From an uncultured Ruminococcus sp. (GTDB lineage: Bacteria; Bacillota; Clostridia; Oscillospirales; Ruminococcaceae): DNA of 57,465 nt. Position 1 is the stretch's first letter, and each line of letters opens with the position of its first letter. The translations under genes were made by a program, and so were the position numbers. The notes under the pieces were generated by a model that saw nothing but the letters and a program-made list of their open reading frames with translations, was not told the DNA's origin and searched no databases. Shown piece by piece: positions 1-57,465 of the stretch. The DNA lies in NCBI GenBank assembly GCA_902786965.1, contig CADAEJ010000008.1, positions 1-57,465 of the forward strand, written 5' to 3'.

Positions 1-2
1 GA

Positions 3-86
3 GTCATGGAGCCTGACGCTGAGAATTTCTATGCACCGAGCGGCGGAGAGCCTGTTATAGTTCGTGTCAAGGAGGGTAAATTCTGA
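3..86 (+). CDS. Glutamate synthase glutamine amidotransferase subunit, C-terminal end (partial)
   Basis: The frame that is open from base 3 ends at a TGA that overlaps the next start codon (TGATG). The visible residues end in EPVIVRVKEGKF. In clostridial split glutamate synthase operons the gene before the FMN subunit is normally the class II glutamine amidotransferase, which releases ammonia from glutamine. Only about 27 residues are visible, so the call rests mainly on operon position and translational coupling to the FMN subunit. Confidence 0.6.
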   Translation, partial: VMEPDAENFYAPSGGEPVIVRVKEGKF

Positions 87-1591
87 TGATAGATCAATAC
101 ATATATCCCGAATTTGAAGTGGTGAGGAACAAGGATCGCTGCATTGCCTGCCGTGTTTGCGAAAGGCAGTGCGCGAACGAGGTGCATCGGTTTGATACAG
201 ACCTCGGTGTGATGCTTTCGGACGAGGCAAAGTGTGTGAACTGCCAGCGGTGCGTTTCGCTTTGCCCGACACACGCGCTTAAAATAGTAAAGAGCGACTG
301 CCGTTTGCGCGAGAACGCAAACTGGTCGGATCAGACGATAAAGGAGGTCTACAAGCAGGCAAACAGCGGCGGAGTGCTGCTTTCGTCAATGGGAAACCCA
401 AAGCCGCTGCCTGTTTACTGGGACAGGATACTTATCAACGCATCGCAGGTGACCAACCCGCCTATCGACCCGCTGCGCGAGCCGATGGAAACAAGAGTTT
501 TCCTGGGCAAAAAGCCTGACAGGATACTGCGCCGTGCAAGCGGTGAGCTTATCACGCAGCTTCCGCCGCAGCTGGAGCTTTCGATGCCTGTGATGTTTTC
601 TGCGATGAGCTACGGCTCGATAAGCTACAACGCTCACGCATCACTTGCAAGGGCTGCGACCGAGCTTGGCATCTGCTACAACACGGGTGAGGGCGGTCTG
701 CACGAGGACTTTTACTGCTACGGTGAGAACACGGTCGTACAGGTCGCATCGGGGCGCTTTGGCGTTCACAAGAACTATCTTGAGGCTGCGGCTGCGGTCG
801 AGATAAAGATGGGACAGGGTGCAAAGCCGGGTATTGGCGGTCATCTGCCGGGAACAAAGATAGTCGGTGACATATCGCGCACGAGAATGATACCCGAGGG
901 CTCTGACGCGATCTCCCCTGCACCGCATCACGATATTTATTCTATCGAGGATCTGCGGCAGCTGGTCTACTCGCTGAAGGAGGCGACGGACTACCGCAAG
1001 CCTATCATCGTCAAGGTCGCTGCGGTACACAACATCGCGGCTATCGCAAGCGGTATCGCACGAAGCGGTGCTGACATAATCGCTATTGACGGATTCAGGG
1101 GCGGCACGGGTGCGGCTCCGACAAGGATAAGGGACAATGTGGGCATACCGATCGAGCTTGCGCTTGCTGCGGTGGATCAGCGTCTGCGTGACGAGGGGAT
1201 AAGAAACAATGTATCGCTCGTTGTCGGCGGAAGCGTGCGCTCGGCGGCTGATGTGGTAAAGGCTGTTGCGCTGGGTGCGGACGCGGTATATGTTGCGACT
1301 GCGGCGCTGCTCGCGCTTGGCTGTCATCTTTGCCGCACCTGTCACAGCGGCAGGTGCAACTGGGGCATCGCTACGCAGCGTCCCGACCTTGTTAAGAGGC
1401 TCAACCCGGACATAGGCAGTCAGCGCCTTATCAATCTGATGAATGCGTGGAGGCACGAGATAAAAGAGCTTATGGGCGGTATGGGCATCAACTCTATCGA
1501 GAGCCTGCGCGGCAACAGACTTATGCTGCGCGGTGTGGGACTGAGTGCGAAAGAGCTTGAGATACTTGGTATCTCCCATGCGGGCGAATAG
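86..1591 (+). CDS. Glutamate synthase FMN-binding subunit with N-terminal ferredoxin domain
   Basis: A 501-residue protein that forms the synthase core, where ammonia and 2-oxoglutarate are converted to glutamate. Two CxxCxxCxxxC clusters (CIACRVCERQC near residue 20 and CVNCQRCVSLC near 50) mark an N-terminal 2[4Fe-4S] ferredoxin domain. The FMN barrel follows, with glycine-rich stretches around PGIGGHLPGTK and GGTGAAPTRIRDN. CHLCRTCHSGRC near residue 412 matches the C-x5-C-x4-C ligands of the glutamate synthase [3Fe-4S] cluster. Domain order and size fit the archaeal-type split GltS of Clostridia rather than the large fused GltB. It is coupled to the upstream gene by TGATG and followed 13 bases later by a ferredoxin gene. 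Confidence 0.93.
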   Translation: MIDQYIYPEFEVVRNKDRCIACRVCERQCANEVHRFDTDLGVMLSDEAKCVNCQRCVSLCPTHALKIVKSDCRLRENANWSDQTIKEVYKQANSGGVLLSSMGNPKPLPVYWDRILINASQVTNPPIDPLREPMETRVFLGKKPDRILRRASGELITQLPPQLELSMPVMFSAMSYGSISYNAHASLARAATELGICYNTGEGGLHEDFYCYGENTVVQVASGRFGVHKNYLEAAAAVEIKMGQGAKPGIGGHLPGTKIVGDISRTRMIPEGSDAISPAPHHDIYSIEDLRQLVYSLKEATDYRKPIIVKVAAVHNIAAIASGIARSGADIIAIDGFRGGTGAAPTRIRDNVGIPIELALAAVDQRLRDEGIRNNVSLVVGGSVRSAADVVKAVALGADAVYVATAALLALGCHLCRTCHSGRCNWGIATQRPDLVKRLNPDIGSQRLINLMNAWRHEIKELMGGMGINSIESLRGNRLMLRGVGLSAKELEILGISHAGE

Positions 1592-1604
1592 GAGGGACAG
1601 CAGA

Positions 1605-2036
1605 ATGAAAAGAGTATATGTTAACGAACAATGGTGCCTTGGCTGTCACCTTTGCGAATACAACTGTGCATTTGCAAATTCGGGCGAGACGGATATGGTA
1701 AAGGCGCTCAAGGACAAGCCTGTATTCCCGCGCATACACATCGAGCAAAGCGGTGACATCACCTATGCGGTATCGTGCAGGCACTGCAAGGATCCGCTTT
1801 GTGTGAAAAGCTGCATCGCAGGTGCTATAAGCAAGCAGGACGGCGTTGTGAAGATAGACAAAACAAAGTGCGTAGGCTGTCTGACCTGCGTACTGGTATG
1901 CCCTTACGGTGCGGTAAGGCAGGGCGAAACGGGTGCGGCAAGCAAGTGCGAGCTTTGCCTTGAAAACAGCTGCGGCGAGCCTGCGTGCGTTAAGGGCTGT
2001 CCGAACAATGCGATAGTTTACGAGGAAAGGCAGTGA
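1605..2036 (+). CDS. 4Fe-4S ferredoxin-type electron-transfer subunit of the glutamate synthase operon
   Basis: A 143-residue protein with at least four cysteine clusters (CLGCHLCEYNC, CRHCKDPLCVKSC, CVGCLTCVLVC and CELCLENSCGEPACVKGC), the pattern of CooF/HycB-like polyferredoxins that carry several [4Fe-4S] centres. The ATG at 1605 is chosen because GGAGG at 1591-1595 is well spaced for it; an in-frame upstream extension into the previous gene has no ribosome site. It probably passes electrons between the FAD oxidoreductase encoded next and the FMN subunit. It may instead serve a ferredoxin-linked partner, which the sequence cannot settle. Confidence 0.88.
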   Translation: MKRVYVNEQWCLGCHLCEYNCAFANSGETDMVKALKDKPVFPRIHIEQSGDITYAVSCRHCKDPLCVKSCIAGAISKQDGVVKIDKTKCVGCLTCVLVCPYGAVRQGETGAASKCELCLENSCGEPACVKGCPNNAIVYEERQ

Positions 2037-2041
2037 TAGTG

Positions 2042-3283
2042 ATGAGCAGGTTTGTTATAATCGGAAACGGAGTTGCTGCGGCAGGGTGCATCGAGGGCAT
2101 TCGCAGCATTGACAAGGACTCCCCTATCAGCGTTATCTCCGCAGAAAAGCACAAGGTGTATTCAAGGCCGCTTATATCATACTATCTTCAGGGCAAAACG
2201 AGCCTTGAAAAGATGAACTACCGAAGCGAGGATTTTTACGAGAAAAACGGTGTACAGCTTATATACGGCTGCGCTGAAGGGATAGATGCAAAAAAAGGCA
2301 CGGTCGCACTTTCTGGCGGCAGGAGCGCGGCATTTGACAAGGTGTGCATTGCCGCGGGTTCGATGCCGTTTGTGCCAAAGATAAAGGGTCTTGACAAGGT
2401 GGAAAACAAGTTCACGTTCATGACGATGGACGATAGCCTTGCACTTGAAAAGGCTCTGAAAAAAGACAGCAGGGTGCTTATCATAGGTGCAGGTCTTATC
2501 GGGCTGAAATGCGCAGAGGGCATTCTGGAGAGAGTCGGCAGCGTGACGGTATGCGACCTTGCTGACAGGGTGCTTTCGAGCATACTTGACGGCGAGTGCG
2601 CGCAGGTGATGCAAAGATATCTTGAGAAAAAAGGCATACGCTTTATGCTCGGTGACACTGCTGAAAGCTTTGAGCAGGGCAAGGCGGTAATGAAAAGCGG
2701 CAAGAGTGTGGGATTTGACATACTTGTACTTGCGGTGGGCGTGCGTGCCAACACGCAGCTTGCAGCTGATGCGGGTGCGCAGACTGACAGAGGCATAATT
2801 ATTGATACGGCGATGAGGACAAGTCTTGAAAACGTATATGCCGCAGGCGACTGCACGCAGGGATACGACAGCTCAACAGGGGAAAACAGAGTGCTTGCGA
2901 TACTGCCAAATGCCTATATGCAGGGCTACTGTGCAGGCGTGAATATGGCAGGCGGCGAGAGCAGCATCACAGATGCGATACCGATGAACTCTATCGGTTT
3001 CTTCGGGCTGCACTGTGCAAGCGCGGGCAGCTATTTTGAAAAGGGCGAGGGCGAGATCTTCGAGCAGAAAAGCTGCGGCGGCATCAAAAGGCTTTACATA
3101 AAGGACGGCAGGCTCACAGGATATATCATCATAGGTGATGTGACGGGTGCGGGTATTTACACATCCCTGGTGCGCGAAAAGACCGATCTTAGCGGTGTGG
3201 ATATGGAGGAGCTGAAAAAAGATGCGACTCTTGCGATTTTTTTGCCTCAAACCCGTAGAAAAAAACTTGGAGGTGTGGTATAA
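2042..3283 (+). CDS. NAD(P)/FAD-dependent oxidoreductase (glutamate synthase small-subunit type)
   Basis: A pyridine nucleotide-disulfide oxidoreductase-like flavoprotein. The N-terminal FAD motif is VIIGNGVAAAGCIEGIR, a second dinucleotide motif is VLIIGAGLIGLKCAEG near residue 145, and YAAGDCTQ near residue 270 is the conserved C-terminal FAD-contact motif. In this operon it should feed electrons from NAD(P)H through the ferredoxin subunit to the FMN subunit. ATG 2042 is preferred over GTG 2033 or 2039 because GGAAAGG (2024-2030) is then about 11 bases away. The TAA stop overlaps the next ATG (TAATG). Confidence 0.88.
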   Translation: MSRFVIIGNGVAAAGCIEGIRSIDKDSPISVISAEKHKVYSRPLISYYLQGKTSLEKMNYRSEDFYEKNGVQLIYGCAEGIDAKKGTVALSGGRSAAFDKVCIAAGSMPFVPKIKGLDKVENKFTFMTMDDSLALEKALKKDSRVLIIGAGLIGLKCAEGILERVGSVTVCDLADRVLSSILDGECAQVMQRYLEKKGIRFMLGDTAESFEQGKAVMKSGKSVGFDILVLAVGVRANTQLAADAGAQTDRGIIIDTAMRTSLENVYAAGDCTQGYDSSTGENRVLAILPNAYMQGYCAGVNMAGGESSITDAIPMNSIGFFGLHCASAGSYFEKGEGEIFEQKSCGGIKRLYIKDGRLTGYIIIGDVTGAGIYTSLVREKTDLSGVDMEELKKDATLAIFLPQTRRKKLGGVV

Positions 3284-3893
3284 TGAATATCAATGCGACA
3301 GGACTTGACTTTTGCGACCTCAACGAAGCGCTGCGTCAGAGCCGCGGCAGCTGCACGATAACTAACTGCCTCGGGCAGAGATTTTTAGCGGCAGGCATCT
3401 CGGATAAGACTGTGACCGTCAGCGGTATCCCGGGCAACGCGCTGGGTGCGTATCTCAACGGTGCAAAGATAGAGGTCATGGGAAATGCGCAGGACGCGGT
3501 CGGTGACACGATGAATGACGGCACTATCGTTATACACGGAAATGTCGGTGACGCGGTCGGCTATGCGATGCGTGGCGGTCACATCTATGTTCAGGGAAAC
3601 GCAGGCTACCGTGCGGGCATTCATATGAAAGCCTATAAGGAAAAGCAGCCTGCTCCTCGACGGGAATGCACGGCGGAAAGATGTTTCTGCGCTCGGACTG
3701 CAAGGGGGTAAAGTTCCCGAGTCAGGTGCATACGCACCTTGCTGACAAGGCGGAGCTTGCGGAGATCGACCACTTTCTGCGGCATTTTTGCAGCTACTTT
3801 GATATGGATATCAAAATGCTGCTGGACTCGCCGTACACCGTTGTGATGCCTGACAGCCGCAATCCGTACAGGCAGATGTATGTTGCGAATTGA
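3283..3893 (+). pseudogene. Glutamate synthase GXGXG-domain subunit, internal deletion with frameshift
   Basis: The 5' part encodes a clear GXGXG beta-helix (repeats such as GNALGAYLNGAKIEVMGNAQ and GNVGDAVGYAMRGGHIYVQG), the structural domain of glutamate synthase alpha subunits. After MKAYKEKQP the frame runs into unrelated sequence and stops at 3711. The genuine C-terminal part (STGMHGGKMFLRSDCKG through the TGA at 3891) continues in another frame from about 3648. Intact homologues, as I recall them, have about 40 more residues between KEKQP and GTGMHGG, so roughly 120 bases are missing and the frame is lost. Neighbours and ribosome sites are intact, so the deletion is recent or an assembly artefact. 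Confidence 0.85.
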
Positions 3894-3908
3894 ACAGGAG
3901 GATAAACT

Positions 3909-5117
3909 ATGAAATACACACCGCAGGAAATAATCCAGTATACCGCAGAGGAAGATGTGAAATTTATAAGGCTTGCTTTCTGCGATGTTTACGGCAAGCA
4001 AAAGAACATCTCGATAATGCCCTCGGAGCTTGAAAGGGCCTTTGAGCAGGGCATCGGCTTTGACGCTTCTGCTGTAAGGGGCTTTGGCAACGAGGCGCGG
4101 TCAGACCTTATGCTTTTTCCCGACCCCGACACGCTGTCGGTTTTGCCGTGGCGGCCTGAACACGGGCGCGTTGTGAGAATGTTCTGCTCGATAAAAAAGC
4201 CTAACGGTCAGGCGTTTGAGTGCGACACGAGGAGCCTGCTGGTCAAGGCGGTAAAGGACGCAAAGCAGCAGGGCATCGAATTTTCGTTCGGCTCGGCGCT
4301 GGAGTTTTACCTGTTCAAGCTTGACGAGAATGACAACCCCACGACTATCGCGTATGACAACGCGGGGTATATGGATATCGCTCCGCAGGACAAGGGTGAG
4401 AACATCAGACGGCAGATATGCCTTCATCTTGAACAGATGGGAATCATGCCCGAAAGCTCGCACCACGAGGAAGGACCGGGGCAGAACAAGATCGATTTCC
4501 ACTACGGCGACCCTCTGACTGCTGCGGACGATGTGATGTCGTACAAGACGGTGGTAAAGACGGTCGCACACGCAAACGGGCTGTACGCGGATTTCTCGCC
4601 AAAGCCCCTGAAGGACAAGCCCGGCAACGCTTTCCACATCAACATATCGGTGAACAGCGACAAGCATCACACGATGCTGCCGTCGGTAATTGCAGGGATA
4701 ATGAAATACATCAAGGACATAAGCTGTTTTCTCGACCCGTGTGAAGCATCATACGAGCGCCTGGGAAAGTTCAAGGCTCCGAGGTTTATCTCGTGGTCGG
4801 GCGAGAACCGTTCGCAGCTGGTGCGCATACCTGCGGCAAAGGGCGAATACCGCCGCGCAGAGCTGCGCAGCGCCGACCCGACGGCTAATCCGTACCTTGC
4901 GTACACGCTGCTCATCTACGCGGGACTTGAGGGCATCAGCAAGGGGCTGTATCTGCCGCCTGTGGCTGACATTGACCTTTTCACCGCAGGCAGTGATGTG
5001 ACGGACAGGTTCGACACGCTGCCCGATGATCTTGCGCAGGCAAAAGCAATGGCGGCGGAAAGCGGCTTTGTAAAGGCTCACCTGCCGCAGAGGCTCATAG
5101 ACATCTACTGCAAGTAG
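3909..5117 (+). CDS. glnA: Glutamine synthetase, type I-like
   Basis: A 402-residue glutamine synthetase, making glutamine from glutamate, ammonia and ATP. The beta-grasp domain carries FIRLAFCDVYGKQKNI. The catalytic domain shows EFYLFK, the metal/glutamate region EGPGQNKIDF, the histidine motif GNAFHINISV, and the ATP/glutamate loop RIPAAKGEYRRAELRSADP followed by TANPYLAY. It is somewhat shorter than the usual 440-470 residues of GSI and has no recognisable adenylylation-tyrosine motif. AGGAGG lies just upstream. With the split glutamate synthase it completes the GS/GOGAT cycle; the ANTAR regulator downstream suggests control by transcription antitermination. Confidence 0.93.
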   Translation: MKYTPQEIIQYTAEEDVKFIRLAFCDVYGKQKNISIMPSELERAFEQGIGFDASAVRGFGNEARSDLMLFPDPDTLSVLPWRPEHGRVVRMFCSIKKPNGQAFECDTRSLLVKAVKDAKQQGIEFSFGSALEFYLFKLDENDNPTTIAYDNAGYMDIAPQDKGENIRRQICLHLEQMGIMPESSHHEEGPGQNKIDFHYGDPLTAADDVMSYKTVVKTVAHANGLYADFSPKPLKDKPGNAFHINISVNSDKHHTMLPSVIAGIMKYIKDISCFLDPCEASYERLGKFKAPRFISWSGENRSQLVRIPAAKGEYRRAELRSADPTANPYLAYTLLIYAGLEGISKGLYLPPVADIDLFTAGSDVTDRFDTLPDDLAQAKAMAAESGFVKAHLPQRLIDIYCK

Positions 5118-5154
5118 CTTATTTTCATCACTTAACGGAAGGGAGTGTACAGCC

Positions 5155-5745
5155 ATGCAGCTGAAAGAACGCAGATACAGTGTTCTGACCGTTTCCTCAC
5201 AGCCGAAATTCAATCAGGCGCTGGGCGAGCTTATCGGCTCACGGCAGTATGAGAGCGAACTTGAAACAAGTGTCAGTGGTGCAAAGCGGCGGCTGCTCGA
5301 GCGCAGCTTTGATATACTGATAATCAACGTCCCACTGCCCGATGATGACGGGATAAGTCTGGCGATAGACCGCAGTGAAGGCATGGGCTGTGCTGTGCTT
5401 TTGCTCGTTAAGAGCGAATACTACCCGACTGTATTTGACAGGGTGTGTCCGCACGGGGTGTACACTCTGCCAAAGCCTTCGCCGAAGCAGATGGTGGCGC
5501 AGGCATTCGACTGGCTGGAAAGCACGCGCGAAAGGCTGCGCAGGCTGGAGAAAAAGTCGGTATCGCTGGAGGACAAGATGAAGGAGATACGGCTTGTAAA
5601 CAGGGCAAAGTGGCTGCTTATCTCTCAAAGGGGAATGAGCGAGGAGGATGCGCACAGGTTTATCGAAAGGCTTGCTATGGACAGGTGTATCACCAAGGGT
5701 GCGGCGGCGCAGGAGATAGTTGAGCAATACAGCGCAGAAGAATAG
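5155..5745 (+). CDS. ANTAR-domain response regulator (nitrogen antiterminator)
   Basis: A 196-residue protein. Residues 1-120 form a receiver-like domain (FDILIINVPLPDDDG, with the expected aspartate position occupied by Asn of IINVP, so phosphorylation is doubtful). A coiled-coil linker follows (TRERLRRLEKKSVSLEDKM), then a C-terminal ANTAR helix bundle (KEIRLVNRAKWLLISQRGMSEEDAHRFIE). ANTAR domains bind paired RNA hairpins and prevent termination. As the last gene of the operon it probably controls this or related nitrogen genes. No paired ANTAR target hairpins were recognised inside the window; the operon leader lies upstream of base 1. Confidence 0.88.
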   Translation: MQLKERRYSVLTVSSQPKFNQALGELIGSRQYESELETSVSGAKRRLLERSFDILIINVPLPDDDGISLAIDRSEGMGCAVLLLVKSEYYPTVFDRVCPHGVYTLPKPSPKQMVAQAFDWLESTRERLRRLEKKSVSLEDKMKEIRLVNRAKWLLISQRGMSEEDAHRFIERLAMDRCITKGAAAQEIVEQYSAEE

Positions 5746-5760
5746 CATCAGCAAAGGCGG

Positions 5761-5787
5761 CAGTCGGAGAGATCCGGCTGTTTTTTT
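5761..5787 (+). terminator. Rho-independent terminator of the nitrogen operon
   Basis: A 7-bp stem CAGTCGG / CCGGCTG with one G-U pair and an AGAGAT loop is followed at once by seven T residues. It lies 15 bases after the ANTAR stop. Confidence 0.9.
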
Positions 5788-5805
5788 GCTGGCAGATACC
5801 GTCTA

Positions 5806-5834
5806 TTGCACTGCTGCGGAAATTGTGGTATAAT
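5806..5834 (+). promoter_or_regulatory. Housekeeping promoter of the BASS transporter gene
   Basis: TTGCAC (5806-5811) and TATAAT (5829-5834) are separated by 17 bp. Transcription would start near 5841, which rules out the longer reading frame from 5823 and supports the TTG start at 5874. Confidence 0.8.
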
Positions 5835-5873
5835 CATATCCGGAAAACACTGTATTGCACAGAGGTGACAGGT

Positions 5874-6839
5874 TTGAAAAGGGTAAGCAATTTCGTGGGG
5901 AAATACATGGGGATCATCGTGCTGGCTGCGGCGGCACTTGCTTTATTTGTGCCGAAAAGCTGTTTGTGGATACAAACAGGCTGGGTCAATTATCTGCTGA
6001 TGATAGTGATGTTCGGAATGGGGCTTACGATGAAGCTGTCGGACTTCGGTATCGTGTTCTCGCGCCCGAAGGACGTTATTATTGGCTGCACGGCGCAGTT
6101 TGTCATCATGCCGCTGCTGGCGTTCGCGCTGGGCAAGGTGTTCGGACTTGACAGGGCTTTGCTGGTGGGGGTGATACTCGTTGGCACCTGCCCCGGCGGC
6201 ACTGCAAGCAACGTGATAACATATCTTTCAAAGGGTGATGTAGGACTTTCGGTCGGAATGACGAGCGTAAGCACGGTACTTGCGCCGCTGCTGACTCCTG
6301 CGCTGACGTATCTTTTCCTGCGCACATCGGTGGACGTTGATGTGAAGGCTATGATGATCTCGATGATACAGGTGGTGGCGGTGCCGATAGGTCTTGGGAT
6401 ACTTATAAACAAGCTGCTGCCAAAGGTATGCGAGAGGATAAAGGATATACTGCCAAGCGTTTCGGTGGCTGCGATATGCGTGATAATCGCTTCGGTGGTA
6501 TCGCACAACAGCGAGAAGATACTCTCAACGGGTGCGGTGATATTTGCGGTCGTTATACTGCACAATCTTTTAGGATATGCTTTTGGTTATCTTGCAGGTG
6601 TGCTCTTTAAGATGGATCTTCCGAGGAAAAAGGCGGTCGCTGTCGAGGTGGGTATGCAAAACTCGGGGCTTGCCGCTTCGCTTGCGGGCAGCGCATTCCC
6701 CGATCTTACAATGGCTACTGTTCCGGGTGCTGTATTCTCGGTATGGCACAATATCTCGGGGGCTGTGCTTGCGGCGGTATTTCGGCGAATGGGGACGGAT
6801 AAGGATACAGAAAAAAATGATAAGCAGGAATCATCTTAA
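5874..6839 (+). CDS. Bile acid:sodium symporter (BASS) family transporter
   Basis: A 321-residue membrane protein with about nine or ten hydrophobic segments. Conserved BASS features are the early MIVMFGMGLTMKLSDF stretch, GTCPGGTASNVITYLSKGD in the core crossing region, and VEVGMQNSGLAASLA near the C-terminus. Family members use a sodium gradient to move organic anions such as pantoate, pyruvate or bile acids; the substrate cannot be told here. The start is TTG 5874, placed six bases after GAGGTGA and downstream of a strong promoter. It is a monocistronic unit between a terminator and a hairpin repeat. Confidence 0.87.
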   Translation: MKRVSNFVGKYMGIIVLAAAALALFVPKSCLWIQTGWVNYLLMIVMFGMGLTMKLSDFGIVFSRPKDVIIGCTAQFVIMPLLAFALGKVFGLDRALLVGVILVGTCPGGTASNVITYLSKGDVGLSVGMTSVSTVLAPLLTPALTYLFLRTSVDVDVKAMMISMIQVVAVPIGLGILINKLLPKVCERIKDILPSVSVAAICVIIASVVSHNSEKILSTGAVIFAVVILHNLLGYAFGYLAGVLFKMDLPRKKAVAVEVGMQNSGLAASLAGSAFPDLTMATVPGAVFSVWHNISGAVLAAVFRRMGTDKDTEKNDKQESS

Positions 6840-6860
6840 CGGACAAAAATCAATATGGCA

Positions 6861-6912
6861 AACAAGGAGAGGCTCTCACGATAACGGTGATGAGCCTCTT
6901 TGTTGGTTTGTG
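6861..6912. repeat. Hairpin repeat, copy A (possible terminator)
   Basis: GAGAGGCTCTCAC and GTGATGAGCCTCTTT form a long stem around ATAACG, with a one-base bulge (the A of TGAGCC against GGCTC). Flanking bases AACAAGGAG and TTTGTTGGTTTGTG extend the symmetry. Nearly identical elements lie at 52022-52082 and 57201-57268 with the same bulge. This copy sits just after the BASS gene and could end its transcription, but the shared flanks suggest a dispersed element. Confidence 0.8.
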
Positions 6913-6945
6913 CGGCATTCTTCAGCTCTCTGCGGAGGTGTATAT

Positions 6946-6974
6946 TTGACAATCTATGTCATAAGTGATAGTAT
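6946..6974 (+). promoter_or_regulatory. Promoter of the two-component operon
   Basis: TTGACA (6946-6951), a 17-bp spacer and TAGTAT (6969-6974) lie 32 bases upstream of the response regulator ATG. Confidence 0.78.
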
Positions 6975-7005
6975 TGATTACGAGATAGCTACGGAGGTAC
7001 GACCT

Positions 7006-7605
7006 ATGACAAAGATACTGATAACCGAGGACGATGAAACTATACGCACCGCACTTGCTGTGATATTGAGTGACAACGGGCTGTGCCCGATAACAGCAAG
7101 CAGCTGCGAACAGGCTTTGCAGCTTTTCGATGAATGCGATCTGTGTCTGCTTGATCTGATGCTGCCCGGCGGCAGCGGACTTGATGTTCTAAAACAGATC
7201 AGGAGCAAAAGCAATATGCCGGTCATGATAATCTCCTGTATGGACGACAACTCGGACATTGCAAAGGGGCTTGACATGGGAGCAGACGACTATGTTACAA
7301 AGCCTTTTTCGGGGCAGGTGCTGGTATCACGGATAAACGCACTTCTGCGCCGAAGCGGCGGCTTTGCAAATGATATGCCTGACGGGCTCACCGCGAGCGA
7401 GCAGCGCTTATACAGCTATTTTACGCTCAACAAGGGGCGTGTGCTGACAAGGGATCAGCTGCTTGCGCATATGTGGGACAGCAAAGGCGAATATGTTTCT
7501 GACAACACGCTGTCGGTCGCTGTGAACAGGATACGCTCAAAGCTGGCTGGTCACGGCAGGATAGTGACTGTCAAGGGGGTAGGCTACAAATGGGAAGACT
7601 TATAA
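7006..7605 (+). CDS. OmpR-family response regulator
   Basis: A 199-residue regulator. The receiver domain shows the acidic pair EDD (residues 8-10), the phospho-acceptor Asp at about 50 in LLDLMLPGGSG, and the conserved Lys in VTKPFSGQ. The C-terminal winged helix ends in NRIRSKLAGHGRIVTVKGVGYKWE. ATG 7006 is chosen for GGAGG at 6993-6997 and because the promoter ends just before it. It overlaps the kinase gene by 16 bases. It is followed by an ABC ATPase and a large permease, the arrangement of BceRS-BceAB and VncRS-Vex systems that sense and resist peptide antibiotics. A candidate direct-repeat site lies before the ABC genes. Confidence 0.9.
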   Translation: MTKILITEDDETIRTALAVILSDNGLCPITASSCEQALQLFDECDLCLLDLMLPGGSGLDVLKQIRSKSNMPVMIISCMDDNSDIAKGLDMGADDYVTKPFSGQVLVSRINALLRRSGGFANDMPDGLTASEQRLYSYFTLNKGRVLTRDQLLAHMWDSKGEYVSDNTLSVAVNRIRSKLAGHGRIVTVKGVGYKWEDL

Positions 7606-8801
7606 AGACACTTGAGAACCGCACAGCGCTTGTGTTTGCTTCGATCTCGGCGGCAGTTTGCGCGCTGACATTCGGGGCGTGCTTATGGGTGACGGACATA
7701 TGTGCAAATCAGGTGCAGACACAGGTGAGCGATCATATGCTCGCTGTGGCGGGACGGCTCTCGCAGAACACGGATATACCCGATGAACAGATCGCCGCGG
7801 CTTTTGCACAAAGGGGCACACAGGAGGCAAAGCTCGGTGAGAGGATACTTTCAGGCCGCGGATTTGAGGTCGGCACGGGCAAGGGTCACGAGTACGCATA
7901 CTCGCAGCCTGTACTCCCCTGCCTTGCGGCGGCAGCGGGTGTTTTTCTGTGTGCGGTGCTCGGGTGCGCCTGCTTTATGCATATTTTCGCAGATATCAGA
8001 AAAATGACTTTATCGGCGCAGAATAAGCAAAAGTGCCTTGATGAGCTTTCTGACAGAGATCTCGAACTGCTGGCGGAACAGGTAGACAGGCTGATAGCAG
8101 AGCGCGAACGCTCGATCGGGCAGATATCGCAGGAGAAAAAGGCGCTTGCGCAGTATTTGCAGGATTTTTCGCATCAGATAAAAACACCTGCGGCAGGGTT
8201 GACGCTGAACAATGAGATCTGCCGCACGCACAAGATGGACAGGGACGAACTGCTGGGGTATCTTGACAAGGACAGGGTGTGCATCGAGCGGATAACAAAG
8301 CTTTGTTCGCAGTCGTTGAAGCTTGCAAGGCTGCAAGCGGGCACGATCGAATACAAGATCGCGCCGTGCAGCGTTTACAGTATTGCCGAAAGGGCGTGTG
8401 CGCCGCTTTATGAGCTTGCGGCGGAAAACGGCACGGAGATAGAGATACAGATACCGAATGAGATAACGCTGCAATGCGATGAGCTATGGCTTTGCGAGGC
8501 GGTATCCAATCTTGTGAAGAACGCGTGCGAGCATACAAAAGACGGGTGCGTGCAGGTCTTTGCAAAGCAGACTCCCCTGTGCACAGAGCTTTTTATAAAA
8601 GATAACGGCGAGGGTATTGCGAACGAGGATATCCCGCTGCTTTTCAGGCGGTTTTATTCAAGATCCAATGACACGGATCCGTCTGCGGTGGGTATAGGGA
8701 TGTCGATAGCAAAGCACATCACGGAGGATCTGGGCGGCAAGATGTACATTGAATCGGCTGTTGGAAAGGGTACATCTATACGGCTTGAATTTCTGCACTG
8801 A
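7590..8801 (+). CDS. Sensor histidine kinase
   Basis: A 403-residue membrane kinase. TM1 is at about 14-36 and TM2 at about 107-131, enclosing an extracytoplasmic loop of about 70 residues. The H-box is DFSHQIKTP near residue 194. N-box NLVKNACEH, G1-type DNGEGI, F-box LLFRRFY and G2-type GIGMSIAKH follow. It should phosphorylate the overlapping OmpR regulator. Kinases of this type next to FtsX-like ABC transporters often sense via the transporter, but this one retains a sizeable loop and may bind ligand itself. Confidence 0.9.
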   Translation: MGRLIKTLENRTALVFASISAAVCALTFGACLWVTDICANQVQTQVSDHMLAVAGRLSQNTDIPDEQIAAAFAQRGTQEAKLGERILSGRGFEVGTGKGHEYAYSQPVLPCLAAAAGVFLCAVLGCACFMHIFADIRKMTLSAQNKQKCLDELSDRDLELLAEQVDRLIAERERSIGQISQEKKALAQYLQDFSHQIKTPAAGLTLNNEICRTHKMDRDELLGYLDKDRVCIERITKLCSQSLKLARLQAGTIEYKIAPCSVYSIAERACAPLYELAAENGTEIEIQIPNEITLQCDELWLCEAVSNLVKNACEHTKDGCVQVFAKQTPLCTELFIKDNGEGIANEDIPLLFRRFYSRSNDTDPSAVGIGMSIAKHITEDLGGKMYIESAVGKGTSIRLEFLH

Positions 8802-8814
8802 AATTTTTCATTTT

Positions 8815-8830
8815 GTAACGTTGCGGTAAG
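8815..8830 (+). promoter_or_regulatory. Candidate response-regulator binding site (direct repeat)
   Basis: GTAACG at 8815 and GTAAG at 8826 are direct repeats 11 bp apart, one helical turn, as expected for tandem OmpR-family half-sites. They lie in the 73-bp gap between the kinase and the ABC ATPase. The downstream -10 is not clear. Confidence 0.35.
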
Positions 8831-8874
8831 ATTGGCGTGTTATCATCATATCAAAAGCAAGACGGAGGTGTGAT

Positions 8875-9567
8875 ATGGATAGGGAGATCATGATAAGCGC
8901 CAATGGCATAACAAAGACCTTTGGTACGGGCGAGGGCAAGGTAACGGCAGTCGATGATGTCAGCATCGAGATATACAAGGGCGAATTTGTTGCGGTGACG
9001 GGTGAATCGGGCAGCGGCAAATCAACGCTTCTCAACCTGCTGGGCGGTCTTGACAAGCCGTGCAAGGGCAGCATTACTGTCGGGGGCAGAGAGATAACAA
9101 AGCTCAAGGACTCAAAGCTTGCACAGTACAGGCGCAGGTACTCGGGATTTGTGTTTCAGTTTTACAATCTGATAAGTGTGCTGAATGTTGAGGAGAATCT
9201 TTCGCTGCCGCTTGACCTTGACGGCAGGAACACGGACAAGGCAAGGCTGGACGAGCTGCTGGAGATACTCAAACTGAGCGACAAAAGATACTGCTATGCC
9301 TCGCAGCTTTCGGGCGGTCAGCAGCAGCGCGTGGCTATCGGGAGGGCCGTTATCGCGCAGCCGCCGTGTATTTTTGCAGACGAGCCTACGGGCAACCTTG
9401 ACAGCGCAAATTCAAGGGAGATAGTTTCGCTGTTCAAGCGGCTCATCGAAAAGTACGGCACGACTATCGTGCTTGTTACGCACGATGCAAATGTCGCTGC
9501 CGAGGCAGACAGGGTGATAAGGATGTCTGACGGCAGGATAATCGACGAGAAGGTGATAAGGCTATGA
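8875..9567 (+). CDS. ABC transporter ATP-binding protein (MacB/BceA type)
   Basis: A 230-residue ATPase with Walker A GESGSGKST, Q-loop VFQFYNLI, signature LSGGQQQRVAIGRA, Walker [14 protein letters not shown] and switch His in LVTHD. The LSGGQQQR plus DEPTGNLD combination is typical of the LolD/MacB/BceA group that works with FtsX-like permeases. It follows GGAGGTG and its stop overlaps the permease ATG by four bases, so the two are translationally coupled. With the upstream two-component system it probably forms a peptide-detoxification or export module. Confidence 0.92.
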   Translation: MDREIMISANGITKTFGTGEGKVTAVDDVSIEIYKGEFVAVTGESGSGKSTLLNLLGGLDKPCKGSITVGGREITKLKDSKLAQYRRRYSGFVFQFYNLISVLNVEENLSLPLDLDGRNTDKARLDELLEILKLSDKRYCYASQLSGGQQQRVAIGRAVIAQPPCIFADEPTGNLDSANSREIVSLFKRLIEKYGTTIVLVTHDANVAAEADRVIRMSDGRIIDEKVIRL

Positions 9568-12500
9568 CAAGGCTTTTTCTTATCACTGTGCGGTGGATGA
9601 AAAAAGACCGCAAAAGAACGCTGCTGTCGTTTATCTCGGTGCTGCTGGCGGTCTATATGATGGCGGTGCTGGGCATTTATTTCAGCTCGGCTGTCAGTAT
9701 GCTGCGCTCAAAGGAAAGGTACGAAAACGGCGGGTATCACGTCAGGTTCCACTGCGATAACACTCAACAGGCGGAAAAGATAGCAGGCAATGCTGCTGTG
9801 CAGAGCAGTACATACGAGTTCCCCGCCGCTTACAAATTTCTAAATGACTATCTCAGCAGCTACGCTGAACTGTCAGACGGCGCTGAATGTTATTTGCCTG
9901 CGTTTTCGATCAACGGCAAGGCGCTTTCAAACATAGCTGAACTGTCACCATATTTTATAGCTCCGCAAGCGGACAAAGGATCAGGGAACGATGCCGGGCA
10001 GATGCTTGGCAATACCGACACGGATCTGCAAAGCGGAAGATACCCTCAAAAAGAGGGTGAGATCGTTATCAGCGAATGGCTCGCGCAGCAATACGGTCTG
10101 TCAGTCGGAAGCGAAGTTGTGCTGGAGTTCAGCATACGCAAGGGCGATATGGTCTATGCAGAGTACACCGTTGAAAAAGGTACTGATGAAAACGGGATAT
10201 ACTGCGAAAAGAAAAAGTATCTGACTGCCGATGATAAAGGCGCCCCTGCCGCTGTGCCCGACAAGGACGGCAGATTCCTCGGTGTGCTTAACAGGAAGCT
10301 GGAGGGCTTTCGTTCAAAAGAGATCAGCGCAGACACTCTTTCCTATACCGATCTATATATGGCGTTCTATCAGCTTTTCAGAGCGAGCGCAGATGAACCT
10401 CTTCTCAAATATGCAAAGGATAATAATACTTTCGGTGAGTACGGGTTCAGAGAAAACAACGAAGAAAGATATATCGAGGGAAAGATCGAGGGCAAGGGCG
10501 AGGTCATAAAATCGGTCGAATACCGTGCAAAGATAGTAGGGCTTTCGAGTCTGTATCAGGCGTACTTTTCGGTAAATGACAAGGCAGCAAAGGAGTTCTT
10601 TGAGCCAGAGAACGGTTTTATCTATGTGCGCATCAAGGAGGGATATGACGTTGATGACGAGACAGAGCAGCTAAAGAAAACTGTCGGTTTGCCCGATGAG
10701 TACCAAGATGAAAGCGGCGCTGCAAACCCTACTGCCGAGCTGCACGATATGCTGCTTTTCTACGAGGGCAGGAGCCTTTACGACCCCAATTCGTCTGACC
10801 CGATAATAATACTCGGCGTATTTGCGGTGATACTTGCGGTGTTTGTTTTCTTTGCAAGGCTTATAATCAACAACGCCTTTGAGCTGTCATCGGCATACAG
10901 GCTTTCGCAGTACAGCTCGCTAAAAACCGTGGGCGTTTCAAACGCGCAGATGTTTGTTATGGTGATGGGTGAATGTCTGCTTTATCTGACCGCTGCGCTG
11001 CCGATAGCTTTGCTGCTTGCGTTTGCAACGGGCAGAGTGATAATCTCAAAGATAACGGAGCTGAAAATATTTGATGCGCTGTACGGAAGCGGTGTGACGG
11101 ACAGGTTCTTCAAGCTTGAAATATCTGCGCCGATAATGATACTTATCGTTACCATTACGGTGTTCTCGGTGCTGCTGTCGGCTTACGCTGCGGCGATACG
11201 AATGAAAAAGATGCCTGCGGTACAGGCTCGTGCGGCGGACGGTACAAAGCCGCCAAGGGCTGTAAAACGCAAGTGGCTGTCAAAAAGGCTGTTCGGGTTC
11301 AGCGCGGGGTATGCGATAAGAAGCGCGTTCAGAAAGAAAATGCGGTTTTTTATCACGCTGCTTGCGGCTGTTGTCAGCGCGACGATGGTGATAACTATCG
11401 CGGCATTGATGTTTGCTGTGGAAAAATCGGGCAAGAAAATGTACGATGCTGATGCTATCGACTTTTCGGTAGAGATACAAAGCGATTTCACGGTCGGCTC
11501 AAACATATCGGACGATTACAAAAAGCTGTACGATTCGGGGCTTTTCAGAATTATAAATACTAACACGAGGTTTATCGACTGCTTTGACAAGCAGGGCAGC
11601 TGGGACAAAAGCTTTATCAGCGATAAGCTTAACAGAAGATATTTGGGTATAAGATTCGCAAGCATCACACAAGAGAAATTTAAAATGCTCAAGAGCGATA
11701 TCAGCTATGACGAGCTTGTGCAAAAGGGCGGAGTGCTGCTGTGCAGCAAGACATACAAGCTCGATGATAACTCTGAAAAATGGGTAGAGGACAGCGATGC
11801 GTTAAAGACAGTTCCGGACAAAATAACGATACAGCTTATCAGCGGCAAAAAGGAAAGCGGCGACCTGGAGACGGAGAATTTTTCGTTTGATGTCAGCGGT
11901 ACATACACGCTAAAGCCCAATGTAAATGAATACGGCTCCGACCACGATATTATTGCGGTAGTTCCTATGGAGAATTACTATAAGCTTTTTGAGCGTCTGG
12001 AGTTTACAGATGATGAGTCAATAATGACAAAATACACAAACCTTAATATTGCCTATCCGATGAGAAGGCTGTCGGTCGGGCTTGTTGCCAAGGACGGCAA
12101 GGTGAACGAGGCGGAGGAGTTTATCAAGGACACGTTCAAGGAAAGAGCATTTATCACAAACTACGTTTCGCAAAAGCAGACGCTTGAAAGGTCGGCAAAG
12201 GCTCTGCGTATAGCAGGTATGTCGCTTGCGGCGATAGTTTTTGCGGTGGCAATGATGAATATTGCTTCGACCTGCGCAGCAGAAATGGTCAACAGGCGGC
12301 GCGAGCTTTCAATGCTGCGTGCAGGCGGAATGTCGCTGCGGCAGATATTCAAGACGGTGCGGATAGAGGTGCTGCTGTGCTCGGGTGTTTCGACGGCGAT
12401 AAGCAGTCTGTTCGGCACGCTGGCTGCGTCGGTGATATTCAAGCTGATCGATGAAAATGCAAAGCCTGCGGCTCTGCCGTTTTCGGCAATAGCGGCGGTG

Positions 12501-12599
12501 TTCGTGCTGATGTACGCGGTCATGCTTTGCGCATATCTGCTGCCGCTGAAAAATATGTCAAGGACTTCTATTGCACAGGACATACGAATGAAAGAATAA
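9564..12599 (+). CDS. FtsX-family ABC transporter permease, large
   Basis: A 1011-residue permease. TM1 is near residues 18-40, a large extracytoplasmic domain covers about 45-410, and three TM segments follow (about 412-435, 468-490, 520-545). A basic cytoplasmic linker leads to TM5 (about 590-620), a second extracytoplasmic domain and three C-terminal TM segments, ending in ARTSIAQDI-like sequence (SRTSIAQDIRMKE). The two-lobed layout resembles Vex/LolE-type permeases rather than the about 650-residue BceB. It works with the ATPase upstream. A bidirectional terminator separates it from the opposing ATPase gene. Confidence 0.9.
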   Translation: MTRLFLITVRWMKKDRKRTLLSFISVLLAVYMMAVLGIYFSSAVSMLRSKERYENGGYHVRFHCDNTQQAEKIAGNAAVQSSTYEFPAAYKFLNDYLSSYAELSDGAECYLPAFSINGKALSNIAELSPYFIAPQADKGSGNDAGQMLGNTDTDLQSGRYPQKEGEIVISEWLAQQYGLSVGSEVVLEFSIRKGDMVYAEYTVEKGTDENGIYCEKKKYLTADDKGAPAAVPDKDGRFLGVLNRKLEGFRSKEISADTLSYTDLYMAFYQLFRASADEPLLKYAKDNNTFGEYGFRENNEERYIEGKIEGKGEVIKSVEYRAKIVGLSSLYQAYFSVNDKAAKEFFEPENGFIYVRIKEGYDVDDETEQLKKTVGLPDEYQDESGAANPTAELHDMLLFYEGRSLYDPNSSDPIIILGVFAVILAVFVFFARLIINNAFELSSAYRLSQYSSLKTVGVSNAQMFVMVMGECLLYLTAALPIALLLAFATGRVIISKITELKIFDALYGSGVTDRFFKLEISAPIMILIVTITVFSVLLSAYAAAIRMKKMPAVQARAADGTKPPRAVKRKWLSKRLFGFSAGYAIRSAFRKKMRFFITLLAAVVSATMVITIAALMFAVEKSGKKMYDADAIDFSVEIQSDFTVGSNISDDYKKLYDSGLFRIINTNTRFIDCFDKQGSWDKSFISDKLNRRYLGIRFASITQEKFKMLKSDISYDELVQKGGVLLCSKTYKLDDNSEKWVEDSDALKTVPDKITIQLISGKKESGDLETENFSFDVSGTYTLKPNVNEYGSDHDIIAVVPMENYYKLFERLEFTDDESIMTKYTNLNIAYPMRRLSVGLVAKDGKVNEAEEFIKDTFKERAFITNYVSQKQTLERSAKALRIAGMSLAAIVFAVAMMNIASTCAAEMVNRRRELSMLRAGGMSLRQIFKTVRIEVLLCSGVSTAISSLFGTLAASVIFKLIDENAKPAALPFSAIAAVFVLMYAVMLCAYLLPLKNMSRTSIAQDIRMKE

Positions 12600-12625
12600 C
12601 TATCAGAACAAAAGACATTATACGC

Positions 12626-12664
12626 AAAAAGCGATGCTTACCGTGATGGCAGGCATCGCTTTTG
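12626..12664. terminator. Bidirectional terminator between convergent ABC genes
   Basis: AAAAAGCGATGC and GCATCGCTTTT form a strong stem. The A tract on one side and T tract on the other let it serve both the plus-strand permease and the minus-strand ATPase. Confidence 0.85.
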
Positions 12665-13321
12665 TTATGCGCGTTTTACTTTTCCGTCGCTTATCTCGAT
12701 AGTGCGTGTGCACTGCGCGGCTATCTCGCTGTCGTGGGTGACGATGATGACGGTCTTGTTCTGCTCTTTATTGAGCTTTTTGAGCAGGTTCATTACCTCC
12801 TCGCCCGAGGCTTTATCGAGGTTGCCTGTCGGCTCGTCGCAGAGGATAACATCGGGGTCGTTTATCAGCGCACGGGCTATCGCTGCCCTTTGCTGCTGAC
12901 CGCCCGACATCTCAGACGGGTAATGCTTTACTCTATCGTTTATATCGAGTGCGGAATAGAGGTCGCTCTCGGCTGTTTCTTTTTTCTTGGCGAGCTTTGC
13001 GGGGAACATAACATTCTCCTCGGCGGTCAATTCGGGGATAAGGTCGAAAAACTGGAACACAAAGCCGATGTTCTTCAAGCGAAACTCGGAGAGCTTGGTA
13101 TCGTTCATCGTGCTCAAGTCTTTATCATCATAAAAAACCGTGCCATCGGTGGCTTTGTCAAGTCCGCCGAGCAGGTTGAGAAGCGTGCTTTTTCCGCTGC
13201 CCGACTTGCCGATTATGGCGACCATTTCGCCGTCCTTTATCGTTATATCAACGCCGTCAAGCGCTGTGACCTTGCCCTCGCCCTTGCCGTAGGTCTTGGT
13301 GAGATTCTGCGTTTTTATCAT
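12665..13321 (-). CDS. ABC transporter ATP-binding protein (MacB type), sigma-permease locus
   Basis: A 218-residue ATPase with Walker [11 protein letters not shown]-loop VFQFFDLI, signature [14 protein letters not shown], Walker [14 protein letters not shown] and switch His in IVTHD. Its ATG overlaps, as ATGA, the stop codon of the out-of-frame permease tail that ends at 13318. This shows that the sigma-permease gene upstream originally ran right up to this gene. It should energise that permease. Confidence 0.92.
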
Positions 13322-13470
13322 CTGCGTTTCCTCCCTTTGCTGATAGATGATGCTATGTCATCATTGAAGCGTCTCATATTAAGAAATGTAAGTGTCACTG
13401 TTATGACTGCAACTACGGTAAAAACCACAAGCAACGGCTTTGTGATGTTGACAGGGTGTGCTGTTTTTGA
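13318..13470 (-). pseudogene. Out-of-frame C-terminal tail of the sigma-permease gene
   Basis: In the -1 frame relative to the main reading frame, this stretch encodes a last transmembrane helix (ITKPLLVVFTVVAVITVT) and a basic tail ending in KGRKRR. That is the expected end of an FtsX permease. The TGA overlaps the ATPase start as ATGA. The shift maps to the five-A run on the minus strand (13464-13468): a one-base indel there would reunite the frames. It could be mutation, sequencing error or, less likely, programmed frameshifting. Confidence 0.8.
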
Positions 13471-16400
13471 TTAATATCCTCCGTGAATTCGATCACGCCT
13501 GCTTCGTTCGGAGCTGCAATCGAAACTACTTTATCATACATCGTATGAAGATGCTTTTGCAAGGCAATTACGGCGGTGCTTGCTAATAATGTTGAAAAAA
13601 GAGGTATACGAAGATTGCTTATGAATAGTTGTCTGCGGATCCTTGAACGAGATGTGCCAACGGCACGCATTATGGATATCTCATATTCTTTCAGCATTAT
13701 CTTCAACCCTATTCCATTAAAGTATGCTGCAAATCCGAGGATAGCCATAAATACTATAAGCAGAATAACACTTCCAAGGCTCGATGCTTTTTCGAGGAAA
13801 CGCTTGTGTTTCAGTTCGGAGAGTGACATTTTATCCATATTTGCTGACGGTGGGATAAGTCCTCCGTCAATATGGCAGTCGCTGAACATTTCTGTATATT
13901 TTGCACCAGGTAAGCCAATTGTCTGTGCGCCTTGCTGAGTTGTCATAAGGTAATAGTCTCTGTTTCCCGACAGCACATGGGAGAGCAGTCTGTTTGTTGT
14001 GTCGCCGCTTACTTTGACGACTGCTCCGATTTTTATCTTTGCTGATGATACAGACTTGATACCGTAGCTTTCATTGAACTCTGCTGCCGCAATATTCAGT
14101 TCTTCCTGCACTTTGAATCTGTCAGTGTCAAAGGATACAAGAGCTATCACTTCTTTTCCGCTGTTCAATGCATCAATGTCGATCTTTCCCGATATAACAG
14201 AGCTTTCGAGCGATTTTAATACCTGTTCATTGACAAGCTTTGTGGTTACAGAATAAAGATGCTTAGATCCGATATTTCCGTTTTTGAAGAAATCCCTGCA
14301 TTCTTTATTTGATATCTTTGATATGTCTTTGAGTGATTCATCAACTATTATACTTGATCCGAGGTTTCCGTTTTCTTTATCACTATATAGAAATGTTCCG
14401 GTTATTTCGCCTGCTGCTGTGACATTTCCAAGTTTGTTTACGGTATCGTCATCAAGTCCTGATGAGTAATCAGGCTGCATAAGCGGTATCCCGTTTGATT
14501 CATCTCCAATTATAATGGGATTTGGCTTTTGACAGCAATAATACTCCTCTATACCGTCCTGCTCCATATTAAGTTCGCCTGCAATATCATACGAAGCAGG
14601 CGGCTCATATGTAAGATAATTCATAAATGCTTTCCCATCACTTGAATAATAGATGTACCCAAGCATAGAGCCCAAAATTATGAGAGTAAGTGAAATTGTC
14701 TGGATAAATGTTATTATCTTGCAGCTGAGAGATGTGTTTATCATTGAGCGAGCTGTCTTTTTTTGCAGACCAAAGATACGTCGATGTTCTCTAATTGCCG
14801 AAAGAACAATGCATACAAGATAGGACACCGCCATAACAGCAGCCGAGAATAACGCCGCAATGACAAACGGATCATATGTGCTATTTGTTATTAGTCTGTC
14901 GCTTGTGAATGCGGAATAGTCCGCATATTCCAGAGCATTTACCTGAAACTTATGCAGAATCGTATAGAACAATATGCCTGCACCAAACCCAACGATAGTC
15001 TGAATAACGATAAACAAAAGACATTCTGTAGTGTATAGCACATAAGTTTTTCTTTTGGAAACACCTATCCTGCGGAGGATCTCAAATGTATTTCTGCGTT
15101 GTGCAAAAATGATCCGCAAAATGCTGAACACTGAAAGCACAGCGATCACAGCAGCGATAGACAACAGTATCATCAGCCAGCGAGTGTCTTCACTCGTACC
15201 CTTGCTTTCTGTTATTTTTGCAGCATTGGGATCATTATTGTTCAACTGAAATGACCACATTGAATTCTCTGCCCCGAATTCTTCTGAGACAAGTTCTGTA
15301 AAATCATTTATCGGCATCCCAAAGACAGTTGTATTTTCGTCTTCGCCTTTGACAACACCGCTGAACATTGTGATTGTGTAAAGAGTCTTAGGTGCATTTG
15401 CCGGTTTGCCAATGTAAATCAGTGGAATCGGAGTAGGCGATACAACTCCGTTTTGCAAAGCGTCGTTGTTGATCTGTGATGCGATACGGTTATCATATTC
15501 CTCATTGATTATTCCTTTGAGAGTATACTCCTTTCCGCCAATACGGATAGTATCTCCAACAGTTCCGTTATATCCCGCTTGCTTGAGCACTCCGATAGAT
15601 ACAGCTGCTTCATTTTCCTTTTCCGGAAGATGTCCGCTTTTGAACGGTATATGTGCAAGTTCTATACTGTTCTCAGCATAGCCGTAAGCAAAGTTGTTTC
15701 CGTATATATCAATATCTCCGAGAACATTTATGACTTCTGTTTTTTCGGGTTGCTTTCGCTCTGTCAGGTCATTTAGAAAGCTATCATCTGCATTTATAAG
15801 CATAACATCATACTGCCCATAAATGTCATAAATAGCGTGACGCTGCCTGTTTGCTTCTCCTCTTACCTGTAAAAACGCACAGCACACAACAGCACACAGC
15901 AGCACACCCGAAAAAAGCAGTGCGGCGAGGCTCTTTTTGTGTTTGCTCCAATATTTGAAGGTAAAGCGGGTAAGCTCTTTTGCGGTGCCGCCGCTTAACT
16001 TGCTCAAGGTCACGGGGACTGCGGCTGCTGCACCAAGTGCTGCTGCCGTTGCTGCTGCGCCCGATAAAAGCCCTGCATTTTCGAGGTTTGCAAGCACAGC
16101 GCTCAATGGCACGGCGGAGAAAAGCGAGCCTTTGCCGATGAGCTTTTCGATCTTGCTGCGCAGCTTTTTACGGGCTGTATGGAGCTTCTGGGCGGCATTG
16201 TTCTTATTCGTGCCGATGACCTTGGCGACCTCGGCGAGCGAGAGATCATCGTAGTAGTAAAGGATTATCACCGCGCGCATATCGGGCGGCAGGGAGTCGA
16301 TAACGGCCTGAAGCTGCTGCTTGGTCTGGGTGTTGACGGCATAGTCATCGGGGAGGAATACAGGCTCGGAGAGCGCGGCAAGCTCGGCTGCGCCGTCGAT

Positions 16401-16688
16401 ACATCTGCGGTCTGTGGCGGTCTTTTTATTATAGTCTGCGCACTTGTGGTAGGCGATACAGTAAAGCCAGCCGACAAAGGACTCGTTTGAATGCAGCTCG
16501 CTAATATGCTCCATTGCCGAGCAAAAGGTCTCGGCGGTGATATCCTCGGCTGCATCGGGTGCGCTGACATTTTGCTTTACAAAGTAATAGAGCTTTTGGT
16601 AAAACTCCTTATACAGCTTTTCAAACGCCGTTTTGCTGCCCTGCTTTGCCTTTTCCGCAAGCTCGGTCACATCATTGTTGTTCATCAT
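13413..16688 (-). CDS. ECF RNA polymerase sigma factor fused to FtsX-type ABC permease
   Basis: One uninterrupted frame of 1091 codons. Residues about 21-92 are sigma region 2 (AFEKLYKEFYQKLYYFV, then VGWLYCIAYHKCADY). Residues about 130-183 are region 4 (SLPPDMRAVIILYYYDDLS, AEVAKVIGTNKNNAAQKL). An Ala-rich hydrophobic segment (205-228) follows, then at about 237 the typical FtsX permease start (LTRFTFKYWSKHKKS) with TM1, a large extracytoplasmic domain, TM pairs and a second extracytoplasmic domain. The permease start matches that of the 32.7-35.6 kb permease. Start 16688 follows GAGGAG by seven bases. The last 17 or so residues are non-native because of the frameshift at 13464-13468. Inference: a transporter that carries its own transcription factor. 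Confidence 0.85.
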   Translation of the reverse strand: MMNNNDVTELAEKAKQGSKTAFEKLYKEFYQKLYYFVKQNVSAPDAAEDITAETFCSAMEHISELHSNESFVGWLYCIAYHKCADYNKKTATDRRCIDGAAELAALSEPVFLPDDYAVNTQTKQQLQAVIDSLPPDMRAVIILYYYDDLSLAEVAKVIGTNKNNAAQKLHTARKKLRSKIEKLIGKGSLFSAVPLSAVLANLENAGLLSGAAATAAALGAAAAVPVTLSKLSGGTAKELTRFTFKYWSKHKKSLAALLFSGVLLCAVVCCAFLQVRGEANRQRHAIYDIYGQYDVMLINADDSFLNDLTERKQPEKTEVINVLGDIDIYGNNFAYGYAENSIELAHIPFKSGHLPEKENEAAVSIGVLKQAGYNGTVGDTIRIGGKEYTLKGIINEEYDNRIASQINNDALQNGVVSPTPIPLIYIGKPANAPKTLYTITMFSGVVKGEDENTTVFGMPINDFTELVSEEFGAENSMWSFQLNNNDPNAAKITESKGTSEDTRWLMILLSIAAVIAVLSVFSILRIIFAQRRNTFEILRRIGVSKRKTYVLYTTECLLFIVIQTIVGFGAGILFYTILHKFQVNALEYADYSAFTSDRLITNSTYDPFVIAALFSAAVMAVSYLVCIVLSAIREHRRIFGLQKKTARSMINTSLSCKIITFIQTISLTLIILGSMLGYIYYSSDGKAFMNYLTYEPPASYDIAGELNMEQDGIEEYYCCQKPNPIIIGDESNGIPLMQPDYSSGLDDDTVNKLGNVTAAGEITGTFLYSDKENGNLGSSIIVDESLKDISKISNKECRDFFKNGNIGSKHLYSVTTKLVNEQVLKSLESSVISGKIDIDALNSGKEVIALVSFDTDRFKVQEELNIAAAEFNESYGIKSVSSAKIKIGAVVKVSGDTTNRLLSHVLSGNRDYYLMTTQQGAQTIGLPGAKYTEMFSDCHIDGGLIPPSANMDKMSLSELKHKRFLEKASSLGSVILLIVFMAILGFAAYFNGIGLKIMLKEYEISIMRAVGTSRSRIRRQLFISNLRIPLFSTLLASTAVIALQKHLHTMYDKVVSIAAPNEAGVIEFTEDINQKQHTLSTSQSRCLWFLP

Positions 16689-16812
16689 TTTGTGTCTCCT
16701 CGTTTTTTGAAAATACCCTTTCGTAGATGCGCGCCTCACGTTCAGCGTCACCCGAATCGGTGTCAAGCTGTGTCAGAAGCCAGACTATGAAGCTGTCCAG
16801 ATCCATTTGCAT
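16672..16812 (-). CDS. Small protein overlapping the sigma start (46 aa)
   Basis: ATG 16812 follows AAAGGGG by six bases; the product begins MQMDLDSFIVWLLTQL and has an acidic, polar C-terminus. It overlaps the sigma-permease start by 17 bases, so translation of the two is likely coupled. Small ORFs occupy the same position before the sigma genes at 27.6 kb and 37.3 kb (both with NELIK near the N-terminus). This one is the most divergent of the three. Function unknown; an anti-sigma or chaperone-like partner is possible, with no motif to support a choice. Confidence 0.55.
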   Translation of the reverse strand: MQMDLDSFIVWLLTQLDTDSGDAEREARIYERVFSKNEETQNDEQQ

Positions 16813-16965
16813 AGCATACCCCTTTCATCAGAACTATCTGAATACATAGACTGAAAACGGGCGCTATGATTAGTGGTTTGCGGGCATTTTCTGCGTAATG
16901 CACAAACGGGTATCGCCCCTTTTGTGCAGGATAGACATTGTGTTTTCTCGATTGTCGGTATAGCA

Positions 16966-16994
16966 AGTATAGCACATTCATAGCGCAGCTGCAA
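16966..16994 (-). promoter_or_regulatory. Housekeeping promoter of the small ORF / sigma-permease / ATPase operon
   Basis: On the minus strand TTGCAG (16994-16989), a 17-bp spacer and TATACT (16971-16966). It implies a leader of about 145 bases before the small ORF; I see no clear regulatory fold in it. The 363-base gap 16813-17176 is otherwise accounted for by this promoter and the divergent one at 17056. Confidence 0.7.
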
Positions 16995-17055
16995 CGGCAG
17001 ACGGAAACTGTCGTAGTGAAAAAACGTTATTTGTTTTGCTCCCTGCGAATATCTG

Positions 17056-17084
17056 TTGACAAATGTGAAGTAATATGATACAAT
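17056..17084 (+). promoter_or_regulatory. Promoter of the secreted protease gene
   Basis: TTGACA (17056-17061), a 17-bp spacer and TACAAT (17079-17084). The leader is about 85 bases and ends in AAAAGGAG before the ATG at 17177. Confidence 0.85.
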
Positions 17085-17176
17085 TATATGAACGGAAATT
17101 TAACATTTTTGTGCAACGAGCCTCACGGTGATAAGAAAACCACGGCGGCAAACAATATATAAAAGGAGTTGGAACT

Positions 17177-20100
17177 ATGGGTAAAAAAGCATTGGCACTG
17201 CTTATCGCTATGCTGACGGTCGGTCAGAGCTTTGCGATGTCTTGCAGTGCGGCATTTGACCGTGCGCAGCAGACGGATACCTCGCAAAGCGCTGCATCAG
17301 ACGGCACGGGAACATTTGAGCTGCGCATAACGCAGGACGAGCTGCAGCGCGCTGCGCAAAACACCTCTCTGCAATCTGTTAAGCAGCCTGCGATCAACGC
17401 GCCAAAGGTGGATACAAAGGAGCTGACAAAGGGCTACAGTGTGGACTCGCAGAAGTTTGATCTGCGTGATGTGAACGGCAAAAGCTACTCAACACCTGTA
17501 CGCTCACAGGCACCATTCGGCACCTGCTGGAGCTTTGCGACTGTTGCGGCTATCGAATCGAGCATACTCGGCGCAGGGCTGAACGGCGCGGACGGAAAGC
17601 CTGCAACGGCTGATACGCTCAACCTTTCGGAAAAGCAGCTGGCGTGGTTCTCGGCGAGGGCGCTCAATGACCCAAGCAGCCCGCAGAACGGCGAAGGACA
17701 GTTCGTGCCCGATTTTATGAACAACACCGAAAGCCTTACTGAGTTTATGAACAGAGGCGGAAATGCGATGTTCTCCACCTGCGCACTTGCACAGGGCATC
17801 GGACCGAGCCACGAGAGCAGCAACAAGTTCTTTGAGTACCACGGCAAGGAGTCTACGGTCGTTTCAAGGTGGATGGACGGCTCGCTGCAAAAATATTCAT
17901 ACAGCGAGGCTGACGACTGGACGATACCTGATGAGTACCGCTTTGAAAGTGATTACTCGATAAAGGAGACACATACTCTTCCCGAGACACATTATATTGA
18001 CGAGAACGGATACTATACTTATAAAGAGGAGGGCACAAAGGCTATCAAGCAGGAGCTGCTGAACCTTCGCGCTGTTCAGATATCCTTCCAGGCGGATTCA
18101 TCAATGCCGGGCGATAACTCGGACGGACGGTACATAAGCGATAACTGGGCGCACTACACATATATCCCGACACTTACCAACCATGCGGTAACTATCATCG
18201 GCTGGGACGACAACTACTCAAAGGACAACTTCATCAAGGGCAGCATGACGATGAAGATGCGTGACGGCAAGGAGGTCGTTTTGGACAAGCAGCCGCCTGC
18301 AAACGGTGCATGGCTCGTAAAGAACAGCTGGGGCAGCGGCGACAATGAGTTCCCCGACAAGGGCGGAGCTTCGTGGGGCGTTGAGGAAAACGGCGTTCAC
18401 ACGGGATATTTCTGGCTCTCGTATTACGATAAGTCAATGTCATCACCTGTAAGCTATGTTGTTGAGCAAAGCAATGAGGAAGTCAACGGTATAGACCAGC
18501 ACGACTATATGCCTACTGCCCTGCCGACAGCGGCTAAATTCGATGACGAGGTAAAGATGGCAAACAAGTTTGGGGTAGCGCATGATGAGGTGCTCAAACA
18601 GGTATCTTGCTTTACGGTCTACCCCAACACAGAGGTGACTTACGATGTGTATCTGCTTGATGAGTCATCAGACAAGCCGACAGACGGCATCAAGGTCGCT
18701 GAAAAGAATATAAAGTATGAGTACAGCGGATTCCACAAGGAAGACCTGAAGGATTTTGATATTTATTTTGACGTCAGCGGAAACGGCTCGAATGATTTTA
18801 TGCTGACAAAGTATCAGGGCTACTCTATCGTTGTTACACAAAAGACCGAGGACGGAAAGTATGTTATGAACCTGCCGAGCGAAAACAACTCCGAACAGGG
18901 ACAGACATCGTTCAAGGGTATCATCAACATGGGTGAGAGCTATCTTCTCAAGGACGGCGAATGGAGCGATTACAAGGACCTGGACGAGCTTCAGAAAGAG
19001 GAGTACACTAAAAATGTTCTCGGCAGCGAGGACAATCTGAGTACAGTGAATTTTGATAATTTCCCGATCAAGGGATATGTTCAGAGACTTGGCACCGACA
19101 CAATTTTTGAGCTTAAAAACAACAATGTGCTTTATGCCGGCACGAAGACGCACAACAGCACGACTCTCAGATTCCTGCTGCACACTGCTATGGACAGGAT
19201 ACCAAAGATCACACAAGAAAATGTGAAGTGGGGTATTCTCCCGTGCGATGAGGACGAGGTCTACCACGAGGGCGAGGCAGGACCCGACCCGACGACCTAT
19301 AAGATCACCTGCAAGGATGGTGTAGACAAAAAATCAAGGATATACTTCACCGTTAAGGGCATAGGCACGTATTCGACAAGGGCACTTGTCACAAAGGCAA
19401 TCTTTAACAATATTGATTTTCCGTATGACGGAAGGACGGATATAAGAGTCTTCCCTTACACGGGCGAGGAGATAAAGCCTTGTACGGGCGTTTCGGGCGA
19501 AAGTATGCCTGAACCGCTTGTTGAGGGCGAAGATTTTGAGCTTATTTACAGCAACAACATCAAGTGCGGTCTTGCATTTGTAACTGCAAAGGCAAAGGGC
19601 AACAAGGTCAGCATCAGCTATGAGCCGAGGGAATCATTTGTTATAGTTCCCGCTAAACCCGAAATAAAGAGCGTTAAGGCTGACGGAACACGGTTGATCG
19701 TTGAGATCGGCGACCAGAGCGAGAGCTGCCCATCGGGCTACCGCGTACAGTACCGTGTAAAGGGTGAAAAGGACTGGAAGGAATCCTTGACGACAGGTGC
19801 AGGTACGACGCTTATCGCTCACGGTGTACAGGGTGAAAAGACCTATGAGGTACAGGTAAGCGGCTACACGAAGGTCCGCGATGACCAGGAATGGTATTTT
19901 GACCGTATGAACTACGGCGAGGCAAGCGACATTGCTGTTGTTGATACTGCAAAGATCGGTGAGATACTGCGCATAGCGGGCAGCAGCCGTTTTACTACCG
20001 CAGCAAAGATCTCGGCAGTCAGCTGCGCATCTGCGGAAACTGTCATACTTGCAAACGGTATGAATTATGCTGATGCACTTGCAGGTGTACCTCTTGCGTA

Positions 20101-20887
20101 CAAGTTCAATGCTCCTATCCTTCTTACAGGAAACGGCGCTCTTAACAAGGATACATTTGACGAGATAAAAAGGCTCAAGGCAAAGAACGTGATAATACTC
20201 GGCGGCGAGGGTGCTGTCAGCAAGGAGGCAGAGGACGAGTTGAAAGGTGCAGGTCTTGCGGTTGAGAGGATCGCAGGAAGCTCACGTTTCTCGACTGCGG
20301 CAGCTATTGCTGAAAAGCTCGGCAGCGCACCGGAAGAGATCTTCTTTGTATACGGTCTTGATTACGCAGATGCGCTTTCAGTAAGCTCTGTGGCAGCTAT
20401 CAGGAAGGCTCCTGTGATCTATCTGAACAAAGACGGTGAGATGAACGCTGAAACGGCGAAGTATCTTGAGTCGCTCAAAGAGCTTGAGTGCGTAAAGAAT
20501 GCCTATGTTATCGGCGGCAGCGGTGTGATATCAGATGATATGATGCAAAAGGCAGCTACTGCGCTGGGCATTGAGCAGATAGACAGGATCAGCGGTGCAA
20601 ACAGATATGAGACCTGCGTGGCGGTAAACGAGAAGTTTGCTGATGATCTCACGGGGGATATGATCTGTGCGGCAACGGGCAAGGATTTCCCTGATGCGCT
20701 TGCAGGCGGCGTTTACGCGGCACTGAACAAGGCTCCGATGCTGCTTGTATCGGACAGTCTGAACCAGGCGCAGAAGCAATTCATAAAGGCTAAAAATGCA
20801 GGCAGCGTTACGGTATTCGGCGGCACAGGCGCGGTATCGGACGAAGCTGCAAAGCAGATAGCACAGGCAAAGCAGGCTGCTGAATGA
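17177..20887 (+). CDS. Secreted papain-like (C1) cysteine protease with cell-wall-binding type 2 repeats
   Basis: A 1236-residue exported protein. A signal peptide occupies about residues 1-27. The C1 peptidase domain (about 95-440) shows the oxyanion Gln and catalytic Cys in RSQAPFGTCWSFA, the His in LTNHAVTIIGWDD, and the Asn in WLVKNSWGSG. A lectin-like/beta region follows, then a fibronectin-III-like stretch around 830-920. The C-terminal 310 residues hold three cell-wall-binding type 2 repeats beginning RIAGSSRFTTA, RIAGSSRFSTA and RISGANRYETC. Such repeats anchor proteins to wall polymers, so the enzyme acts at the cell surface. It is monocistronic. The natural substrate is not predictable. 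Confidence 0.92.
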   Translation: MGKKALALLIAMLTVGQSFAMSCSAAFDRAQQTDTSQSAASDGTGTFELRITQDELQRAAQNTSLQSVKQPAINAPKVDTKELTKGYSVDSQKFDLRDVNGKSYSTPVRSQAPFGTCWSFATVAAIESSILGAGLNGADGKPATADTLNLSEKQLAWFSARALNDPSSPQNGEGQFVPDFMNNTESLTEFMNRGGNAMFSTCALAQGIGPSHESSNKFFEYHGKESTVVSRWMDGSLQKYSYSEADDWTIPDEYRFESDYSIKETHTLPETHYIDENGYYTYKEEGTKAIKQELLNLRAVQISFQADSSMPGDNSDGRYISDNWAHYTYIPTLTNHAVTIIGWDDNYSKDNFIKGSMTMKMRDGKEVVLDKQPPANGAWLVKNSWGSGDNEFPDKGGASWGVEENGVHTGYFWLSYYDKSMSSPVSYVVEQSNEEVNGIDQHDYMPTALPTAAKFDDEVKMANKFGVAHDEVLKQVSCFTVYPNTEVTYDVYLLDESSDKPTDGIKVAEKNIKYEYSGFHKEDLKDFDIYFDVSGNGSNDFMLTKYQGYSIVVTQKTEDGKYVMNLPSENNSEQGQTSFKGIINMGESYLLKDGEWSDYKDLDELQKEEYTKNVLGSEDNLSTVNFDNFPIKGYVQRLGTDTIFELKNNNVLYAGTKTHNSTTLRFLLHTAMDRIPKITQENVKWGILPCDEDEVYHEGEAGPDPTTYKITCKDGVDKKSRIYFTVKGIGTYSTRALVTKAIFNNIDFPYDGRTDIRVFPYTGEEIKPCTGVSGESMPEPLVEGEDFELIYSNNIKCGLAFVTAKAKGNKVSISYEPRESFVIVPAKPEIKSVKADGTRLIVEIGDQSESCPSGYRVQYRVKGEKDWKESLTTGAGTTLIAHGVQGEKTYEVQVSGYTKVRDDQEWYFDRMNYGEASDIAVVDTAKIGEILRIAGSSRFTTAAKISAVSCASAETVILANGMNYADALAGVPLAYKFNAPILLTGNGALNKDTFDEIKRLKAKNVIILGGEGAVSKEAEDELKGAGLAVERIAGSSRFSTAAAIAEKLGSAPEEIFFVYGLDYADALSVSSVAAIRKAPVIYLNKDGEMNAETAKYLESLKELECVKNAYVIGGSGVISDDMMQKAATALGIEQIDRISGANRYETCVAVNEKFADDLTGDMICAATGKDFPDALAGGVYAALNKAPMLLVSDSLNQAQKQFIKAKNAGSVTVFGGTGAVSDEAAKQIAQAKQAAE

Positions 20888-20925
20888 TCGGCGGCAGATA
20901 ATGCAAATTGAATAACAGGCTTTTT

Positions 20926-20963
20926 AACGCTCGGGGGCATTGGTTCCCGGGCGTTAGCTGTTT
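20926..20963 (+). terminator. Probable terminator after the protease gene
   Basis: AACGCTCGGG and CCCGGGCGTT pair almost perfectly around GGCATTGGTT. The T tract after it is short (CTGTTTG), so termination may be inefficient. Confidence 0.55.
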
Positions 20964-20976
20964 GCCCAAAACGCGC

Positions 20977-21005
20977 TTGACAAAAGCTGAACAATATGTT
21001 ATACT
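20977..21005 (+). promoter_or_regulatory. Promoter of the zinc regulon
   Basis: TTGACA (20977-20982), a 17-bp spacer and TATACT (21000-21005). A palindromic operator begins two bases downstream. The start point near 21012 excludes any reading of the regulator from 21009. Confidence 0.87.
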
Positions 21006-21006
21006 G

Positions 21007-21027
21007 ATTTGCGACAAATTCGCAAAT
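21007..21027. promoter_or_regulatory. Zur/Fur-family operator
   Basis: A perfect inverted repeat, ATTTGCGA and TCGCAAAT with a 5-bp spacer, covers the transcription start immediately after the -10. It precedes a Fur-family regulator and a zinc ABC transporter, so zinc-dependent autorepression by Zur is the natural reading. Confidence 0.75.
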
Positions 21028-21044
21028 TCGGAGGGGTGACACAT

Positions 21045-21437
21045 TTGCCTGAATACAGCACAAAGCAGAGGGCGCTGCTTCTTGACTTTTTAAGCACTCA
21101 CGCTGACGAGACATTTTGCGTGGATTCCATATGCAGCCAGCTCGGCTCGCAGGGGGTGAGCAAAAGCGCTGTTTACCGCAATCTTGCGGCTCTGGAGGCG
21201 CAGGGCAAGGTACAGCGTCTGACAAAGGGCGGCAGCAGGAGGGCATATTATCGCTACAAGGCGGCGAGTGAGTGTACGGGTCATTTACACCTTTCCTGCG
21301 AAAAGTGCGGAAAGACTTACCATATGCCGCTTGGGGCGACCAACAGGCTGATAGACAATGTAAAACAGAACTCGGATTTTGAGATAGACCGCACCGAGAC
21401 TGTGCTTTACGGTGTGTGCAGCAATTGCAGGAAATAA
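21045..21437 (+). CDS. zur: Fur-family metalloregulator, probably Zur
   Basis: A 130-residue Fur-type repressor. The winged helix includes FCVDSICSQLG and GVSKSAVYRNLAALEAQGKV. The dimerisation part has YYRYK, GHLHLSCEKCGK and a C-terminal CSNC, giving the two CxxC pairs of the structural Zn(Cys)4 site. TTG 21045 is the start: GGAGGGG lies upstream and the promoter leaves no room for an earlier start. The zinc-uptake genes downstream make Zur far more likely than Fur or PerR. Confidence 0.85.
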   Translation: MPEYSTKQRALLLDFLSTHADETFCVDSICSQLGSQGVSKSAVYRNLAALEAQGKVQRLTKGGSRRAYYRYKAASECTGHLHLSCEKCGKTYHMPLGATNRLIDNVKQNSDFEIDRTETVLYGVCSNCRK

Positions 21438-21456
21438 CAGGACGGGAGTGAGCAAA

Positions 21457-21750
21457 ATGAAAAAAGCAAAGCGTGCAGCAGTTATAACAGCGGTCGTGCT
21501 GATAATTGCTATGCTGTTTTCTGTTTTGTTCATCGCCCACGAGACAGGGCACGAGTGCAGCGGCGAGGACTGCCGCGTGTGCATGAAGATAAGTGCCTGC
21601 GAGAATGCTCTTAAAAACATCACGGGCGCGGTGACTGCTGCGGCAGCGCTTGCGGCTGTGTGCTTTGTGTTTGTGCGCACGCTTGTGCCGCTGCACAGCT
21701 TTTATACGGTATTATCACCCGTCACGCTGAAGGTAAAGCTATCCGATTAA
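21457..21750 (+). CDS. Small membrane protein with His/Cys motif in the zinc operon
   Basis: A 97-residue protein with two TM segments (about 7-27 and 52-72). Between them lies AHETGHECSGEDCRVCMKISAC, with two His and four Cys in under 25 residues, a likely metal-binding loop. A short tail follows TM2. GGGAGTG precedes the ATG and the gene sits 19 bases after zur. I do not recognise a named family. Position and ligands suggest help with zinc delivery or sensing at the membrane (inference). Confidence 0.75.
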   Translation: MKKAKRAAVITAVVLIIAMLFSVLFIAHETGHECSGEDCRVCMKISACENALKNITGAVTAAAALAAVCFVFVRTLVPLHSFYTVLSPVTLKVKLSD

Positions 21751-21755
21751 AAGGC

Positions 21756-21799
21756 ACAAGGGAGAAGTCTGCCCAAAAGCAGTCTGCCCTTGTATTTTT
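21756..21799 (+). terminator. Hairpin with T tract inside the zinc operon (attenuator-like)
   Basis: ACAAGGG (21756-21762) pairs with CCCTTGT (21787-21793) and is followed by ATTTTTA. It lies between the small membrane protein and the zinc-binding lipoprotein and could reduce transcription into the transporter genes. I see no strong new promoter after it. Confidence 0.6.
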
Positions 21800-21833
21800 A
21801 TGCCCATTTTTCGATATTACGGAGGTTTTACAT

Positions 21834-22832
21834 ATGAAAAAGATACTTACACTTATTACCTGCCTGCTCGTTTTTGCAGGCGTTTTCACGGGCTGCGGAT
21901 CAAGCTCTGCAAGCGGCTCGGGCAGCAAGAAGCTGTCGATAGTCACAACGATATTTCCCGAGTATGACTGGGTAAGGAACATTGTCGGCGACAGGGAAAA
22001 AGACGTTGACCTGACGATGCTTATAGACAACGGCGTTGACCTGCACTCCTACCAGCCGTCAACGGACGACATAGTTAAAATATCAAAGTGCGATATTTTC
22101 ATCTACGTCGGCGGCGAGTCTGACGAGTGGGTGGAGGACACGCTCAAGCAGGCGGCAAACAAGGAAATGATAGTTATTGACCTGCTCGACGTTCTGGGCG
22201 ACAAGGTAAAGACCGAGGAGCATAAGGAAGGTATGGAGCACGACCACGATCACGATGACCATGATGAGAGCGAGCACGAGCATGAGGACGAGGAGGAAAA
22301 GGACGAGCACGTCTGGCTGTCGCTGAAAAACGCCTCGGCGCTTTGCGAGCATATCTGTGACAAGATCTGCGAAAAGGACAGCGCAGGAAAGGACACCTAC
22401 AAGTCAAACACAAAGGCATACATAGAAAAGCTTGAAAAGCTGGATAAGCAGTATAAAGAGGCTGTTGATGCGGCAGGAAACAAGACGCTCGTGTTTGCTG
22501 ACAGATTCCCATTCAGATACCTTACTGATGATTACGGACTTGACTATTTCGCTGCATTCGCAGGCTGCTCGGCAGAGAGCGAGGCAAGCTTTGAAACGGT
22601 CGTTTTCCTTGCAAAGAAGGTCGATGAGCTGGGCTTGAAGAGCATCGTGCAGATAGAAGGCTCAAAGGGGGATATCGCAAAGACGGTCAAGGATAATACC
22701 AAAAGCAAGGATCAGCAGATAATCACGCTTGATTCTTTGCAGTCGGTGACTAAAAAGGATGTTGACGGCGGCTTGACATATCTGGGCGAGATGGAAAAGA
22801 ATCTTGGCGTGATCAAGGACGCTTTGAAGTAA
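21834..22832 (+). CDS. znuA: Zinc ABC transporter substrate-binding lipoprotein (ZnuA/AdcA type)
   Basis: A 332-residue lipoprotein with an N-terminal signal and lipobox ending FTGC. The cluster A-I solute-binding fold is indicated by IVTTIFPEYDWVRNIVGD, the metal-ligand region DLHSYQPS, and a His/Asp/Glu-rich loop (EHDHDHDDHDESEHEHEDEE) at about 130-155, which is characteristic of zinc-specific members. ENGS-like C-terminal motifs are less clear. GGAGG precedes ATG 21834. It delivers zinc to the ATPase and permease encoded next. Confidence 0.92.
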   Translation: MKKILTLITCLLVFAGVFTGCGSSSASGSGSKKLSIVTTIFPEYDWVRNIVGDREKDVDLTMLIDNGVDLHSYQPSTDDIVKISKCDIFIYVGGESDEWVEDTLKQAANKEMIVIDLLDVLGDKVKTEEHKEGMEHDHDHDDHDESEHEHEDEEEKDEHVWLSLKNASALCEHICDKICEKDSAGKDTYKSNTKAYIEKLEKLDKQYKEAVDAAGNKTLVFADRFPFRYLTDDYGLDYFAAFAGCSAESEASFETVVFLAKKVDELGLKSIVQIEGSKGDIAKTVKDNTKSKDQQIITLDSLQSVTKKDVDGGLTYLGEMEKNLGVIKDALK

Positions 22833-22849
22833 GAAAGGGCGGTCGTAAA

Positions 22850-23563
22850 ATGGCTTTGTTGACCTGTAAGGATCTGTGCCCGGGCTATGATGGCAGAGAG
22901 ATACTGCACGCGCTGAATTTCTCTGTTGAGCAGGGTGACTATGTTTGTATTGTTGGCGAGAACGGCTCGGGAAAAAGCACGCTTATGAAAACGCTGCTCG
23001 GGCTGATACCCGCAGTTTCGGGAGAGATCATCTATGATGAGGGTCTGCAAAAGGGGCAGATAGGCTATCTTCCGCAGCAGACGGACGTACAGAAGGATTT
23101 TCCTGCATCGGTAAAGGAGATAGTGCTTTCGGGCTTTTGCGCGGGGCTGAAGCTTCGCCCGTTTTATTCAAGATCGCAAAAGCAGATCGCACAGGAGAAT
23201 ATCGAAAAAATGGGGTTGACAAAGCTAAAAAAACGCTGCTACCGCGAGCTTTCGGGTGGTCAGCAGCAAAGGGTGCTGCTTGCGCGTGCGCTGTGCGCTG
23301 CACAAAAGGTACTGCTGCTTGACGAGCCTGTTTCGGGGCTTGACCCTGCTGCCGCGGAGAATATGTACGAGCTTGTCGGAAAGCTCAACAAGGACGATGG
23401 CATGACTATAATAATGATAACCCACGATCTGCACTCGGCTATCGGGCAGGCGGACAAGGTTTTGCACATAGGCGAAAAAGTATTTTTCGGCAGCCGCGGG
23501 CAGTATCTTGAAATGCTTGATGCAAAAGGGTTTTCCAAATCGGGAGGTGCTGAAAATGGCTGA
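22850..23563 (+). CDS. znuC: Zinc ABC transporter ATP-binding protein
   Basis: A 237-residue ATPase: Walker A GENGSGKST, Q-loop LPQQTDVQ, signature LSGGQQQRVLLARAL, Walker B VLLLDEPVSGLDP, switch His in MITHD. It lies 18 bases after the binding protein, and its end overlaps the permease start by eight bases. Confidence 0.92.
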   Translation: MALLTCKDLCPGYDGREILHALNFSVEQGDYVCIVGENGSGKSTLMKTLLGLIPAVSGEIIYDEGLQKGQIGYLPQQTDVQKDFPASVKEIVLSGFCAGLKLRPFYSRSQKQIAQENIEKMGLTKLKKRCYRELSGGQQQRVLLARALCAAQKVLLLDEPVSGLDPAAAENMYELVGKLNKDDGMTIIMITHDLHSAIGQADKVLHIGEKVFFGSRGQYLEMLDAKGFSKSGGAENG

Positions 23564-24413
23564 TGCATTTGACAAGCTGTACACATACATCACGCAGTTC
23601 CCGTTTGTGCGGTATGCGCTGATAGTGGGTGTGCTTATCGCACTTTGCTCGTCGCTGCTCGGCGTTACGCTGGTGCTCAAGCGCTTCTCGTTCATCGGGG
23701 ACGGACTTTCGCACGTTGCGTTCGGTGCAATGGCTATCGCTGCGGTACTCAAGCTCACAAACAGTATGCCGCTGATACTGTGCATAACCGTGATAAGCGC
23801 TATACTGCTTCTGCGCACGGGCAAAAACGCAAAAATAAAGGGCGATGCTACTGTTGCGGTGATATCGGTCAGCGCGCTTGCGATAGGTTATCTGCTGATG
23901 AATATTTTTTCAAGCTCGACAAATCTTTCGGGCGATGTATGCACCACGCTTTTCGGCTCGACCTCGATACTTACCCTCACGACCGCGGAGGTATGGCTGT
24001 GTATCGCACTTTCGGCTATCGTGCTTGCGGTATTCGTGCTGTTTTACAACAAGGTGTTCTGCGTCACGTTCGATGAGGATTTTGCAAGGGCAACGGGTGT
24101 GAAAGCATCTGCGTACAATCTTATTCTTGCAGTGGTCATAGCGGTGATAATCGTACTTGCGATGAACCTTGTAGGCTCGCTGCTGATATCGGCGCTGGTC
24201 ATATTCCCTGCGCTTTCGGCGATGCGCGTATTCAAAAGCTTCAAGTCGGTGACGGTCTGCTCGGGCATACTTTCGGTAGTATGCACGCTGCTGGGCATAT
24301 GTATCTCGATAGTTTACGGAACGCCTGTCGGCTCAACGATAGTTGCGGTCGATCTGGTAGCTTTCGGTATTTTTATGGTGATAGGAAATTTCAGCGGGAG
24401 GGTAAAGGCATGA
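23556..24413 (+). CDS. znuB: Zinc ABC transporter permease
   Basis: A 285-residue ABC-3 family permease with about eight TM segments. The family signature is seen in LVLKRFSFIGDGLSHVAFGA, and the coupling-helix region is near ALVIFPALSAMRV. ATG 23556 is chosen for GGGAGG placed about nine bases upstream; an in-frame start at 23508 would overlap the ATPase by 56 bases without a ribosome site. The stop overlaps the next ATG as ATGA. Confidence 0.92.
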   Translation: MADAFDKLYTYITQFPFVRYALIVGVLIALCSSLLGVTLVLKRFSFIGDGLSHVAFGAMAIAAVLKLTNSMPLILCITVISAILLLRTGKNAKIKGDATVAVISVSALAIGYLLMNIFSSSTNLSGDVCTTLFGSTSILTLTTAEVWLCIALSAIVLAVFVLFYNKVFCVTFDEDFARATGVKASAYNLILAVVIAVIIVLAMNLVGSLLISALVIFPALSAMRVFKSFKSVTVCSGILSVVCTLLGICISIVYGTPVGSTIVAVDLVAFGIFMVIGNFSGRVKA

Positions 24414-24973
24414 AAAAAGTATTGCTTATCTTATGTGCAGGTATCATGTTCACTATGGCAGGCTGCACAAACGGCAGCAGCGGCGCAGACAAGGGTGCAA
24501 AGACGGTGGACGATGTTTTTGCAAGCTCGTCAAAGGACTCATCGGGCGATATTCAGACATCGGCACAGACGAGTTCTTCATCTGCCGAAACGACAGCGAG
24601 CAGTGAAAGCCCGCAGGCAGGTGCATCGTATGACAAGGTCGACACCGATCTTTCGGTAATGAGCGACACGATGGCTTATGCTGAATTCACAAACATTCTG
24701 AACGCGCCAGACAAGTACAAGGGCAAAACGATAAAGGCTAAAGGCACCTTCGCTGTTGCGCAGGAAAACGGGAACACATACTTTGCGTGTATGCTCACAG
24801 ATGCCACAGCCTGCTGCTCGCAGCCGCTGGAGTTCGTGCTTGCGGATGCGACACGCAAATACCCTGCGGACTACCCTGCTGTTGACTCGCAGATAACTAT
24901 TGTGGGTAAATTCGGAACATACAGCGAGGGTGCAAACGTTTACTACCAGCTTTCAGATGCACAGCTGGTATAA
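24410..24973 (+). CDS. Lipoprotein with OB-fold-like domain, zinc operon
   Basis: A 187-residue lipoprotein: signal with lipobox MAGC, a Ser/Thr-rich linker (about 40-75), then a compact beta-rich domain (NAPDKYKGKTIKAKGTF, YFACMLTDATACCSQPLEF, YPAVDSQITIVGKF) resembling an OB fold and containing a CC pair. It is translationally coupled to znuB (ATGA). I do not recognise a named function. Co-transcription and Cys residues suggest a surface accessory to zinc capture (inference). Confidence 0.78.
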   Translation: MKKVLLILCAGIMFTMAGCTNGSSGADKGAKTVDDVFASSSKDSSGDIQTSAQTSSSSAETTASSESPQAGASYDKVDTDLSVMSDTMAYAEFTNILNAPDKYKGKTIKAKGTFAVAQENGNTYFACMLTDATACCSQPLEFVLADATRKYPADYPAVDSQITIVGKFGTYSEGANVYYQLSDAQLV

Positions 24974-25005
24974 AGCGTGATATACAGTTTAACACGATCA
25001 AAACG

Positions 25006-25058
25006 GCGTGCGGCGCGGGACGGATCATCCTGCGGCTCACGCTGTTTTTTGCTTTCTT
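25006..25058 (+). terminator. Terminator of the zinc operon
   Basis: GCGTG pairs with CACGC, and an inner imperfect stem (GGACGGAT / ATCCTGC) extends it. TGTTTTTTGC follows. Confidence 0.7.
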
Positions 25059-25085
25059 GCGGATATACGCTTATGCGCGGTGAGA

Positions 25086-25102
25086 TTTAACTCGGATTTA
25101 AC
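25086..25102 (+). promoter_or_regulatory. PhoP/OmpR-type direct repeat
   Basis: TTTAAC, a 5-bp spacer and TTTAAC: two direct repeats 11 bp apart, as in Gram-positive Pho boxes (TTAACA-N5-TTAACA). It lies upstream of a truncated response regulator. A weak -10 (TACACT) lies downstream. Confidence 0.45.
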
Positions 25103-25168
25103 ATGGAGGTACTGTTCAAATTTACATATGCGTGATACACTGATATGTCGGAAGGTCGTGAAAAATGT

Positions 25169-25858
25169 ATGCTTATATATATTCTTGAAGATGAAGAAAA
25201 CATAAGGGAGCTTGAAGCCTTTGCCTTGAAAAACAGCGGCTGGGATACCGAGTGCTTTGAAAGCCCCGCTGAGTTTTACAAGGCATTGTCTTCGCAGATA
25301 CCCGATCTTATACTGCTTGACATCATGCTGCCCGGGGTTATAATCGGACTTACGATAGCTGCTATGGGCACGAGCGCTCCCGAGCTGGCGGTCAGCACAT
25401 CGGCGGCTATAAAGGGCTCTAACGAGATAGCGCTGAGCAACGTGACAGGCTCTAACATCTTTAACCTGCTGGGAGTTCTGGGCATATGCGCAATGATACG
25501 CCCTCTGCCGATCGACAAGACGATAATGAAGAGGGATTTCCCAATATCTATCGGTGTATCGCTGCTGCCGCTTATCGCGATAGGTATACCGATGCTGATG
25601 AGGGGCAATATCACAGGTGCTGCTATGAGCAGCAACGTGGGCAAGGTGAGCAGGCTGCTGAGCATAATACTTCTGCTGATATTTGCAGTGTATATCACGA
25701 TGCTTATTATAAATGCAAAGAAAAATCAGCAGCAGGACGATACGGTTGCAGAAAGTGAGCTAATGTTTACATTCAAGCTGGCTGACAGGCTTTCTGTTTA
25801 TGCCGAGAATAATCTTTCGCAGGAAGCTAAAAAGAAAATGATGGTGCTGGAGAGCTGA
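25169..25858 (+). pseudogene. Chimeric ORF: response-regulator N-terminus joined to Na+/Ca2+ exchanger fragment
   Basis: Residues 1 to about 52 are the first half of a receiver domain (MLIYILEDEENIRELEAFA, ending LILLDIMLPG at the phosphorylation site). The frame then passes directly into the middle of a CaCA-family exchanger: VIIGLTIAAMGTSAPELAVS (alpha-1 repeat), GSNIFNLLGVLG and following TM segments. The exchanger lacks its N-terminal helix and its whole second alpha repeat. The tail after KKNQQQDD is not recognised. Two unrelated proteins cut within conserved cores point to deletion of the intervening genes, or to misassembly, rather than a functional fusion. Confidence 0.85.
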
Positions 25859-25894
25859 CATATCCAAGCACGGCAAAAGGTTTATACCGATAAG

Positions 25895-25930
25895 AAAAAA
25901 CATCGCTGCAAGGGCTGCGGCGATGTTTTT
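25895..25930. terminator. Bidirectional terminator
   Basis: AAAAAACATCGC and GCGATGTTTTT form a stem with A and T tracts on either side, between convergent genes. Confidence 0.85.
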
Positions 25931-25951
25931 ATTGTTATTTACAGGTCTGCA

Positions 25952-27613
25952 TCAAACAAAGTCACTTGAAAAGCGCTGCTTTGTATTGCGGGTATGTGTC
26001 ATATCAATATTAAGCTCTGTGGTAAACTCGCCCTGTGCATCTGAGGTGCCTGCGGCGGTTTTGTAATCGAATCGGATACGCAGCTTTTCGCAGTTATCTG
26101 CAATATCACTCACCTTGATCTTCCAGCTGCCGCTATGTGCATCGGCAAGCTGATAGGTCATGTTGGCACCGCTTTCAAAATGATGCTCGCTGCCGCCCGA
26201 ACAGAGAGTACAGTTGGTGTTTTGTGCTGTATCCGCAGTGTAGGAATATGCACTAAAGGTCACCTCCTGCATACTGCCCAGAAACTCGGGCGACGGGGAA
26301 AGCTCGACGGAAAGCTCGCCTTTCGCACTGACGGTAATATTGCAGGATACGGGCTTTGTGCTGCCTGCTGATGATGCAAGATCGTACACGGTTTTGCTCT
26401 TGCAGTCAGATGCTTTGGAAAAATCGGGGTGCATAAGCTTGTAGATCGTCTGATCCTGTGCGGCAAGATCCAGTTCTATGCAGATGAATTTTCCTGCATC
26501 TTCAAAGCTGTAGGGATACTTGCGAATGTACAATCTGCATCTGTTGTCTGTCGGGCAGTACAGCTTCAAGTCGGAAAGAGGCGCGCTGTAATGCATATTT
26601 GCGCTGTCCTCACAATTCTCGTTGATACTGCTGCACAAAGAGATCCTCCACTTATCAGAATTGTTCAGAAACAGCTGCGGCAGGCCGATATCCTCAGACT
26701 TGCCCTGCTGCACGACCTGCGGTCTGACGGCAGATCGTGTATCCGCAGGCGTTGACTTGGTAGTGTATTCAAAGCGCGAACCTTTAAGGCTTGTAAGAAG
26801 CTCGGCAGCCTCCGATCTCAGCTCGGCGAGATCTGTCTGCTCTGCCTGATCCGGACGGTAATCTCCCTGAATAGTATTATTATGCAGCGCTATTGGTATG
26901 CCGACAGCGAGCGCGCCCGAAATAAATGCTGCTGCAAGCTTTACACCAAGACCTGTTGTGAGCGCCGCCCCCGACAAGCTGATCGGCGGTGAAGCGCTTT
27001 CAAACGCGGCATTCATCACCGCGCCGAGGGGTACAACGCACAATACGCTGCCGTTTCTGCACAGAGCTTTAAGCTTTGCTGACAGCTTCCTGCGCGCCTG
27101 AAAAAGCTTCTGTTTAGCGGCATTTTCACTGATGCCGAGCGCCTCGCCGACCTGTGCAACGGTCATTTCTTCAAAATAGTACATTATGACCGCACTGCGC
27201 ATATCAGGCTTGAGGCTGTCGATAGCTTTGCGCAGCTGCTGCCGAGTCTGTTCATTTTCGATATAATCCTGCGGCAGAGTTACTGGCGAGTTGAGGGTCC
27301 GGCTTTGTATCGTACTTTCCATTTCCTCATTGCTGTCAAAATGTGCGGTCGCTGATTCATCGCAAAGGAACCTTACGCATTTGCGGTAGGCGATGGAATA
27401 CAGCCACGAGCCGAACGCTTCGGGGCAGCGAAGGTCGGAAAGCTTTTCAATAGCCGTCAGGAAGGTGTCGGATACGATATCCTCGGCGGCCTGCCTTGAA
27501 TCTATATTCTTGCTGACAAAGAACCATATGCGGTCGCGGTACTGCTTGTAGAGCATCTCGATCGCATCTTTATCCCCCGAGCGTGCTGCTTTTACCAGCT
27601 GTGCGCTTTTCAT
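25952..27613 (-). CDS. Membrane-anchored ECF sigma factor with C-terminal extracytoplasmic domain
   Basis: 553 residues. Region 2 spans about 12-85 (AIEMLYKQYRDRIWFFV, AAEDIVSDTFLTAIEKL, GSWLYSIAYRKCVRF). Region 4 spans about 125-180 (KPDMRSAVIMYYFEEMT, ALGISENAAKQKLFQARRKL). A hydrophobic helix is at about 222-244, followed by about 300 residues of predicted extracytoplasmic beta-rich sequence. The layout matches the 35.6-37.3 kb paralogue domain for domain. ATG 27613 is chosen for GGGGAGG about eight bases upstream, rather than GTG 27622, which touches that ribosome site. Unlike its paralogue it is not followed by a transporter; a terminator comes next. Confidence 0.88.
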   Translation of the reverse strand: MKSAQLVKAARSGDKDAIEMLYKQYRDRIWFFVSKNIDSRQAAEDIVSDTFLTAIEKLSDLRCPEAFGSWLYSIAYRKCVRFLCDESATAHFDSNEEMESTIQSRTLNSPVTLPQDYIENEQTRQQLRKAIDSLKPDMRSAVIMYYFEEMTVAQVGEALGISENAAKQKLFQARRKLSAKLKALCRNGSVLCVVPLGAVMNAAFESASPPISLSGAALTTGLGVKLAAAFISGALAVGIPIALHNNTIQGDYRPDQAEQTDLAELRSEAAELLTSLKGSRFEYTTKSTPADTRSAVRPQVVQQGKSEDIGLPQLFLNNSDKWRISLCSSINENCEDSANMHYSAPLSDLKLYCPTDNRCRLYIRKYPYSFEDAGKFICIELDLAAQDQTIYKLMHPDFSKASDCKSKTVYDLASSAGSTKPVSCNITVSAKGELSVELSPSPEFLGSMQEVTFSAYSYTADTAQNTNCTLCSGGSEHHFESGANMTYQLADAHSGSWKIKVSDIADNCEKLRIRFDYKTAAGTSDAQGEFTTELNIDMTHTRNTKQRFSSDFV

Positions 27614-27740
27614 CAGCTTCACCTCCCCTTCTTATCTCGCCGATCACCCGTTTATCAAGGCGATCAAGCATTGCGGTTTCGCCGCGGCAGTTCTGATACA
27701 TCTGCCAAAGCACCTGTTTTATCAGTTCGTTAAGTTTCAT
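27570..27740 (-). CDS. Small protein overlapping the sigma start (56 aa)
   Basis: ATG 27740 follows AAAGGTG by seven bases. The product begins MKLNELIKQVLWQMYQNC and contains LDKRVIGEI, both shared with the 59-residue protein before the 37.3 kb sigma gene (MELNELIKNILAQMYKRC, VDKKVMKTI). The gene overlaps the sigma start by 44 bases in another frame. The first half looks helical and amphipathic; the last 17 residues lie in the overlap and may be constrained by the sigma sequence. Function unknown. Confidence 0.7.
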   Translation of the reverse strand: MKLNELIKQVLWQMYQNCRGETAMLDRLDKRVIGEIRRGGEADEKRTAGKSSTLGG

Positions 27741-27775
27741 AAGCAATGCACCTTTGGTTTTGGTTTTTTACTTCT

Positions 27776-27807
27776 GTATATTAAGATAAAAAATCGGCAC
27801 ATTGGTT
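27776..27807 (-). promoter_or_regulatory. Candidate ECF-type promoter of the membrane-anchored sigma gene
   Basis: On the minus strand AAC (27807-27805), 16 bp, then TATCTTAATATAC. It aligns with the promoter region of the paralogue at 37.5 kb, where the -10 is CGTCTAATATA at the same 16-bp spacing. AAC-N16-CGT is the general ECF pattern. It lies about 35 bases before the small ORF, which suggests autoregulation. Confidence 0.45.
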
Positions 27808-27926
27808 ATAACTTTACTTTATCACAGATCAAATGAAGGGAGGCAGGTGCCGTGGCGGTAAAAAGAAAAAAATCAAAAGTGCAGGCTGCTTGTTGTTTTG
27901 TTATTTACATCGGCTGATGACTGCAT

Positions 27927-29030
27927 CTATATACAACTTAATGCCCGTTCATATATGCTTTTATCATAGCCGCTGCTTTGTTTTCCGTCTAATACACAAT
28001 ACTGTGTTTTACCGTCAGATGTTGTGTATACTATTGCGGTATCTTCTTGGATCAAGCCCTCGATACCCTCGTTTTTCAATTTAAAGTACTCGATCGCTTC
28101 GGGCTTTGAGGGATCGTTGTATAAATAAGAGAGTACTTTTTCATTATCATAATATATGTCTATCGTTTTGTTGAAGTAAACTGTTCTTTGTTCATGGCCG
28201 ATGATGCGCCTATACTCTGTCTGAAAAGTATTTTTGCTGAAACAGTTTTTTGCAGGTGTCTCCAAACTCTCATAGCCGTGCCAGCCGTCCATCATTCCTT
28301 CGGGGAATGCGAACTTTACAAGCCATAGAATAAAAGCTATTCCGACCACCCCGAATGCGAGAATAGACTCGCTTTTGACAGTGACATTTTCGGGCAGCTC
28401 GCTGTTCATCAAGCCGCCGAATAAAACGGTCTGTATCAATGCGGTAACAATTGCAAGTCTGAATCCGCAGGCAAACGCAAAGCCGCTTTTGTACAGTTCG
28501 TTTGAACTGTTTCTGACCGAGTTCTCTGATATAATTACAAAGACTGCGGCGGCAATTATCAGCACCGCAGAGGCTATCATATGCTTTTTGCCGATGTTCA
28601 GCTTTTGCTCGCCGTTGTGGGCATCTATATCGCTGAAAAGGCGGAAGATAACTATCTGCACGGCAAAGAGATATATGTTGCCGAGGATAAAATAGACGCT
28701 TTGCGTTTTATCCTTTGCGATAAGGTAGGCTATCAGCTTGACGATCTCATAGGCGGCAGTAATGCCAACAAAGCCGAGCAGCTTTTTCTTGAAGCTGTAC
28801 AGAAGTGACTGCTCTTTGAAGATCATCAGAAAGATAACGAACGCTGCCACGAACACGACCACGCTGTACAGCACGAGCGTCCAGAGCATATCAAATATGT
28901 ATTTGCCGCTTGTGATGCTCTTTGCAAGGAAGGTCTTGTTGTACTCGCCGATAAGGTTCATAAAAATCTCCTGCACACAGAACAGCAGGAAAACGAATAT
29001 GTACTTTTTTGAAAAGGTCTTGATCTGCAT
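27927..29030 (-). CDS. Integral membrane protein of unknown function
   Basis: 367 residues with about seven TM segments in the first 240 (for example residues 9-27, 46-70, 85-102, 112-130, 150-170, 185-205, 218-238), then an extracytoplasmic or cytosolic tail of about 125 residues rich in Tyr and charged residues. No family motif is recognised. It has its own promoter and GGGGAGGAG ribosome site. The neighbours do not point to a function. Confidence 0.75.
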   Translation of the reverse strand: MQIKTFSKKYIFVFLLFCVQEIFMNLIGEYNKTFLAKSITSGKYIFDMLWTLVLYSVVVFVAAFVIFLMIFKEQSLLYSFKKKLLGFVGITAAYEIVKLIAYLIAKDKTQSVYFILGNIYLFAVQIVIFRLFSDIDAHNGEQKLNIGKKHMIASAVLIIAAAVFVIISENSVRNSSNELYKSGFAFACGFRLAIVTALIQTVLFGGLMNSELPENVTVKSESILAFGVVGIAFILWLVKFAFPEGMMDGWHGYESLETPAKNCFSKNTFQTEYRRIIGHEQRTVYFNKTIDIYYDNEKVLSYLYNDPSKPEAIEYFKLKNEGIEGLIQEDTAIVYTTSDGKTQYCVLDGKQSSGYDKSIYERALSCI

Positions 29031-29063
29031 TGTTGTACTCCTCCCCGGGAATTATCTGCTTAT

Positions 29064-29091
29064 ATCATACCACATCATCAATATTTGTCAA
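29064..29091 (-). promoter_or_regulatory. Promoter of the membrane protein gene
   Basis: On the minus strand TTGACA (29091-29086), 16 bp, TATGAT (29069-29064). Confidence 0.75.
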
Positions 29092-29139
29092 CTATGCAAA
29101 GACCCGAAGTCACTTCTTTGCCACAGCCCTTTAAAGCAA

Positions 29140-29166
29140 AAGAGGGGGAGCTGTCCTCCCCCTCTT
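29140..29166 (-). terminator. Terminator of the zincin/ricin-repeat gene
   Basis: AGAGGGGGAG and CTCCCCCTCT form a 10-bp stem around CTGTC; on the minus strand it is followed by TTTTGCTTT. It lies just downstream of the stop at 29221. Confidence 0.75.
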
Positions 29167-29220
29167 AATGACCGAAACTAACGTTTTTTTCTTTCGTCAT
29201 ATTTTTATGACGCGCAGCTA

Positions 29221-31617
29221 TCAGGCTCTGACAATCGAAAAGTTTTCAGCCTTGCTTGAAAGAACTGCATTTGTGCCTTTGAATGCAAGTCCTCTTTTTG
29301 ATGTGAGCATAGGTCTGATACTTACTGTTCCGTCAAAGTTTATATTCAGGCTCCAGGTCTGGGCGCGGTAATAACCTGTGAAATAGCACAAGCCTATCGA
29401 GTTGCCCTCGCTGTTCCAGGCGTTGCTCAGATCAAGATACGTGCGGTTGGAATTTACCTCTGCAATTACCTCATAGAAGCCGTTTCTGAACTGCATTACA
29501 CGCCAATAATAAGGCGTTGATGTTTTTATTACCTTGCTGCCTGAATAGCCAAGGTATTTTCCGTCAGATGTCTTGAATGCGTATCTTCCGCTGCGGTATA
29601 CATAATCCTGTGCTTTCTGGATGATCCACTTCTGCTTGAGCGAGCCGTCTGCCTCGGCGATCTTTACGGTTTTTTTCGCGCTGTCCCACATCATACACTT
29701 GCTCGGGTTCGCCTTTGAAACGATCGTGCAAAGCCCGTCACTGCCTATCTGGAATCTCCACTGGCGCAGCGATTCATATCTGCTTACGGAATATACTGCG
29801 CAGCCTGCTCCGTTTACCGCGCCGTCGGCTGTAATGGTAAGGAAGTTGTTGGAGCTGCTGGGCTTGAGGGCAAAGAATCCGTCATTGGTGTTTGCCACAT
29901 TCCAAGTCTGCGAAGATGTTGCGCTGAAGGTATCCATCGTAAGATCTTTGCCGTTGGATGTAACGGTCAGCACCTTATCGTCAGCTGCATTCTTGATGAA
30001 ATACTTTCCGTTGTCCGTATTTACCTTTGTGAATACCCACTGATTCTTAGGATCTGTAAGCTTTAAGCCGCCAACCAGTTTGAAACCGAAGAAATCTCCG
30101 TCCTGACGCATAGGCATTTTTTTATCGCCTTCACGCGGATTAGTCAGGCAGTAGGTGCCGTTGCTCATCGCAGTAAATTTGAAAACAGAGAAGGAATAAA
30201 TATCCTCAATGTCGTAGCTTTTGTTTTCTGCCCACACGCTTGAAAGCCTGAAGATCGTCATAACGTTTTCAGGATCATTTACCGGTGCTATACGGATACT
30301 GTCACCAAATGCTGACGGATAATAGTAAAGCTTGAGCTGAAGATTGCTTTGTGAGCTGTTTTTCTGATCCATCATCTTGAACACTCCGCCTCTTCCGCTT
30401 GACGAAGGCTTGAACGATACGAACTGCTTGGAATAATAGTTCTGCATGGTGTATGTGCCAAGGCAGTAAAGTCTGTTTGTCTTGCTCGGTGTCAGCTTCC
30501 AGAATTCAGGGTACATACCTATCTTGTGGTTGTTGTTGCGCGTGTCGATGACCTTTGCGCCAAGTATCGCAATGTAAAAGTCGTCAAGGATATTCGGTGA
30601 ACCGTTATTATTCTGAGGCCACATATAACCGTTGACAGGATTATAGAAATATCTTTTGCCGTTGATCTGCCTTTCCTCTATCCGATCGGTATTAACTATT
30701 TTGTCGTCAGCCGTTTCTGTGCCGTAATCATGACATTTAGGGAAATTAAAGCCCTTGGTAGTCGAGAACATTTTCTTGAAATAATGATCAAAATGATGCA
30801 GCCACTCATGAACTACAAGCCCTGTGGTATCAACGCAGAAGTACTTCTCGCTGCCGTTGAACCTTGCGTTTTTCATCTGAATGATCTCTTTTCTCGTGTC
30901 AACGACCTGAACGTATGACATACCGCTTTCCCAGGCGATCGGTGCGTCTTTGGAATATTCTATATCTCTTTCTTCTGAACCAAATACGCCTTCTCTTCCG
31001 CTGAATAAGAAAACAGAATCATAGCTTGTGCTTGTGATCTCGTTCTTTTCAGCCGCTGTGAGAGAATCCTTTATATTGCCGTAAAAGATCTCGTTCGGGT
31101 ATATCGGCATATACTTGCCATTATGCTTGCTCTGTGTGCCTTGTATTGCTCCGAGGTCAATATAACGGTCAACGCTGATGGTCTTGGTGATTATGTCGAT
31201 ATTGTTGTTTGTGTAGTGCTCTACCGAGCTTTCAAAGTTTCTGACTGCTGCATCGATAACAGAATCTATCTGCGAATTCTTATCGATCTTGTAGCGCTTT
31301 GACAGCACCTTGTCCGAGGTATCGCTTTCGTACCAATGGAACTGTACATCTCTGAATTTTACAAAAAGCACCCTGTAGGGCACCTTTTCAGCAAGAGGTG
31401 CAGTATTCTGCTTGTTGTAGCTGTCGATAGCTTTTTTCTTTGCACTTTCGATCTGCGCCTTGATGTGTTCAAGCTCTGCTGTGATCTCGTTCCCCGTGTC
31501 GATCGTATCAGCACCCGCTTTGAGCTGTGTTCCGGGCAATATGGTCGTTACCATGATCGCCGCAGACAAAGCTGCTGTGATCAGCCGTAAGCCGATCCGT
31601 TTCATAGACAATGACAT
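29221..31617 (-). CDS. Secreted zincin-like metalloprotease with ricin-type beta-trefoil repeats
   Basis: 798 residues. A signal peptide covers about 1-35 (GLRLITAALSAAIMVTTIL). The N-terminal domain (about 75-380) contains VVHEWLHHFDHYF near residue 272, an HExxH zinc-binding motif with a further His-rich context, plus an RVLFVKFRDVQFHW strand. The C-terminal 400 residues contain repeated QxW-type units (NQWVFTK, QTWNVANT, RQWRFQIG, QKWIIQKA, YYWRVMQF, QTWSLNIN), the pattern of ricin-B lectin trefoils that bind carbohydrate. A catalytic domain tied to glycan-binding repeats suits a fibre- or mucin-degrading gut organism. The protease family was not identified. It is expressed alone from a strong promoter. 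Confidence 0.8.
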   Translation of the reverse strand: MSLSMKRIGLRLITAALSAAIMVTTILPGTQLKAGADTIDTGNEITAELEHIKAQIESAKKKAIDSYNKQNTAPLAEKVPYRVLFVKFRDVQFHWYESDTSDKVLSKRYKIDKNSQIDSVIDAAVRNFESSVEHYTNNNIDIITKTISVDRYIDLGAIQGTQSKHNGKYMPIYPNEIFYGNIKDSLTAAEKNEITSTSYDSVFLFSGREGVFGSEERDIEYSKDAPIAWESGMSYVQVVDTRKEIIQMKNARFNGSEKYFCVDTTGLVVHEWLHHFDHYFKKMFSTTKGFNFPKCHDYGTETADDKIVNTDRIEERQINGKRYFYNPVNGYMWPQNNNGSPNILDDFYIAILGAKVIDTRNNNHKIGMYPEFWKLTPSKTNRLYCLGTYTMQNYYSKQFVSFKPSSSGRGGVFKMMDQKNSSQSNLQLKLYYYPSAFGDSIRIAPVNDPENVMTIFRLSSVWAENKSYDIEDIYSFSVFKFTAMSNGTYCLTNPREGDKKMPMRQDGDFFGFKLVGGLKLTDPKNQWVFTKVNTDNGKYFIKNAADDKVLTVTSNGKDLTMDTFSATSSQTWNVANTNDGFFALKPSSSNNFLTITADGAVNGAGCAVYSVSRYESLRQWRFQIGSDGLCTIVSKANPSKCMMWDSAKKTVKIAEADGSLKQKWIIQKAQDYVYRSGRYAFKTSDGKYLGYSGSKVIKTSTPYYWRVMQFRNGFYEVIAEVNSNRTYLDLSNAWNSEGNSIGLCYFTGYYRAQTWSLNINFDGTVSIRPMLTSKRGLAFKGTNAVLSSKAENFSIVRA

Positions 31618-31696
31618 TGTTTTTTTCCTCCCTATTTTTTATTTTTTCTCTCTTTCCCCTGTTCAAACAAATCATAGTCTTTTTATAGATGGTATT

Positions 31697-31725
31697 ATTT
31701 TAGCATGATGTGTATATTTTGTCAA
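31697..31725 (-). promoter_or_regulatory. Promoter of the zincin/ricin-repeat gene
   Basis: On the minus strand TTGACA (31725-31720), 17 bp, TAAAAT (31702-31697). The leader is about 75 bases and ends with GGGAGG before the start. Confidence 0.85.
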
Positions 31726-31981
31726 TTGTTTTATCATTTTGTCGGAAGATATGCGAATGAAAATTAACAAAATAAAGCCCTTTCCCTGCGCTATTTTATG
31801 AAATATGCACAAGGTTTAGGGCGAAATTTTGTGAATGTTTTTTACTTAATCGTTTTCCGTTCATAAGCAGAAATTACCATTCAGGGAGGATATGCTATAA
31901 TGCAAAACAGCAGCTTTGCGGGCGAGGCGAAAGCGAACGATAATAGACCGATCGCGCCGCTTACGAACGGAAGCGGTTTTA
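31726..31981. other. Intergenic stretch without a confident gene
   Basis: AT-rich sequence without clear genes. GGGAGGA (31884-31890) precedes ATG 31900, opening a plus-strand frame of about 55 codons that runs antisense into the end of the ATPase gene. I do not trust it. CCGCTT and AAGCGG form a small hairpin near 31959-31978 followed by TTTTAC on the plus strand. Confidence 0.4.
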
Positions 31982-32662
31982 CTATGGGTATTGTGCCTGA
32001 ACTATTGCGCCGTCCTCGATGCGAACGATGCGGTCTGCGCCGCTTGCTATGCATTCATCGTGGGTGACGATAACAACTGTTTTTTCATATTTCTTATTCA
32101 CCTCGTGCAAGAGCGAGATAACTTCCTCGCCTGTTTTCTTGTCGAGGTTGCCTGTCGGTTCGTCACACAGCACTATCTGCGGATCGTTGGCGAGGGCTCT
32201 TGCTATCGCACATCTCTGCTGCTGACCGCCCGAAAGCTCGGACGGCAGGTGACCTTTTCTATCCGAAAGTCCGAGTATATCGCAAAGCTCGTCGATGTAA
32301 GCATTATCGGGACGTTTGCCCGACAGAAGCACGGGGACGATTATGTTCTCCGTGACTGTCAGCTCGGGGATAAGGCAGAATTTCTGGAACACAAAGCCGA
32401 TGTTTTCACGGCGAATTTTTGCGAGCTTTTTGTCCTTGGTCGCGGTGACTTTGGTATCGCCGATGTATACATCTCCCGAGGTGGCTTTATCAAGGCAGCC
32501 AAGCATATGCAAAAGCGTTGATTTGCCGCTGCCGCTTGTGCCGCAGATAGCGGTGAAAGAGCCTTTTTCGATTTCAAGGTCAACGCCTTTGAGTGCATCG
32601 ACGGTCTGTGTGCCCATTTTGTATTGCTTGGTAAGCCCGACGGTTTTTATCTGAATATCCAT
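31982..32662 (-). CDS. ABC transporter ATP-binding protein (MacB type)
   Basis: A 226-residue ATPase: Walker A GTSGSGKST, Q-loop VFQKFCLI, signature LSGGQQQRCAIARAL, Walker [14 protein letters not shown], switch His in IVTHD. It lies ten bases after the FtsX permease and should power it. It is the last gene of the small ORF / sigma / permease / ATPase operon of 31.98-37.5 kb. Confidence 0.92.
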   Translation of the reverse strand: MDIQIKTVGLTKQYKMGTQTVDALKGVDLEIEKGSFTAICGTSGSGKSTLLHMLGCLDKATSGDVYIGDTKVTATKDKKLAKIRRENIGFVFQKFCLIPELTVTENIIVPVLLSGKRPDNAYIDELCDILGLSDRKGHLPSELSGGQQQRCAIARALANDPQIVLCDEPTGNLDKKTGEEVISLLHEVNKKYEKTVVIVTHDECIASGADRIVRIEDGAIVQAQYP

Positions 32663-32672
32663 TTATGCCTCC

Positions 32673-35606
32673 TTAAAAGCTTGACTTTTCAATTTCATCT
32701 ACGATAGACTGCTTGCGGATAAAGCGTATCTGCGGCAGGGTGACGAGCAGTATCATCACAAGATAGAGCGCAAAGATCACAGCTATCGTGCGCACAAGGT
32801 GATAGTCATACAGGTTTTGAAAATATGGTATATGATCTGTCCACTCGTGGTCTTCGTGGTTCCAAATCTCTGAGCGGAACATTCGCAATACATAGTCAAA
32901 AAGCTTCTGGCACACAGCAACGGGGATCATCGAAAGTGCTGCGCCAACTATCGGGTAGATGATATTCTGCCGCCATATCATAAACAGTATCTGCCGAGTT
33001 GACATACCGCAGGCACGCAGCATTGCGAATTTGCCCGAGCGCATACGAATATCGGTGTACAGGCTTATGGCTATCATCACGGCGGCGATGAGGGTGAGAA
33101 TTATCATCATACAGTAGTAGACAGACATTATTTTATGACTTCCACGGTCCATATTTGCGCTGATCTCGGCGGTCGAGCTTGTGCCCATACCTCTTGCGCC
33201 CGACATTGTGCTGTACCAGTATTCATCGGCTTTTGCGATGTATGACTCGTCCTTGACCTTCATACTGACCTGCGTGAGATTTCGGTCGGGAAGCCCCCAG
33301 GCTTTGAAGGAATCAAGCGAGCAGAACACGTTAAGACCGTAGTTTCCGCTTGCGGCAAAGGTCATATACCTTTTTGCCTCGTCGCTGTCAAGGACAAGTA
33401 TCGCACCGACCTTGACGGGCAGATCCTTGCGCCTGCCGACTGCGTAAGAGGTCAGCGGGACGATGTTTCCGCTTTCGGACGGGACATTCTTTTTATAGAC
33501 AGGCTCGCCCAGCTTTGACGGGTCGGGCTTGTCAAAGTCAAGGCTCTCCTCGGTGTCATTAAGCCGGATATCCGAAAGGGGCAGAGTGTCGCCGACATCG
33601 AAAAGACCAAGGTATTTATCCTTGCTTGTCTTTGTCATTACCAGCAGCACCTCGCTGCCGTCACGCAGCTTGTCAAGGTTTATCTCGCCGCGCTCGGTGT
33701 ACTGCCGCAGCTTTTCAAATTCTTCGTCAAAAAACGCGACGCTCGGGCAGGAGCAGATAAGATCGGTCTTGTCATAGCCTATTCTCTCAACGGCAGCGTC
33801 CTCCGCCTCTTTAAGCGCTCGGTCAAGTTTGCCTGCGGCGGAAGGGTCAACATCGGTGTGAGCACGAACATCATAGTCTTCAAGTGCGCTCAAGGCTTTT
33901 TTATCAAGCGAGCCTTGTGCAAAAGTCAGCCTTGTTGAACGGTTGACCGCTCTGCCGTAGATATCCTTGACAAAGCTTTGATCTTTGAGCTGCTTATAGG
34001 CGCTTTGGCTCACGCCGTTATCATGGTGGTTTTCAATATTGAAAATGTACATTCCGCCGCTGCCCGAACGCTCGGCATTGTAGTCCCAATAGGCAAGACC
34101 GCTTTGCTCTTTCTGCCATTTCAGCTCGTTGTTCTCCTTGTCGGTGAGGGCGCAGAAGTAGGTATACCCGAACAGCGCCACTCCCATAACAAGCACGCTG
34201 ACCACGGCTATACGCACGTTGTGCAGCTTTATGCGGCGTATGAGCAGCCGCTTCCAGCTGCGGTATCTGCCCGCAGGCTTTGCTTTTGCGTGCCTGCGTG
34301 TGCGCACTTTCTGCGGTGCAAAAAGCTGTATCGGTGTTTTGCTGTTGACGCTGCACGCGGCATGGAAAACGGCAAGCTCGACACATATCAGCACGGCGGC
34401 AGAGGACAGGATGAACGGGTCATATGTCACCTCGGTTACATATTTATGTACTGTAAATCCGTATTGCAGCTTGAGGTCGTACAGGCGGTCAAGCAGGTCA
34501 ATCATACCGATATGCGCAAGGCTTCCAAGTCCCAGTCCTATGGCTATACCAGCAAGCGCTGTCAGCGTGAAATCACAGAAGATGTAAAGCTTCAGCGAGG
34601 TTTGCCCAAGTCCAAGGCTGCGCAGCACGGCGAAGTTTTCCTGCTTATCCTGTATGATGTTTTTCGTAATGCCGATGACCGACATGATGACGATGATGAA
34701 GATGATGACGGTGAGCAAGGGCATAAGTATCTGTGAATAAAAATCCTTTACGGTGTCATCGTTCTCAACGGCATCGCTTACGGTCGAAAACCTTGTTTCA
34801 GCGCCGATCCTGTCTGCGCCGAGGATATGCATATAGGTCACCACTCTGCCGCTTGCATTACTGCTCCACACCATTGTATCTTCGGCATATTCCAGCACCC
34901 TGCTGTAAAGATCGTTTTTGACCGTCTGCTTTGTCAGGTCGGTCTGTATGAATGCAGAAACAAGCTCGCTTTTGAAGATGTCATTCTGCGAGATATGAAA
35001 GTAAACGCTTGGCATATCGTATTCTTTTTCAGCGTAGGGATATCTGTACCAGCCGCCTGCGGATGATGGATCTTTCTCCTCAAATACACCGCATAGAGTG
35101 TACTGCTTATCGGCAAGATGTTTTCCGTCTGCGGAAAAAAGTGATATGCTCACCTTTGCGCCAGGGTATGGGGCGATGCCAAAGCCCTTTGCGGTCGAAA
35201 CGTCCATAGCGACCTCGTCAGCTTTTTCGGGGTAACGTCCGCGCGTGCAGGTCATATGGTAAATATCCTGTGCCTGGTTGTCCTCAAACGCGGCGGCATT
35301 GAATTTTGCACCGCCTGCATTCTGCACATATCCAAGCTCAAATTGCAGTCCTGCTTTCTCGACCGTTTCATCCTGCCTGATCCTTTCGGCAGTTTTCAGG
35401 GAGATGTTGTGGGCGGCATTATCATAGTTGCCAAGCAGACGCAGCTCCTCCTCGAACACGGCTTGCTTTTCACTGCGCACCAAAAGCGCCGTGCAGCAGA
35501 GCGCACCCACGCCAAGCACCAGCGTCAGCATAAGCGTGAACAAGCGCCGTTTGTGGTGCAGCCAGTATTTGAATGACATTTTTGTGAGCAGTTTTATCAT
35601 TTTCAT
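32673..35606 (-). CDS. FtsX-family ABC transporter permease
   Basis: A 977-residue permease. The N-terminus MKMIKLLTKMSFKYWLHHKR precedes TM1, a large extracytoplasmic domain (about 50-290), three TM segments, a basic linker, TM5, a second extracytoplasmic domain (about 500-830) and three TM segments ending QIRFIRKQSIVDEI. ATG 35606 is preferred because AAAGGG is eight bases upstream; GTG 35615 overlaps the sigma stop. Its start closely resembles the segment where the permease begins in the sigma-permease fusion at 15.97 kb (TRFTFKYWSKHKK), so the two loci are paralogous. Confidence 0.92.
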   Translation of the reverse strand: MKMIKLLTKMSFKYWLHHKRRLFTLMLTLVLGVGALCCTALLVRSEKQAVFEEELRLLGNYDNAAHNISLKTAERIRQDETVEKAGLQFELGYVQNAGGAKFNAAAFEDNQAQDIYHMTCTRGRYPEKADEVAMDVSTAKGFGIAPYPGAKVSISLFSADGKHLADKQYTLCGVFEEKDPSSAGGWYRYPYAEKEYDMPSVYFHISQNDIFKSELVSAFIQTDLTKQTVKNDLYSRVLEYAEDTMVWSSNASGRVVTYMHILGADRIGAETRFSTVSDAVENDDTVKDFYSQILMPLLTVIIFIIVIMSVIGITKNIIQDKQENFAVLRSLGLGQTSLKLYIFCDFTLTALAGIAIGLGLGSLAHIGMIDLLDRLYDLKLQYGFTVHKYVTEVTYDPFILSSAAVLICVELAVFHAACSVNSKTPIQLFAPQKVRTRRHAKAKPAGRYRSWKRLLIRRIKLHNVRIAVVSVLVMGVALFGYTYFCALTDKENNELKWQKEQSGLAYWDYNAERSGSGGMYIFNIENHHDNGVSQSAYKQLKDQSFVKDIYGRAVNRSTRLTFAQGSLDKKALSALEDYDVRAHTDVDPSAAGKLDRALKEAEDAAVERIGYDKTDLICSCPSVAFFDEEFEKLRQYTERGEINLDKLRDGSEVLLVMTKTSKDKYLGLFDVGDTLPLSDIRLNDTEESLDFDKPDPSKLGEPVYKKNVPSESGNIVPLTSYAVGRRKDLPVKVGAILVLDSDEAKRYMTFAASGNYGLNVFCSLDSFKAWGLPDRNLTQVSMKVKDESYIAKADEYWYSTMSGARGMGTSSTAEISANMDRGSHKIMSVYYCMMIILTLIAAVMIAISLYTDIRMRSGKFAMLRACGMSTRQILFMIWRQNIIYPIVGAALSMIPVAVCQKLFDYVLRMFRSEIWNHEDHEWTDHIPYFQNLYDYHLVRTIAVIFALYLVMILLVTLPQIRFIRKQSIVDEIEKSSF

Positions 35607-35611
35607 ATATC

Positions 35612-37348
35612 TCACCCTTTCCCCTGCGGCGCTCTTGCGTTTGAGATATCAAGTGTGATACTGATGCTGCGATCGGCTGTTTTGCCGCAAGCCTCGTTTT
35701 TCAGCTTGAAGCTTATTTTTATATTCACTCTGCTGCAATCGCTTGGGATAGCTGTTATACCGATCCTTGCGCTGTTTGCCTGCTGCGAGGGGGTGCGGTT
35801 CACATCAAATCTGATGCAGTATTTTTCTGTGCTGCCTGTTGTATGTTTTTCGCCGTTGACAGACATCGGACAGGGTATGCTTTTACCTGTTTCGTTTTGC
35901 AGCACGCTGACCTCAAAATACATACCGTCAGTATCCTGCAAAATGTTTATATCGGGGAAAAGGGTCATATCTATCTTGTCAGTCCCGTTGTATCGGGCGT
36001 TAAGATCAATGTCCTCTGCGGTGAATGACTGCGCGGTGTTACCGTTTGTCTGCTTATGCAGATAAAAAAGCTTTTGCGCTGCAAGGTCGGCAGATTTGAT
36101 ACGATGGGAGCGCATATCGTCAAGAATAAAGCGCCCCTGCTCGGGGTCGGTATACTCGATACAGATGAACTTATCCGAGTTTGCCTTGGGAAGATACAGT
36201 CTGTACACCGAATGACGATGCGTTTGCTTATCGCTCGTGCAGTACAGCTTTACCTGCATATCAAGGTCTTTATAGAAGTGTGTCATACAGGTCTGCCCTG
36301 CCTCGCTGTCGGTATCTTTGAGGGTGATCTTCCAGTTTTTGCGGTCTGAAAGCAGCAGCTGTGAAAGTCCGTAGTCATACATCTGCCCCTGCTCGATGTC
36401 TTCGTGATCGGTGTCAACAAGCAGCTCGGGCTTTGATGAACTGACGGTCTGCACAAGGAGCTGCGCATCGGGACTGGTTTCAAAACGGTAGTCAAAGCTT
36501 TTGCCTTTGAGCCTTTCAAGCAGATCTGCTGCCTCCTGCGAATTTGGATCGGTCTGCGAAACTATCGTGTTTTGCGGTCGGTAGTCGCCGCAGCTGTCAA
36601 AGTCATGCAGAGCTATCGGCACACCAAGCGCGAGCGCTGCGGACACGCCCACGGCTGCGAGCCTTACGGAAAAGCCTGCTGCGGCGACCGATGCGGTGCC
36701 TGTGCTGACTGCGGCACGGCTGCTTTCAAACGCGGCATTTATTACTGCTCCAATAGGAACGGCGCACAGCGCACTTGTGTTTTTGCTGAGCTTTTTAAGC
36801 TTTGAGGCAAGCTTTTTGCGGGCTGCATACAGTCGCTGTTTTGCGGTATTCTCTTTGAGACCCAGTGCCTTTGCGACCTCGGCTACGCTTAACTGCTCAA
36901 AATAATACATTATTATTGCGCTGCGTGTTTCGGGCTTGAGGCTGTCTATTGCCTCGCGCAGCAGCTGCTTTGTTTCCTCGTTTTCAATATAGTCGCTCGG
37001 TATCATTACAGGCTCGCTCAATGCGGCATTTTCAACTGTGCGGTCTAATTCTTCACAGCTGTCAAAGTGTGCTTTTTCACTCTCGGAGTTCAGATAGTCC
37101 GTACACTTGCGGTATGCTATGGAGTACAGCCACGAGCCGAATGACTCGGGACAATGCAGGTCAGAAAGCTTTTCGATAGCGGTCAGAAAGGTGTCGGAAA
37201 CGATGTCTTCTGATGCAGCTTGTGATGACACATTTTTGCGCACAAAGAACCATATGCGGCCGCGGTACTGACGGTAAAGCTTTTCTATCGCTTCCTTATC
37301 CCCTGTTTGCGCCGCTTTGACTGTCCCGGCAAGCTCGGTCTTCTTCAT
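35612..37348 (-). CDS. Membrane-anchored ECF sigma factor with C-terminal extracytoplasmic domain
   Basis: 578 residues. Region 2 spans about 13-85 (AIEKLYRQYRGRIWFFV, SEDIVSDTFLTAIEKL, GSWLYSIAYRKCTDYL). Region 4 spans about 127-183 (KPETRSAIIMYYFEQLS, ALGLKENTAKQRLYAARKKL). A TM helix is at about 224-247, then about 330 extracytoplasmic residues. The conserved connector VPIGAVINAAFES matches VPLGAVMNAAFES in the 26-27.6 kb paralogue. ATG 37348 follows GGGGAG by about nine bases. The permease gene begins right after it. Inference: a one-protein transmembrane signalling sigma factor whose outer domain senses something handled by the transporter. Confidence 0.9.
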   Translation of the reverse strand: MKKTELAGTVKAAQTGDKEAIEKLYRQYRGRIWFFVRKNVSSQAASEDIVSDTFLTAIEKLSDLHCPESFGSWLYSIAYRKCTDYLNSESEKAHFDSCEELDRTVENAALSEPVMIPSDYIENEETKQLLREAIDSLKPETRSAIIMYYFEQLSVAEVAKALGLKENTAKQRLYAARKKLASKLKKLSKNTSALCAVPIGAVINAAFESSRAAVSTGTASVAAAGFSVRLAAVGVSAALALGVPIALHDFDSCGDYRPQNTIVSQTDPNSQEAADLLERLKGKSFDYRFETSPDAQLLVQTVSSSKPELLVDTDHEDIEQGQMYDYGLSQLLLSDRKNWKITLKDTDSEAGQTCMTHFYKDLDMQVKLYCTSDKQTHRHSVYRLYLPKANSDKFICIEYTDPEQGRFILDDMRSHRIKSADLAAQKLFYLHKQTNGNTAQSFTAEDIDLNARYNGTDKIDMTLFPDINILQDTDGMYFEVSVLQNETGKSIPCPMSVNGEKHTTGSTEKYCIRFDVNRTPSQQANSARIGITAIPSDCSRVNIKISFKLKNEACGKTADRSISITLDISNARAPQGKG

Positions 37349-37475
37349 CGCTCTCACTCCCCTTTCCGATGGTTTTCATAACTTTTTTGTCTACCTTTTC
37401 AAGTCCGCAGGATTCTTGCAGGCAGCGTTTGTACATCTGTGCAAGTATGTTTTTTATAAGCTCGTTCAGTTCCAT
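37296..37475 (-). CDS. Small protein overlapping the sigma start (59 aa)
   Basis: The product begins MELNELIKNILAQMYKRC and contains VDKKVMKTI; it is clearly related to the 56-residue protein at 27.57-27.74 kb. It overlaps the sigma start by 53 bases. It lies directly downstream of the candidate ECF promoter. No metal ligands or membrane segment are seen. Conserved order and overlap make it a real gene of unknown role, perhaps a cytosolic partner of the sigma domain. Confidence 0.75.
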   Translation of the reverse strand: MELNELIKNILAQMYKRCLQESCGLEKVDKKVMKTIGKGSESDEEDRACRDSQSGANRG

Positions 37476-37510
37476 ATGCACCACACCCTTATGCTTCCCG
37501 TTATACTCTC

Positions 37511-37542
37511 TATATATTAGACGGAAAAGCCGCCGCGAGGTT
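37511..37542 (-). promoter_or_regulatory. Candidate autoregulated ECF promoter
   Basis: On the minus strand CTAAC (-35 core AAC, 37542-37540), 16 bp, then CGTCTAATATA (from 37523). AAC-N16-CGTC matches the general ECF sigma pattern and lies about 35 bases before the small ORF. No good housekeeping promoter was found for this operon. Confidence 0.55.
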
Positions 37543-37639
37543 AGGAAAAACTTTTGTGTTCAAATAGATTTTGCAGCGGCTGATGATAACATCTGTCACA
37601 GATGGAAACGAGGATCTGAACGAATATAAGATGCTGCAA

Positions 37640-37679
37640 AACACAAACCACCCCGGAGTTTATGCTCTGGGGCGGTGTT
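37640..37679 (-). terminator. Terminator of the chromate transporter pair
   Basis: CCACCCCGGAG and CTCTGGGGCGG form a long stem; on the minus strand GGTTTGTGTTTTGC follows. Confidence 0.65.
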
Positions 37680-37697
37680 AGTTTCATAAGTCATATG

Positions 37698-38264
37698 CTA
37701 CAAATCAAGGCTATAGCCTGCGCCGATGCCGACGGCAGCTGACAGCACTATTATCTTTATCGGGTTCACCTTTTTAAAGACAAGAACTGCCGATACGGCA
37801 AAGATGCCCAAAAACACCCAGAAAGATGCCTGCGCGAACCTGTCCGCCTGCAAGCCGCTTGGGAAGAATACCGTTCGTCCGACGGAAAGGAACGCTGCGC
37901 CGATCATTCCCACGACGGCAGGCTTCAAGCCCGACATCACGGAATCGACTGCCTTGCTGCTTTTGAATCTCTGATAGCATTTTGCGATGATAAGTATGAT
38001 GACAAATGACGGAAGCACCACCCCGAGAGTCGCAATCACCGCACCGAGCAAGCCGCCTGTTTTCATTCCGACAAATGTAGCCATATTCACCGCAAGCGGC
38101 CCGGGGGTACTCTCGCTGAGCGCCACGAAATCGACAAGCTCGGGCTGCGAAAGCCAACTGTGCTGCTCGGCTTCATACTGTATCATAGCTATCATCGAGT
38201 ATCCGCCGCCAAAGGTGAACGCACCGATCTTCATAAAAGTGAGGAACAGTTCAAGCAGTATCAT
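37698..38264 (-). CDS. Chromate transporter family protein, second half-size subunit
   Basis: 188 residues with about five TM segments and the CHR-domain features FLTFMKIGAFTFGGGYSMI, ALSESTPGPLAVNMATFVG and GLKPAVVGMIGAAF. It overlaps its partner by 14 bases. Short CHR proteins occur as pairs that form one transporter, a proton-driven exporter of chromate or similar oxyanions in characterised members. The real substrate here is unknown. Confidence 0.9.
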   Translation of the reverse strand: MILLELFLTFMKIGAFTFGGGYSMIAMIQYEAEQHSWLSQPELVDFVALSESTPGPLAVNMATFVGMKTGGLLGAVIATLGVVLPSFVIILIIAKCYQRFKSSKAVDSVMSGLKPAVVGMIGAAFLSVGRTVFFPSGLQADRFAQASFWVFLGIFAVSAVLVFKKVNPIKIIVLSAAVGIGAGYSLDL

Positions 38265-38808
38265 CGCTATGCCCCTTTCTTATCAGAAGCGGCCACAGCA
38301 AGCCGAACAGACCGCAGCCTATGATGACAAAGACGGCATCTGCTTTTACAAACGCCGTAAGCACAAGGACGGCTGCCATTATGAAATATGAAAAGCCGTT
38401 TTTCTTTGATGCCTTGAACATCATCCACAGCGCTTTAAGGATCAGTGCGAGTACGGCTGCGCGGATACCCATAAAGGCGTACTGGACAGCTCTGACGCTC
38501 TGAAATTCGGTAAGGACGAGTGAGATAAGCGATATGATAAGAAACGACGGGAGCACCACTCCGAGCGTCGCAAGAGCAGCACCGACGGATCCGCCTGTGC
38601 GCGAGCCAACAAATGTCGCTGCGTTTATTGCTATCGGTCCGGGCGTTGATTCTGCTATCGCAACGATCTCAAGTATGTCCTGCTCTTTCATCCACTTTTT
38701 ATTCTCACAGACCTCACGCTGTATCAGCGGTATCATTGCATAGCCTCCGCCGAATGTGAAAGCGCCGATCTTCATAAATGTCAAAAACAGATCAAGATTT
38801 TTATGCAC
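38251..38808 (-). CDS. Chromate transporter family protein, first half-size subunit
   Basis: 185 residues, with FLTFMKIGAFTFGGGYAMIP, AIAESTPGPIAINAATFVG and MGIRAAVLALILKAL. GTG 38808 follows GGGGTGA. It is paired with the overlapping second CHR gene. Confidence 0.9.
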   Translation of the reverse strand: MHKNLDLFLTFMKIGAFTFGGGYAMIPLIQREVCENKKWMKEQDILEIVAIAESTPGPIAINAATFVGSRTGGSVGAALATLGVVLPSFLIISLISLVLTEFQSVRAVQYAFMGIRAAVLALILKALWMMFKASKKNGFSYFIMAAVLVLTAFVKADAVFVIIGCGLFGLLWPLLIRKGHSDDTA

Positions 38809-38827
38809 TTTATCACCCCACAGCTAC

Positions 38828-38857
38828 ATTATACAATATCCCGTGCAGGCTTGTCAA
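38828..38857 (-). promoter_or_regulatory. Promoter of the chromate transporter pair
   Basis: On the minus strand TTGACA (38857-38852), 18 bp, TATAAT (38833-38828). Confidence 0.78.
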
Positions 38858-38862
38858 TCACA

Positions 38863-38900
38863 AAAGGGAGGCTGCCGTGTTACCGAACAGTCTCCCTTTC
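38863..38900 (-). terminator. Terminator of the P-type ATPase operon
   Basis: AAAGGGAGGCTG and CAGTCTCCCTTT form an imperfect 12-bp stem; on the minus strand it is followed by TTTTGTG. Confidence 0.7.
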
Positions 38901-38942
38901 GATTAGTATTATCGCTATTCTGACAGCTTTCGCTGCTTATGT

Positions 38943-41030
38943 TTACTGCGCATTGTCCTCAAGATAATTTTTCATGCTTGCAAGTGAGATAGCTACTGTC
39001 GATGAATTGTGCAAAAGTGCAGACATCGCAGGGGTAATTATCCCGCTTGCACCCAGCAGCATAAGTGCGGCATTAAATCCGATGATCCTGCGGTAGTTGC
39101 TGCCGATGCGCTTCATCATTCCCTCGCTGACCTTACGCAGCGTAACCAGGCAGAAAAGATCCTGCGCGGAAATGGTTATATCAGCTATCTCCTTTGCGAT
39201 AGCTGCACCCGTGCTTATGGCTATGCCTGCGTCAGCCTCTGAAAGTGCGGGCGAGTCGTTCACTCCGTCGCCTATCATTATGACCTTGCAGCCCTTTTGC
39301 CGTTCGCCTTTTATAAAGCTTGCCTTGTCCTCGGGAAGCACCTCGTAGTGAAAATCGTCGATACCGACTGCTGCTGCGACCGAGCGTGCGGTACGTTCGC
39401 TGTCGCCTGTCATCATCACGACATTTTTAATTCCCAGCGTGTGCAGATCCTTTATCACCTGCGCAGCCTCATCTCTCAGCGGATCCTCGATACAGATGAC
39501 TGCCGCAAGGATCCCGCCGACTGCAAGATACAGGTGCGAATACTGCGAGGGAAGATCATCGAACCTTTGCTGCTCCTGCTCGGGAACAACACAGCATTCG
39601 TCCTCGAATATAAAATGATAGCTTCCGATGACCGCTTTTTTACCGTCTACCGTACTTGAGATACCGTGTGCGACCACATACTCCACGGTGGAGTGTCTTT
39701 CCTCGTGGTCAAGACCGCGCAGCTTTGCCTCCTCAACGACTGCGTTTGCGATAGAGTGGGGGTAATGCTCCTCCAGGCAGGCTGCAAGCCGCAGCATTTC
39801 GCTTTCGTCGTTTCCGCCAAAGGTGACTACCTGTGCGACTCTTGGTGAGGAATGTGTCAGGGTGCCTGTCTTGTCAAAGACTATGGTATCCGCCTGCGCC
39901 ACAGCTTCAAGGAACTTCCCGCCCTTGACTGTAATGCCCTTTGCGGTACACTCGCGCATTGCGCTTATCACCGAGATCGGCATTGCCAGCTTCAGTGCAC
40001 ACGAAAAATCTACCATCAGTATAGACATAGCCTTCATCGCATTTCGTGTGAGAAGATATGTCATCACCGTTGCACCGAGGCAATACGGCACAAGCTTGTC
40101 CGCAAGTGTTGAGGCTTTGCTCTCGGCGGCGGATTTCAGCTTTTCGGATTCCTCTATCATCTTTACGATCCTGTCGTATTTACCGCTGCCCGAGATCTTA
40201 TCGGTTTTTATAACAAGGCTGCCGTCCTCAACGACCGTACCTGCGTAGACATAGCTGCCTTTGGTTTTGTGGACCGGCAGGCTTTCACCCGTCAGCGACG
40301 ACTGGTTTATTGCTGCCTCGCCCGATACAACGATACTGTCCAGCGGTATCATACTGCCCGTGCGCACTACCAGCTCATCACCCTTTTTTACCTCGCTCAC
40401 AGGTACGAGAACGTCACCGTTTTCGCTGTGCAGCCACACTTTGTCAACTCCCAGTGACATCACGCTTGCAAGCTCGTCCACCGACTTTCTGTGTGTCCAG
40501 TCCTCGAGCATCTCGCCGACACTGAGCATGAACATCACCGATGCGGCTGTTTTCTGTTCACGCCGCAAAAGCGATACGGTTATTGCAGCAGCATCAAGCA
40601 CGCTGACCTCGAGCCTTCCCTTTGAGAGTGAACGAAGCGCCTGCTTAACGTATTTAAGTGCGTGAAAGATACTCAGCGCAAACCTTATTGGTGCAGGCAG
40701 CAGCAAGCTCCTTGCATAACGCATGGCTATGGCATTTACCAGTTTGTTCTCAAACTCCCTGTCAAGCTCCCTGCCTGTATGCTCGGGAACAAGTGCTATG
40801 GCGTGCTTGTCCTCATATGAAAACCTTGCAAGTGCAGCTGTGACAACCCGGCGTTTGCCGCTGTAACAGATCACCGCATCACCCGTCCTGTCATACACCT
40901 TCACTGTCTTTACAAACGGCTTTGAACGCAGGTAGTATTCAAGGATATCCGCCTGTCGCATGGTCATATAAGGGCGCATGATGTGTACCCTTATACGTCC
41001 CTTGCTTTCATGTAAAACGCTGCATCTCAT
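38943..41030 (-). CDS. P1B-type heavy-metal ATPase with SCA motif (P1B-6/FezB-like)
   Basis: 695 residues. The N-terminal 100 residues form an HMA-like fold without a CxxC motif. TGES is at about 247, the phosphorylation motif DKTGTLT at about 386, and MIGDGVNDSPAL lies in the hinge. The transmembrane metal site reads DFSCALKLAMP near 343 in place of the usual CPC. As I recall, SCA defines the P1B-6 group, which includes FezB of ferrosomes, iron-phosphate storage compartments. The start overlaps the stop of the small DUF6110-like gene (TAATG). A GTTAG-N6-CTAAC box and a Fur-like palindrome lie at the operon promoter, which supports an iron role. Other metals (Mn) are not excluded. Confidence 0.85.
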   Translation of the reverse strand: MRCSVLHESKGRIRVHIMRPYMTMRQADILEYYLRSKPFVKTVKVYDRTGDAVICYSGKRRVVTAALARFSYEDKHAIALVPEHTGRELDREFENKLVNAIAMRYARSLLLPAPIRFALSIFHALKYVKQALRSLSKGRLEVSVLDAAAITVSLLRREQKTAASVMFMLSVGEMLEDWTHRKSVDELASVMSLGVDKVWLHSENGDVLVPVSEVKKGDELVVRTGSMIPLDSIVVSGEAAINQSSLTGESLPVHKTKGSYVYAGTVVEDGSLVIKTDKISGSGKYDRIVKMIEESEKLKSAAESKASTLADKLVPYCLGATVMTYLLTRNAMKAMSILMVDFSCALKLAMPISVISAMRECTAKGITVKGGKFLEAVAQADTIVFDKTGTLTHSSPRVAQVVTFGGNDESEMLRLAACLEEHYPHSIANAVVEEAKLRGLDHEERHSTVEYVVAHGISSTVDGKKAVIGSYHFIFEDECCVVPEQEQQRFDDLPSQYSHLYLAVGGILAAVICIEDPLRDEAAQVIKDLHTLGIKNVVMMTGDSERTARSVAAAVGIDDFHYEVLPEDKASFIKGERQKGCKVIMIGDGVNDSPALSEADAGIAISTGAAIAKEIADITISAQDLFCLVTLRKVSEGMMKRIGSNYRRIIGFNAALMLLGASGIITPAMSALLHNSSTVAISLASMKNYLEDNAQ

Positions 41031-41305
41031 TACTTTTCAGCTTCGCTTTCGTCCTCAATGACCTCGCGCTTTGCCTCCTGTGCGACACGCTTTTGCTCAT
41101 TGAGCTGCTTTGCATCAGCAACGATGTCGCCGCAGCCCTCACGGACCTTTGTAACATCGGTCATAACGCTGTCTTTTGCGCGGATAGCTGCTGCTGCGGT
41201 GTGAACATAGACCTTTCTTGCTTCCTTGCTTCCAAGGAGCTTGAAGCCCAGAGAACCGAACACCACGCCTCCCACAAATACTGCTGCATTTTTCACAAAA
41301 CTCAT
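41030..41305 (-). CDS. Small membrane-anchored protein, DUF6110-like, partner of the P1B ATPase
   Basis: 91 residues: one hydrophobic N-terminal helix with repeated Gly (VKNAAVFVGGVVFGSLGFKLL), then a charged helical tail (KQLNEQKRVAQEAKREVIEDESEAEK). I associate this layout with DUF6110 proteins, often found beside iron-related P-type ATPases (from memory). ATG 41305 is preferred for AAAGG about nine bases upstream. It is translationally coupled to the ATPase and transcribed from the metal-box promoter. Confidence 0.72.
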   Translation of the reverse strand: MSFVKNAAVFVGGVVFGSLGFKLLGSKEARKVYVHTAAAAIRAKDSVMTDVTKVREGCGDIVADAKQLNEQKRVAQEAKREVIEDESEAEK

Positions 41306-41376
41306 AGTGACCATCCTTTCCATGAATAGATTTTTTGTTCGGCAAAGCTTGATCTTACGCCGTTTGAAAACAATTA

Positions 41377-41392
41377 GTTAGTCGAGGCTAAC
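41377..41392. promoter_or_regulatory. Metal-box palindrome 1 (GTTAG-N6-CTAAC)
   Basis: GTTAGTCGAGGCTAAC lies about 40 bases downstream of the -10 of the P1B ATPase operon. It shares arm sequence and spacing with sites at 47619, 48406, 48477 and 48595. Confidence 0.65.
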
Positions 41393-41421
41393 TCTTGCCT
41401 TTAAAAATGGCAGCGCCTTGC

Positions 41422-41460
41422 TGCTAAAATTATTTTAGCACTATTTCCGTCTAATGTCAA
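41422..41460 (-). promoter_or_regulatory. Promoter of the DUF6110-like / P1B ATPase operon with overlapping palindrome
   Basis: On the minus strand TTGACA (41460-41455), 17 bp, TAAAAT (41437-41432). The -10 lies inside a perfect 9-1-9 palindrome TGCTAAAATTATTTTAGCA (41422-41440), the geometry of a Fur-family operator, which would block polymerase directly. Confidence 0.75.
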
Positions 41461-41497
41461 TAGCAAGGTCTGCGCAATATTTGGGTGAGAGGAGGGA

Positions 41498-42574
41498 TCA
41501 GATGCTGCCGTTTTCTATATGCAGAACGTGGGTGCAGCAGCGCTGTATAAATTCCATATCGTGCGTGACTATAAGCACGGTCACATCTGTACCGAGAGAA
41601 CGTATCAGCTCTGCGCTGCACTGCATTCCCGCAAAGTCGAGCCCGCTGGTGGGTTCGTCAAAGACAAGCAGATTTTTACCTGCGGTGAGTGCGGAGGCTA
41701 TGGCTGTTCTTTGCTTTTGTCCGCCCGAGAGGGACATTGGGTGACGGTCTGCAAACTGTGCGATGTTCAGCTTTTCAAGCAGCTGCATCGCCTTTTGTTT
41801 GTCGTCGTCGCCTGCGGAAAGCATGACCTCATCAAGCACGGTATCGGTGAAAAGCTGGTGGTTGACATCCTGCATGACCATATATGACAGTGCGAGCATC
41901 TGCTTTGGTTTAAGGCGTTTCCCGTCAATGACGGTCCTGCCCTTAAAGCCTTTTTGCAGACCGCACAGGCACCTGATGAACGTGGATTTGCCTGCGCCGT
42001 TATGACCGACCACGGCGATAACGCCCCCTTGGGGGATATCAAGCGCATCTATATGCACAGCGTCCTGACCTGAATAGCTGTAATGGTAATTTTCAAGGCG
42101 GATAGTACCATGTGTTTCAGGCTCGGCAAGGGCGGTGATACCCGTTTGGGTTTCAAGGTAGTTAGTTTTGGTGCGGACGGCACGCAGTCCGCGTGAATTG
42201 AGCTGTTCGGTAGTGAGGGAAAAGAAATCGTGCGCGGGGAACTCCTCTTTAACACTGCCCTGCTGCATGAACAGCACCCTGTCGCACACGCCGTCGAGCC
42301 AGCCGAGGCGATGCTCGGCAATGATGATAGTCTTGCCCTGCTTTTTCCACATCACAAGTATCTGTTTAAGCTCGTCTATCGCATCAAGGTCAAGGTTTGA
42401 TGTCGGCTCGTCCAGCACGATGAGCTGCGGCAGCATTGCGGCGGTGCTTGCGCAGGCTATCTTTTGCTTTTCGCCGCCGGAGAGGTTGAAGATGCTTCTG
42501 TCGAGCAGCTTTTGTATGTTCATATCGCGGGCAGCGGCTTGTATACGTTGGCGTATCTGCTGAAAACAGACCTG
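41498..42574 (-). pseudogene. ECF transporter double ATPase, first half of domain 1 missing
   Basis: The open frame begins immediately after the stop of the preceding exporter gene and reads QVCFQQIRQR…LLDRSIFNLSGGEKQKIACAS, the signature motif of a first ATPase domain. There is no Walker A for that domain. A complete second ATPase follows: Walker A GHNGAGKST, Q-loop MVMQDVNHQLF, signature LSGGQKQRTAIASAL, DEPTSGLD, IVTHD. Normal two-domain EcfA proteins of this operon type are about 480-570 residues; about 130 are missing here. No EcfT permease gene is present either. A deletion of about 1 kb joining the exporter stop to mid-ATPase explains both. ATG 42523 could still give a shortened protein. 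Confidence 0.8.
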
Positions 42575-42579
42575 TCATT

Positions 42580-44313
42580 TTACAATCTCCATGACGCTGC
42601 CTCACGTCTGCTGTCAACAAATGTACGATAGATGCCTTCCTGCGCCATAAGCTGCTCGTGCGTGCCCTGCTGTGCTATTTTGCCCGATTCGATAACAAGG
42701 ATATTATCTGCTTTGCGCACAGTTTTGAGCCTATGGGCTATCATGATGATAGTCTTTTCCTTGGTGAGCGCATCTATTGCGCCTATAAGGTCAGCCTCGT
42801 TTTCGGGATCGACATTTGCGGTCGCCTCGTCAAGCACGATTATCGGTGCGTCTTTCATTATCGCACGGGCGATAGATATACGCTGCTTTTCTCCGCCCGA
42901 AAGCGATGCGCCGCCCTCGCCTATCACGGTATCATAGCCGTCCGGGAGCTGCATTATGAAGTCGTGGCAGCACGCTTTTTTAGCAGCCTCTATGACCTTA
43001 TCCATACTCGCTTGCGGCTGACCAAAACGGATATTGTTAGCTATGGTATCCTCAAAAAGATACACACGCTGGAATACAAAGCTGAAATTCTTCATAAGCG
43101 AATCCATACTGTACCTGCGCACATCAGTTCCGCCGAGGGTGACTGTGCCGCTGTCAACGTCCCAGAAGCGTGACAGCAGCGAGGTGAGTGTGGTCTTTCC
43201 GCCGCCCGAAGGGCCGACTATCGCAGTAGTGGTTTTTTGAGGGATAGTCAGCGATATGCCGTTAATGATATTTCTGTGCTCGTAGGCAAAGGTGATGTTA
43301 TCGGCGCGAAGCTCGCAGCTTTCGGGAATGATGTCCTCGCCGCTGATGTCCATCTGCGGCGTGGCAAGGATCTCGTTTGCCTGCGTTACGCACACATCTA
43401 CCGAGCGCAGAAGTGCGGAATATGTACCTGCGTTGTCAAGCTGGGCATAGATGAGGTATGAGCTGATTATCATGATAATGCAGGTGAACAGATCCATACT
43501 GCCTGCAAGGTGCATAAGCACCGATGCGAGCAGGATACCTGTTCCGAGCGCTTTGAGCCAGAAGCTTTGCAGGGACATGAACGGTATGAGTTTAAGCTCC
43601 ATTGCCGAGTTTGCGTGTTCGTTTTCGTCAATAGCTTTGTTGAGGTCACGGCTGCGCTGACCTGTGAGCTTGAAAGCTCTTACCTCGGAAATGCCCTGAA
43701 TGTACTCGATGACCTTTGCTACGAGTGCGGAATCCTTTACCTGCTTTTGCTTTGCCATACCTGCGCTGGCTTTCATCAGTCCTGTGTTGATGACGAAAAA
43801 TACGGCAAGTCCGACAAGCAGGATAAGTCCGATGCGCCAGTCAAAAAACAGTATCATAAGCGTTATTACCGCTGTGGCAAGAAGCCCCGAGCTGACTATC
43901 ATTACTACTCTTGTTGCGACGTTTTCAAGGTTCTGCATGGTGTTTGTCGTCACCGACATTATTTTTCCGAGGCTGTTTTCGTTATAATAGCCCATAGGCA
44001 GATAACGCAGATGCTCGGCAAGCTTCATTCGCTTTTGTGCGCAGGTATTGTAACCGCCCTCAGTCTGAAGCATTGTTGCTTTTGCTTTGAACGCACCGGC
44101 GCCGATGATGCTTACAAGCATTATGCCCAGGCAGGCAAGGCAGGTTTTTGAGGTCACCTTGCCGTCAAGAAGTGCCTGCACCATTATTGCTATGGCAGGA
44201 ATTTTCAGCGCCTCGAACATCGCCTGGAACAGACTTAAAACGATAGAGATATAAAAGCGCTTTCTGTCCTGCGGGGTGCAGAAATCAAAGAAGTTTCTGA
44301 GTATCTTAAACAT
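42580..44313 (-). CDS. ABC exporter-type protein, fused membrane and ATPase domains (second of pair)
   Basis: 577 residues from ATG 44313: six TM segments (about 20-310), then an ATPase with Walker A GPSGGGKTT, Q-loop FVFQRVYLF, signature LSGGEKQRISIARAI, Walker B IIVLDEATANVDPE, switch His in IAHRL. It overlaps the first exporter gene by eight bases, so the two probably act as a heterodimer. Pairs of this kind beside an AraC regulator resemble YbtP/YbtQ, which import iron-siderophores despite their exporter fold. The link to iron here is inferred from the metal box at the operon start. Confidence 0.88.
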   Translation of the reverse strand: MFKILRNFFDFCTPQDRKRFYISIVLSLFQAMFEALKIPAIAIMVQALLDGKVTSKTCLACLGIMLVSIIGAGAFKAKATMLQTEGGYNTCAQKRMKLAEHLRYLPMGYYNENSLGKIMSVTTNTMQNLENVATRVVMIVSSGLLATAVITLMILFFDWRIGLILLVGLAVFFVINTGLMKASAGMAKQKQVKDSALVAKVIEYIQGISEVRAFKLTGQRSRDLNKAIDENEHANSAMELKLIPFMSLQSFWLKALGTGILLASVLMHLAGSMDLFTCIIMIISSYLIYAQLDNAGTYSALLRSVDVCVTQANEILATPQMDISGEDIIPESCELRADNITFAYEHRNIINGISLTIPQKTTTAIVGPSGGGKTTLTSLLSRFWDVDSGTVTLGGTDVRRYSMDSLMKNFSFVFQRVYLFEDTIANNIRFGQPQASMDKVIEAAKKACCHDFIMQLPDGYDTVIGEGGASLSGGEKQRISIARAIMKDAPIIVLDEATANVDPENEADLIGAIDALTKEKTIIMIAHRLKTVRKADNILVIESGKIAQQGTHEQLMAQEGIYRTFVDSRREAASWRL

Positions 44314-46057
44314 CGCTGTCACCGTCCTTTGCCGAGATATGTGCTGCCCACATCCTGCTGTATAGTCCGCCCTTTTCAAGCAGTTTTTCATGCGTGCCCG
44401 ACTCCTCTATCCTGCCGTCATTCACAACGTAGATGCTGTCGGCGTTCATAACGGTAGAGAGTCTGTGGGCGATAACGATAAGCGTTTTGCCCTTTACCAG
44501 CTTTGCAACGCTGCGCTGTATTATCGCCTCGTTCTCGGGGTCGGTATATGCAGTTGCCTCATCGAGAATGATAACATCTGCATCTTTGAGCATTGCCCTT
44601 GCGATAGAGATACGCTGACGCTCACCGCCCGAGAGGTGTCCGCCGCCTGTGCCGACTACGGTATCGTAGCCGTTTTCAAGAGTCATTATGAAATCGTGGC
44701 AGCCGCACAGCTTTGCAGCCTGCTCGACCTCGGCATCAGTCGCGGACTGTCTGCCGAGGCGGATATTCTCTCTGACAGTCATATCGAACAGGTAGTTATC
44801 CTGTGAAACGAACGCTATTTTGTCGTTATAGTCGTCAAGGGGGATATTCTTTATATTCACTCCACCGTAGGAGATAAAGCCCGAGCGTGTATCCCACAGG
44901 CTTGCGATAAGTCTTGCTATGGTGGTCTTTCCGCTGCCCGATGGTCCGACAAGTGCGGCAAACTCGCCTTGTTTTATGGTAAGCGAAACGCCGTGAAGAA
45001 TCTCTTTATCCTCGTATCCGAAATGAACGTCTTCAAGCACGATGTCGCCGCCGTTTATTTTCTCGGTGAGCTTTTCGGGACGTATCATTTCGGGAGCGTC
45101 TATTATGGTGCGCACCTCGGAAACTATGGTGTCCATCTGTGCGATGTCGTCCGAGTACGCCATTACTCTAAGAAGAGGTTCGATAAGCCCTACGGTGAGG
45201 ATAATTACGGTGATGAAGTCAGCTGTGGAGATGGTGCCGTGCATCGCCATTATACCGCCGATAGGCAGCACAGAGATCATTGTTGCGGGCATGATGCACA
45301 TGGCGAATGTCATATAGACATTGCACGAGCGCATCCAGTCAACAAAGCTTGCGGCGCTTTCCTTTGCTGCTGCGGCGAATTTATCGTAGCTGGACTGGGC
45401 TTTGCCGAACACCTTGATGACCTCGATTCCGCCGATATACTCGGCAGTCACGGCGTTGAGATCTTTGGTCGCTTTGACTGTGCGGCTGTAGCTTTTTTCA
45501 TAGCCAAACATCATAAGCGCGTAGCAGACTATTCCTATCGGCAGGGTGATGAGCGCGGCAAGTCCGAGCTTCCAGCTGATAGTAAAGGTGTAGATGAGTA
45601 TGATGATCGGTGCGCCGATGCCCGTTGTGAATTCGGGCAGGATATGCGCAAGTGTGGTTTCAATGCTGTCTATACGCTCAACAAGTGTGCTTTTTAGCGT
45701 TCCCGAGGGCTTGCTTATAACGTCGCCAAGCGGCATTCTCGAAAGCTTGTCAAGCGCTTTTTTGCGTATAACGGCAAGCGTGTGGAAGGTCGCAAGGTGC
45801 GAGCAAGCCGTTGAGAACGAGTGAAACAGTGAGTGTCCCAGCCAAAGTGCAAGTATCACCGCCGAATAGATGATATACGTGCTTTTGTCGGTACTGCCTT
45901 CGAGCAGCAGTTTTACTATCTTTGCGACGAAATAGTATGGCACTATACCGCAAAGCATACTTAATGCGGCAAGTATCACGCTGGCGATGAACTTGCCCTT
46001 GCGCTCGCCCGATTGGCTCAAAAGCCAGCCGAACGAGCCGTTTTTATCCTTCCCCAT
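44306..46057 (-). CDS. ABC exporter-type protein, fused membrane and ATPase domains (first of pair)
   Basis: 583 residues: six TM segments in the first 320, then Walker A GPSGSGKTT, Q-loop FVSQDNYLF, signature LSGGERQRISIARAM, Walker B VIILDEATAYTDPE and IAHRL. The Tyr-Thr-Asp in the Walker B extension replaces the usual SSLD/ANVD residues. Its ATG overlaps the AraC stop (TAATG) and GGAGG lies just upstream. It is the partner of the next gene. Confidence 0.88.
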   Translation of the reverse strand: MGKDKNGSFGWLLSQSGERKGKFIASVILAALSMLCGIVPYYFVAKIVKLLLEGSTDKSTYIIYSAVILALWLGHSLFHSFSTACSHLATFHTLAVIRKKALDKLSRMPLGDVISKPSGTLKSTLVERIDSIETTLAHILPEFTTGIGAPIIILIYTFTISWKLGLAALITLPIGIVCYALMMFGYEKSYSRTVKATKDLNAVTAEYIGGIEVIKVFGKAQSSYDKFAAAAKESAASFVDWMRSCNVYMTFAMCIMPATMISVLPIGGIMAMHGTISTADFITVIILTVGLIEPLLRVMAYSDDIAQMDTIVSEVRTIIDAPEMIRPEKLTEKINGGDIVLEDVHFGYEDKEILHGVSLTIKQGEFAALVGPSGSGKTTIARLIASLWDTRSGFISYGGVNIKNIPLDDYNDKIAFVSQDNYLFDMTVRENIRLGRQSATDAEVEQAAKLCGCHDFIMTLENGYDTVVGTGGGHLSGGERQRISIARAMLKDADVIILDEATAYTDPENEAIIQRSVAKLVKGKTLIVIAHRLSTVMNADSIYVVNDGRIEESGTHEKLLEKGGLYSRMWAAHISAKDGDSDV

Positions 46058-47037
46058 TACATTTCCTCCATTTCCTTACTGCGATATTCCTGCGGCGAAC
46101 AGCCAATTACATCACGAAACGCCGCAGAAAACTTTGATGCGTTATCATACCCCAGCCGCTGTGCGATCTGCGAGACTGTCAGTCTGCGCTCGGAGATGAG
46201 CATTGACGCGGCGGCTTTCATTTTGTACGCTTTTATGTAACGGTAGACAGGCTCGCCGTAGACCGCCCTGAACACCTTGCGCAGCGTTGCGGGCGGCATA
46301 TCAAACCTTTCCGAAAGCTGCTCGATGGTGTAGATCCGCTCGAGCGATGAAGTCATAAGGGCGTGTATCTGCTTTATTTTCTCTGTCTGCCGAGTGGGAA
46401 AATACTGACTTTGCGTAGGCTGCTTATCAATATCGAGAGTGAAAAGCAGCAGGAGCAGTTCTGCGGTCTTGACCCTGAAGTATTCGAGGCGGCAGCATTG
46501 CGGTGCGTGGTAGAGCTGTTCAAAGACCTCGCCGAGCTGTCCGTTGGCGCGTATGAGAAACTCTTTGTTCTGCGGGCAGAATTTCTCGCCCAGTTCGTTC
46601 AGTCCGATGTGCAGAAAAGGCATCTCTCTTTTCAGCGACTGCTCGGCTGCCTCGCTGATAAAGCCTATCGTTATGCCGTGATAGTGCGAAAGCGGCAGCA
46701 GTACATTGCCTGCGTGGTGAACGCGCTTGTCGAGGCGGATATCGCCCGCTTCCATATAATAATGTTCGTGCAGGGCGTTCTCGTGCTCGATCCGCCCCTC
46801 GCGGCAATGGTCGATACAAAACACCGTTTCGGCGTTCTGGTACTGCGAGATGCAGCTTTGCATATGAAAATCATTATACATCAGGTACACGCCATCAAAG
46901 ATGCGGTACATGGTCATAAAGCCCTCGCCTGTTTCATCGTCAAGGCGAAGCACACGGCAGTCGCCCTGCGATGCCACCTGGCAGACGTTGGCGCCGAACC
47001 CTGCGCGGTCGAGCATATCAAACAAGTCACCCGTCAT
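46057..47037 (-). CDS. AraC-family regulator (PchR/YbtA-like)
   Basis: 326 residues. The N-terminal ligand-binding half is AraC/PchR-like, with FCIDHCREGRIEHE and YYMEAGDIRLDKR. The C-terminal double helix-turn-helix reads IEQLSERFDMPPATLRKVFRAVYG and VSQIAQRLGYDNASKFSAAFRDVIGCSPQEYR. It is embedded in the operon, overlapping the S component by four bases. PchR/YbtA-type regulators activate siderophore uptake when the ligand is present; that role is inferred from context. Confidence 0.87.
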   Translation of the reverse strand: MTGDLFDMLDRAGFGANVCQVASQGDCRVLRLDDETGEGFMTMYRIFDGVYLMYNDFHMQSCISQYQNAETVFCIDHCREGRIEHENALHEHYYMEAGDIRLDKRVHHAGNVLLPLSHYHGITIGFISEAAEQSLKREMPFLHIGLNELGEKFCPQNKEFLIRANGQLGEVFEQLYHAPQCCRLEYFRVKTAELLLLLFTLDIDKQPTQSQYFPTRQTEKIKQIHALMTSSLERIYTIEQLSERFDMPPATLRKVFRAVYGEPVYRYIKAYKMKAAASMLISERRLTVSQIAQRLGYDNASKFSAAFRDVIGCSPQEYRSKEMEEM

Positions 47038-47600
47038 GCTATGCCTGCCTTTTCAAAGTGCTTTTTCATCAGCTTTCTGCCTATCAATCCGCCTATCAGT
47101 CCACAGACGAACGCAGCTGCAAAAAGGGTCGGGCACATCCACTTGGGCATGAGCTTATTCACGCTGTCGACGTAGTCCTGCCCGAAGTCCTTGCGGGACT
47201 CCCAGTATTTATCGGCTGCAAAAAACAGCGGCAGGTAGTTTGCGCCTACCCAAAGGCTGAACACGGCATTTGTCAGCACTGCCATTGCGGCGCTGCGGTA
47301 CCTGCCTGCCCTGAACACAAGCTCTGCAAGCAGACCTGTGACAGCCGAAACGGCAAGCGGCGGCCAGCTCATTCCCGTAATGAGCATAAGCAGTCCCATT
47401 ATGATGCTCATTATCCATATCATACCGAACTTGTTTACGCGCGTGAGAAACAGCTCGAACGGCACTCCCCCCAGCAGCGGCACGAGTACGGCGAGCATGG
47501 GAAGCATGATCGGGACAAAGCCAAGCATTGCGACGATAAACACAATGACAAAGTAAATTGCCGAAAAAATACCGATATTGATAAGATCTTTTCCTTTCAT
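47034..47600 (-). CDS. MptD-family ECF transporter S component
   Basis: 188 residues with about five or six TM segments: INIGIFSAIYFVIVFIVAML at the start, the conserved MSWPPLAVSAVTGLLAELVF and a basic C-terminus. MptD-family S components are normally served by an EcfT and a double ATPase encoded in the same operon. Here EcfT is absent and the ATPase is truncated. GGAGG precedes the ATG, and a GTTAG-N6-CTAAC box lies 19-34 bases upstream. Confidence 0.83.
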   Translation of the reverse strand: MKGKDLINIGIFSAIYFVIVFIVAMLGFVPIMLPMLAVLVPLLGGVPFELFLTRVNKFGMIWIMSIIMGLLMLITGMSWPPLAVSAVTGLLAELVFRAGRYRSAAMAVLTNAVFSLWVGANYLPLFFAADKYWESRKDFGQDYVDSVNKLMPKWMCPTLFAAAFVCGLIGGLIGRKLMKKHFEKAGIA

Positions 47601-47618
47601 AATTATACACCTCCGTTA

Positions 47619-47634
47619 GTTAGGCCTGTCTAAC
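47619..47634. promoter_or_regulatory. Metal-box palindrome 2
   Basis: GTTAGGCCTGTCTAAC, within the leader of the MptD operon and close to its ribosome site. TTGACA lies just upstream on the minus strand, but no convincing -10 follows; a TACAAT further upstream (near 47680) may be the real promoter. Confidence 0.6.
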
Positions 47635-47639
47635 CTATT

Positions 47640-47670
47640 GTCAAAAATACAGAGCCTGTTTTATCGGCTC
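47640..47670 (-). terminator. Small hairpin with T tract before the MptD operon
   Basis: GAGCC and GGCTC (47652-47656, 47666-47670) flank a loop; on the minus strand TGTATTTTTG follows. It may end the upstream minus-strand transcript or act as an attenuator. Confidence 0.5.
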
Positions 47671-47767
47671 CGATCGTTATTGTAGCACATCGGGCTGTGT
47701 GTTTCTACTCCATTTTGTTCGTTCGCACTCCGATATGTTTTCAACTTTTATGCCTGCATCGGCGAAC

Positions 47768-47809
47768 AAATACCCGCAAGGTGCTGTGTACGCTCCTGTG
47801 CGGGTATTT
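47768..47809. terminator. Strong hairpin after the 47.9-48.4 kb membrane protein gene
   Basis: AAATACCCGCA and TGCGGGTATTT form a perfect 11-bp stem. It is followed by TTTGTTC on the minus strand. Confidence 0.75.
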
Positions 47810-47860
47810 CTCAAAAAGGGGGAAGATATAGGCGATGGCATTACATAATAGCCTGCTCTT

Positions 47861-48355
47861 TCAAAAGAACAGTACGCACAGCCCTGCAACAGCTGCCGAA
47901 ACAAAGGGGAAAACCACAAGCTTTATCAACTGACTTTTTCGGTTGAAGCCGACCTTTTCAAAACTCTCGCAGCCCTCCGCCTCGGGATAGTAGCGCTGAA
48001 AAAAGTGTGTTCTTGTAAGCACGAACCAATCAAGGAATATCATATCCCATATTTTATACAGGTACAGCACCGTCAGCAGTCTTGCAAAATAGCCCCAGAA
48101 GCCGAACCCGTGTTTAACGCCGTCGTACACACCGATGACAAACGCGCCGGCTATCATCGCCATGCTCACTATCAGCAGGCACCAGCCCAGCAGATGCTGT
48201 CCGCCGAACCTCTCAGGCTTGTCGGTTATAACAGCTTGTATGTCCTTTGGCGCGGAGCCGAAAAAGCTTCTGTTCTGGACATAGGCGACTGCGGAAAAAA
48301 GCATCAGAAATATACCTGCTATGACCATCAGTGCGAGGGCAAGTGTTAAGATCAT
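47861..48355 (-). CDS. Small integral membrane protein under metal-box control
   Basis: 164 residues with four TM segments (about 5-25, 52-75, 85-105, 140-160) and an aromatic-rich central loop (YLYKIWDMIFLDWFVLTRTHFFQRYY). ATG 48355 follows AAAGGAGG. The promoter is flanked by two GTTAG-type boxes, the densest arrangement in the window. No named family is recognised. Regulation suggests an iron-responsive membrane function. Confidence 0.8.
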   Translation of the reverse strand: MILTLALALMVIAGIFLMLFSAVAYVQNRSFFGSAPKDIQAVITDKPERFGGQHLLGWCLLIVSMAMIAGAFVIGVYDGVKHGFGFWGYFARLLTVLYLYKIWDMIFLDWFVLTRTHFFQRYYPEAEGCESFEKVGFNRKSQLIKLVVFPFVSAAVAGLCVLFF

Positions 48356-48405
48356 ATTTTTCCTCCTTTGTTTGCTCACGGTGATGTGAGTTCCACGATC
48401 ACACA

Positions 48406-48421
48406 ATTAGTCGCAACTAAC
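48406..48421. promoter_or_regulatory. Metal-box palindrome 3
   Basis: ATTAGTCGCAACTAAC, just downstream of the minus-strand promoter at 48430-48458. Confidence 0.65.
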
Positions 48422-48429
48422 CAAAAGTG

Positions 48430-48458
48430 ATTTTATCACTTTTGTATTTCTTTGTCAA
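48430..48458 (-). promoter_or_regulatory. Promoter of the small membrane protein gene
   Basis: On the minus strand TTGACA (48458-48453), 17 bp, TAAAAT (48435-48430). Metal boxes lie on both sides. Confidence 0.82.
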
Positions 48459-48476
48459 TGCTTACGGTGCGATTTA

Positions 48477-48492
48477 GTTAGTTTGCACTAAC
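48477..48492. promoter_or_regulatory. Metal-box palindrome 4
   Basis: GTTAGTTTGCACTAAC, about 19 bases upstream of the minus-strand -35. Together with box 3 it brackets the promoter. Confidence 0.65.
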
Positions 48493-48558
48493 CTGTGCCG
48501 AAAGATATGTTTTTCATTGTAAAAACAGACAAAACGCCGCGCAGCTGCGCACCTTTGC

Positions 48559-48587
48559 TTGACAAATCCAAGCTGATGTGATACTAT
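48559..48587 (+). promoter_or_regulatory. Plus-strand promoter upstream of enolase
   Basis: TTGACA (48559-48564), 17 bp, TACTAT (48582-48587) preceded by TGA as an extended -10. TATACT at 48585-48590 is an alternative with 20-bp spacing. Confidence 0.65.
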
Positions 48588-48593
48588 ACTTGT

Positions 48594-48611
48594 GGTTAGT
48601 AGCAACTAACC
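48594..48611. promoter_or_regulatory. Metal-box palindrome 5, strongest copy
   Basis: GGTTAGTAGCAACTAACC has perfect 6-base arms with six bases between them and covers the expected start point of the plus-strand promoter. Confidence 0.7.
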
Positions 48612-50053
<1,442 letters not shown>

Positions 50054-50069
50054 GACCGCGAAAAACGAA

Positions 50070-50102
50070 CGCCCGGGAGCATATACTCTCGGGCGGTTTT
50101 TG
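50070..50102 (+). terminator. Terminator of enolase
   Basis: CGCCCGGGAG and CTCTCGGGCG form a GC-rich stem around ATATA, followed by GTTTTTG. Confidence 0.92.
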
Positions 50103-50127
50103 TTATTCGGGGTTTGCTTTGTTCATG

Positions 50128-50542
50128 TCAGACAGTTACATTGCTGCTGTAAATGGAAATATTCTCATAGTTTGAGCCTGCATATACTTTCGCTGTGGTT
50201 CTGACATGGTATGTGCCGCTGTGCGGAACAGACGTTGAATTTTCATAATATGCAAACCAAGTGTAAAAAGTATTGCTCCAGCTCTGATGTCTGTACCACC
50301 AGCCAACTTGGCAATAATTCCTCAAAAGATTGAGTGATCTCGATCTTAGTTGTTTCCCCAATGTATCCTTTTACTTCGCTGACGCAAGTTGCCGTATTAT
50401 TACTAATACTTAATGATGAATGGCAGGATTGCGTATATGAATATCTTGAAGCGTTTATACTGACTGACTCGGCATATACGCTGAACGAAAGTGCTGACAG
50501 CATGACTGCAAGCATAACAGCGATACTTATAGCTTTTTTCAT
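50128..50542 (-). pseudogene. Small secreted protein (DUF6147-like), frameshifted
   Basis: It begins MKKAISIAVMLAVMLSALSF, a signal peptide cleaved near VYA-ES, with AAAGGGGGG upstream. The first frame is sensible to GETTKIEITQS. The natural continuation, RNYCQVGWWYRHQSWSNTFY through GTYHVRTTAKVYAG and ISIYSSNVTV, is in another frame. Removing one base from the four-A run at 50324-50327 (plus strand) restores one frame. The pattern of Trp/Tyr strands resembles small secreted proteins that I associate with DUF6147. The shift may be mutation or a sequencing error. Confidence 0.72.
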
Positions 50543-50637
50543 AAAAACACCCCCCTTTGCTCTGTTATAGACGAAACGATCATCGTTCCTTACAATCCAT
50601 AACAAAACAAAGAGGGCAAACGTTACAGTATTTTGTT

Positions 50638-51312
50638 TTATTCTACCTTTTGCACAGACTTGGCTATCCCGATTAGTTTATTTCTACCAATGTTTGAACT
50701 GATCACAATAACATATTCTCCGTTGTTCCATATCAGATGATAATAGTTGTGGTTATCAAACCAGCCTATTGCATCATGACCATTGATATCTATATGCTCT
50801 ATTGCAGCACCTTCTGTATTGTAGTATCCGGTAAAACCGTCAACGATATGCTGTTCAAGCTCTATCGAATTATCGCCTTGACTATAGAGAAGGTTTACTT
50901 CGCTGTTATTATCGAGCGTAATTTCCCGACTATATCCATCAACGCCTTCGGTAATATCATACTTGCCCTCAATAGTCGCGGGGTACTGCTTGCTGTCTTC
51001 GGGGTCGCTCTTGATCTCCGAGTGCGATGAGAACATATTTGTTATAAAGCTTATGAACGGCTTTCGCAGCGCATCAACACTCATAACGGTGGTGAAAGAG
51101 ACCATAACGAACGCAAGTATTATTACAGCAACCCGTTTGCCGACGGTGTTTACCAGTGAGTAATAGGGCTTTTTTCTGCGCTTTATCAGCTTATCCATTT
51201 GCTTTTCAAATCCGGGTGAAAAAGTGTGCTCGCTTGTAATGCCGCAAAGCATTGATTCATACTCGGGACACAATGCCTGGGCTATACATTGCTTGTATTC
51301 TTTTTCAGTCAT
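50638..51312 (-). CDS. DUF4367-type membrane protein, probable anti-sigma factor
   Basis: 224 residues: a cytoplasmic N-terminus (EKQMDKLIKRRKKPYYSLVN), one TM helix at about 61-83 (VAVIILAFVMVSFTTVMSV), then an extracytoplasmic domain with Ile/Trp-rich strands typical of DUF4367. ATG 51312 follows GGAGG by eight bases and overlaps the sigma stop (ATGACTGA), the same arrangement as at 56578. It should hold the ECF sigma factor at the membrane until an outside signal arrives. Confidence 0.82.
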   Translation of the reverse strand: MTEKEYKQCIAQALCPEYESMLCGITSEHTFSPGFEKQMDKLIKRRKKPYYSLVNTVGKRVAVIILAFVMVSFTTVMSVDALRKPFISFITNMFSSHSEIKSDPEDSKQYPATIEGKYDITEGVDGYSREITLDNNSEVNLLYSQGDNSIELEQHIVDGFTGYYNTEGAAIEHIDINGHDAIGWFDNHNYYHLIWNNGEYVIVISSNIGRNKLIGIAKSVQKVE

Positions 51313-51841
51313 CAGATACACCTCCGTTCAGGATATCTTTCAGCATTTTTCTCGCTCTGAATGATTTGACGCGGACCGCATTCTCTTTTAAGCCTAACAT
51401 TTTTGCTGTCTGCTTTGCCGAAAAGCCTTGCAGGTCAAAAAGAAACAGAATGTCTTTATATTCATCGGGCAGCTGCCTGATCGCATTCATCAAAGCGGCC
51501 TTGTCTTCACAGCTTTTGATAACATCAGCAGCCGCTATCTCATCATTGATATATGCGCTGCGGGCTGCTCTTTTCTTGTTCTTTCGGTAGATGTTGAGTG
51601 CTGCGTTCCTACATATAATAACAATGCAGGAGGGCAATTCGTTACAAGGAATTTGTGAAATTTTCTTAAAATCATTTGCAATATTTTGAAAAGTGATCTG
51701 GACAGCATCCTCTGCGTCCTGTTCGTTGTTAAGTATCTTATACGCAATACCGTACAGCTGTTGTTTGTATTGTGTGTATATCTCCTCGAACTGCGGCAGA
51801 TCGTCATCATCGACCAATGCCATATATATCATCGGCAGCAT
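51305..51841 (-). CDS. ECF RNA polymerase sigma factor
   Basis: 178 residues. Region 2: FEEIYTQYKQQLYGIAYKIL, DAEDAVQITFQNIAND. Region 4: LPDEYKDILFLFDLQGFS, KQTAKMLGLKENAVRVKSF. ATG 51841 is chosen because the promoter starts transcription near 51865 and GGAAGTG lies upstream; an earlier in-frame ATG at 51883 would be at or before the start of the transcript. It is coupled to a DUF4367 anti-sigma gene. Confidence 0.88.
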   Translation of the reverse strand: MLPMIYMALVDDDDLPQFEEIYTQYKQQLYGIAYKILNNEQDAEDAVQITFQNIANDFKKISQIPCNELPSCIVIICRNAALNIYRKNKKRAARSAYINDEIAAADVIKSCEDKAALMNAIRQLPDEYKDILFLFDLQGFSAKQTAKMLGLKENAVRVKSFRARKMLKDILNGGVSDD

Positions 51842-51871
51842 TTTGTCACTTCCATTAGAAAAATTGAGTAT

Positions 51872-51900
51872 ATTGTAGCACAAAAGGAATAGAAATGCAA
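51872..51900 (-). promoter_or_regulatory. Promoter of the ECF/DUF4367 pair
   Basis: On the minus strand TTGCAT (51900-51895), 17 bp, TACAAT (51877-51872), with TGC before the -10 (extended). Confidence 0.75.
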
Positions 51901-52021
51901 GTGCGGCGAGGACTCAAAAACTCTCTCAAGCCCTTTTGTCTGTTTCCGATATGGCACACCTTATGGCAGCTGCAATGCAGGCAGGATCGCGGGCATCATT
52001 GAGGGAAAAAGGCAGGGTGAC

Positions 52022-52082
52022 AAACAAAGAGAGGCTCTCACAGCGAAATTGCGGCTGTGATGAGCCTCTTTATTGGTTTGTG
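52022..52082. repeat. Hairpin repeat, copy B
   Basis: GAGAGGCTCTCACAGC and GGCTGTGATGAGCCTCTTT pair around GAAATTGC with the same one-base bulge as copies A and C. Outer CAAAC and GTTTG ends are also inverted. It lies in a long intergenic region. Confidence 0.82.
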
Positions 52083-52601
52083 ATCTATTGTCTGAAACGG
52101 CTGCGCACAACTGCGGCGCAGGTCGGGATGCTGCTGAATTTACGGAATAATCATATCACCGATAGTAAGCAAACCATTTTTTCGCCAAGCTTTGTCTTGT
52201 CTTTCATAAATGCTTTGGCATTATATATAAAAAGCGATAGGGCGGGATGATGTATTGCAGTTTTGGGATGTATTTGGATGTATTTGAAAGGGGTGCATAT
52301 CTCAATGCACTCTTTGTGCGATACGATCAAGCCACCCTATGCTTTTCATGCACTATGCGATGATTTGCAGCGTGGTATTTATGCTTACATTAAACATAAC
52401 AATCCAAATACCGCTTTCGTTACACAAGCAGAAAATATTCAGCGATTTTCACAATTATTTGATGCTTTATTTGTGCATAACCGCCAATGTGACAATATCC
52501 AAAAATGTCCGTAAAAAACGTGAAAAACACGAGAAACAGGTGCGGCTTCGCGCACGACACAATTGCGAAGCTTACAGCTGAAAAGCCGCTGTACATTCTG
52601 T
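52083..52601. other. Intergenic region without confident genes
   Basis: About 520 bases with no trusted gene. It contains a short tandem repeat (GGATGTATTT twice near 52266-52286) and frames of 60-105 codons without family resemblance. An ABC ATPase remnant follows, so this may be decayed sequence. Confidence 0.5.
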
Positions 52602-52657
52602 TGAGTGCCGATGATGACCGTCTTGTTCTGCTCCTTGTTGAGCCTTTTGCGCAGGAT
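52602..52657 (-). pseudogene. Remnant of an ABC ATPase C-terminal region
   Basis: The minus strand reads [17 protein letters not shown], closely matching [17 protein letters not shown] of the MacB-type ATPase at 12.7-13.3 kb, and the bases match along the same stretch. No Walker motifs or frame surround it. It appears to be a leftover of another such transporter. Confidence 0.65.
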
Positions 52658-52782
52658 AGGAATAGCTATTGTACTTCTCCTTTAAGCTTTTAGCATTCAC
52701 AGCTGCTGTATAAATGCACTGCCGATCTACTGCGTACTGCGGTTATGTCATCTGTTATTATAACAGTCTTTCTTGTAATTTT

Positions 52783-53448
52783 TCAAATTCTGATCGCACC
52801 ATCTTCGATCCGAATTATCCTGTCGGTACTATTGGCAGCTTCTTTATCATGCGTGACGATGACGACCGTTCTGCCCTGAGCGTTGAGCTTTCTGAACAGC
52901 TCCATTATCTCCGCAGAGGTCTTTGAGTCGAGGGCTCCGGTGGGCTCGTCCGCAAGTATCATCGCAGGATCATTGACGATCGCTCTTGCGATAGCCACCC
53001 TCTGCTTCTGTCCGCCCGAGAGCTTGCTGCACGGCTTGCCCGCAAGCTCCTCAATGCCCACAGCTTTCAAAGCTCCAAGGGCTTTTTCTTTTTTTGCCGC
53101 GCCTTTCACCTTTGCAAAATCAAGCGGTATCATCACATTTTCAAGTGCCGTCATATCCTCGGCCAAGGCAAAATCCTGCATGACCATACCTATTTTTTCA
53201 TTCCTGATTTTTGCGTACTGCCTGTCCGAAAGGTTTTTGACAAGTGTTCCGTCAAGGCGGTACTCGCCGCTCTGATAATCGTCAATGCAGGCGAGGATAT
53301 GCAAAAGCGTTGACTTGCCTGCACCCGATCTGCCCATTATCGCAGCAAGCTCTGTGTCTTTTATTTCAAGACTGATGCCGTGAAGCGCCTCAAATTCATT
53401 GGGCTTCCCTTTGTTGTATATCTTGGTGAGATCTTTTATAGTTATCAT
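52783..53448 (-). CDS. ABC transporter ATP-binding protein (MacB type)
   Basis: 221 residues: Walker A GRSGAGKST, Q-loop VMQDFALA, signature LSGGQKQRVAIARAI, Walker B MILADEPTGALDS, switch His in IVTHD. AGGAG precedes the ATG. It is the last gene of the ECF / DUF4367 / two-permease / ATPase operon. Confidence 0.92.
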   Translation of the reverse strand: MITIKDLTKIYNKGKPNEFEALHGISLEIKDTELAAIMGRSGAGKSTLLHILACIDDYQSGEYRLDGTLVKNLSDRQYAKIRNEKIGMVMQDFALAEDMTALENVMIPLDFAKVKGAAKKEKALGALKAVGIEELAGKPCSKLSGGQKQRVAIARAIVNDPAMILADEPTGALDSKTSAEIMELFRKLNAQGRTVVIVTHDKEAANSTDRIIRIEDGAIRI

Positions 53449-53462
53449 AGCTTTCTCCTATT

Positions 53463-54671
53463 CTAATACTGTCCGAGCAGCTGTTTGGGCGTGCTTGCTC
53501 TGCAAATAAAATACGGTGCGGCAAGACTGACGAGCAGGAACATCAGCAAAAGTGCGGCTATGCTCACAAGGCTTATTCCAGACCAGACAATGCTGATCGA
53601 AAATCGCTTTGATACTACGCTGACCGCCGCAAGCGACAGCACAATCGACACTGCCGCAAGCACCGCGCTTCTGATAAGCTCGATAAGCACGCATTGCTTC
53701 CACCGCATACCACAGATGCAGAATACAGCATAGTCTTTCAGTCTTGTACGCATGGTGAGAGCCGAGCTGCTCACGCTGCTGACAAATGCAAGCACGAGTA
53801 TCACTATTATTATCGGCAGCATATCGTACAGATGCCGATACAGATACAGCTTGCTGTTTTTGTCAAGATCGGTAAGTGGCATCGAGTATGCACAGCCGAA
53901 TTTTGCAAGCGTTTGCTGATCCTCTTTGAGCTGATCTTTGGTAACGCTATCGGGGTAGGTTATCAGGCAGCCCGAGAATAGCCCCTGCACTGCACCGAGC
54001 TTTTGCAGATATTGCGATGAAAAAACGATCAGCGGTTTTTGTTCGATCTCGCAGCTGTAAGGATTGAAAAAGACGTTGAAATCATCGCCTGTGCTGTGGA
54101 CGGCAAACCCGCCCGGGAGCTTTGCGTTCTCTTCAAGCACGCCCACGACCTGCGCAGTATATTTCTTTTCGCCCAGGTCGATCTGTATGCTGCTGCCCTC
54201 CTCCCAGCCATATTCATTTTTTGAGACCACGCACTCGATGCAGTCAGCTTTTGTGCTTTCTTTCAGCCAGCGTCCGCTTTTGAGCTTTGGGGCAAAGCGT
54301 CTTATCACTTCATCGTTGTAGCTGAAATTGTTGACCTCAAGCAAGCCGTTATCCCCCTGCACACCGCAGCTGACTGTATTGCAGGCAGCGATGCTTTCGG
54401 GCGAATGAAGGAACTGCAAAATATCATCATCAGCAATAAAATCCTCCGCTTTGTTCTCACCGTAAAAGTCCGTATTTGCCGCACTGCTGAACTCACAGTA
54501 CAGCCCGTTTGACTCAAACATATCCCGAAAGGGCGTGTAATTGCGAAACCTTATCATCACCGATGACACCATTACAAGCGTTATCACGACCGCACAGGTC
54601 ATTTCACAGACGGTAAGCACGCTCATCAGCTTGCTTCGCTTTATGTTTTTAACCGCACACTTTAAAAGCAT
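53463..54671 (-). CDS. FtsX-family ABC permease, half-size (second of pair)
   Basis: 402 residues: TM1 near 18-42, an extracytoplasmic domain of about 220 residues, then three TM segments (about 285-308, 330-352, 365-390). It has half the size of the 32.7 and 9.6 kb permeases and forms the second half of a heterodimer with the next gene upstream. Confidence 0.88.
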   Translation of the reverse strand: MLLKCAVKNIKRSKLMSVLTVCEMTCAVVITLVMVSSVMIRFRNYTPFRDMFESNGLYCEFSSAANTDFYGENKAEDFIADDDILQFLHSPESIAACNTVSCGVQGDNGLLEVNNFSYNDEVIRRFAPKLKSGRWLKESTKADCIECVVSKNEYGWEEGSSIQIDLGEKKYTAQVVGVLEENAKLPGGFAVHSTGDDFNVFFNPYSCEIEQKPLIVFSSQYLQKLGAVQGLFSGCLITYPDSVTKDQLKEDQQTLAKFGCAYSMPLTDLDKNSKLYLYRHLYDMLPIIIVILVLAFVSSVSSSALTMRTRLKDYAVFCICGMRWKQCVLIELIRSAVLAAVSIVLSLAAVSVVSKRFSISIVWSGISLVSIAALLLMFLLVSLAAPYFICRASTPKQLLGQY

Positions 54672-54675
54672 TCCC

Positions 54676-55827
54676 TCACCCCTTTTGCTTGTAATTTATC
54701 TTTCTGCCGACCGACATACTTATCATCGGTATGACAATAATGCAAAAAACAAGTATGAAACCTGCAAACAGCCATAGATATGTTTTCAGAGAATACGCCT
54801 GCTTGAAATGATCAAGCACACGGCACATCACCTTGTTTGTGACAAGTATATTAAGTCCTGCACCGACAGCGTATGCAGGCATGGTGATGACAACGCACTC
54901 GGCAAGGTACATAGCTATTGCACCTTTGCGGGAACAGCCGCAGATGCGCATTATCGCAAGGGAGCGCTGCCTTTTCAGCAGAATGAAACGGTACAGCATC
55001 GCAAAGTTTGTCACCGACAAAAGCGAGATAAGCAGTGCTATCCAGATCATATTGTTGTAAATGCTCACAGTGTCGGTGTCGGGGAATTTCAGCTCGGGGA
55101 ATTTCAGCAGCCCCGGGAAAGACTCCTCGGCTTTGCTTGTTATGTCATTGTAAGCCGAGCGTGTGATATTACGTTCAAACGAAAAACCTATCTGCGTTAT
55201 CGGAACGTCTTCGGGAATAGTAAGAAACGGAACTATCGGTGCGGCTGTGCCTGCGGAGTATGTGCCTACGACCGAGTATTTCTTCCCGAACATCGTTATC
55301 GTGCCGTCTGCATTTCTGAATTTGCTGCACGCTGCATTCCATTCATCTGCACTGCTTCCGCCGACAACTGCAACAAGCTCGCCGCATTGCTCCTCGTAAT
55401 TATTGATGTATCTTCCCGACGTGATAACGCCTTTCTCCTCCCAGTTTTTACGGGTGTGTTCGCAGATGTTATATTTCCCTGCGTGGATAACGAACCGCAT
55501 CGGGAAAGAGCCGGGGCCCTCATCAGACTCAAACTCCGGCAGTTCTGCGCCTGCATAAATGACTATCATAGCGTTGAGCGTTTTCTCGTCAAGCGACTCT
55601 GCAAAGCGCTGAAAGTCGCCCTTTGAGATGCTGCTGCCTTGCTGTATCTCGGCGTTGAACGTTTTCAGCTCAAGCTCGGTCTCGTTTTTCTGCGTGGCGT
55701 AGTTGTAATAAAGTCCGTAGGAAAAGTTGATTATAAACGCCGATGACACAATGCAAAGGATCATTACCGCAAAGATAGCACGCTCGTTTCTCGCAAAGGC
55801 GGATATGCTTGAAAGCACTCGCTTCAT
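54676..55827 (-). CDS. FtsX-family ABC permease, half-size (first of pair)
   Basis: 383 residues from ATG 55827 (GGAAGTG seven bases upstream; a start at 55863 lacks a ribosome site). TM1 near 17-37, an extracytoplasmic domain (about 40-255), three C-terminal TM segments and a basic end (GRKINYKQKG). The stop lies four bases before the next permease. Confidence 0.88.
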   Translation of the reverse strand: MKRVLSSISAFARNERAIFAVMILCIVSSAFIINFSYGLYYNYATQKNETELELKTFNAEIQQGSSISKGDFQRFAESLDEKTLNAMIVIYAGAELPEFESDEGPGSFPMRFVIHAGKYNICEHTRKNWEEKGVITSGRYINNYEEQCGELVAVVGGSSADEWNAACSKFRNADGTITMFGKKYSVVGTYSAGTAAPIVPFLTIPEDVPITQIGFSFERNITRSAYNDITSKAEESFPGLLKFPELKFPDTDTVSIYNNMIWIALLISLLSVTNFAMLYRFILLKRQRSLAIMRICGCSRKGAIAMYLAECVVITMPAYAVGAGLNILVTNKVMCRVLDHFKQAYSLKTYLWLFAGFILVFCIIVIPMISMSVGRKINYKQKG

Positions 55828-55888
55828 TTTATCACTTCCACAAAAAAATACTGATGAAAGCATTTCGCTCTCACCAGTAAAGATGCAT

Positions 55889-56578
55889 CTATCCTGCGTT
55901 TTGTGACTGCTGCGGCTGCGGTTTTACCGACCTGCACAGCTCGATCATTTTATCTTTATCAAGGCTGCCCGAGACCATAAAAACATATCTGCCGTTATCC
56001 CAGATACAGACGGTTTCGTATTCGGTGATAACCACCTGATATTTCTGCCCGTCCGTGTCGGTGAACTCCTGCATTTTCGCCTCGTCGGTGAAGGTTATCC
56101 TGAACGAGTCCTTTGTGAACTGCGTGAACAGTATCCTGCTGCTGCGGCTGTAATATGGGATATCGACCATTGTTTCTGTCCTGTTGTGATACTGCTGTTT
56201 GAAGCCCTGCGGCAATTTACTGATGCGGTATTCTTCCTCGATGGTATCGGGGTATCCGTCATTTGAGCCTGTATCAGCTGAAATGACCTGATGATCTGAA
56301 AAAACGCTTGTGAAAAAATCAAAGACTGTTTCTCTCACGGCTTTGACGCTCATAGACGAGGCTGAAACTATCACTATTGCCGCAGCGATACAAGCCGCTC
56401 TTCGTGATGCGCTGCAAACAAGCTTGAAGTAGGGCTTGCGCTGCCTTTTGAACAGCTTTTGCATTTTCTTTTCGTGCCTGCGGCTGAAAATATGCGGCTC
56501 AGATCTATCAATATCCTGCAAAAGCTCGGCTGTCCGTTCATCGAAAAGCTCCTGCATTGCTATGCCCAGATCATCCAT
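55889..56578 (-). CDS. DUF4367-type membrane protein, probable anti-sigma factor
   Basis: 229 residues: cytoplasmic N-terminus with RRHEKKMQKLFKRQRKPYFKL, a TM helix near 60-80 (AACIAAAIVIVSASSMSV), then an extracytoplasmic domain. It matches the 50.6-51.3 kb protein in layout and in the KR-basic/PY motif before the TM. ATG 56578 follows GGAGG by nine bases and overlaps the sigma stop (ATGGATGA). Confidence 0.82.
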   Translation of the reverse strand: MDDLGIAMQELFDERTAELLQDIDRSEPHIFSRRHEKKMQKLFKRQRKPYFKLVCSASRRAACIAAAIVIVSASSMSVKAVRETVFDFFTSVFSDHQVISADTGSNDGYPDTIEEEYRISKLPQGFKQQYHNRTETMVDIPYYSRSSRILFTQFTKDSFRITFTDEAKMQEFTDTDGQKYQVVITEYETVCIWDNGRYVFMVSGSLDKDKMIELCRSVKPQPQQSQNAG

Positions 56579-57101
56579 TCTCATCACCCTCCTTCAGTTT
56601 TTCTGCAAGCCTCTGCCGTGCCTTTTGCAAGCGCTTTCTCGATGCAGTCCCGCTTATACCGAGCAGGCGGGCGATCTGCTTATGATCCAGTTCCAGCGCA
56701 TACCTGAGATACAATATCTGCGCATCTTCCCTGCAAAGCCTGCTGACACACTCCTTGATCCACAGCCTGTCGTATCTGTTCATATCCTCATCGGGTATAT
56801 ACTGTTCATCAATGTACTCAAGATCATCACGGTGATGTCTGCCCTTTCGCAGTATCATCCTTGCGGAATTCCTGATAGTTACGATGATATACCCGTGCTT
56901 TTTGTGAGCGTCAAGGGCACTGACTGTCTTAAAGTTACCTGCCAATGATAAAAATGCGTCTGCGACTGCATCTTCGGCAAGGGCGCTGTCATCGAGTATT
57001 TTATAGGCGATATAGTACGCTTCATTCTTGTATTCGTTATAAAGCTTCTCGAACTGTGTTTTTTCACATTCACCGTCAAGAAGCATATTTTCAGCAAGCA
57101 A
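56571..57101 (-). CDS. ECF RNA polymerase sigma factor
   Basis: 176 residues. Region 2: FEKLYNEYKNEAYYIAYKIL, LAEDAVADAFLSLAGN. Region 4: LCREDAQILYLRYALELDHK, IARLLGISGTASRKRL. TTG 57101 follows GAGG by eight bases; ATG 57086 is an alternative. It heads the operon with the DUF4367 anti-sigma, two permeases and ATPase. Its promoter is not clear. Confidence 0.87.
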   Translation of the reverse strand: MLAENMLLDGECEKTQFEKLYNEYKNEAYYIAYKILDDSALAEDAVADAFLSLAGNFKTVSALDAHKKHGYIIVTIRNSARMILRKGRHHRDDLEYIDEQYIPDEDMNRYDRLWIKECVSRLCREDAQILYLRYALELDHKQIARLLGISGTASRKRLQKARQRLAEKLKEGDENG

Positions 57102-57200
57102 AGCACTTACCTCTTTTCGTTTTTATTCACCACTTATTATGATGCACCTGCAAGGCAAAATGTGAGCGGATATATCTTTTTATTTTGAAAAAGATTTTTT

Positions 57201-57268
57201 AAACAAACAGAGGCTCTCACAGTGCTGACAAATTCGGCGGCTGTGATGAGCCTCTTTGTTGATTTGTG
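57201..57268. repeat. Hairpin repeat, copy C
   Basis: CAGAGGCTCTCACAG and CTGTGATGAGCCTCTTTG pair around a longer loop than in copies A and B, with the same bulge. AAACAAACAG and TTGTTGATTTGTG flank it. It lies downstream of the partial minus-strand gene and could end its transcript. Confidence 0.82.
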
Positions 57269-57319
57269 TTTAGTTTTATTTTAGAGATTCAAACTATCAA
57301 TTTTACAATAAAACCATTA

Positions 57320-57465
57320 TTATAATGGGAAGAAAAGAAAGGCTGCTATAGAAGCTGCAATTGCAAGAATTCCAATCAAGATACATACTGATAGAATACT
57401 TTTAGCAACTCTGTTTGATGGGCTTTTATCGGCTTGCTTTCCACTCTGTATATGCCTTTTTACAA
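57320..57465 (-). CDS. C-terminal end of a membrane protein (partial)
   Basis: The last 47 residues and the TAA are visible. They contain a polar stretch (SGKQADKSPSNRVAK) followed by a TM helix SILSVCILIGILAIAASIAA and the end FLFFPL. The family cannot be told. Confidence 0.6.
   Translation of the reverse strand, partial: VKRHIQSGKQADKSPSNRVAKSILSVCILIGILAIAASIAAFLFFPL

Follow-up and report, generated by a model that had tools for sequence, protein, structure and literature searches.

An ECF sigma factor and a type VII ABC permease joined in one polypeptide in uncultured Ruminococcus-like bacteria

Described systems and the layout of the fusion

In most cases, it is a separate anti-sigma protein that holds an ECF sigma factor. 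IutY (ECF243) of Pseudomonas putida resembles the fusion analysed here in combining an ECF sigma factor and a membrane-bound C-terminal extension in one polypeptide whose output is tied to an outside signal; the anti-sigma domain of IutY-like hybrids is of the FecR type. In IutY the extension serves as anti-sigma factor in cell-surface signalling and is not a multi-span ABC permease, and release by Prc and RseP has been demonstrated (PMC8999054), whereas release in the fusion is putative. ECF48, ECF52 and ECF53 sigma factors (SCO4117 of Streptomyces) have a C-terminal extension containing one or two membrane helices, a layout similar to that of the non-fused sigma relatives in the genus; unlike the fusion, they have a zinc-finger domain and no transporter. 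Type VII complexes use their ATP-driven conformational cycle for mechanical work and not for pore transport (PMC12646458). LolCDE, MacAB and YbbAP share with the fusion the FtsX domains, the outside domain between TM1 and TM2 and a LolD/YbbA-like ATPase, but none is described with a transcription factor in the accessible part of PMC12646458. In BceAB-BceS, a type VII transporter controls the activity of a signalling partner (PMC10314905), as we propose for the fusion; the output there is a separate histidine kinase in the complex, whereas the fusion carries the sigma factor in the same chain.

The window is a stretch of 57,465 nucleotides, contig CADAEJ010000008.1 of an uncultured Ruminococcus sp. 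The fusion in this window consists of the following parts:

13413..16688, minus strand: sigma-permease fusion ORF, 1091 aa, open from the ATG at 16688
16422..16616, minus strand: sigma region 2, residues 25-89 (Pfam PF04542; pLDDT 91-98 over residues 1-90)
16161..16319, minus strand: sigma region 4, residues 124-176 (Pfam PF08281; pLDDT 82-96 over residues 121-180)
15981..16142, minus strand: linker, residues 183-236, containing the Ala-rich segment (206-229) and a conserved motif resembling AVPxSAVL.NL (alignment of 12 fusions, insertion energy, pLDDT below 50 at 206-229)
15861..15929, minus strand: permease TM1, residues 254-276; a Lys/Arg-rich helix (235-249) lies ahead of it (insertion energy, AlphaFold model)
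15180..15860, minus strand: extracytoplasmic domain 1, residues 277-503 (assigned from its place between TM1 and TM2)
14802..15179, minus strand: FtsX domain 1 with TM2-TM4, residues 504-629 (Pfam PF02687 at 506-630; membrane segments)
13779..14645, minus strand: extracytoplasmic domain 2, residues 682-970, after TM5 at 659-681 (model, membrane segments)
13560..13778, minus strand: FtsX domain 2 with TM6-TM7, residues 971-1043 (Pfam, membrane segments)
13318..13470, minus strand: C-terminal tail, out of frame with the ORF, that includes the last membrane helix (recognised by inspection); start approximate (comparison with relatives)

The domain order is ECF sigma regions 2 and 4 (Pfam Sigma70_r2, Sigma70_r4_2), Ala-rich linker and a permease with two FtsX domains. 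Both sigma regions score above curated cut-offs and region 3 is unmatched, as expected of an ECF sigma factor, and NCBIfam matches sigma70-ECF TIGR02937 at 93.4 bits (cut-off 42.9). FtsX PF02687 is matched in two stretches at 51.3 bits (cut-off 25.5), which together with the large domain between TM1 and TM2 identifies a type VII permease. Using Foldseek, we matched the permease part best to YbbAP (E 2e-14) and also to MacB, LolE and BceAB, and the sigma part to the ECF sigma factors SigW, RpoE and SigH, with low TM-scores for a full-length AlphaFold model of modest quality (1091 aa, 17 sequences; mean pLDDT 65, pTM 0.51; poor in the linker and sigma region 4). A second, better model (residues 1-300, 43 sequences) has sigma regions 2 and 4 well folded, but not residues 206-229. 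At E 0.01, Pfam detected neither an anti-sigma domain of the IutY-hybrid type nor a zinc-finger anti-sigma domain in the fusion. The sequence-only reading had described a sigma factor and a full FtsX permease in one frame, with the sigma factor's own extracytoplasmic domain lost. The frame, the sigma regions, FtsX and the loss of that domain are borne out, but the word "full" is not, since the last helix of the window copy is out of frame.

The same window encodes comparable parts as separate genes:

35612..37357, minus strand: separate sigma factor with C-terminal extension
32673..35615, minus strand: FtsX permease as a separate gene, 4 nt of which are shared with the sigma gene
31982..32662, minus strand: ATPase of this operon

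This locus had been called paralogous. Sigma factor, permease and ATPase are indeed separate there, but the two permeases are only distant relatives (21.5% identity), and the sigma factors of this overlapping sigma/FtsX permease gene system belong to another clade than the fused ones.

Distribution, selection and permease exchange

The sequence-only reading had made its claim depend on the fusion recurring elsewhere, and a search of other genomes gave 11 further full-length loci, bringing the total to 12, spread over 9 genomes that belong to three genera of one family. Two copies lie on one 3.56-Mb contig and, with the other further loci, exclude chance or a local assembly error. The chance that assembly or annotation joined two genes is thus negligible, and we rejected it on the 12 independent loci: the assembly of the window genome has 125 contigs and all eight named fusion records come from uncultured organisms (six are titled MAG), but the loci span three genera and the window permease DNA is mostly only 34-67% identical to that of the other fusions. 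The fusion is therefore confirmed as real and conserved in some uncultured Ruminococcus-like bacteria. It is rare, being present in 5 of 29 genus genomes and in 6 of the 396 genomes of the family sample, and it is restricted to one family, with none found outside it among the genomes sampled. The long sigma proteins of genomes G029 and G131 were considered as further fusions and rejected, as they carry leucine-rich repeats and a lipase domain. Plasmid records matched 25 times and phage records once, none over more than 80% of the query; the matches listed (20 of the 25 plasmid records and the phage record) cover 13-17% of it, in the sigma part. Our literature search found no described sigma-permease fusion, in line with the earlier statement that no case was known.

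Comparison of the fusions revealed that the sigma-linker-TM1 block is conserved and that the permease behind it has been exchanged. The halves therefore stay joined as the permease changes. At least five changes are needed to place the fused permeases on the permease tree, and three non-fused sigma factors (G406, L066, L068) are interspersed with the fused ones on the sigma tree; the trees thus do not establish that the fusion arose only once. The sigma factor is dispensable for the permease, as close sigma-less relatives exist (G009:C10 and G457).

Estimates of dN/dS indicate purifying selection on all three parts wherever the ratio was measurable: 0.10-0.15 for the sigma factor (5 of 7 pairs), 0.06-0.37 for the linker (6 of 7 pairs) and 0.11-0.25 for the permease (5 of 7 pairs, one of them against the sigma-less G457). 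The remaining comparisons were saturated, including the window's permease in both its pairs. An internal start yielding free permease was rejected, because no Shine-Dalgarno-like motif precedes any ATG, GTG or TTG in the 12 linkers.

The window copy itself changes frame near 13.46 kb, in the vicinity of the 3' end of the permease segment that was swapped, so that the last membrane helix and a tail ending in SISKGRKRR lie in another frame; this tail is in frame in all 11 relatives. Eight membrane helices are expected, of which seven are in frame in the window copy according to insertion energy and one was recognised out of frame by inspection; a complete C-terminal membrane helix was accordingly not found in its reading frame, and neither count corresponds to the 10 helices of BceAB (PMC12646458). 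Genomes G020 and G381 retain only broken remnants of the fusion, that of G020 at the same site and next to a protease that shares 96% identity with the neighbour in the window. Given the frame change and these remnants, the fusion locus is often damaged. It is quite conceivable, though we lean against it, that the window copy is a decaying allele of a fusion that works elsewhere. The position of the frame change and the G020 remnant fit such decay, but more than 1050 codons upstream are open, the sigma block has a dN/dS of 0.12 against G009, and a base error in the assembly would look identical.

Neighbouring elements, the linker and the proposed mechanism

Three elements adjoin the fusion:

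12665..13321, minus strand: LolD/MacB-like ATPase, presumed partner of the permease (Pfam, NCBIfam)
16672..16812, minus strand: small ORF of 46 aa, conserved, sharing 17 nt with the start of the fusion
16889..16928, no strand assigned: dyad TGCACAAA-N14-TTTGTGCA, operator or promoter, genus-wide, upstream of the fusion

A gene for a LolD/MacB-type ATPase lies downstream of all 12 fusions (two of these genes are cut by contig ends), and in the 11 relatives its start overlaps the fusion stop by 4 nt. The dyad occurs at 18 places in the window's own genome with up to two mismatches (one in the reversed control) and in all 29 genus genomes, with 8-53 occurrences each (control 0-2). It was rejected as a regulon mark of the fused sigma factor, because it is present whether or not a genome has the fusion.

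The small ORF, of about 46 aa, overlaps the beginning of the fusion ORF in all 12 loci. Its pN is 0.00-0.07 (pS 0.04-0.66) in five of the eight pairs compared and 0.19-0.41 (pS 0.54-0.58) in the other three; an ORF similar in position alone precedes 31 of 45 non-fused sigma relatives. Its product could be a partner of the fusion, which makes it unsafe to assume, as was done before, that no separate anti-sigma protein is involved. The small ORF is also what would favour a polyprotein, in which the fusion serves only to set the sigma-to-permease ratio, constitutive cleavage yields independent proteins and the small overlapping protein controls the sigma factor. We regard this as improbable, as purifying selection acts on the linker as well in the six pairs measured.

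The alignment shows that stand-alone permeases start where the linker of the fusions ends, and the Ala-rich linker resembles, by place and motif, the anchor segment of the membrane sigma relatives. The earlier concern that this segment might misplace the sigma domain was justified. Predicted insertion energies make it a poor membrane segment in all 12 fusions (+1.2 to +1.9; median 0.19 among 45 non-fused relatives, six of which exceed +1.1), values that carry little weight, as the stretch presumed to be TM7 in this protein also reaches +1.1. The first, poorer AlphaFold model has a helix at 215-231 with a pLDDT of about 30, and the second has none before 224. Structure prediction and insertion energy thus ease the concern without settling it: the linker may lie outside the membrane, in the cytosol, and the energies still allow it to enter the membrane.

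On balance, we think that the protein is probably a type VII ABC permease with a tethered ECF sigma factor that senses a signal outside, holds the sigma factor and then releases it, most likely through linker cleavage. The permease would form a type VII complex of the LolCDE/MacB/YbbAP/BceAB kind with the LolD-like ATPase from the next gene and would carry the sigma factor on its cytosolic N-terminus. At the cell surface, its two outside domains may bind or sense something, and the ATP-driven conformational cycle would be transmitted in cis to the sigma factor. In the resting state, the linker would hold the sigma factor at the membrane, perhaps helped by the small overlapping protein; a signal would then give RNA polymerase access to the sigma factor, most likely because the Ala-rich linker is cut, in the way that IutY is set free, and less likely with the tether intact. 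The window's genome encodes Peptidase_M50, the site-2 protease family, which is only permissive since all 14 control genomes encode it too.

CadC and ToxR act at the membrane, and the sigma factor might likewise never be released, so that the polypeptide recruits RNA polymerase there and the state of the transporter exposes or hides sigma regions 2 and 4. The roughly 70 residues between sigma region 4 and TM1, partly disordered in the AlphaFold model, would be long enough to reach DNA near the membrane. We nevertheless consider such tethered action unlikely, in view of the linker's likeness to the anchor segment and because IutY, the sole membrane-extended ECF sigma factor studied in this respect according to section 3.5.3 of PMC8999054, is activated by proteolysis.

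A sigma factor within a transporter

To our knowledge, a sigma factor built into a transporter would be the shortest route from the state of an ABC transporter to transcription. The permease swaps behind one sigma block represent natural chimeras for the coupling between outside domain, ATPase and sigma factor, and the unfused sigma-permease operon in the same window offers a built-in comparison. Such a design might allow gene expression to respond directly to a signal that the transporter perceives. We tentatively suggest, as a possibility somewhat short of likely, that a transporter-embedded sigma factor of this kind would allow an ATP-driven type VII machine to turn an outside signal into promoter choice within one polypeptide and that, its sensor half being replaced through recombination while the sigma block stays constant, it may constitute a modular sensing cassette of Ruminococcus-like bacteria.

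Architecture of the fusion locus

A single frame at 13413-16688 on the reverse strand encodes 1091 amino acids, as shown by ORF translation, and sigma regions 2 and 4 as well as the FtsX domains of this protein all score above the curated cut-offs of Pfam and NCBIfam. These analyses bear out the coordinates and parts that the sequence-only reading had assigned to a fusion of an ECF sigma factor with an FtsX permease. The same reading had called the permease full; its FtsX domains are present but its C-terminus is not intact, since the last membrane helix lies in another frame. In 11 relatives, the conserved tail is in frame and terminates the fusion there, with a 4-nt overlap with the ATPase start. 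The frame change in the window is either a mutation or an assembly error, and intact copies are found in relatives.

8875-12599, forward strand: further ABC pair, made up of an ATPase and a 1011-aa FtsX permease, in convergent orientation to the fusion operon
12665-13321: LolD/MacB-like ATPase gene (NCBIfam), next gene after the fusion
13318-13470, reverse strand: C-terminal frame change with the break near 13.46 kb, last membrane helix and conserved tail out of frame
16672-16812, reverse strand: small conserved ORF that extends into the start of the fusion
16889-16928, 31806-31835 and 52448-52477: dyad TGCACAAA-N14-TTTGTGCA
17177-20887, forward strand: papain-like protease with CWB2 repeats, divergent, beside the fusion

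The papain-like protease is 96% identical in G020, a genome whose fusion is broken. Two broken remnants (L067 and L072) are without sigma region 4 and without most or all of the linker, and their permease is shortened.

Distribution and exchange of parts

The same domain order, which the sequence-only reading had proposed to seek in other genomes, was found at 11 further full-length loci, giving 12 loci in nine genomes and three genera, with two copies each in G010, G016, and G199. A search of 150 genomes, in which the window's own was among those listed, returned four other genomes of the genus with full-length fusions. The fusion is present in 5 of 29 genus genomes (G008, G009, G010, G016, and the window's own genome, G000) and in 6 of 396 family-sample genomes (G000, G016, G157, G199, G333, and G365). 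Samples of the order (n=394, threshold 1e-40), class (n=391, 1e-25), and phylum (n=398, 1e-25) yielded no fusion beyond the window's own. The rarity of the fusion and its restriction to the family are estimates, because these samples overlap with the family sample and each other, at most two candidates were scored per genome in all four samples, and the search design could miss a sigma factor fused to an unrelated permease. Named records cover eight fusion loci, all from uncultured Ruminococcus, Clostridia or Clostridiales; both G199 copies lie on one 3.56-Mb contig.

Judged from substitution patterns, the parts of the fusion are under selection. In seven pairs compared, dN/dS was 0.10-0.15 for sigma (measurable in five), 0.06-0.37 for the linker (six), and 0.11-0.25 for the permease (five, including a comparison with the sigma-less G457; neither pair with the window yielded a permease value), the remaining values being saturated or the part absent. 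The linkers contain no Shine-Dalgarno-like motif for any in-frame ATG, GTG or TTG, and in alignment the starts of stand-alone permeases correspond to the linker end (MKTLLYVTFKYW vs GGTAKELTRFTFKYW).

Sequence comparison indicates that the permease is exchanged behind a sigma-linker-TM1 block. Computed in 75-nt steps, DNA identity between the window and G009 is 67-96% between roughly 16.9 and 15.85 kb, a stretch that spans the dyad, small ORF, sigma, linker, and TM1; it falls to 19-68% across the permease and rises again to 77% at the tail and 76-97% within the ATPase gene. GC content is 0.54 in the sigma-linker part versus 0.41 in the permease. The pair G009C3 and G016C71 shows the reverse pattern, with similar permeases and different sigmas, and in the two G010 copies a linker that is 99-100% identical sits between diverged halves. 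The permease and sigma trees are discordant. At one chromosomal site, beside phosphofructokinase, G016 carries a fusion (L047) and the window's genome has instead a permease without a sigma, of the unfused type.

C1:108000-122000 of the window's own genome (L057): split permease of the unfused type in two ORFs, beside phosphofructokinase

Linker topology and the upstream region

The simplest view is that the linker is cytosolic and flexible. The predicted insertion energy of the Ala-rich segment is +1.2 to +1.9 in all 12 fusions, compared with a median of 0.19 in non-fused relatives (n=45; 6 above +1.1; Mann-Whitney p 2e-5, with rows that are not independent), and that of TM1 is -1.5 to -3.7. 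TM7 of the window protein itself scores +1.1, and the linker energies are therefore supportive only. Structure prediction, proposed earlier for residues 180-280, was made for residues 1-300: pLDDT is 91-98 in sigma2 and 82-96 in sigma4 and below 50 at 206-229; a short helix starts no earlier than 224 and is followed by a helix at 235-249 and then TM1. The first model had placed a helix at 215-231 with a pLDDT of about 30. By inspection, a cytosolic N-terminus fits the Lys/Arg-rich stretches that precede TM1 or lie in the expected cytosolic loops.

The small ORF accompanies all 12 fusions and overlaps their start by 8-20 nt; its aligned part has 43-48 codons, and its start codon is uncertain in G010C5, G016C71, G157, and G365. 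Overlapping ORFs of at least 40 aa arose in 509 of 6000 trials with mononucleotide-shuffled upstream DNA. Eight pairs were compared: among the window, G009, G010C33, and G016C61, pN was 0.00-0.07 versus pS 0.30-0.66; three more distant pairs gave 0.19-0.41 versus 0.54-0.58; G199a and G333 were nearly identical. Of the 45 different non-fused sigma genes, counted by hand with the window fusion and three duplicated rows set aside, 31 have a small ORF that abuts or overlaps their start, judged by position alone and not by homology; none of the six sigmas of the unfused permease operon has one. The window peptide had no Pfam match, and one paralogue gave a sub-threshold match to YqzH. The dyad occurs at 18 places in the window's genome versus one in the control and in all 29 genus genomes, and at several of the 15 loci read, the genes downstream of it encode secreted-looking proteins or lipoproteins.

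Origin and proposed mechanism

Many ECF sigma proteins of the genus (343-833 aa in the set read; those of other genera reach 1132 aa) carry a long C-terminal extension, predicted to be extracellular, after an Ala-rich anchor-like segment. The motif of this segment, VGVPxxL, can still be recognised in the linker of the fusion, where it reads AVPVTL, and the fused sigma therefore probably derives from such an extended protein. At L054 and L055, ECF sigma proteins bear leucine-rich repeats in one case and a lipase domain in the other at the C-terminus. On the sigma tree, the fused sigmas, with three non-fused ones among them, are separate from those of the unfused operon; sigma and FtsX permease therefore appear to have been brought together on two occasions, in one case as overlapping genes and in the other as a fusion. 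The window, G008, G009, and G012 have all parts of the unfused operon; the permease of this operon is shortened in G016 and absent between sigma and ATPase in G010.

25952-27622, reverse strand: sigma with C-terminal extension, grouped on the tree with the sigmas of the unfused operon, no adjoining permease gene among the ORFs listed

Among the open PMC titles and abstract openings listed, none describes a sigma-FtsX or sigma-permease fusion; the ECF re-classification may mention one. The words transporter and permease are absent from the available part of a review (PMC8103513), and in that of PMC8999054 ABC transporters appear only as ECF257 group neighbours. Type VII ABC complexes transmit ATP-driven motion across the membrane rather than carrying substrates through a pore (PMC12646458), Bce-type members form complexes with a kinase (PMC10314905), and ECF sigma factors with membrane extensions have been described, activation by proteolysis being shown for IutY (PMC8999054). 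The fusion unites features of both classes. The transporter would sense, hold, and release its sigma factor, and we think it somewhat more likely than not that the state of the transporter governs, in cis, whether the sigma is available, linker cleavage being the more probable step.
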